Of a DNA stretch of 28,414 nucleotides, positions 1 through 28,414 are shown piece by piece (the first letter of the stretch is position 1; each line of letters opens with the position of its first letter). A program made the translations under genes and the position numbers. Source of the DNA: a virus; the IMG/VR virus record IMGVR_UViG_3300030382_001549, positions 1,069 to 29,482 of that record; one strand, given 5' to 3'. The notes under the pieces are model-generated. The model searched no databases and was not told the origin of the DNA. It worked only from the letters and a program-made list of their open reading frames with translations.

Positions 1-554
1 TCATAGAATCCAGCAATCTTTAATACAACTCTACTCATTGCTCTTTTCTCTGCCATAGCTACAGGGAATTTTTTACCCCCTCCCATTAAGTTGTTGTCTG
101 CAGATTCTCCAAACGACATCATGTTTCTCTGTTCTCCATTAACAGTCATAGAAGCAACAGCTTTTAATACACAATATCCTTTCTCAATATCCATACTTAT
201 AACTTCATAAGCTACAGTTATCTTTTGTTTAGACACAATCTTATCTATACCTGTTCTTGTGATAATCACAAATCCTCTTTTGTCTTTGTAAATATCTTCT
301 TCAGTTAAACCATTTTCAATATAAAGCCTTCTTAAAGCTTCTTTCTTGGTTTCAATTTTTACCTCAGTGTTGTTTTCAACTTTTTTCATTTTAGTTTTAG
401 TTAAGTTATTACTCATTTTATAATCATTTTGGTTAATATTCTCTTTTGGTTGATAGTTATTATATTCGTATTCCATTAAATCGTAATCTATATCCATCAT
501 ATCCATTTCATTATCATACGATTCTTCTAATAGTTGTTTTTTAATTCTGCTCAT
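1..554 (-). CDS. Probable recombination-associated protein (3' end beyond window)
   Basis: An open frame starts at the ATG at 554 and runs off the left edge without a stop, giving 184 residues. The first 60 or so residues are acidic, Asn-rich and low in complexity. A folded part follows, with the segment FGESADNN and then PVAMAEKRAMSRVVLKIAGFYE-like sequence at the visible end. From memory this 'AMAEKRAxSRxxLKxxGFYE' signature is common in phage proteins encoded near recombination and replication genes, but I cannot tie it to a named family. The start overlaps the end of the upstream zinc-motif gene by 14 bases, so the two are probably co-transcribed and translationally coupled. A role in single-strand DNA handling is an inference from family memory and position only. 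Confidence 0.6.
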   Translation of the reverse strand, partial: MSRIKKQLLEESYDNEMDMMDIDYDLMEYEYNNYQPKENINQNDYKMSNNLTKTKMKKVENNTEVKIETKKEALRRLYIENGLTEEDIYKDKRGFVIITRTGIDKIVSKQKITVAYEVISMDIEKGYCVLKAVASMTVNGEQRNMMSFGESADNNLMGGGKKFPVAMAEKRAMSRVVLKIAGFY

Positions 555-837
555 ATTTATATGTTTTTGGGTTAAAATTATGTTCTTTGCAGTATTCATC
601 AAACGAGCTTTCACTCCACTCATAGCAAGCTGTGCACCTATTTGTATCTACATGAAGCGTATCTCCACAACATAAACTTACTTCTTGCATCTCCTCAAGT
701 TCATCAATACATTCAACACATACATCCGTATCATCATACTTAGGGTTACATCCACAATTTTTGCAGTAATCTATGTCGGGGCCGTTGTATAAGGTAGGGT
801 CAATATATTGCCCTCCTGTAATAATAGTTTTAATCAT
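541..837 (-). CDS. Small zinc-ribbon-like protein, unknown function
   Basis: This 98-residue protein carries four Cys clusters: CKNCGC near residue 25, CVEC near 40, CCG near 56 and CTAC near 68. Their spacing suggests one or two zinc-binding knuckles. The rest is acidic and hydrophilic, with no membrane segment or signal peptide. It is the first gene behind the best host-type promoter in the window (886-917), with a leader of roughly 40 bases, and overlaps the next gene by 14 bases. It therefore looks like the leading gene of an early or replication operon. Zinc binding is inferred from the Cys pattern; a regulatory or nucleic-acid-binding role is only plausible. Confidence 0.7.
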   Translation of the reverse strand: MIKTIITGGQYIDPTLYNGPDIDYCKNCGCNPKYDDTDVCVECIDELEEMQEVSLCCGDTLHVDTNRCTACYEWSESSFDEYCKEHNFNPKTYKYEQN

Positions 838-885
838 AGTTAGTTTTTTTAGGTTTATATTCTATTTATTGTTTCAAATCTTGTA

Positions 886-917
886 CAAAGATACGAATAA
901 TAAATGGAACTGCCAAA
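886..917 (-). promoter_or_regulatory. Bacteroidetes-type promoter for the leftward (early) operon
   Basis: On the minus strand TTTG (917-914) is separated by 20 bases from TATCTTTG (893-886). This matches the known Bacteroidetes sigma-factor consensus of TTG/TTTG about 17-23 bases before TAnnTTTG. Transcription would begin a few bases below 886 and give a leader of about 40 bases to the ATG at 837. It lacks the TTTCGT element of the three phage late-promoter candidates, so it may be read by unmodified host polymerase. Confidence 0.65.
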
Positions 918-1004
918 TTATTTTGGACTTTTATTTAATTTTCTTTGTGTCTCTACTATATTATACGAGATGTTTTAGTAAAAGGTTACAATTTTTTTAC
1001 CTTT

Positions 1005-1086
1005 TCTTTATCTTTTTCTTTTTCTTTAGCTTTATCTTGTTCTTATTCTTTAAGGGTACAGATACCCTATAGATACCCTTTAATTA
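1005..1086 (-). repeat. Border element, left copy: hairpin plus purine-rich tract
   Basis: Read on the plus strand, a pyrimidine tract built from CTTTATC/CTTTTTC units (1005-1050) is followed by AGGGTA-CAGA-TACCCT (1053-1068) and a second ATACCCTT (1073-1080). AAGGGTA at 1052 can also pair with TACCCTT at 1074-1080. A recognisably similar element lies at 26224-26287. On the minus strand it starts directly at the stop codon of the metallophosphoesterase gene and lies upstream of the promoter at 886-917. No U-run follows the hairpin, so it does not look like an ordinary terminator. Confidence 0.5.
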
Positions 1087-2175
1087 AAAATAATGTGTAA
1101 TTCTTGCAACCTGTCCGTTAAACTTCTCATGTAAAAAACCTTCAACAGCTTTAGGTACACCTGTAAAACCCTTTCTACTATGCCAACTATCTGTTCCGCT
1201 GGGACTTCTTAAATATTCAATAGTAACTCCAATATAATCTTTAGCGTCTAAATATTTATGTTTAACCTTGTGATGTAAATGATGTAAATACCAATACCTA
1301 AATTTAGTTTCAGACCAATATTTTGGTTTTTCATTAGCCATTAATAATGGTAATTTATCCATTTTAGCTCCATCTCCATGCTCTAATCCAATTAAACTAT
1401 TACCATACTTATAATATTTTCTATGAGAAACTTCCGCATCAACAGTTACATCATCACATTTTCTAAACCAACTCTTAAGTGCATGAGCTAAATGAAAACC
1501 ACTTTGATAATCATGATTGCTCATTGAATGCACACAATCTACAGGAGCCACCTCCCTTAAAATCTCCACACATTGCACATATAAAGCTAAAGCAATTTCA
1601 AAATGTTCCCACCATTTTCCATCTGTATCTTGATGAGTTCCTTTAGTAGTTGTATTGTAAACATTATCTATATGTAAAATATCATTACCTATACAAAATA
1701 ATATTCTATCTATATTAAATCCCTCAACCTTCCACAATATACCATTAATACCTTCCATAACTCTTTCTATAGCTACATCTATATTATAACCATCTTTAGT
1801 TTCAGTTTCGTTAGAATATTTACCTATATGTATATCAGCTGGGTTAATAACTAACAAGTGTTCGTTAGCATCTTTTTTATTTCTTTTTATTTTTTTGTAG
1901 TCTGGAGAGTGATTTTCAATTAATTCTTTTATTTTGGGTAAAATAATTTCTTTCTCATCAATATTTTCTTTTGTTACAATAGAGAATCTTAATTCTCCTG
2001 AAGCTGATTGCCAATGCTTTACACTAACAACATCTTTTTTATCTATTCCCCTCTGATTTAAGTGTAGTTCTAAAGCTGTATTACCATTTATATTGTCAAC
2101 AGTTTCAGCTCTATTTTGATAAACTAATTCTTCTTCCTCTTTAGTTAATCTTAATCTTCTTCCGTATTCTTTCAT
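1084..2175 (-). CDS. Calcineurin-like metallophosphoesterase
   Basis: This 363-residue protein shows the ordered motifs of the calcineurin-like phosphoesterase superfamily: D-x-H at 114-116 (ADIHIG), GND at 163-165 followed by H168, SNHD at 219-222, EHGD at 265-268 and H-L-H-H at 299-302. These would bind two metal ions and hydrolyse phosphoesters. The N-terminal 100 residues are charged and may be a separate domain. Phages often carry such enzymes, and DNA or nucleotide processing is the usual guess, but the substrate cannot be read here. The gene is separated from the holin-like genes by strong hairpins. A TATATTTG box lies about 11 bases before its ATG, so it is probably a separate transcript. 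Confidence 0.85.
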   Translation of the reverse strand: MKEYGRRLRLTKEEEELVYQNRAETVDNINGNTALELHLNQRGIDKKDVVSVKHWQSASGELRFSIVTKENIDEKEIILPKIKELIENHSPDYKKIKRNKKDANEHLLVINPADIHIGKYSNETETKDGYNIDVAIERVMEGINGILWKVEGFNIDRILFCIGNDILHIDNVYNTTTKGTHQDTDGKWWEHFEIALALYVQCVEILREVAPVDCVHSMSNHDYQSGFHLAHALKSWFRKCDDVTVDAEVSHRKYYKYGNSLIGLEHGDGAKMDKLPLLMANEKPKYWSETKFRYWYLHHLHHKVKHKYLDAKDYIGVTIEYLRSPSGTDSWHSRKGFTGVPKAVEGFLHEKFNGQVARITHYF

Positions 2176-2185
2176 GGTTTTTTTA

Positions 2186-2193
2186 CAAATATA
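2186..2193 (-). promoter_or_regulatory. Possible -7 box before the metallophosphoesterase gene
   Basis: TATATTTG on the minus strand fits TAnnTTTG, and the following TAA matches the TTTGTAA end of the late-promoter candidates. No TTG or TTTCGT is found at the expected distance, because that space is occupied by the terminator hairpin at 2205-2232. The box lies 11 bases before the ATG. Confidence 0.3.
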
Positions 2194-2204
2194 GTAAATA
2201 AAAT

Positions 2205-2232
2205 ATAAAAGGGGGAACTACCCCCCTTTTAT
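2205..2232 (-). terminator. Rho-independent terminator after the holin-like genes
   Basis: ATAAAAGGGGG (2205-2215) pairs with CCCCCTTTTAT (2222-2232), an 11-bp stem with a 6-base loop. On the minus strand the stem is followed by a T-rich stretch (ATTTTATTTAC). It is well placed to end the transcript that carries the lysis genes. Confidence 0.75.
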
Positions 2233-2264
2233 CACCCAAAAAAACTACTTGAAAACATAGAAAT

Positions 2265-2280
2265 ACTCCCGAATGGGAGT
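2265..2280 (-). terminator. Short GC hairpin between lysis genes and metallophosphoesterase
   Basis: ACTCCC (2265-2270) and GGGAGT (2275-2280) form a 6-bp stem with a 4-base loop. On the minus strand it is followed by ATTTCTATGTTTT, a weak T-rich tail. It may be an auxiliary terminator or an RNA-processing signal. Confidence 0.45.
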
Positions 2281-2283
2281 GTG

Positions 2284-2305
2284 TAGTTATCAGCAAAGAT
2301 AACTA
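2284..2305 (-). terminator. Hairpin overlapping the stop codon of the 92-residue membrane protein
   Basis: TAGTTATC (2284-2291) is the exact inverse complement of GATAACTA (2298-2305), giving an 8-bp stem with a 6-base loop that covers the stop codon at 2303-2305. No U-run follows at once, so it may protect the 3' end rather than terminate. The minus strand also reads TATCTTTG here (2301-2294), a TAnnTTTG match without a well-spaced -33 partner. Confidence 0.4.
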
Positions 2306-2581
2306 TTTTTTACAACAATCCTTATCACAAACAGGATTTTTCTCAAATGCTGAGAAAACTAAAGGTAAAACACCTATCCCTGTTAGTATCAAATTATTTG
2401 TTGTTATACCATATGTAGTTATATCAGCTGCAGCAGCTAATACAATCACACCCGATACCGTTCTTTTACTAGACCACTTGCCTTTATTATCCTTAAAAAG
2501 TTCTAATACAGATTTTACTAAGTCGGCAATTGGCTTAATTGCGTTCTCCGCTATAGCAGAGCCTATCCATTTCTTAAACAT
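2303..2581 (-). CDS. Holin-like membrane protein
   Basis: This 92-residue protein has an amphipathic N-terminal third. Two hydrophobic stretches follow (about residues 43-60 and 64-82), and it ends in a short Cys/Lys-rich tail (CDKDCCKK). Small size, two probable membrane segments and a charged C-terminus fit a phage holin, which permeabilises the inner membrane to time lysis. It starts one base after the stop of another small membrane protein and is the last gene before three hairpins. No family motif is decisive, so holin is an inference from topology and from its place next to other lysis candidates. Confidence 0.6.
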   Translation of the reverse strand: MFKKWIGSAIAENAIKPIADLVKSVLELFKDNKGKWSSKRTVSGVIVLAAAADITTYGITTNNLILTGIGVLPLVFSAFEKNPVCDKDCCKK

Positions 2582-2582
2582 A

Positions 2583-2759
2583 TTACTTCTTAGAGATATC
2601 AGCTATTCCCTGACCTAAGATAAGTGCAAGAATTGCGTAGTAAACTTTTTCAACTTCTCCTTCAGTTAATCCTAATTTAACAGATATAATAGGTACAAAA
2701 ATTGCAGACACAGTGTACCAAAATTTCTTTGAATTAAACATCTTTTTTAATATTTCCAT
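2583..2759 (-). CDS. Small holin-like protein of 58 residues
   Basis: The frame begins at the ATG at 2759 with MEILKKMFNSKKFW and ends at the TAA at 2585-2583. It has a hydrophobic stretch at about residues 14-28 (YTVSAIFVPIISV) and a second, weaker one at about 40-53 (YYAILALILGQGIA). From memory, short proteins of this shape ('KKFWxxxxxxxxPxI...L..I.AxILGQGIAD') are frequent in Bacteroidetes phages next to lysis genes. It sits between the outer-membrane-like protein and the 92-residue holin-like protein, so the two may form a holin/antiholin pair. Confidence 0.65.
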   Translation of the reverse strand: MEILKKMFNSKKFWYTVSAIFVPIISVKLGLTEGEVEKVYYAILALILGQGIADISKK

Positions 2760-2787
2760 TTTATTTTATTTTTTTATTTATTAATAT

Positions 2788-3174
2788 TTAGAAACGGATA
2801 GCCGCTCCTACCTTAAATTCTCCATCTTTACTATATGATGGCTCTACATATACATTCTCCCATACTTTTAGGGAATATCCTAAACTTAATTCTATATTGT
2901 CTAAATCAAATTCATCTGTAGATGATTGAGCTGAGATAAATATACCTCCACTTATATTGTATCTACCAAACACATCATATTCATCATCTCTCTTTCTTAG
3001 TCCCACCGTTAAGTTGTCATCTACTTGATATCCAACTCCAATACTATTAGTGAAATTTCCTACTCCCCAACTCTCATCATCTGAAGGTTGAGAAACATCA
3101 CTCACTACCATAAATTGAGCTGATGACGCTAATGTTGTAAAAACTACTGCTAATGTTAATAATACTTTTTTCAT
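2788..3174 (-). CDS. Secreted outer-membrane beta-barrel-like protein
   Basis: The 128-residue product starts with a clear Sec signal peptide (MKKVLLTLAVVFTTLASSAQ) of flavobacterial type, probably cleaved after Gln20. The remainder has about seven alternating amphipathic strands, with Gly, Tyr and Phe at turns and edges. It ends in Phe (…AAIRF), a hallmark of outer-membrane barrels recognised by the BAM machinery. It lies inside the lysis/host-interaction cluster. Possible roles are blocking superinfection at the cell surface, helping outer-membrane disruption during lysis, or altering the host surface. I cannot choose between them from sequence. Only about 108 mature residues remain, small for an eight-stranded barrel. 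Confidence 0.65.
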   Translation of the reverse strand: MKKVLLTLAVVFTTLASSAQFMVVSDVSQPSDDESWGVGNFTNSIGVGYQVDDNLTVGLRKRDDEYDVFGRYNISGGIFISAQSSTDEFDLDNIELSLGYSLKVWENVYVEPSYSKDGEFKVGAAIRF

Positions 3175-3182
3175 TTTATTTT

Positions 3183-3653
3183 TTATTTTAAGTTAATATA
3201 CTCTATTGTTACTTCTTTACCATCCTCTAAAGCTTTCGCTATAGGAGGATATATTCTTGTGTAAGCCTGAGTTGATTTTCCTATATAACCATCTTTTTCA
3301 ATTTGATTATTAACTTGAGTATCTCCAACAAGCAAACAACCAGCAGTGTGCTCATCAGTATTACCACAATGTATGAGGATGCAACCAAAATTCGGAACAT
3401 CTCTGACCCACAAAGTTCCCTTATGTATCTCTGAAAATCTATTTTTATATTTCTTATGTATTCTTCCAACTGTTCTTAATGTTATTCTGTATGTACCTTC
3501 TAGTATTCTAGTTTCTGTTACTATCTTATCTTCCATGCTTCTATACTCATCTTCTAAAGTATAACACAAAAACTTAACACCATCTGTTACATCAAACAAA
3601 AGACCACTTGTAGAATCTTCTTCACTACTAAATCTTACTACTTTTAATTTCAT
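3183..3653 (-). CDS. DUF5675-like protein, candidate lysin
   Basis: The frame is open from 3761, but I place the start at the ATG at 3653 (MKLKVVRFSS). The first 36 codons of the longer frame overlap almost entirely a better short gene at 3655-3783, and the 3653 ATG follows that gene's stop by one base. The 156-residue product has a His/Cys-rich segment (IHCGNTDEH then TAGCLLVGD, with His95, Cys96, His102, Cys106). This is the pattern I associate with DUF5675 proteins of phages. The H…[ST]xGC spacing is reminiscent of YkuD-type L,D-transpeptidases, but that is inference. No other peptidoglycan hydrolase is visible among the lysis genes, so this is the best endolysin candidate. Confidence 0.65.
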   Translation of the reverse strand: MKLKVVRFSSEEDSTSGLLFDVTDGVKFLCYTLEDEYRSMEDKIVTETRILEGTYRITLRTVGRIHKKYKNRFSEIHKGTLWVRDVPNFGCILIHCGNTDEHTAGCLLVGDTQVNNQIEKDGYIGKSTQAYTRIYPPIAKALEDGKEVTIEYINLK

Positions 3654-3654
3654 A

Positions 3655-3783
3655 TTATCTTCCCTGACCTCTATACTTTTTTTTATAACCTGTTTGTCCC
3701 TTAGAAGCATTCTTGCTATGAACTCCCTTACGCTTCTTATTATTTTTTTCCCTAAAGACAAATCCTAATCCTTTCTTAGCCAT
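3655..3783 (-). CDS. Short basic protein of 42 residues
   Basis: The frame runs from the ATG at 3783 to the TAA at 3657-3655 and encodes a very Lys/Arg/Gly-rich peptide that contains KGVHSKNASKG and ends KKYRGQGR. From memory, short basic peptides with this KGVHxKxxxSK…YKKKYRGQGR ending are common in Bacteroidetes phage structural/lysis blocks. Its ATG overlaps the TAA of the upstream gene (TAATG) and the next start follows its stop by one base, so it fits tightly into the operon. Function is unknown; nucleic-acid or envelope binding is suggested only by its charge. Confidence 0.65.
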   Translation of the reverse strand: MAKKGLGFVFREKNNKKRKGVHSKNASKGQTGYKKKYRGQGR

Positions 3784-4238
3784 TACGACAATGGAGCTGT
3801 TATCATTAAAACTTCAGCATCGCACTCCGCATTTGGCGCTGATGCTGCTATTTGAGTTATATTTGCAAGAGAATTGTAAGTTGTTCCCCCCACATCTATA
3901 CCTGTATCAGCATTCATTAAAAGAAAAGATTGCCCTGCTGAAAGTTTAAGAAACACAGAATCTGTACCATTATATAATCTTAGTCTCATGTAATTAGCGT
4001 CATCTAAATTAGTTATCCTAAAATACCCCCAATCAGCCGCTACCACCTGTCCTCTACCATCTTCAGTAGAAGTGTAGAAAATATCTGTAAAAGTAGTGTC
4101 AATACTCATTATTCTTTGTATAACCTCTCCTTGACTTTCATAAGATTTATCTATTGAATTACCATAAGAAACTCCATTAAGAACTATATTTTCTGTTATT
4201 GTTATTGTCGCCGTTGATGGCGTTACTGTAGTTGCCAT
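3783..4238 (-). CDS. Putative virion surface protein of 151 residues
   Basis: This 151-residue protein is rich in Thr, Ser, Val and Ile, in short beta-strand-like segments. It has no signal peptide, membrane segment or Cys motif apart from a single Cys near the end. The segment YFRITNLDDANYMRLRLYNG followed by SVFLKLSAGQSFLLMN reads like a beta-sandwich that presents a ligand-binding or assembly surface. It lies among small virion-type genes, overlaps the next ATG by one base and follows a single-TM protein. A head-decoration or tail-associated role is inferred from composition and neighbours only. Confidence 0.5.
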   Translation of the reverse strand: MATTVTPSTATITITENIVLNGVSYGNSIDKSYESQGEVIQRIMSIDTTFTDIFYTSTEDGRGQVVAADWGYFRITNLDDANYMRLRLYNGTDSVFLKLSAGQSFLLMNADTGIDVGGTTYNSLANITQIAASAPNAECDAEVLMITAPLS

Positions 4239-4239
4239 A

Positions 4240-4398
4240 TTATTTATTTTTTAATTTGTAAAACTTATATATTGTAAATGCAATTGCTAAAGATATTGAA
4301 ATTAAAGTCAATATCTGATTACACTCTGTAAGCATTAAAGAGCTCGCCCCTCCATTCGCCATTACTACCTGAACACTATCTTTCATCTCTGCTTTCAT
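4240..4398 (-). CDS. Single-TM holin-like protein of 52 residues
   Basis: The frame starts at the ATG at 4398 (MKAEMKDSVQ) and stops at 4242-4240, one base before the next gene. Residues about 29-45 (ILTLISISLAIAFTIYKFY region) form one strong membrane helix followed by a Lys-rich tail. It is filled with coding sequence in an otherwise gene-free gap and keeps the tight spacing of the operon. From memory, short one-helix proteins of this kind occur in Bacteroidetes phages between virion and lysis genes. A third membrane-acting protein in the cassette, such as a pinholin or antiholin, is possible but unproved. Confidence 0.6.
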   Translation of the reverse strand: MKAEMKDSVQVVMANGGASSLMLTECNQILTLISISLAIAFTIYKFYKLKNK

Positions 4399-4412
4399 TT
4401 TTTTAATTATTA

Positions 4413-4715
4413 TTATTCTATTGCTGGTACTGTAGGATTTGTATATCCTATAGCAACCGCTCCTGTATCTGCTGCATCAATTTTTAGAGAAGTTACATTA
4501 GTCATTATAAAATGTCTTTTAGCTGCCAATCCATCTAACGACGTTCCTGTTTGACCATCTACTGTTACTGTATCTATATCAACATCTGTTATACAAACAA
4601 CCTTATAAAAATCTCCTGTTACAGCTGTAGGATTAGAAGAAGCTGCTGTTATTATAGTTTGAGCTCCCTCTCCTGTAAGCTCCCTTAATGCATTTACTGT
4701 TGCTTTATCTGCCAT
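4413..4715 (-). CDS. Small virion-type protein, paralogue 1
   Basis: This 100-residue protein is clearly related to the neighbouring 93-residue product. Both have NEL/REL…GEGAQT near the start, VTG(D/N)FYKVV in the middle, TVDGQTGT or TIDGQSGT, then AxRHxxxTNVTSL and a final VAIGxTxPxVPAIE. The predicted fold is all-beta with no catalytic residues evident. It lies in the late block after portal, connector and other virion genes. A head-decoration or fibre-like surface protein is the most natural guess for a small duplicated beta protein here, but there is no direct evidence. Confidence 0.6.
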   Translation of the reverse strand: MADKATVNALRELTGEGAQTIITAASSNPTAVTGDFYKVVCITDVDIDTVTVDGQTGTSLDGLAAKRHFIMTNVTSLKIDAADTGAVAIGYTNPTVPAIE

Positions 4716-4727
4716 TTTTTTTTATTT

Positions 4728-5009
4728 TTAAGATTCTATTGCTGGAACTGAAGGATGAGTAAATCCAATCGCTACTCCACTAGCTATTTCTAAACTAGTA
4801 ACATTAGTTAAAACTAAATGTCTTGTAGCCGAAACCCCATCTAAAGCTGTTCCTGACTGTCCATCTATAGTTATTGTTGTAATTGTTCCTGTTTTTGCCC
4901 AAACAACCTTGTAAAAGTTTCCTGTTACTGTTCCCGAGCCATTATCCATAACGGTTTGAGCTCCCTCTCCGTTTAGTTCATATAATTCGTTTAATACTGG
5001 TTTATCCAT
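4728..5009 (-). CDS. Small virion-type protein, paralogue 2
   Basis: This 93-residue protein is the tandem partner of the 4413-4715 product. It shares the GEGAQT, VTGNFYKVV, IDGQSGT, TRHLVLTNVTSL and GFTHPSVPAIES segments and is shorter in the linkers, mainly in the loop after GEGAQT and near the C-terminus. The two genes are separated by only 12 bases, so they arose by tandem duplication and then diverged. As both copies remain open, both are probably used, perhaps forming a mixed surface lattice or two interchangeable decorations. Confidence 0.6.
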   Translation of the reverse strand: MDKPVLNELYELNGEGAQTVMDNGSGTVTGNFYKVVWAKTGTITTITIDGQSGTALDGVSATRHLVLTNVTSLEIASGVAIGFTHPSVPAIES

Positions 5010-5024
5010 TTTTTTATTTTTTAT

Positions 5025-5672
5025 TTATACTGAATATTTTAATTCTATTGACATATTGAAATATGTATCGTTAGCTCCGCTGGGATGTTTAATCATAGGC
5101 ATTAAAAAATCTCCTTTAGATAAACTATTTATCGCAAAAGAAGTGTCATCTATAGCTCCTAATTTAAGATTACTTGAGTAAGTAGAAGCTGTAAACTCCT
5201 CTAATAGAACTAGAGTATTAGTAGCAGCTGAAACCACAAATTCAGTGGGTTCATCAACAGTTACATTGCTTCCCTTACATAAAGCAAATGTAACAGTTTC
5301 AGTAGCATCTTTCCCTGTTACCCATCCATAAACATTCGATATAATACAATCCGCAGGAGCAACAAAAATAGAGCTTCTCAACATATTAGAAACACTTATA
5401 GAAAACCCAACCTGCACCGATGTGCTACCATAATCCCTTGTAAATTCTAAGTCTTTATTTACATCCATATTTGCTGGGAACTTATAATTTGCATCTGCTG
5501 GAGAACAATATCCTCTTAGTGTAATAGTATGTGGTTTAATATCTCCAATAGACTCCCAAACTAAATCTCCATCAGAATTTTTAGTTAATACAGTACTATT
5601 ACTTGCTGTACTAAAATCTAAAGGTAAATGAAGATTATCGTTACTTAAATTTCTATGTTCGTTAGCCGCCAT
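5025..5672 (-). CDS. Putative virion/fibre-type protein of 215 residues
   Basis: The 215-residue product begins MAANEHRNLSNDNLHLPLDF followed by a short SNSTVLTKNSDGDLVWES segment. From memory this kind of N-terminus is found on Bacteroidetes phage virion proteins that carry variable C-terminal domains. The remainder is beta-rich, with VGFSISVSNMLRSSIFVAPADCIISNVYGW and a C-terminal MSIELKYSV. It would be consistent with an attachment domain on a conserved anchor. The start overlaps the stop of the upstream gene by one base. Exact location in the particle is unknown. Confidence 0.55.
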   Translation of the reverse strand: MAANEHRNLSNDNLHLPLDFSTASNSTVLTKNSDGDLVWESIGDIKPHTITLRGYCSPADANYKFPANMDVNKDLEFTRDYGSTSVQVGFSISVSNMLRSSIFVAPADCIISNVYGWVTGKDATETVTFALCKGSNVTVDEPTEFVVSAATNTLVLLEEFTASTYSSNLKLGAIDDTSFAINSLSKGDFLMPMIKHPSGANDTYFNMSIELKYSV

Positions 5673-6193
5673 TATTTTTTATACTTATTATTAATATCTT
5701 TAAGTTTCTGAGCTAAATTCATAACATCATCACTAATAACTCCACTTTCTTCTTCTTTGTCAATCATATCTATAAGCTTACCAGCGGATTCAAAAACATC
5801 ATCATAACCAAATTGACCTGCTCTTTGTCTGATAGCTGTTAGCCCTTTTCTATAAACCTTATCATTTTTACCATAAGGAAATTTATATCTTTCTTTTGTT
5901 TCTTCACTAGCTTCCTCATTTATACATAAAAACCATTTCTCATAATTTTTCCAATCATCTCCATCATCTCCTAATAACTCATTACCATCTTCAGAGCTAA
6001 AAGACCAATCACTATTTTTATCAACCTTATCTTCTTCAATAAGAGATTTAGCATGAGAAAACCCATTACTATTTAATTTAGATTCATTATAATAATCTTT
6101 ATTATCTTCTTCACATTCAGATAGAGATTCGTACCTACACTCTCCATCATCTCCCCATCTCCATTTATTATTTTCACATTCTTTACAAGGCAT
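5672..6193 (-). CDS. Cys-rich N-terminus joined to a prohead-associated-type domain
   Basis: This 173-residue acidic protein has two parts. Residues 1-30 carry four Cys (C3, C6, C19, C27) around KWRWGDDGECRY. Residues about 45-165 include HAKSLIEEDKVDKNSDWSF, LLGDDGDDWKNYEKWFL, KFPYGKNDKVYRKGLTAIRQRAGQ and a final helix. From memory the second part matches a domain often found after or near prohead proteases and capsid genes in other phages ('WSF…DGN.LLG…GDDW..Y.KWxL…YPxGKxGKVYRxxLxAIRxRA'). A role in head assembly or maturation is therefore likely, but the mechanism is not known to me. Confidence 0.6.
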   Translation of the reverse strand: MPCKECENNKWRWGDDGECRYESLSECEEDNKDYYNESKLNSNGFSHAKSLIEEDKVDKNSDWSFSSEDGNELLGDDGDDWKNYEKWFLCINEEASEETKERYKFPYGKNDKVYRKGLTAIRQRAGQFGYDDVFESAGKLIDMIDKEEESGVISDDVMNLAQKLKDINNKYKK

Positions 6194-6204
6194 ATTTATA
6201 TTTT

Positions 6205-6798
6205 TTAATAATAATACTCGTTACAATTACAATCATAGCAACCATTACCACATCCATAGTTTCCAGAATAATCATATATGCTATCATACATAATAATACC
6301 ATGATTTTTCCATACTCCCGAACTACAAGGTTTATTATCTTCATAAGTAGGGAACATTCCATCTTGGTCAGAATCATTCAGATACTCTATAGCATCTTGT
6401 AAAAATATTTCCGCTTTTCTATAAGTGTCTTGTTTATAGACATTTAATTCATCAGGGGTAACAATATGACTAAATTCATCAATATTACTTACAACACCCA
6501 TACTACTACTATTCATCTGAATCTCAGTAATAATTTCAAATCTAGTAAACCAAGCTAAACAATCTAAAAGATAATCTGTGAGAAAAGTTTGGTTATCAGC
6601 TGTTAATGTTCCCCCATCATTTTCTTCTTTTAATTCTCCATAAAACTTAACTCCTAATTTATCTTTTACATGAGCTAATTCTGCGATAACTAAATTATTT
6701 GTACTAATTAAATATGGGTCAGTATTAGCATTGGTAAATGACTTGCTAATTACCTGAGCAGCTGTTATAAGTGGTATGTATTGTCTTAAATTTGCCAT
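6205..6798 (-). CDS. Head-tail connector/adaptor-like protein (DUF6712-like)
   Basis: This 197-residue, mostly helical protein has the features I associate with the DUF6712 connector group of Bacteroidetes phages. These are LGVKFYGEL, then GTLTADNQTFLTDYLLDCLAWFTRFEIITEI, a GVVSN segment, and a C-terminal helix with RKAEIFLQDAIEYL. Such proteins form the adaptor ring beneath the portal. The gene follows the portal gene, overlapping it by one base, which supports the role. The C-terminus is odd: a Gly/Cys/Asn/Tyr-rich tail with five Cys and repeated Tyr (GCGNGCYDCNCNEYYY), unlike the helical body. It may bind metal or form disulfides. Confidence 0.7.
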   Translation of the reverse strand: MANLRQYIPLITAAQVISKSFTNANTDPYLISTNNLVIAELAHVKDKLGVKFYGELKEENDGGTLTADNQTFLTDYLLDCLAWFTRFEIITEIQMNSSSMGVVSNIDEFSHIVTPDELNVYKQDTYRKAEIFLQDAIEYLNDSDQDGMFPTYEDNKPCSSGVWKNHGIIMYDSIYDYSGNYGCGNGCYDCNCNEYYY

Positions 6799-8117
6799 TA
6801 GTTTTGTTCTATAGTTGTTTCTTTAACATCTCCATCTCTTTCTGTTACAATAATTTCTCTATCAGACACAAACATATCTCCATCTTCTAACATTTCAAAA
6901 TCTTCATCTAATAAAGCTCTCTGCTCGTTAATAGTTAATACTTGTTTAATATCAACATCATTAGCATAAGATACAGGAGGCTCATAATGTATCGTTAAAT
7001 TCTTTGGGTCAAATCCCATTTCATGATATAATAACTTATGAATACCTGTAAGTATTAACTCAGAAGTTTCTTTAATTACAGTAGTCATTACTAAATCATA
7101 AGATATTCTAATCTCGCTACCTGTATTATTCATCTTACCAGAACTTACAATACCACTTAAAGATGGTTGCCATCTATGAGCGGTTATAATATTTTGGTCT
7201 GTAATTTGTTGTAATTCCATCCAACTACCATCTCTGTTGTCTTTTAATATCTGAACATTAGCGTTTGCTGTATCTCCATTTTTAACGATAAACATAATTT
7301 TACCATTATTCCCTTCCCCAACAAATTTCTTTTGAGCTTCAGTAACTAATTTTTTAGCTTCTTCTTCTCCCATATCTCCATTAATCTCAACTATAGCTGA
7401 AGGTTGAAACCCATTCTTAAATTGTGTGTTATTCCATAATCCTATTTCATAATCTACTGATATATGTTCTAGTCCAGCAACATAATCAGGTAACCCATAA
7501 AAACTAAAAGTAGGCTCATAATCTTTGAATTGCATTACGAATCTACTTGATGTTATTCTAGGATAAAGAGCTATCTTTTGCATTTTGTCATCTTGACTTC
7601 TATAGTTTTTCCAATCAGGATGAACATAAACATCTCTTTTGTTTTTAGACACTCTAACCGTAGTAGCGTCTAAATGATAGAGATTCACACCGCCATCATA
7701 TAAAACACCCTCTACATAAGCATTGCCAAAAGTATAGTAATCATCTGCTAATTTTTTGAACACATCTCTTAATGATTCTCCATCAGCATTTACATCTTTA
7801 ATAAATTCTCTTGTGGAATCATCTTTACAAACAAATTTAGCTCCAGCTGTAAACACAACTTTTTGAGATAACACAGACCTATGTGTAGATGATTTTCTTT
7901 TAAGTTCCGCTAAGTATTGAGGAAATAAATTATCAACCCCAAAAGGAATAAATTTAGTATTTATCCTTTCTAAATTTAACGGCTCAACCACACTTGGAGG
8001 AACAGCTAAATCAAATACGCCAAACTCAAAAGTGCTACTCTTTGTCTTTTTCTGAGTTACCTGACTCTTTTTCGGAGTCGTTACTTTCTTCTTTGTCTTT
8101 GCTGACTTTTTTAGCAT
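6798..8117 (-). CDS. Portal protein
   Basis: This 439-residue protein has the length and layout of an HK97-type phage portal. A basic, unstructured N-terminus (residues 1-30, Lys/Thr-rich) is followed by IPFGVDNLFPQYLAEL, SVLSQKVVFTAGAKF, a DDYYTFGNAYVEG segment, and the stem/wing region with GLWNNTQFKNGFQPSAIVEI and HRWQPSLSGI. The portal forms the dodecameric ring through which DNA enters and leaves the head. It is encoded after the capsid and tail-tube genes rather than between terminase and protease. Its first 27 codons overlap the end of the upstream 100-residue frame by 83 bases, and no better downstream start codon is apparent. Confidence 0.85.
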   Translation of the reverse strand: MLKKSAKTKKKVTTPKKSQVTQKKTKSSTFEFGVFDLAVPPSVVEPLNLERINTKFIPFGVDNLFPQYLAELKRKSSTHRSVLSQKVVFTAGAKFVCKDDSTREFIKDVNADGESLRDVFKKLADDYYTFGNAYVEGVLYDGGVNLYHLDATTVRVSKNKRDVYVHPDWKNYRSQDDKMQKIALYPRITSSRFVMQFKDYEPTFSFYGLPDYVAGLEHISVDYEIGLWNNTQFKNGFQPSAIVEINGDMGEEEAKKLVTEAQKKFVGEGNNGKIMFIVKNGDTANANVQILKDNRDGSWMELQQITDQNIITAHRWQPSLSGIVSSGKMNNTGSEIRISYDLVMTTVIKETSELILTGIHKLLYHEMGFDPKNLTIHYEPPVSYANDVDIKQVLTINEQRALLDEDFEMLEDGDMFVSDREIIVTERDGDVKETTIEQN

Positions 8118-8337
8118 CTGTTTTTCTAGTTTTTGTTTTTTCTATTTTTTCTACATGTGTAGTTAGTCCTAAAACTTCATAAGCATGAGCTAATTCTTCT
8201 TGAGTTACTATAGCCCATTTAATTTTAACACCATCTTTATATGTAGTACCTGATGATAATTTTGCTTTATATTCTGCCATAATCATATATATTTTTAATT
8301 GCTGTAAATCTACAACATTATTTTCACAACCACACAT
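8035..8337 (-). CDS. Small protein with charged tail, upstream of portal
   Basis: The 100-residue frame begins MCGCENNVVDLQQ; alternative starts are Met18 and Met20 (MAEYKAKLSSG). A short core, YKAKLSSGTTYKDGVKIKWAIVTQEELAHAYEVLG, is followed by a Lys/Glu/Ser-rich, probably disordered tail that overlaps the portal frame by 83 bases. From memory, short proteins with an 'ATQxxLxxxYExLG' core are frequent near the head genes of Bacteroidetes phages. It follows the terminator hairpin at 8351-8378 and may head the portal sub-operon. The CGC motif at the very start could bind metal if that start is used. Function unknown. Confidence 0.6.
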   Translation of the reverse strand: MCGCENNVVDLQQLKIYMIMAEYKAKLSSGTTYKDGVKIKWAIVTQEELAHAYEVLGLTTHVEKIEKTKTRKTDAKKVSKDKEESNDSEKESGNSEKDKE

Positions 8338-8350
8338 TATAATAAAAAAT

Positions 8351-8378
8351 ATGTAAGGAGGTTTTACCCCCCTTACAT
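8351..8378 (-). terminator. Terminator after the tail-tube gene
   Basis: ATGTAAGG/CCTTACAT (8351-8358 with 8371-8378) extends through one A·C mismatch to two more G-C pairs, leaving a 6-base loop. On the minus strand it is followed by ATTTTTTATT. It lies between the gene ending at 8395 and the portal-side genes, so it would lower expression of portal relative to capsid and tube. A 16-base perfect palindrome (AAACTAATATTAGTTT, 8386-8401) lies just upstream, over the stop codon. Confidence 0.7.
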
Positions 8379-8394
8379 TTTCTTTAAACTAATA

Positions 8395-8976
8395 TTAGTT
8401 TGTTGTAGCTGTTAATGCTGATGTATCAACAGTAAGAGTACCAGTGTATAGTCTTGGTAACTCAAATTGTCTTGCTACTAAAGTAACTGTTATTCCATTT
8501 TCTTCAGAATAAGCTGCTCCTGTAGCTCCTTCCATACCTGATAAATTAAGGTATGTTTGGTTTCTACTTAACACATCTTCATTTGCGTACAATTCGCTCA
8601 ATCCAATTACCCAATTATTACCCGCAGTATCAACCACTATCGCCATCATACACTCATTCAAAAGATTTTGTAATTCGTGAAATTTAGATGAAGCCATACG
8701 GCTAAGGTAAAATGCTAGAGTACACTCAAACGCTGTTGAACCATTCTCTTTAGTAGCTGCTACCGCTAATGTTGGAGTTTCATTTTTAAACTCATAAACA
8801 TACCAAGTAGCTGTTGAACTTCCAGTATCTACTATAGAAGAAATAGAATGGTTTGCAGCTGAATTGTCATATGTGCATGCGTCGCCAGTAGCGAAGCTTC
8901 TTAATAATATCTGCGATATCCCTCCTGTTGATTGTAAGTCAGTGCAAGTAATCGCTAAACCTGTATCTATTGCCAT
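8395..8976 (-). CDS. Probable major tail (tube) protein
   Basis: This 193-residue protein is rich in Thr, Ser, Ala and Gly and in beta-strand segments, with LAITCTDLQSTGGISQILLRSF near the start, FKNETPTLAVAATKENGSTAFECTLAF in the middle and NGITVTLVARQFELPRLYTG at the end. This architecture and its placement right after the major capsid gene, before a strong terminator, fit a high-copy virion protein such as the tail tube subunit. From memory similar sequences occur in many Bacteroidetes phages at this position. No other candidate for a tube protein stands out in the window. An alternative is a head decoration protein. Confidence 0.6.
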   Translation of the reverse strand: MAIDTGLAITCTDLQSTGGISQILLRSFATGDACTYDNSAANHSISSIVDTGSSTATWYVYEFKNETPTLAVAATKENGSTAFECTLAFYLSRMASSKFHELQNLLNECMMAIVVDTAGNNWVIGLSELYANEDVLSRNQTYLNLSGMEGATGAAYSEENGITVTLVARQFELPRLYTGTLTVDTSALTATTN

Positions 8977-9014
8977 TTTATTTTATTTTTAATTGATTAA
9001 TAATTACTTACTTA

Positions 9015-10109
9015 TTATACTAACATTCCTCCATTAACCAAAGAGTCCCAACCGTATTGGAAGCCCATAGTAAAGTTAGAACGGATATACATATTATCAG
9101 AAACCTCATCATAGAATATCTTTAACTGGTTATCAGGGTCAGATACATTTGTCCCAATAATTAAGTTATCTTTCGCTGCATATATACAACCTTGAGTTGC
9201 TTGAATACCAGCTGTAGCTGCTGTAAACAATGGAGGTAAATCAGCTCCTGTTAATGCAGTTAATGCTGTGTCCCACTCATACATTGGTACAACCTCAACA
9301 CCTCTAAAGTGAATTCTGTTATAATTTACACCTGATTGAGCTTCTGAGTGTCCGTAATCAACAGCACCTGCAGAAGCGACAGTCGTTAATGAACCATACC
9401 AAGCATTGTAAATGTTTGGAGTAACGAACATTCTTTTTTCTGAAGCTGGAATTTGTTGTAGTTCAGCTGGAGCAGTATCAAATACTGTTTGTAGTAATAA
9501 ATCTGCATCTGCTGGAGTAATTGCCGCTCCAACAGCAATAAGGTTACCCGCAGCTGTTGTAGCCGCTGTAACTTCTCTTAATTGAGTAGCTGAGTTAATT
9601 GCTGTACCTACTGATAAAGATTCCCATAACCCATTACCCATTGATTGATAAGAACAATCAGCTACTGCTGCAGCAGGGTCTCCTGCCCACATATTTCTTA
9701 CCGTATCATATTGAATACCTTTTCTTACTCTATCAAGAATTACCTCTGCGATTTGAGTTCCTGTTAAATCAGGCATACTTAATCCTGCTTTGTAAGATTC
9801 AGCAATGTATAAGTTTTGAAACTCATTCCAACATTGTTCTTGTTTTACTGAAACTTGTTTAACTTCTATTGCTTTTTGTTCCATTGTGAAACCTGCTGGG
9901 TCGCAAGCGTTTGCTGTTCCGCAACCCGAATTTTGTGCTGTTATACTTTTTAGAGATGGAGCCATTGTAATGAATTGCTTGTATTTCACATTTGGATATA
10001 TTGTGTAATTACGCATAATGTCATCAGAATGAAACATAGGCTCTAATAAATACTTTGATGCGTTAGTTCCTGCGAATGTTAACGCTCCTGCTAATGCTAT
10101 ATCTGCCAT
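9015..10109 (-). CDS. Major capsid protein
   Basis: The 364-residue product lies directly after the ClpP-type prohead protease/scaffold gene and has the length of a phage major capsid subunit. Features include IYPNVKYKQFITMAP near the start, QEQCWNEFQNLYIAESY, an A/G/T-rich middle and a C-terminal part with RIHFRGVEVVPMYEWD, AAKDNLIIGTN and IRSNFTMGFQYGWDSL. These resemble the HK97-fold A-domain segments of Bacteroidetes phage capsid proteins as I remember them. Its Cys pair in SGCGTANACDP is unusual. No long cleaved delta domain is evident at the N-terminus, which fits a scaffold supplied by the protease gene. Confidence 0.8.
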   Translation of the reverse strand: MADIALAGALTFAGTNASKYLLEPMFHSDDIMRNYTIYPNVKYKQFITMAPSLKSITAQNSGCGTANACDPAGFTMEQKAIEVKQVSVKQEQCWNEFQNLYIAESYKAGLSMPDLTGTQIAEVILDRVRKGIQYDTVRNMWAGDPAAAVADCSYQSMGNGLWESLSVGTAINSATQLREVTAATTAAGNLIAVGAAITPADADLLLQTVFDTAPAELQQIPASEKRMFVTPNIYNAWYGSLTTVASAGAVDYGHSEAQSGVNYNRIHFRGVEVVPMYEWDTALTALTGADLPPLFTAATAGIQATQGCIYAAKDNLIIGTNVSDPDNQLKIFYDEVSDNMYIRSNFTMGFQYGWDSLVNGGMLV

Positions 10110-10140
10110 TTTTTTTCTTTTTTAATTATTAATATTATTA

Positions 10141-11145
10141 TTACCTAACAAAAGGTGCTTTTAATGCGTTTGCAATACTGTTAAAAAATACTGCCTCCTC
10201 ATCTAAAACTTCTTCTTTTACTACTTCTGGGTCTGATTCTGTTTTAATTTCAGTTCCCTTAGCGTGAGACTTGCTTGTTAATCTCTCTACTTCAGCTTTC
10301 AACTCTGTAATTTCAGTGTCTTTAGCTTCTGATAAAGTGTTAACATCTACTACTTTAGATTCTAATTCAGAAAGCTTGTTAGAGATTTCTTCGTTGTCAG
10401 CTAAAATAACATTTACTTCTGGTACTTCCGTTGGAGTAACATCGCCCTTTACTGCAGCAACAATTTCTTCAACTTTTTTACCAAACCATGATTTTAATTC
10501 TTCTGTCATTGTCTTACTTTTTTTGTTATTATTTAATTGATTTACGATTTCCTTTTGAGTTTTATTTTTAAATTTACTCATATCGTATTTAGCTGCAACC
10601 ATAACCGCATCTGATACTCTATCAATAAATCCGTATTGTAACGCTTCTTCTGAATTGAACCAAGTCTCCTCATCCATCATTTCTTCTATTGTAGATAATG
10701 GCAAACCTGTTTTCTTTGTATATATATTAGCTATCTCAGAGCTTAACTTATCTAGCAGGGTCGCTGTCTTTCTCATATCCTTTGCTTCTCCCATTGCCCC
10801 ACCCCAAGCATTATGTATCATGTATAAAGAGTTCTCTGACATTATAATCTCATCAGCGGCTAAGGGAATAATGCTACCCATACTTGCAGCTATACCTTCT
10901 ACATAAGCTATAACCTTTCCTTTATATTTCTTAAGAGTGTTATATATAGCCATTCCATCAAAAACCTCTCCACCAACACAATTAATATGAAGATAAATAT
11001 CTTTACCTTTTAATAATTTTATATCATCAACAAATTCTTTAGCTGATACACCATAACTTCCAACTTCATCATATAAGTAAACATCAACAAACTCATCAGT
11101 TTGCTTTGCGTTGATTGAATACCAACTTTGTTTATTATTATTCAT
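10141..11145 (-). CDS. ClpP-type prohead protease with scaffold-like C-terminus
   Basis: Residues about 15-190 form a ClpP/S14-like serine protease: GGEVFDGMAIYN at 59-70, the nucleophile Ser88 in GIAASMGS, His111 in MIHNAWGG, and the likely catalytic Asp158 before ETWFNSEEALQYGFID. Residues about 205-334 are charged and helical, with a coiled-coil-like stretch at 250-292, as expected for a scaffold that is cut during maturation. An internal Met at about residue 213 (MTEELKSWFG) could give separate scaffold from the same frame. The enzyme would cleave scaffold inside the prohead. The start lies only 5 bases after a promoter-like box (11150-11157), so the mRNA may be nearly leaderless. Confidence 0.85.
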   Translation of the reverse strand: MNNNKQSWYSINAKQTDEFVDVYLYDEVGSYGVSAKEFVDDIKLLKGKDIYLHINCVGGEVFDGMAIYNTLKKYKGKVIAYVEGIAASMGSIIPLAADEIIMSENSLYMIHNAWGGAMGEAKDMRKTATLLDKLSSEIANIYTKKTGLPLSTIEEMMDEETWFNSEEALQYGFIDRVSDAVMVAAKYDMSKFKNKTQKEIVNQLNNNKKSKTMTEELKSWFGKKVEEIVAAVKGDVTPTEVPEVNVILADNEEISNKLSELESKVVDVNTLSEAKDTEITELKAEVERLTSKSHAKGTEIKTESDPEVVKEEVLDEEAVFFNSIANALKAPFVR

Positions 11146-11149
11146 TTTA

Positions 11150-11188
11150 CAAAAATAATTTTAATTATTATTACACTTACGAAAAAAA
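11150..11188 (-). promoter_or_regulatory. Late-promoter candidate before the protease/capsid operon
   Basis: On the minus strand TTTTTTTCGT (11188-11179) is followed after exactly 21 bases by TATTTTTG (11157-11150) and TAA. The same arrangement and spacing occur before the tail operon (24219-24257) and before terS (26165-26199). The box fits the Bacteroidetes TAnnTTTG -7 consensus, but TTTCGT replaces the usual TTG/TTTG. The ATG of the protease gene follows 5 bases later. Confidence 0.6.
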
Positions 11189-11202
11189 TGGAAAAAAGAT
11201 TT

Positions 11203-11523
11203 TTAACGAACATTTCGTTTTAACATTGATTTATTTCTCTCCTTATAAACTATGTTCTGAGCTGTTCTTTCAGTTATATCATATTTTATTGATAAGTCTA
11301 TAAAACTATGAGTTCTATTACCTTCATTAGTAACAAGTAAACTATCAAAATCTTTAATTACCATATAATTTCTTAGCCTCTTTGGCTCTATCATTCCTCT
11401 CTCAATTAAATGAGCGAGCATATCTTTTACTTGAGGTTCTTCCCCAAACCTTATCTTTAATTCACTATATAGTAAATCAATATATTCTGTTATTATATCT
11501 ACCTTGTTTTCTCTTTGAGCCAT
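11203..11523 (-). CDS. Helix-turn-helix DNA-binding protein, possible late regulator
   Basis: I take the ATG at 11523 (MAQRENKVD) as the start; the longer frame from 11550 would overlap the upstream gene by 23 bases. The 106-residue protein has an N-terminal helical region (EYIDLLYSELKIRFGEEPQVKDML) and a C-terminal helix-turn-helix, FIDLSIKYDITERTAQNIVYKER, of the homeodomain-like kind, ending in a basic tail. The general layout recalls the Mor/C transcription activators of Mu-like phages, but similarity is weak and unverified. It is the last gene of the tail operon and lies immediately before the promoter candidate of the capsid operon, a good place for a transcription factor. Confidence 0.65.
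   Translation of the reverse strand: MAQRENKVDIITEYIDLLYSELKIRFGEEPQVKDMLAHLIERGMIEPKRLRNYMVIKDFDSLLVTNEGNRTHSFIDLSIKYDITERTAQNIVYKERNKSMLKRNVR
11205..11219 (-). terminator. Small hairpin at the end of the helix-turn-helix gene
   Basis: AACGAA (11205-11210) and TTCGTT (11214-11219) form a 6-bp stem with a 3-base loop over the stop codon of the upstream gene. On the minus strand it is followed by AAAAATCTTTTTTCC, so the T-run is displaced. It may be a weak terminator. Confidence 0.3.
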
Positions 11524-11527
11524 ATTA

Positions 11528-11767
11528 TTATTCCCAATATTTAACCACATTTGTCCAAAATTTAGTTACCGCTTTCCTACATCCTACGCAACTAATAGAT
11601 TGTTTAATGTTTGGAAAATGTCTATGCCATTCAGCAAACAAAAAAGGTAAACTTGTGGGATGATACTGTTTTTTAGACTCCATATACTCCTTATTACTAA
11701 TAACGCTCTCCATTATTTCTTTTCTTTTATCTCCCTTAATTTTTTCTGCTACAACTTCTATACTCAT
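11528..11767 (-). CDS. Small CxxC protein of unknown function
   Basis: The 79-residue product has a basic, helical first half (IKGDKRKEIMESVISNKEYM), an aromatic/His segment (FLFAEWHRHFPN) and a CVGC motif followed by RKAVTKFW. From memory, very similar small proteins with 'EWxxxFP…CxGCRxxVxKFW' occur beside tape measure genes of Bacteroidetes phages. A single CxxC plus nearby His residues could bind one metal ion, perhaps between two subunits. It is co-oriented and closely spaced between a zinc-ribbon gene and the helix-turn-helix gene. Function is not known. Confidence 0.6.
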   Translation of the reverse strand: MSIEVVAEKIKGDKRKEIMESVISNKEYMESKKQYHPTSLPFLFAEWHRHFPNIKQSISCVGCRKAVTKFWTNVVKYWE

Positions 11768-11782
11768 ATTATAATTTATTGG

Positions 11783-11983
11783 TTACTCTTTCCATTTACC
11801 TAAGGGACACTCACCGAAAAAATCTTTACTAAGAGTTGTTTTTGCATCTAAGAAACATTTACATTTACCACATCTTGCTCCCCATTCCCATTTAGGTTTT
11901 TTTAACATTAAAAAATTTCTGTAAAAACTACAGCTTTTACAAGTATCTAATCTATCTTGTTTAACTTTTTTATTAACAAACAT
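11783..11983 (-). CDS. Small zinc-ribbon protein (DUF6171-like)
   Basis: This 66-residue protein shows four Cys groups: CKSC at about residue 15, then CGKCKCFLDAKTTL, and CPLGKW at the end. The pattern 'CxxC…CGxCxCFLxxKTxL…CPLGKW' is one I know from short Bacteroidetes phage proteins and from DUF6171-type zinc-binding proteins. It starts three bases after the tape measure stop and so belongs to the tail operon. Zinc binding is strongly suggested; its role (assembly, regulation or host modulation) is not visible. Confidence 0.65.
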   Translation of the reverse strand: MFVNKKVKQDRLDTCKSCSFYRNFLMLKKPKWEWGARCGKCKCFLDAKTTLSKDFFGECPLGKWKE

Positions 11984-11986
11984 ATC

Positions 11987-14900
11987 TTAAAAAGTTGCTT
12001 CAGCTTCAATAGTTTTTACAGTGTTCTGTGTAGATGTTATATCAGCTTCTACTACTACTACCTTAGAACTTTCCTTATTAGCCCCTTGATTCATAACATC
12101 AAATTCTGTTTGTGCAAATGATGGGTTATTAGTTACACCTCCATCCGCAAACCTAACTCCCCCTCCAGCACTATTCATAGCTGAAAGTTGACTTCTAAAC
12201 ATTGATGTACTTCTTTTATTTATAACAGCCTCCCCTCCTTCTAACTCTACTACTCTACCACCTAGAGCAAACATTTCTCCACCCTGAGAATGAGAATTAC
12301 CATAAACCATCCCACCATCAGCGAATGTACTATGCTGACCACCAAAAGTATAATATGTCATAGATTCAGTTTTGCTTCCTCCATGAGCTCCTGAGGTACT
12401 TACTCCGCCTTCACTAGGAGCGGGAGCTCCCGCAGCACTTGCTCCATAATCGCCGCCGAAAAGGCTTTTAATACTAGCTATAGTACTAATTATAGCTAAT
12501 ACTGTTCCCGCCATAGCAATTAGGTTGTAAGGAAATACAAGTCCTGACTGTTTTGTAACACCCTCAGCAGCGTTTGTACCAGCCTTAAATAGATTAGCAA
12601 ATCCCGCAGCCAGTGTGGTACTTATACCTCCAGCTTCTTGTATTTGAGCTTGTAAAGCATACATAGCTTTCTTTTTATCTGCCAAAGCACTTATTTCTTT
12701 TTGTAAAGTAAATATAGATTCTGCTACGGCAGCCGCTTTAGTAATTGCTATACCAACTTTTCTTAATCCTTGTAATCTTTCCTCATCTCCAGCCATTTCC
12801 TCTATCAAACCTCCCATCTCCGCAAAACTACTTATAGCAGCGTCTCTCTCATCTATTAACATCCTATAAGCTTCAGAAGTATTAATTATTTGCTGATTCT
12901 CCAGAGCTGATATATCTTTATTAGCATTATCATAAAGTTCTATCTTTTTTCTCAACCATTCTCCTGTAATACCATGTAATTGAGCTTGATAAGTCCATTC
13001 ATCAATAAGTCCTTGATTTCTCTGCTGCTCTAATAAAGCTTTTTCTACATCATAATTCTTATCAATTTCTTCCTCTGACTTCTTAAATGCTTCTTTATCA
13101 ATCTTAAGTAGTATATCGTTCCTCTTTTGTTTAGCAGCAATTATATCTTGATTATGTTCATGCTCAGTTTCATCATATTGAGCTATAAATTGTTTCACAG
13201 CTTCTAATTGACCCTCTAGCATTGTAAGATTATAATCTTCCTCTCCTATTATTTTACCAAAAAGAGTCTGAGAGATTTCAGGGTCTAACATAGCTGTATT
13301 TACAATATCCCTCGCTTTATTCATAAAATCCTGTAAACTCCATAAAGCATCTTCTTCATCAGGGCCATCATCATCAGGGCCATCACCATCAGGATAATCT
13401 GTACCTAATAACTCCTCTAATGAAGTTTGACTTGTAGATTCCATAATTTCCTTTAAGGCTTCTCTTTGTCTTTTTAGATACTCATCTGAAGCTGCTGTCG
13501 AGCCTATTGGCAATCCAGATGAAAACTCATCATACCAGTGCATACCTGGCGATGCTTCATACTCCTCTAGATAATCCATGTAATCAATAGATGCAACTTG
13601 GCCTGGGTCTAGAATTTCCAGAAATGTAGCCATTGTCATCTCATATTTTTCTAATAATCTAGATAATCCAATAGCAGCTACATTTGTATCTTTCTCTAAA
13701 CTTGCTTTCTGTTTCGCTATCATTTCATCAGCATTCCCATAACCAAATATCCCAGCAAGCCAATTACTCTGTTCGTGTATATAAGTAGGCATTCTTAAAT
13801 CTTGATTATTTGATTTTGCAGTTCTAATATATTTAGCAATAACTTTTTTCCAAAGATATCTTTCATTTTCTCTAAAAGTATATCCTAAATCTGAATCTTT
13901 TTCCCACTCATCCATTTCATCTAGAAATGGCTGCAGCTCCTTTCTAATAGTCTTAGCTGTAACTATCTCCCTTACCGCTTCTCTCTCTAATTCCATATAT
14001 ATATCAGCCATCGCTTTGTCCTGCATCACCTTCATCAATTCTTCAGTCTCTTTCTTTATATCTCCTATTAAATCTTTCTCAGTTATAAGAGTCAGTCCAT
14101 ACTGTTTTCTAATTTTATTAATATCTTTAAGAGCTCTTTTTTCCTTTGCTTTTGCATTATTGTACTCCAGTGTAGAAACAGATGATTTATCAATCAATCT
14201 ACCTTCGGAATCTGTTAGTCTATTTAAGGTTGTTTTAGCATCAATAAGATTAAGTAAACTTTGATTTACCATCTCTATTTCTACACTAGCATCTACCATT
14301 GCTTCATTTACTTGGTCTTGCAAGCTAACAAACTTGTATGTTTCCTCATTTATCCCCATCATACTAGCTACCCATTCTCCTAAAGCGATTACTAGAAGTC
14401 CTATTCCTGTAGAAACTATAGCGAGTCTTAATGTTTTAAGAGCTGCAGACAGAACAGCTGTAGCTCCTGCTGCGGCACTCATTCCACCTGCCGCACCTGT
14501 AGCTGTCGTTCCCATAGCTGCTAGAGCTATTTTAGCTGGCTTTAACCCTATAACTAAAGCAGCTATAAATCTAGTAGCTGTCTTTATCTGTAACCATAAC
14601 TTCCTTATTTTACTATCGCTTTCAACAATTTCATTTAACCATTTAGCAAACGATTCTAAAACTTTCTGTAAGCTTTTACCAAAATTTTTCACAAGAGCTA
14701 TTGATAGACCCTGAAAAGCTGATTTAACCTTAAATATACTTCCTTGTAAAGTATCTCCAACTGTATCAGCCATTCTTTGCCCAGCTCCATCAGCATTCTT
14801 TAATTCTTCTACTAAAGCTTTCATATCATCAGCTCCATGTAACATAGTACCAAAAGCAGCTATTTGTCTATCATCCATAAATGTTAATACCTCTCCTAAG

Positions 14901-15856
14901 TCAGTTCCCTCATCTTGCATTTCTTTAAATACTTCTAACATTCTATCTAAACTACTTATAGTATGCCCTACCCTTCTAGTTAAGTCAGATGTAGGGTCTT
15001 GCATTTTAAGGAATATATTTCTTAAGGATGTACCAGCAATAGAAGCTTCAATACCTGTATCAGACAATTTAGCCATAATAGCTGTTGTTTCTTCAATAGA
15101 AAATCCAGCCATAGTTGCAATTGGAGCAACTTTAGTCATAGATGTTTGCCATTTCTCAATATCTAAAGCAGAACTTGTAAATGCTACAGCCATAACATCT
15201 ACCACTCTACCAGCTTCAGTAGCGTCTAACTGAAAACCTCTAATAGCGTTACCAGCAACAGTAGCCGCTCTAGCTAAATCACTTCCTGTAGCAATAGACA
15301 AGTTAATTGTAGCTTGTGTAGCGTCTAATATTTCATCAGTTGTAAATCCTAATTTAGAAAGGTTTAGCTGTAAGTTAGCCACTTCAGAAGCAGTAAAGAA
15401 TGTTGAACGACCTAACTCTTGAGCTGAATCTGATAACTGTCTAAATTCCTGAGTATTAGCACCACTAACAGCTCTTACTTTAGCCATAGTAAATTCAAAC
15501 TCAGTAAATGTTCCAATCATTGTCGTTAAAGCTTGGCTAACTCTCCTAAAGGCAGTTACTAATATAGAGAAAGCTGCAGCTCCCTGTATAACTCCCATAG
15601 TCATTGACTTTTGAAGTTTATTTGATTTTCTAGCTACATCATTAGCTCCTGACATTGCTTTCTTTAACTCTCTAAGCTCTTTTGCTTGAAATTTAATAGA
15701 CTTAGATGTCTTTCCGTAAGCATCAGCATCTCCCTTACTTTGTTTAGCATTGTCTCTTTGCTGTTTTCTTAATCTCTTAAGACTATCTTCAAGTTCTTTT
15801 ATTCTACGAACTCCCTCAACCTTTACATTTATTATCTTATTTACTTTTCCTGCCAT
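11987..15856 (-). CDS. Tail tape measure protein
   Basis: This is the longest gene (1289 residues). Residues 1-80 are basic and coiled. Residues about 115-390 carry the core of the TP901-type tape measure family: FEFTMAKVRAVSG, STFFTASEVANLQLNLSKLGF, GFQLDATEAGRVVDVMAVAFTSSALD and a TGIEASIAGTSLRNIF segment. Hydrophobic Ala/Gly-rich stretches at about 425-500 and near 1120-1140 fit membrane-insertion segments. A long helical middle, with an acidic D/G/P patch near residue 825, precedes a C-terminal region with FADGGMVYGNSHSQGGE and VELEGGEAVINK. It sets tail length and probably helps DNA cross the envelope. At about 1.5 Å per residue in helix it would suggest a tail of up to about 190 nm, a rough inference. 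Confidence 0.92.
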   Translation of the reverse strand: MAGKVNKIINVKVEGVRRIKELEDSLKRLRKQQRDNAKQSKGDADAYGKTSKSIKFQAKELRELKKAMSGANDVARKSNKLQKSMTMGVIQGAAAFSILVTAFRRVSQALTTMIGTFTEFEFTMAKVRAVSGANTQEFRQLSDSAQELGRSTFFTASEVANLQLNLSKLGFTTDEILDATQATINLSIATGSDLARAATVAGNAIRGFQLDATEAGRVVDVMAVAFTSSALDIEKWQTSMTKVAPIATMAGFSIEETTAIMAKLSDTGIEASIAGTSLRNIFLKMQDPTSDLTRRVGHTISSLDRMLEVFKEMQDEGTDLGEVLTFMDDRQIAAFGTMLHGADDMKALVEELKNADGAGQRMADTVGDTLQGSIFKVKSAFQGLSIALVKNFGKSLQKVLESFAKWLNEIVESDSKIRKLWLQIKTATRFIAALVIGLKPAKIALAAMGTTATGAAGGMSAAAGATAVLSAALKTLRLAIVSTGIGLLVIALGEWVASMMGINEETYKFVSLQDQVNEAMVDASVEIEMVNQSLLNLIDAKTTLNRLTDSEGRLIDKSSVSTLEYNNAKAKEKRALKDINKIRKQYGLTLITEKDLIGDIKKETEELMKVMQDKAMADIYMELEREAVREIVTAKTIRKELQPFLDEMDEWEKDSDLGYTFRENERYLWKKVIAKYIRTAKSNNQDLRMPTYIHEQSNWLAGIFGYGNADEMIAKQKASLEKDTNVAAIGLSRLLEKYEMTMATFLEILDPGQVASIDYMDYLEEYEASPGMHWYDEFSSGLPIGSTAASDEYLKRQREALKEIMESTSQTSLEELLGTDYPDGDGPDDDGPDEEDALWSLQDFMNKARDIVNTAMLDPEISQTLFGKIIGEEDYNLTMLEGQLEAVKQFIAQYDETEHEHNQDIIAAKQKRNDILLKIDKEAFKKSEEEIDKNYDVEKALLEQQRNQGLIDEWTYQAQLHGITGEWLRKKIELYDNANKDISALENQQIINTSEAYRMLIDERDAAISSFAEMGGLIEEMAGDEERLQGLRKVGIAITKAAAVAESIFTLQKEISALADKKKAMYALQAQIQEAGGISTTLAAGFANLFKAGTNAAEGVTKQSGLVFPYNLIAMAGTVLAIISTIASIKSLFGGDYGASAAGAPAPSEGGVSTSGAHGGSKTESMTYYTFGGQHSTFADGGMVYGNSHSQGGEMFALGGRVVELEGGEAVINKRSTSMFRSQLSAMNSAGGGVRFADGGVTNNPSFAQTEFDVMNQGANKESSKVVVVEADITSTQNTVKTIEAEATF

Positions 15857-15869
15857 ATTTTTTTATTTA

Positions 15870-16388
15870 TTAACCTGCTACTACATCTATTATTTTACCT
15901 TCTTCATTTAAGAAACTTAAATATTCATTTACAGCTTCATTAAAAGCTGAATCTAAACTATTGTATAATCCCTCTTGTTCTGCCATCATATCTGCTTTAC
16001 CTGAAAAATCACTCCTTCCCGCAGATTCAGCCATTCCACGCTCAGTCGGCCAACCTTCCTCATTTAATTCTTTTGCTATTTTACTAGCTATAGCGCTTAA
16101 ATCTCCCTCAAAACCACCTTTTAACTCCATCCACCTATAAATAACATTTTTTTTAACATTAGTAGGGTATTTTTGTTTACCATAATTATCAATCCTTTCC
16201 CAATAATACCTACTATTACCTATTGATAACTGAACTAAATCTGAATCTTCCTTAATACTAAAATAAAAACCTCTGGTAAGAGCTCCTGAAGCACTATGAC
16301 CCTGCTCTTCAATTATCATAGTCATATACTTTATAAGCCTATCTCCTATATACCCTAGTTCTCTTTTTATTTCACTTTTTTCTGCCAT
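15870..16388 (-). CDS. Small tail/neck protein, possibly HK97-gp10-like
   Basis: The 172-residue protein has an N-terminal helical part, SASGALTRGFYFSIKEDSDLVQLSIG, and a segment with YYWERIDNYGKQKYP, followed by helices and an acidic C-terminus. The sequence of a 'SGxLxxSF…YxxxxdxGrkP' type is what one sees in HK97 gp10-like tail-completion proteins, though the match is from memory and loose. It precedes the tape measure gene by 13 bases and its start overlaps the upstream stop by one base. A tail-terminator or neck role would fit, since no other gene in the window clearly fills it. Confidence 0.5.
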   Translation of the reverse strand: MAEKSEIKRELGYIGDRLIKYMTMIIEEQGHSASGALTRGFYFSIKEDSDLVQLSIGNSRYYWERIDNYGKQKYPTNVKKNVIYRWMELKGGFEGDLSAIASKIAKELNEEGWPTERGMAESAGRSDFSGKADMMAEQEGLYNSLDSAFNEAVNEYLSFLNEEGKIIDVVAG

Positions 16389-16726
16389 TACAAATTATTT
16401 CTTGCTAATGGAACTCCTACATTATTACCAATATTTACTAATGATTGTATGACTGGTATTAAATTGCCATACGAATCAGTAAAAAGAACAGGTAAGAATA
16501 TATCTTCTGTAACCTTATTAACTTCTGTTATTAAAGTCTCTCCCTCACAACACGCTCCTCTATCATCATCAGTGCTAATGTCAGTAACAATAGGCTGAGT
16601 CATATATATCGGTCCTCCTCTTTCTGTAAGAACCCCCTCCTTATTAACACTTAAAACAGATGCAGTTGGAGATTTAGATTGCACATCTGCTAGTGTTGGT
16701 TTGCTTGATTTTATTGTTCCTTCCAT
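16388..16726 (-). CDS. Small tail-operon protein of 112 residues
   Basis: The 112-residue product is hydrophilic with some beta character. It has SSKPTLADVQSKSPTASVLSVN at the start, a Cys pair (GACCEGE) near residue 60 and a C-terminal stretch LFTDSYGNLIPVIQSLVNIGNN. I do not recognise a family. It lies between the large tail-tip protein and the gp10-like protein. The next ATG overlaps its stop by one base, so it is translated as part of the same operon and is probably a tail or tail-assembly protein. Confidence 0.5.
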   Translation of the reverse strand: MEGTIKSSKPTLADVQSKSPTASVLSVNKEGVLTERGGPIYMTQPIVTDISTDDDRGACCEGETLITEVNKVTEDIFLPVLFTDSYGNLIPVIQSLVNIGNNVGVPLARNNL

Positions 16727-16751
16727 ATTTTATAATTTAATTACTTCAAAT

Positions 16752-19700
16752 TTATGTGTATGTGTTATAGGTCTTGGAGCCTGTCCATTGTATAAACTCA
16801 ACTTTTGTTGTTGTATTTTTTAAGGGAGCATAATCAACAATTTTATTTATTCTCCAATAATCTCCATTTATATACGCTAATTTACTTAAATCTAAAGTAG
16901 CTATGTCAGATGATTTTAGGTTTATATACATAGTTCTAATTCTTGGATTTGACTTTAATTGTTCTATCATATTTTTCCAATAGACACTATATAATCCCTC
17001 AACTCTAGTTGGTGTTGATGTCATTGTAGGAGTTATAATTTCATCATTAAATGATAAGTTTGTAAATTTATCTCCTGAATTATTATCCCAATCTACAAAT
17101 GTAGCTCTTGGGGTAGTAGTGTGCTTAGAAGTACTATAAACATTTCCACTTACATTATAAAACTTTTCCCATCCTGTTGGAAGATTAGCGTGGTTAGGGC
17201 TTTGTACCAATCCCTGATAAAGTAGAATTCTTGGATTGTACTTCCATAATTTTTCAGGCCGAGAAGTAACACCAGCTGTAACATAACTTAAGTCCCAACC
17301 ATATATAGATTCTTCTTTATTTATAACAGGAACTAAAGCGGGGTTTCTAGAGGATGTACTACTATATTCTTTAAGGGAGGGGTCCCAATCACACCAAGTT
17401 GATGAGAAAACAGGATTTACAAAGCTTGTTATTCCCTTATTGTAACTCTCTCCTAACTCCTCAAAATAATTAAAGAAGTTATATTCATTTCCCCCTTCCT
17501 TGAATGCATCGTTAATAAACTTCATTAATCCATCAGAGCTATCATTCTTATATTGAAATGATAATTGTTTAGTAAGACCAATATTATATTCATCTTCAAT
17601 TTCTTTTGATAAATCTAATTTATCTGTCCAATCATAAGATAAACTTTTATCTTTGTAAAAATCATTAAAAGGTTCAATATAAACCAATTTACGAGACATA
17701 TCGGTCCTAAATTGAAGATTAAACAAATTAGCAATACCTTTTATGAAATTTACTTGAGATATATTACATGGAAGTATATCGCTGTATTTATATGTTTCGT
17801 CAAAAAGATAATCACTTGTGGACATATCAACCTTAAAGTATGGAGATTCGTAAAACTCCCACATATTACCTACATTACTACCACTACTAGTATATATCTG
17901 TCCAGCTGGCATGGGAAATACTACATTGTTTAACCCCCCAACTAGTGCACTATACTGTCCTGTAGGAGACCTTAAATGAATATCATTTACAGCAGCTACT
18001 CCCCACCTAACACCAGTAATCGTACCAGTTGTTGATGGGTCCTCCGCCTTAGCTTTTACCCTTACTTTTATTTCAATCTCATCTCCAGCAGTATAAGCTC
18101 TTGTACCTGAATCTATTTCTGCTCTAACACAAGCTAACATAGGAATGGTAGTTGAAATATATTGAGCTGACTGAATACCTACAGTAGTAGTTGATGTAGT
18201 AGTGTCTCTACCTATCTCAGTGTTAAAAGTATAGCTGCCAACTTGTGAATTAGCATCTGAGGTTTCTTGAATAATAGTTCCATTTATCCATAAACTTACA
18301 TATACATTCAAATTAGCTTTAGCGTACTGGTTCGCCGAAGTATTTTCAAAATCCCCTATCACTAAACATATTACAGATTCTATATCGTAGTGCCCTGATT
18401 TAGGGCAAGTCCACACTCCTGTAGATGTATCATAATCTCCATTTACATCACTAACTACTTTATCATTTATTACTGTCAGGTAGCCTGTGGATGTAAAGGA
18501 AGATGAGTTAATACTATTCGCATTAGCAGCACTTAAAATTTGATAATCTGTTGCAGATATTGTACTATCCCATATACCTTTATCGCCACCTGTCGGCTCA
18601 TCAAGATTCCAATAATCTCTTGAAATCATAACTTCAGAAACTTGATTGCTTAGTTTCTTCTCATCAGGGGGGAAGTGGCATATTAATTTTTTGAAATCAA
18701 CATCATCTATAAAATTACTTACAAATTGATATCCAACACTATTAAAAATATTTTCAATAATATTATAAAGATAAAATGATGGTCTAAAATCGTGTCCCCT
18801 CTGAGCTTTCTCTCCCTGCTCACTCTCTTTATTTCCAACATATGGACCGTGTCCCTCAACATACCACTCTCCATAATCTATTAATGGATAAACAATATCA
18901 CTTGTAGCTTGTGTTTCTGTCCAACTATTTTCTGTGTTAGTTTTATTATATTCTATTGTTCTGATTGACCTAAGAGAAACATTATCAAGAGTACCTATAA
19001 ATCCACCCGACCCTGAATTTAAACGAAAGGTACTTAGATTAGTGCCAGTTCCCGCATCTCCAAAAATAAATTGATAACTCCACACTCCAACACCGTCAGC
19101 TCCTGACCACACAGAAGTGTCTCCAGCGCTATTTGTTATACTTCCTTCTAAAGAGCCACTCGTGTAAGCTGTTATTTCAAAAGAAACTTCATATTTTTCT
19201 CCAACAGCTAATTTTTGATTTATAGCTAATACATCTTGGTCTAATTGTTTGTATATTGCCATAAACCACTGTATATGTCCATTATACCAAAGTAAACCAG
19301 TAGAGCCTAGTGAGTAAATCCAATTTCCAGACACACCACTTAATACCTGAACACCAAAGCTACCATTCACTATTAATTCCCCATATCTATCAAATGTATC
19401 ACAAATATTTTTATTTTTTATTTGAGATAGCCACCCATAATTACCCCCAAAAATAGTGCAAGAATAAGATAATGGTCTTGATGACTGTCTGCTTCCTTTT
19501 ATCTGAATCTTACCATTAAAAAAATCTACAGAATCTATTAATATTCTACAATCTTTTAATCCAACAATATCTTTAACATCATCTATTTTCGCATTATATA
19601 TATTGTCAAATAATTTATTATTATTTTTTGTAGCTGGTATATCAAATGATTTTGAAAAATCTCCAAATCTTGAGTCTAAATCTCTACCATCTGAAACAAG

Positions 19701-19799
19701 GTATGATATAGCTAGGGGAAAATTCTCACTATCAGTAATATCTAGTGTTCCTAAAACACTATTATCATAATCTAGTATCTGTACATCTATTTTCGCCAT
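16752..19799 (-). CDS. Large tail-tip protein with carbohydrate-binding-like inserts
   Basis: This 1015-residue protein has an N-terminal domain (1-140; RFGDFSKSFDIPATKNN, DSVDFFNGKIQIKG) typical in my memory of Bacteroidetes phage baseplate/tail-tip proteins. Residues about 143-278 look like an inserted carbohydrate-binding module: it opens with IVNGSFG, has EKYEVSFEITAYTSGSLEGSI and closes with GTLDNVSL. Residues about 445-600 resemble a C1q/TNF-type jelly roll (NGDYDTSTGVWTCPKSGHYD). The scaffold then resumes (VNFIKGIANLFNLQFRTD…) to the C-terminus. It probably forms the tail hub and displays two sugar-binding-type domains for host attachment. Domain names are pattern judgements. Confidence 0.7.
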   Translation of the reverse strand: MAKIDVQILDYDNSVLGTLDITDSENFPLAISYLVSDGRDLDSRFGDFSKSFDIPATKNNNKLFDNIYNAKIDDVKDIVGLKDCRILIDSVDFFNGKIQIKGSRQSSRPLSYSCTIFGGNYGWLSQIKNKNICDTFDRYGELIVNGSFGVQVLSGVSGNWIYSLGSTGLLWYNGHIQWFMAIYKQLDQDVLAINQKLAVGEKYEVSFEITAYTSGSLEGSITNSAGDTSVWSGADGVGVWSYQFIFGDAGTGTNLSTFRLNSGSGGFIGTLDNVSLRSIRTIEYNKTNTENSWTETQATSDIVYPLIDYGEWYVEGHGPYVGNKESEQGEKAQRGHDFRPSFYLYNIIENIFNSVGYQFVSNFIDDVDFKKLICHFPPDEKKLSNQVSEVMISRDYWNLDEPTGGDKGIWDSTISATDYQILSAANANSINSSSFTSTGYLTVINDKVVSDVNGDYDTSTGVWTCPKSGHYDIESVICLVIGDFENTSANQYAKANLNVYVSLWINGTIIQETSDANSQVGSYTFNTEIGRDTTTSTTTVGIQSAQYISTTIPMLACVRAEIDSGTRAYTAGDEIEIKVRVKAKAEDPSTTGTITGVRWGVAAVNDIHLRSPTGQYSALVGGLNNVVFPMPAGQIYTSSGSNVGNMWEFYESPYFKVDMSTSDYLFDETYKYSDILPCNISQVNFIKGIANLFNLQFRTDMSRKLVYIEPFNDFYKDKSLSYDWTDKLDLSKEIEDEYNIGLTKQLSFQYKNDSSDGLMKFINDAFKEGGNEYNFFNYFEELGESYNKGITSFVNPVFSSTWCDWDPSLKEYSSTSSRNPALVPVINKEESIYGWDLSYVTAGVTSRPEKLWKYNPRILLYQGLVQSPNHANLPTGWEKFYNVSGNVYSTSKHTTTPRATFVDWDNNSGDKFTNLSFNDEIITPTMTSTPTRVEGLYSVYWKNMIEQLKSNPRIRTMYINLKSSDIATLDLSKLAYINGDYWRINKIVDYAPLKNTTTKVEFIQWTGSKTYNTYT

Positions 19800-21559
19800 T
19801 AGTTAGATTGTGTGTTTAATTTATGGGAATATGTATATTCTATATTAAATTTAACAAGTCCTAAACTTTCATCTACAGTACTTACTGTTGAATTATTTAT
19901 AATTACAGGGAAATAATCTTTTTCTGATGGATGAGACGCAGGATTGTGTTCCTTAGCTCTTTCACTAGCTGCGTTTTGTAATTCTATCCAAACATTTGGA
20001 GATGTTACTATTTCTTCTAACCATTTAGCTTGAACTGAATTTAAGGGGTCTGTAAATACACTACCTTTTTCTGTAGCTGTCATTCCTAAAGTTTCTATAG
20101 ATGGTTTATATGTATCAGCTCCTAATGTGTCTTGGGGGTCGTTAAATGTAGTTGCAGAGCTATAATATCCATATTCCTGTATATATCTCATGTCTGTAGT
20201 TTGTCTCTCAAAAAATGTTTTAACAACATCTACCCCCTCTGTGGTATTTCTTTTAGCTGTATAACTATCTATACCCCCCATTCTATTTACCCAATGAAAT
20301 CTTACAAAAGGGAAAGCGTTATTTGCTGGCTGTCTATCTATCTTAAAATTTCTTGTCTCACTACAGGTATAACTTGCAACACCCCCCGCTGTAGGATTTA
20401 TATATAGAACAGCTGTATAGTACTCTGTATCATCTGTTATCCCCACCCCTGACCAACCACTAAGAGTATTCAAATATGAGGGAGATACATTTTGCATTAT
20501 ATACTTACCCACATACCCTGAAGAATCAAAATGACTTATTAAGTTGGCAACAGCAGGGTCTTGACCACAAGTTGTTCTCCAATCTCTGCAATTAACATAG
20601 TTTGAAGCTCCAGCATAAGTATAAGCTGTTATACGCATATGGAAATCACTAGCTATTATTCCTGTATTATCAGTTATAAATTTTTCTAAATAATATGATA
20701 ACCACTCTGCTTCTTCATCCATCCTTACAAGTTTCATGGATTCATAAGGAGGAATTTCTATAGCTGAATTATTTGCATTTGGGCATAAAGAGAAAAATTT
20801 ACCCCTACGATTGCTGGCAGAGGAATATGCCGCTGTATTTATTCTCCATAAATTAAGATTTCCATACCACCCCGTATATTGAGGAACGCTATTTATTATA
20901 GGATATGAGTAAGTATTTTTTCTTACATCATTAGTACCATCATCTGCAATTACTAAATTATTACTAGCTGTAGTTTCTTTTACTTCAAATCTAATTTGAA
21001 CATCAATAAATCTAACAGACCCCTGAACAGATGTAAAAGGGTATAAATCATTCGTTGAATAATGACCTCCCATTTGATATGTGTCAGACATAGCTCCTTT
21101 TTTTATTGGAACTAAAGTATAAGATAGATAATTTTTTACAAGGGGAGCGATATCAACAGTAAAAGTATGGTAGTTAATAGCCGTGTCCCATGTACCTGAT
21201 TGGGGATTTATACCTTCATTAGCTTTGTATGGTAAATCTCTTGATTTTCTTAATGTTCCAGCTAGCACCATATTAGTAGCTCCTGTTGAGTTATTTACAG
21301 TCCTAGAGTCATAATAATCTATACCAATATAAACATCAAACAAAGCGTTTACTAAATCTCCCCCTGTTAAAGCTGAATCTAATGAAGTGTTAGTTATTCT
21401 AGGAAGTGTACTACCCCATCCAATTTGATATACTAAAGGTTGATTACATGAAATTAGTCTAGCTTGGTCATTTTTAGTATATCCTGATGTAGCATATGTT
21501 CCGTAAGGGGTTTTTATTAGAGATACTGCTGCTACTCCTCCGTTTAAATTAACTGCCAT
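19799..21559 (-). CDS. Tail/baseplate protein of 586 residues
   Basis: The 586-residue protein is beta-rich and starts MAVNLNGGVAAVSLIKTPYG. Near residue 425 it has a segment RFHWVNRMGGIDSYTAKRN, which I remember as a recurrent hallmark of Bacteroidetes phage tail proteins encoded next to the tail-tip gene. YTWYGNLNLW-like and ESMKLVRMDEEAEWLSYY segments lie in the middle, and the C-terminus (VDESLGLVKFNIEYTYSHKLN) is strand-like. It overlaps the tail-tip gene by one base. A distal tail or baseplate ring protein is the best reading. No sheath-protein signature was seen, supporting a non-contractile tail. Confidence 0.65.
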   Translation of the reverse strand: MAVNLNGGVAAVSLIKTPYGTYATSGYTKNDQARLISCNQPLVYQIGWGSTLPRITNTSLDSALTGGDLVNALFDVYIGIDYYDSRTVNNSTGATNMVLAGTLRKSRDLPYKANEGINPQSGTWDTAINYHTFTVDIAPLVKNYLSYTLVPIKKGAMSDTYQMGGHYSTNDLYPFTSVQGSVRFIDVQIRFEVKETTASNNLVIADDGTNDVRKNTYSYPIINSVPQYTGWYGNLNLWRINTAAYSSASNRRGKFFSLCPNANNSAIEIPPYESMKLVRMDEEAEWLSYYLEKFITDNTGIIASDFHMRITAYTYAGASNYVNCRDWRTTCGQDPAVANLISHFDSSGYVGKYIMQNVSPSYLNTLSGWSGVGITDDTEYYTAVLYINPTAGGVASYTCSETRNFKIDRQPANNAFPFVRFHWVNRMGGIDSYTAKRNTTEGVDVVKTFFERQTTDMRYIQEYGYYSSATTFNDPQDTLGADTYKPSIETLGMTATEKGSVFTDPLNSVQAKWLEEIVTSPNVWIELQNAASERAKEHNPASHPSEKDYFPVIINNSTVSTVDESLGLVKFNIEYTYSHKLNTQSN

Positions 21560-21561
21560 AT

Positions 21562-22761
21562 TTAATAAATTTTATATTTGTTATTCAAATAAGTTAGTAC
21601 TTGTGATTTTTCAGTAGCATCAAGAGCTTTATCATATCCAATTATCTCCGCTATATTACCATCTAAAAACTCTATATTATCTGTTGCTAATTGCCCACAT
21701 CCTATCTGAAATGGAGTTGTACTATAATTTGCTAATGTAAATGCACTAGTAACTTCTGTGTAACCACCTCCATTAATACTTATACTTATCTTATAATCAT
21801 CAGGAGGGTCTGCTTGTAATTTACAACAGTATATAGCCCATTCATCTATATCAGCGGCTACAGTATTAGTAATCTCATCGCCGCCAGCTTTAGTGTACCC
21901 TATAATAGTAGATAACTTATATTTAATCGTACATATCGTTGTGTCCCCTCTATTCATACTAAACAATGTTTGAGTTGGAACTGCCGACTCATCATCACAT
22001 TTAGAAACTATAAAGAAAGTCATTTCTCCTGAACTAAATGGAGAGTTAGCTATTGAGAGCATATTATCATCTGTCCCATCAAAAACTATTTGAGCTTTAT
22101 CGGAAGGACCATCATATCCATATCTTAAAGGCTGAGTCTCACTATCAGTTTGTGATACATCACTACTTACATCTGATTGGTCTGCCCAAGCACTTACTTG
22201 TTTAGTTGGAATACTGAAAGTAACACTACTATCTGCTTTTAACCATAGTTTTAATTCTGTTATAGTGTTAGGATATAGAGATTTTGGAGTAAAACATCTT
22301 GTAAACATCCTCATATCAAATCTCATTGTTATTCTACATAACTTATCATTCTTATCATTTTTTATTCTATCTATCTGTACTGTTTCTTTATCTATATAAA
22401 CTTCTGTTGGAGTAGGAGATTGATTAGTAGAAGGATTAACAATAGTTCCTCCCGAATAATTTATTAAAACATTATCTAACCATTCTAACGCTAAATCTTG
22501 TAGGTTATCCCATCTTTGTTGTAGCGTTACTGCATTTTGAGCAGCAGTTTGATAACTATTGTAAAACTCCATCTCTACATTATAATATTCCCATCCTTCA
22601 TATATATCAGGCATCCTAGATGTAGGTGGGGTCATAACCATTAAGGGATAAATAGTATCGTGGTCTTGATTTACTTCTCCCTCATACTTAAAAGAGCTAT
22701 CCCCATAAGTCCACTTACTTGTAGCTACAGTTATAAAATCTGTTAGTCTTGTGATAGCCAT
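21562..22761 (-). CDS. Tail protein with C-terminal lectin-like (LamG/ConA) domain
   Basis: Residues 1-165 form a conserved-looking virion domain ending RFDMRMFTRCFTPKSLYPN, similar in memory to free-standing tail proteins of Bacteroidetes phages. Residues about 169-399 read as a concanavalin/LamG-like domain: LKLWLKADSSV, VSAWADQS, IVFDGTDDNMLSI, MTFFIVSK, DEWAIYCCKL, GNIAEIIGYDKAL and YLNNKY. This is the usual pattern of bacterial LamG modules that bind glycans. The fusion suggests that a tail protein displays a sugar-binding domain on the particle. The ATG lies within the preceding 54-residue gene (19-base overlap). Confidence 0.7.
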   Translation of the reverse strand: MAITRLTDFITVATSKWTYGDSSFKYEGEVNQDHDTIYPLMVMTPPTSRMPDIYEGWEYYNVEMEFYNSYQTAAQNAVTLQQRWDNLQDLALEWLDNVLINYSGGTIVNPSTNQSPTPTEVYIDKETVQIDRIKNDKNDKLCRITMRFDMRMFTRCFTPKSLYPNTITELKLWLKADSSVTFSIPTKQVSAWADQSDVSSDVSQTDSETQPLRYGYDGPSDKAQIVFDGTDDNMLSIANSPFSSGEMTFFIVSKCDDESAVPTQTLFSMNRGDTTICTIKYKLSTIIGYTKAGGDEITNTVAADIDEWAIYCCKLQADPPDDYKISISINGGGYTEVTSAFTLANYSTTPFQIGCGQLATDNIEFLDGNIAEIIGYDKALDATEKSQVLTYLNNKYKIY

Positions 22762-22907
22762 AATTCTTTATGTTTATTTTTTCTATTATATTTCTTTTTA
22801 TTCAAATGTATTTTATTGCCAATCATACCATTTTTTCTGTCCTCTTGGATTTCTAACCATTTGACATATTCTTTTAATTTTTTCTTATCTTCTTCTGAAA
22901 TTATCAT
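22743..22907 (-). CDS. Small basic helical protein of 54 residues
   Basis: The frame starts at the ATG at 22907, overlapping the TGA that ends the frameshifted chaperone extension (ATGA), and stops at 22745-22743, 19 bases inside the next gene. It begins MIISEEDKKKLKEYVKWLEI and becomes strongly Lys/Asn-rich. The tight overlaps on both sides and a helix-forming first half argue for a real gene. It is probably translated by re-initiation after the chaperone fusion frame and may act with it in tail assembly. No family was recognised. Confidence 0.6.
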   Translation of the reverse strand: MIISEEDKKKLKEYVKWLEIQEDRKNGMIGNKIHLNKKKYNRKNKHKELWLSQD

Positions 22908-23227
22908 GCTATTTTATTTGGATTCCTAATTTTATCATTAATTGCAGCTTCAAAATCTGTAGTAGCTGTTTGCCAACTCATATATGTTAATACTTTATAT
23001 AGATTTGCGTCCTTCACTGAATCTATACTATTTTTGCCTCCTTTTGTAAACACCCCTTTCTCCGCTATGCTGTATAAACTATTTAACCAACCATAAGGTT
23101 TTATAAACTTTTTATACTCTCCTTCTGTTCTAACTCCACCTGTTGATGTAGTTCTACTTCCGAAGATATTTGAAAATGATTTATCAATTTCATGTTTTGT
23201 ACGCTTAAAAAAAAACTGAACTCCCAA
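22904..23227 (-). CDS. -1 frame extension of the tail-assembly chaperone
   Basis: This frame overlaps the end of the 230-residue chaperone ORF and is entered by -1 slippage at TTTTTTA (23212-23206), not from its own Met at 23227. After the slip the product continues KRTKHEIDKSFSNIFGS… for 100 residues and ends at the TGA at 22906-22904. The predicted fusion is 296 residues, compared with 230 without slippage. The extension has a GEYKKFIKPYGWLNSLY segment that recalls C-terminal parts of unsplit chaperones in related phages. In lambda the analogous gpG-GT product binds the tape measure. A homopolymer sequencing error is the main alternative. Confidence 0.75.
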   Translation of the reverse strand: MGVQFFFKRTKHEIDKSFSNIFGSRTTSTGGVRTEGEYKKFIKPYGWLNSLYSIAEKGVFTKGGKNSIDSVKDANLYKVLTYMSWQTATTDFEAAINDKIRNPNKIA

Positions 23228-23793
23228 ATGATATCCATTGTAAGTTTCTTAAATCTTTCTGTTTTTTTATCTATAATGTCCTCATCATATTCCTCTCCCG
23301 CTCTCCTACATAAAATTGCCATTTGCTCTGGTAAAACATCAAACGCTCCATGCTTCATACTCTCAATAGTCATATCTAACTGTGTCGATTCAATATAATC
23401 TCCAAAAGTGTTATCAAACATAGATTCTTTAGGGAAAAAGTATTTTTCTTCTTCAAACATAAACCCATCTATAGCTTTAGGTTCATATTCTTCTGTTACC
23501 TGTCCAATAAATTCCATAGCTCTACTAATACTATTTACATCACATCTTTGTAGAGTTTCATTATCAATTTTTGTTATATATTGAAAAATATCAGTATTCA
23601 TCCTCAACATTTCAACTGTGCTAATTTTGGAGAAAGGTTTTTCTTTATCAAACTCCCCTTCTTTTAATTTAGCCTTATGTTTTTGCTCATGACTTTTTAT
23701 TAAATCATACCAACCATACCAATATTCTAATGTAATATCTTTCCATTCTGTTGGAACTTCATATTTTTTGCCATCAATATCTAATGTTACCAT
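23101..23793 (-). CDS. Tail-assembly chaperone (gpG-like), unshifted product
   Basis: The 230-residue product begins VTLDIDGKKYEVPTEWKDITLEYW, the usual opening of a tail-assembly chaperone. Helical segments follow, with FEEEKYFFPKESMFDN and FDVLPEQMAILCRRAGEEYDEDII before KKLTMDIIWEFSFF at the slip site. After residue 196 the zero-frame tail is only 34 residues (SVQNMKLINHFQ…KSL), compared with 100 in the -1 frame. The gene overlaps the upstream stop by one base. In lambda-like phages the short form coats the tape measure and the long form recruits tube subunits. Confidence 0.75.
   Translation of the reverse strand: MVTLDIDGKKYEVPTEWKDITLEYWYGWYDLIKSHEQKHKAKLKEGEFDKEKPFSKISTVEMLRMNTDIFQYITKIDNETLQRCDVNSISRAMEFIGQVTEEYEPKAIDGFMFEEEKYFFPKESMFDNTFGDYIESTQLDMTIESMKHGAFDVLPEQMAILCRRAGEEYDEDIIDKKTERFKKLTMDIIWEFSFFLSVQNMKLINHFQISSEVELHQQVELEQKESIKSL
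23171..23212 (-). promoter_or_regulatory. Programmed -1 ribosomal frameshift site
   Basis: The heptamer T TTT TTA occupies 23212-23206 in the correct phase: zero-frame codons are TTT (195) and TTA (196), and the -1 frame reads TTT TTT AAG into the extension. It lies within a run of nine T (23215-23207). UUUUUUA is the heptamer used by HIV-1. Thirteen bases downstream an AU-rich imperfect hairpin, TGAAATTGA-TAAA-TCATTTTCA (23192-23171), could act as a weak stimulator. Confidence 0.7.
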
Positions 23794-24200
23794 TATATTT
23801 CCTTTAGTTTAACCTTAAATTCACTACTGATTCTATCTTCAGCATATATATCGTATGTCTCCCCAATTATTTGGGAAGTTTTTCTAAATAAATTTTTTTT
23901 CATTCTATCAATATCTTCTCTTAAATCATCTCTGTCTATCCCCGCTAAAAATCCAACCGCCGAAAACACTACTAAGTTTGGAATCATATATCTCCACTCT
24001 AACATTAAAGAATCTTGATTTTTATGGTCATCTCTAAATTCATTAGAATAACATATTATCATTTCTAAAATACCATTGAAATCTCCAAATTTACCAATAT
24101 TTTCTTCCTCAGTTATGTAATAAATAGATGCCTTCACATTTCGGATATATTTATCCAATATTTTCTTGTGTTTTTTGTTGTCGCAGACAATATCTGTCAT
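23793..24200 (-). CDS. Protein of unknown function at the head of the tail operon
   Basis: The 135-residue product is mainly helical, with a hydrophobic helix at about residues 74-88 (IPNLVVFSAVGFLAGI) that could be buried or membrane-associated, and charged flanks. It starts 19 bases after a promoter-like box and its stop overlaps the chaperone start by one base, so it leads the tail operon. I recall unnamed proteins of this size in front of the chaperone in Bacteroidetes phages. Its role could be in tail assembly, but nothing in the sequence shows it. Confidence 0.55.
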   Translation of the reverse strand: MTDIVCDNKKHKKILDKYIRNVKASIYYITEEENIGKFGDFNGILEMIICYSNEFRDDHKNQDSLMLEWRYMIPNLVVFSAVGFLAGIDRDDLREDIDRMKKNLFRKTSQIIGETYDIYAEDRISSEFKVKLKEI

Positions 24201-24218
24201 TTTAGGTAAAATTTGTTA

Positions 24219-24257
24219 CAAAAATACTATATTAAATAATACAACCCACGAAAAAAA
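24219..24257 (-). promoter_or_regulatory. Late-promoter candidate before the tail operon
   Basis: On the minus strand TTTTTTTCGT (24257-24248) is followed after 21 bases by TATTTTTG (24226-24219) and TAA, the same layout as at 11150-11188. The conserved AT-W-AT core in the spacer occurs at the same offset. It lies in the 63-base gap between terL and the next gene, whose ATG follows 19 bases after the box. Confidence 0.6.
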
Positions 24258-24263
24258 GGGAAA

Positions 24264-25721
24264 TCACGAAAAATACACTATTTTACCTGTATTTGACCAA
24301 ATTTCTCTATTTACTGCCATCACAAGACAATCTACCATGTCATCATGTCGTGCTGATGGAAATTTTACGCATTGTTGTATAAATTCTTCATTCCAATCCC
24401 CCTTCAACAAACTTACTCTCTCAGACTCTAAACTTGCACTTATATCTTGCACTCTTGCTACTTTATCTTTAGTTGGAGGTTTATCTTCCCTAACATTTAA
24501 TCCTGTTTCTCTTTTTAAGGTTTGAACTATTGATTTACCAGACGCTTTTGGCTCTACATAAATTCTACTTCTATTTGTATATCCATTTAACTGCACCCAC
24601 TGAGGTATGAATCTTATTAAATCAGGAAAGTCTTTATGAACATTTGTGCAATTTATAATCTGCCATTTATTATCAACATAAACATACGCTAATAATGCTG
24701 AGGGGTCGTTCTTCTGATTTTCAGTATATGCGGGGTCAATTATAAAATTCACTGTTACTCCACTTATATTTTTTGCATGCTCATCTATCTTAAACCAATT
24801 TCCTCTTATCAATCCTGAATTAAGGGGAGTTGGAGTTTGCATAAGTTGTCCTGCATATCCATAAGTCCCTAATGCCTCTTTATAATCTTGTAATATATCT
24901 CTACTAAATCTATCTGTCCAAAATAAATCATCTTCATCATAATATTCTCTTAAAGAAGCGGGTTTTACATCATCTGATAATTCTGCGGGTATGCAAATGT
25001 GTTTATATTTCAATCTTGTGTTTATTCCCCCAACTAAATATCCGCTCAAGTCATTTTCGTGTATTCTTTGCATAATAATTATTCTGACCCCTGTTAATGG
25101 ATTATTTAATCTTGAGTAAAATGTTGTTCGGTACCACTCGTTCGCATTTTCCCTTTCCACTTCAGACGCAGCGTTTTTTGGGGAAACAGGGTCATCAATA
25201 ATTAAGAAATCTGCTCCCTGTCCTGTAATGGTACCTCCAACAGATGTAGCTCTACGCATTCCCATATAATTATTCTCGTATCTAGCTTTTAAGTTTTGGT
25301 CTTTCTTAATATGAAACACATCTCCCCATCTTTCTCTATACCAATCACTCTGAATAACATCTCTTGATTTAGTTGCATGTTCTATAGAGAGGTCAGCAGA
25401 ATAAGAAGCGGTAATAAATCTAAGTTTAGGGTCTCTTATCCAACACCAAACAGGAAATAGTACCGTAACGATTAAAGATTTTGTTGAACGGAAAGGAACA
25501 TTAACAATAATGTCTTTCTTTTTTGGTTTCCCTTCAATAATTCTTTCAGCTTCCTCTTGTAATAAATTACATAAGTATTTATGATGCCAATTAGTTGATA
25601 AGGGTACAGCAGGCTCTACAATATGCCAAGACATCTTAAAAAATTCATAAAAAGACATCTCACATAATTTTTGCTCAATAGCAAACTTTATAATGTCATC
25701 ATTATTCTTCGTTGTACTCAT
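24264..25721 (-). CDS. terL: Terminase large subunit
   Basis: This 485-residue protein has an N-terminal ATPase with a Walker A-like segment at 75-82 (VPFRSTKS), ASYSADLS at 105-112, a Walker B at 172-177 (FLIIDD) and a coupling motif MQRIHENDLSGYL at 217-229. The C-terminal RNase H-like nuclease has the acidic residues D329 (IIDPAYTE), E390 (VEPKASGKS) and D460/D461/D464 (ARHDDMVD). It drives DNA into the prohead and cuts the concatemer. The Walker A is not the GxxxxGK[ST] form, as is usual for phage terminases. It overlaps the small subunit gene by 20 bases. Confidence 0.93.
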   Translation of the reverse strand: MSTTKNNDDIIKFAIEQKLCEMSFYEFFKMSWHIVEPAVPLSTNWHHKYLCNLLQEEAERIIEGKPKKKDIIVNVPFRSTKSLIVTVLFPVWCWIRDPKLRFITASYSADLSIEHATKSRDVIQSDWYRERWGDVFHIKKDQNLKARYENNYMGMRRATSVGGTITGQGADFLIIDDPVSPKNAASEVERENANEWYRTTFYSRLNNPLTGVRIIIMQRIHENDLSGYLVGGINTRLKYKHICIPAELSDDVKPASLREYYDEDDLFWTDRFSRDILQDYKEALGTYGYAGQLMQTPTPLNSGLIRGNWFKIDEHAKNISGVTVNFIIDPAYTENQKNDPSALLAYVYVDNKWQIINCTNVHKDFPDLIRFIPQWVQLNGYTNRSRIYVEPKASGKSIVQTLKRETGLNVREDKPPTKDKVARVQDISASLESERVSLLKGDWNEEFIQQCVKFPSARHDDMVDCLVMAVNREIWSNTGKIVYFS

Positions 25722-26145
25722 CTAATCTTTTTCTCAATTCATCAACAGATATATCATCATTAAAATCAACTTTGATTCTTTTTGAAGTATTATCTGTAAT
25801 CTCAGATGATGAGAGTTTGGGAACTGTATAGTTCATTAATTTAGCAACAGCGTTTATATATGCTTCGGGGTCTTTATCAAATAATTTCTCCAAAGCTATT
25901 TTGATTTTTGTTGAATGTCCCTCTAAAGCCCAAGCTAAAGCATTTCTACTCATCGCAGTAGTTTTAGCTTTTCCCCTTGTCGGCTTAATATCCTCTATCT
26001 CTTTAGTTAAGGGAGGTAATTTTCTTGTTTGGGGTTTAATCACTTTTTCCCCTTTAACATTTTCCTTGATATTCTTCTCCATATCATCTATACTGCCATC
26101 TAATCTTAATCTTCTTCTTAATTCCTCTTTTTCTGTATCTTTCAT
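25702..26145 (-). CDS. terS: Terminase small subunit (probable)
   Basis: I choose the ATG at 26145 (MKDTEKEELRRRLRL) over the in-frame ATG at 26175, because the late-promoter-like box occupies 26165-26172 and would leave the upstream ATG outside or inside the promoter. The 147-residue protein has a charged, helical N-terminus with Lys/Thr/Pro-rich linker, then SRNALAWALEGHSTKIKIALEKLF and KDPEAYINAVAKLMNYTVPKLSSSEI. The latter is a pattern I recognise from small terminases of Bacteroidetes phages. It would bind the packaging site, probably in the adjacent gene-free region, and load the large subunit, whose gene it overlaps by 20 bases. Confidence 0.75.
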   Translation of the reverse strand: MKDTEKEELRRRLRLDGSIDDMEKNIKENVKGEKVIKPQTRKLPPLTKEIEDIKPTRGKAKTTAMSRNALAWALEGHSTKIKIALEKLFDKDPEAYINAVAKLMNYTVPKLSSSEITDNTSKRIKVDFNDDISVDELRKRLDEYNEE

Positions 26146-26164
26146 AATCTTATATTTAATATTA

Positions 26165-26199
26165 CAAATAAACAAAATATAATTATACCTATAACGAAA
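26165..26199 (-). promoter_or_regulatory. Late-promoter candidate before the terminase genes
   Basis: TTTCGT (26199-26194) is followed after exactly 21 bases by TTTATTTG (26172-26165) and TAA on the minus strand. It is the weakest of the three copies because the -7 box departs from TAnnTTTG, but spacing, the AT-W-AT core and the TTTGTAA end agree. The terS ATG at 26145 follows 20 bases after the box, almost as in the tail operon. Confidence 0.5.
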
Positions 26200-26223
26200 T
26201 TTATAGAAATAATATAAAATTCA

Positions 26224-26287
26224 CTTTATCTTTATCTTTTACTTTATATTGTTCTTTATCTATAAGGGTATTTAATACCCCTTAATT
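26224..26287 (-). repeat. Border element, right copy: inverted repeat plus purine-rich tract
   Basis: On the plus strand a tract of CTTTATC/TTTATC units (26224-26260) is followed by GGGTATT-T-AATACCC (26266-26280), a perfect 7-bp inverted repeat, and CTTAATTA. The element resembles 1005-1086 in order and in sequence (CTTTATCTTT…TTGTTCTTT…TAAGGGTA…TACCC(C/T)TTAATTA). It lies about 25 bases upstream of the terS promoter candidate. Confidence 0.55.
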
Positions 26288-26340
26288 ACCTTTTTTCTAT
26301 ATTTTTCGTAGTTGTTAAATTTCAATCCCCTAACTTGTGC

Positions 26341-26362
26341 TTACATTTGTATTACATTTGTA
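26341..26362. repeat. 11-bp perfect tandem direct repeat
   Basis: TTACATTTGTA occurs twice without a gap (26341-26351 and 26352-26362). Each copy contains TACATTTG, a match to TAnnTTTG on the plus strand, but no gene lies to its right on that strand and no well-spaced -33 element is present. It could be a protein-binding site. Confidence 0.7.
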
Positions 26363-26497
26363 TCTCCCAGAAAACATACTAACAATTCCTTATAACTTAC
26401 TGATTATCTGTTTAATATGGATATAAAATTGAAATTCAAAATTTGACTTGTATGTGTAGAGGTTCAAGAAAGAGGAATCCAAAAATTGACGGAAATT

Positions 26498-26540
26498 GTA
26501 AAAAACTCCCTTTTTAAGTAAAAATACTCCCTTTTTTTAA
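26498..26540. repeat. Imperfect 20/23-bp tandem direct repeat
   Basis: GTAAAAAACTCCCTTTTTAA (26498-26517) is followed directly by a second copy (26518-26540) that differs by an inserted T and two extra T in the T-run. The shared core is GTAAAAA-ACTCCCTTTTT-AA. About two turns of DNA separate the cores, so two copies of one protein could bind the same face. Confidence 0.65.
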
Positions 26541-26801
26541 CAATTTGAAAGAAAATTAAAGAAAATATTAGTATTTTTTAAAGTTTTGTTCGTTTTTTTT
26601 GGCAAATCCAAATAAAAATCGCTAGTTTTTTAATACTATTCTTATAAATTCTTTAACTTTCTTTCTAAATTATTTAATTAGCTACAAAACGCAAGGAATA
26701 AAAAGGAAATTATTACAATAAATTTAATAGTTGCGCTTTCGTTTCTAAAGTTAAAAGTTTCTTTTCATAAGTAATCATTTTAGTTAATATTAGGTTAGTT
26801 T

Positions 26802-28046
26802 TTATATATCTAAGTCGTCGCGGTGGTGATACTCGCTTGTACAATTGTTATAAATTGCATCAGATTGCAAAATACTTTCTCCTCTATCTTCACAATAAAC
26901 TGAGCAATCATCGCAAACTTCCATATCTGCCGAATCAATATAAGTAATATAATCAGGGCTCACTTCGCATCCACATTCATCACAATGTCGTATGTTCTCG
27001 CTTGCTTCTCCGCTTACGTTATCTAGTTTCAAAATGTCGCTGTCGCTGCTTTGGTCGTTGCTTAATGTTTGGTCATATGTATTAAAATAATTGTAAGTAT
27101 CGCAATAAGGATAGTAATCGTAAGAATCTCTTTTTACTTCTACATCAAAGAAGGGCGAACTATTGCCGAAAATTTCTTTTGTTGTGTTCTGTTCTGCTAT
27201 TACTTTTCTTTTTATATCATACCAATTAAAGCAATTTGCAAATTTAATATTGTTGTCTGCTGTTTTAATATCTATCTTATAATATTTGTGTATCTCATTA
27301 AACATTTGCGTTTGCGTTTCTGCTCGGTGGTCTTGTGTCTTTGTGTAAATTCTATCAATAAAAATTTCAGTTGGTTTCATCTTCTTGCGTCTGTCAATAT
27401 CTTCAGTTGCTTTATCTATCCAAACTAAAGAACGCGCTATAATCTCGTTACCTTGTGTTAAGATTGCCATCTTTAAAGTATTAACATCTGTATTAATATC
27501 GTTGTAAATTTCAAAATATTGCTTCGGCTTTCCCTGCATACATGAAGAATTAATATCGCTTTTCTCTTTTATGTGTAGCCCTTCTATTTTGCCGATATTG
27601 AAGGGCTCGCTGTTGTGCTCTTTATTGTGTTTATGGTTATAAATTTGCGGTATATGTTCCGCATCTAATATATGAAAAGTCTTTGGCAATAACATATTTG
27701 CGGCGGCTGTTGCTTCCGTTACAATGTTATTAAATTGTTCTAATTGCTCGGTGCTTATTCCATCAGTTAAAAAGTAATTATTTGCAAACTTTCGTAAAGT
27801 GCAGGCGCTGTAATATTTGTTGCGCTGTTCTGTTGTTGGCTCGGTTATTGTTATACCTGCATGTTCTATCAATTTAAGAATTTTCTCTTTTTTAATATAA
27901 GATATTTTCAAAGGGTTGCAAACGGCGTTTGCTATCGTATCAATACAAACATTAAATTTATCGTTTGTTGGTATGTTGTGAATCGTTTGTAAGTCTCTTA
28001 ACATCTTTATTGATATTGTTTTGAATTCTGAATTTTCTTTATACAT
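26802..28046 (-). CDS. Conserved phage protein with C-terminal zinc-ribbon-like segment
   Basis: The 414-residue protein has SSCM at 167-170 followed by YFEIY, IIARSLVWI at 202-210, FIDRIYT at 229-235 and a YYPYCDTYNYF segment at 311-321. From memory this motif series ('SCM…GRALxW…FxDRIYT…YPYxDTFxY') marks a protein type widespread in large and small phages, but its function is unknown to me. Residues 355-408 hold two Cys pairs (C355/C358 with C360, C378/C381), then YCED and a HH, which look like zinc-binding knuckles. It lies outside the structural block, on the far side of the control region, and seems to use GC-containing codons (GCG, GCC, CGC) more than its neighbours. Confidence 0.65.
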   Translation of the reverse strand: MYKENSEFKTISIKMLRDLQTIHNIPTNDKFNVCIDTIANAVCNPLKISYIKKEKILKLIEHAGITITEPTTEQRNKYYSACTLRKFANNYFLTDGISTEQLEQFNNIVTEATAAANMLLPKTFHILDAEHIPQIYNHKHNKEHNSEPFNIGKIEGLHIKEKSDINSSCMQGKPKQYFEIYNDINTDVNTLKMAILTQGNEIIARSLVWIDKATEDIDRRKKMKPTEIFIDRIYTKTQDHRAETQTQMFNEIHKYYKIDIKTADNNIKFANCFNWYDIKRKVIAEQNTTKEIFGNSSPFFDVEVKRDSYDYYPYCDTYNYFNTYDQTLSNDQSSDSDILKLDNVSGEASENIRHCDECGCEVSPDYITYIDSADMEVCDDCSVYCEDRGESILQSDAIYNNCTSEYHHRDDLDI

Positions 28047-28077
28047 TTTTTTTAGTTTTTAAGGGTTTATAAATTTA

Positions 28078-28414
28078 TTATTTTTTAAAGTCAATTTCAT
28101 TGTGCATATATTGCATTTCATGATTTATATTTTTTAATATAACATTGTAAGAATCTTCTCCGTTTCTGTTGTAGTTGTAAACTCTTACATATTCAATTAA
28201 AAGCAATAACCAAGTTTGTTTTTTGCTGTGTTTTACTCTGCAAATAAATTTGTTAAAATTATCATATTTTGGCGATGCTATTTTATTGTGTATCTCTGTA
28301 GCTAGCTCTTCAAACGCATCTATATTCATGCTTATCTTTTTTCCGTTATTAACGGCGGTTGTGGGTAGTAAGTTATGCAATTTATCATTTAAAAATAAAC
28401 CCGCTACTTTTTCA
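28078..28414 (-). CDS. 5'-truncated gene of unknown function
   Basis: The frame is open to the right edge of the window, so the start lies outside it. A TTG at 28380 could serve as a start but there is no reason to prefer it, since the frame upstream continues EKVAGLFLNDK. At least 111 residues are visible: a Leu/Asn-rich part, then MNIDAFEELATEIHNKI, a basic ICRVKHSKKQTWLLLLIEYVRVYNYN segment, and an acidic C-terminus. No motif is recognisable. It ends 31 bases before the 414-residue gene and probably shares its transcript. Confidence 0.6.
   Translation of the reverse strand, partial: EKVAGLFLNDKLHNLLPTTAVNNGKKISMNIDAFEELATEIHNKIASPKYDNFNKFICRVKHSKKQTWLLLLIEYVRVYNYNRNGEDSYNVILKNINHEMQYMHNEIDFKK

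Follow-up and report, generated by a model that had tools for sequence, protein, structure and literature searches.

Three short elements in a viral genome, standing at the heads of its packaging, tail and capsid operons, probably act as class-II, activator-dependent late promoters served by the host sigma-A polymerase. Their promoter function, late timing and binding by an activator are inferred from sequence alone; the reader of their conserved upstream box is likely to be an activator encoded by the phage.

The window analysed here is the whole stretch of 28,414 nt that spans positions 1,069 to 29,482 of the 29.5-kb IMG/VR viral record IMGVR_UViG_3300030382_001549. All genes recognised in it lie on the minus strand, in the order terS, terL, tail genes, tape measure, two small genes, HTH106, protease, probable capsid, portal, exonuclease and early genes (Table 1). 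Since neither a phage-collection DNA search nor an HTH106 protein search returned a cultured relative, and a GTDB scan with HTH106 gave no match, the host could only be assigned indirectly: the phage probably belongs to an uncultured lineage infecting marine flavobacteria. By terL, the nearest cultured phages include those of Croceibacter and Cellulophaga, at about 40% identity. Neither HTH106 nor HTH103, the two candidate regulators considered below, is present in three cultured phages whose terminases are related, and no such promoter grammar was found at their operon heads.

Table 1. Features discussed in the text (window positions unless stated otherwise).
Feature	Position	Strand	Details
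terS-terL operon late promoter (predicted)	26165..26209	-	TTTC 26209-26206; TTTCGT 26199-26194; -7 box TTTATTTG 26172-26165; predicted start near 26160; terS ATG at 26145
Tail operon late promoter (predicted)	24219..24263	-	TTTC 24263-24260; TTTCGT 24253-24248; -7 box TATTTTTG 24226-24219; predicted start near 24214; ORF ATG at 24200
Protease/capsid/portal operon late promoter (predicted)	11150..11194	-	TTTC 11194-11191; TTTCGT 11184-11179; -7 box TATTTTTG 11157-11150; predicted start coincides with protease ATG, 11145
Fourth activator-type box	26293..26338	+	TTTC 26294-26297; TTTCGT 26304-26309; N21; TAACTTGT 26331-26338; imperfect -7 box
Early-type promoter	886..916	-	TTG 916-914; N20; TATCTTTG 893-886
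Terminase small subunit (terS)	25702..26145	-	Assigned by position and conservation before terL; no match in PHROG search
Terminase large subunit (terL)	24264..25721	-	PHROG, 6e-97
HTH106, 106-aa helix-turn-helix protein	11203..11523	-	Last gene before the protease promoter
Head maturation protease	10141..11145	-	Gene 1 of the capsid operon; PHROG matches to 3e-79
HTH103	record about 670, outside the window		Cro/CI-like; early operon

Grammar and placement of the elements

A first-pass annotation had noticed the pattern TTTCGT-N21-TWTWTTTGTAA at three places, and our searches bore this out: the record contains exactly three copies, which head the terS, tail and protease/capsid operons. After exactly 21 bases TTTCGT is followed by TTTATTTG at terS and by TATTTTTG at the tail and protease operons, each then running into TAA, and the AT-W-AT core described for spacer positions 8-12 is likewise present (ATAAT, ATTAT and ATAAT, respectively). 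The accompanying statement that virion operons have no other sizeable gaps at their heads holds roughly (about 600, 63 and 57 bp), but the exonuclease gene is also preceded by a gap, of 127 bp, which contains a terminator-like hairpin, and another of about 57 bp lies at 8338-8394. The stretch of about 270 bp before the portal gene was considered as a further promoter region and ruled out, as it holds small conserved ORFs.

The element proved to be longer than first noted. At all three sites a conserved TTTC lies exactly 10 bp before TTTCGT, so that the full upstream box, TTTC-N6-TTTCGT, extends from about -49 to -34 and is followed, after about 20 bp, by a -7 box of the Bacteroidota sigma-A type; these coordinates take TAnnTTTG at -12 to -5, the position mapped in F. 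psychrophilum (PMC9723704).

How far the sites stand out from the rest of the genome was assessed with a matrix 58 bases long, trained on 14 distinct sites from six related genomes and on none from this record. The protease, tail and terS sites scored 53.4, 53.0 and 46.9 bits, against 16.1 for the next match and 15.7 for the best in 200 random genomes, values which measure conservation rather than independent rediscovery because the training genomes are relatives. With the three operon-head sites far above the rest and no in-gene match above background, the matrix does not find as many sites inside genes as before operons. Further, in 200 random genomes drawn from a Markov-1 model with the same dinucleotide composition, the exact pattern TTTCGT-N21-TWTWTTTG arose once. 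When the grammar was searched as a loose regular expression, many chance matches came up inside genes, and for this reason we relied on matrix scores and conserved positions only.

Upstream of terS, a fourth activator-type box faces the opposite way. It was the second-best match when the box alone was scored (22.9 bits; next unrelated match, 12.8; best of 200 random genomes, 21.5), and it is kept in the closest clade. At the corresponding site, other clades carry a complete promoter, e.g., TTCC-AAAAAC-TTCTTN-N20-TACCTTTG, with a conserved hairpin and an ORF of 22-29 residues downstream; an Rfam search gave no match.

Conservation across related phages

Searches of IMG/VR with terL and the protease recovered many relatives. 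In the closest clade (clade A), all six records that cover the three positions (G032, G033, G034, G035, G036 and G037) carry the element at each of them, with one extra pattern match elsewhere in G032, and partial records show the pattern at those homologous places that they cover. The 21-base spacing is invariant in this clade, and the C of the first half-site and the CG of the second are fully conserved among the matrix sites. A reversed-pattern control gave five matches in 23 records, none of them in the closest clade.

Beyond this clade the grammar persists, but with different second half-sites (TTCG/TGCG vs. TAGG). The protease promoter is conserved in 114 distinct loci, i.e., loci with distinct proteases, with a clade-specific box: relatives at 55-59% protease identity keep TTCC-N6-box-N20/21-TAnnTTTG, the box being TGCGYA or TTCGYA in some and TAGGTA in others. 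The tail promoter is kept after terL in all related clades, also in a clade-specific form, and distant clades show TTCC-AAAAAC-TTCTAG-N20-TATAATTG, TTTT-AAAAAC-TTCGCA-N20-TATTATTG or TTCT-AAAAAT-TGTGTA-N20-TAATTTTG at this position. In some distant relatives TTCY-N6-TTCGTA-N20-TTTATTTG lies about 1 kb upstream of terS. Since clade differences in the second half-site recur at more than one promoter, a trans-acting reader is indicated.

The early promoters provide a contrast. Relatives carry TTTGG(C/T)AG...TATCTTTG before their early genes, with the usual -33 TTG, and the TAGG clades likewise possess a promoter that combines TTTGGTAG with a -7 box. As the early promoters of both box classes keep TTTGG(C/T)AG and the -7 box, sigma-A specificity has stayed constant while the late box changed. 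The late elements, on the other hand, lack the -33 TTG, their bases at -35 to -33 being GTT, GTG and GTA. The earlier view that TTTCGT does not fit the Bacteroidetes consensus is supported: the upstream box stands in place of the TTG that early promoters retain. Agreement of the late -7 boxes with the Bacteroidetes consensus TAnnTTTG is complete for TATTTTTG at the tail and protease promoters, but TTTATTTG at terS is off by one base. A TTCG beside the early -7 box was also considered as a mark of repression by the same protein; its loss in the TAGG clades fits, but the spacing differs and we do not claim it.

Candidate readers of the upstream box

A box at -49 to -34 without TTG at -35 to -33 corresponds to a class-II activator layout. 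Sigma-A would read the -7 box at -12 to -5, and the two-part operator TTTC-N6-TTTCGT, with half-sites 10 bp apart, would replace the -33 TTG. A small phage DNA-binding protein would bind this operator and recruit or open the polymerase, whereby the packaging, tail and capsid genes would be switched on together. The first-pass annotation had proposed either a phage-specific activator or a sigma-like factor working with host polymerase. The former is favoured by the fixed position of the box relative to the -7 box, the loss of the -33 TTG and the clade-specific box change at two promoters. The latter is not supported: a phage-encoded sigma-like factor reading the whole element would account for the non-host upstream box, but family searches yielded no sigma factor, with one of 10 HTH103 members weakly matching sigma region 4 (0.13), and the -7 box is that of host sigma-A, which makes this reading extremely improbable.

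It is also improbable that the box is read by a host factor, either the sigma-A of an unusual host lineage or an alternative sigma factor. The -7 box is indeed host-type, hosts may differ between clades, and several sigma-A motif variants and TAnnTTGY promoters have been described in F. psychrophilum (PMC9723704). However, early promoters keep normal -33 and -7 boxes in both box classes, the box extends as far as -49, beyond the reach of sigma region 4 alone, and a change of host would leave the exclusive placement before virion operons unexplained. Very little probability attaches to the conserved sequences being mainly operators or packaging or replication sites rather than promoters. The region upstream of terS is long, contains repeats and holds the oppositely facing fourth box; against this, the elements keep a fixed 20-21 bp to a canonical -7 box, are strand-specific and head operons a few bases before start codons.

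Among phage proteins, HTH106, acting like Mu Mor/C, is moderately favoured as the activator. In all 19 assembled contigs, its gene immediately precedes the protease promoter. The profile phrog_836 ('late transcriptional activator') matched all 25 aligned HTH106 members (best E 0.002; window protein 0.13) and had the HTH106 gene as its best match in 12 of 12 records in a six-frame search, although single matches mean little since it also matches in all control genomes. An hhalign comparison with eight Mor/C proteins gave E 0.0012 over 80 columns, most of the length, at a probability of only 20% (HTH103, E 0.13). In a Foldseek search with the AlphaFold2 model (pLDDT 86.5), Mu C ranked first (9l0x, E 1.4) and Mor 9th and 18th, with poor E-values and TM below 0.4. 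Pfam PF08765 (Mor) matched four of the 25 members below the cut-off (best E 0.016), and its sole genome-wide match fell on another gene; as the cut-off was not reached, we describe HTH106 as possibly working like Mor/C and not as a member of that family. Its location inside the late tail operon means that it would amplify its own expression, the first expression needing read-through or a further promoter.

The recognition helix of HTH106 varies together with the box. A helix with E-R accompanies C in the second half-site (TTCG/TGCG; TTCA in two), and one with E-S accompanies its absence (TAGG and variants), with no exception among the 114 loci. Similarly, the base that precedes the half-site is T with AQN and C with AQS or AQT, apart from one T/C exception in 110 scored loci. 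These associations are to be read with the caveat that the HTH106 gene adjoins one of its putative boxes. On the protease tree there are two changes for R/S and two for N vs. S/T, and with about two independent switches per trait, independent-pairs and sign tests of box against helix cannot reach significance.

The main rival to HTH106 is HTH103, an early Cro/CI-like protein that would activate the same promoters by binding the 10-bp direct repeat, as lambda CII does; we consider this rather unlikely. Its gene is present in all 19 contigs and lies in the early region, as would be expected of a late activator. It diverges unusually in the TAGG clades (40-46% vs. 60-68%) while terL stays at 74-78%, and its recognition helix is replaced there (KGSTIEKY to SEVTARKY or AEITSAKY). 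The R-class box also speaks for it, being most self-similar as a direct repeat with a 10-bp period; direct repeats are the stronger in the R class and inverted ones in the S class, the latter represented by six sites only. On the other side, clades A and B share the same HTH103 helix in spite of box differences at the preceding base and in the spacer. The protein resembles an ordinary Cro-type regulator in both family and fold, and it could act at early promoters instead. Its best matches were Cro/C1-type HTH_26 and XRE structures, with no CII among the matches.

Relation to known systems and significance

The late elements are like Bacteroidota sigma-A promoters (-33 TTG, -7 TAnnTTTG) in the -7 box and in how far it lies from the start; they differ from them by GTT, GTG or GTA at -35 to -33 and by the long upstream operator. 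Lambda CII promoters, with TTGC-N6-TTGC, share the arrangement of two direct half-sites of four bases each, separated by six bases and adjacent to the -35 region; letters and position differ, however, and neither HTH106 nor HTH103 matched CII. In P2 and T4, the phage activators Ogr and MotA work with host sigma at class-specific promoters, as the putative activator would here, and the Ogr gene, at the tail operon end, is a precedent for an activator gene located as HTH106 is; proteins and boxes are unrelated. Mu Mor binds a dyad at -51 to -36 (PMC4287176), and given the literature placement of the -7 box, the position of the box at about -49 to -34 fits the Mor/C site, with HTH106 as the putative binder. 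The Mu Mor/C promoters (Pm, Plys, PI, PP and Pmom) also resemble the present ones in relying on a small phage HTH protein, here a candidate weakly similar by sequence profile and fold, in a site overlapping the -35 region, in the lack of a usable -35 and in the joint switching of several late operons, here predicted. In contrast, the elements described here have a Bacteroidota-type sigma-A -7 box and a site without clear dyad, and the candidate gene, whose product stays below the Pfam Mor cut-off, lies at the tail operon end.

More tentatively, and at somewhat less than even probability, Bacteroidota phages may possess a distinct group of late activators working with sigma-A at TAnnTTTG, the operator having been re-specified throughout the regulon alongside helix changes (R to S and N to S/T); the same group would also drive a divergent late RNA with the conserved hairpin and the 22-29-residue peptide.

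Late gene control in Bacteroidota phages has been little described, and in our partial coverage of the literature no paper on such promoters was found. In the present case, sequence is enough to name an entire regulon, the grammar of its promoters and a few candidate activators. Hundreds of relatives form a natural series of operator and protein change, so that protein-DNA specificity and the early-to-late switch become directly testable, and with the matrix, uncultured marine phages can be screened for late promoters.

Predicted transcription start of the protease operon

If the -7 box is taken to span -12 to -5, +1 coincides with the ATG of the protease gene in the clade of the window; with the same placement, the ATG lies within a few bases of +1 in others. 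The position of the ATG at or near the predicted +1 suggests a protease transcript that may have little or no leader.

Features of the region (window positions unless stated)
Feature	Position
Scaffold gap (ten Ns), immediately before the window	1059-1068 (record)
Early promoter	886-916
GC hairpin and TATATTTG ahead of the exonuclease gene	2176-2303
-7 box to protease ATG	11145-11157
Tandem TACATTTGTATTACATTTGTAT repeats	26340-26365

Early region

The early promoters of the window and its relatives carry an unusually conserved spacer, common to the clades with TTCG late boxes, in which it ends in TTCG or TTG adjoining the -7 box; early promoters of the TAGG clades are devoid of it. A strong, conserved GC hairpin, AAAAGGGGGGTAGTTCCCCCTTTT, is found ahead of the exonuclease gene. 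It looks like a late-operon terminator and is followed by TATATTTG near the exonuclease start. Across the scaffold gap, and thus not in the window, are further early genes, among them the one for the Cro-like protein HTH103.

Divergent leader upstream of terS

A conserved leader was observed 3' of the divergent activator-type box, upstream of the terS operon promoter and on the strand opposite to it, in seven relatives (G001, G002, G013, G018, G019, G022 and G026). It holds a small conserved ORF, e.g., MFKFRIGKITIQLLPPKITWNI, and a hairpin with the stem GTTGC..GCAAC, replaced in two of them by ATTGC..GCAAT, a compensatory change. No Rfam family was matched by this leader in the records scanned, and the clade of the window itself did not show it. 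Tandem TACATTTGTATTACATTTGTAT repeats of iteron type adjoin the divergent box and are kept in most of that clade.

Possible exchange between lineages

The contig G005 (L169/L170) combines an S-type recognition helix, a TAGG box and an S-type HTH103 with a protease that groups among those of R-type phages, a mixture which suggests exchange between lineages.
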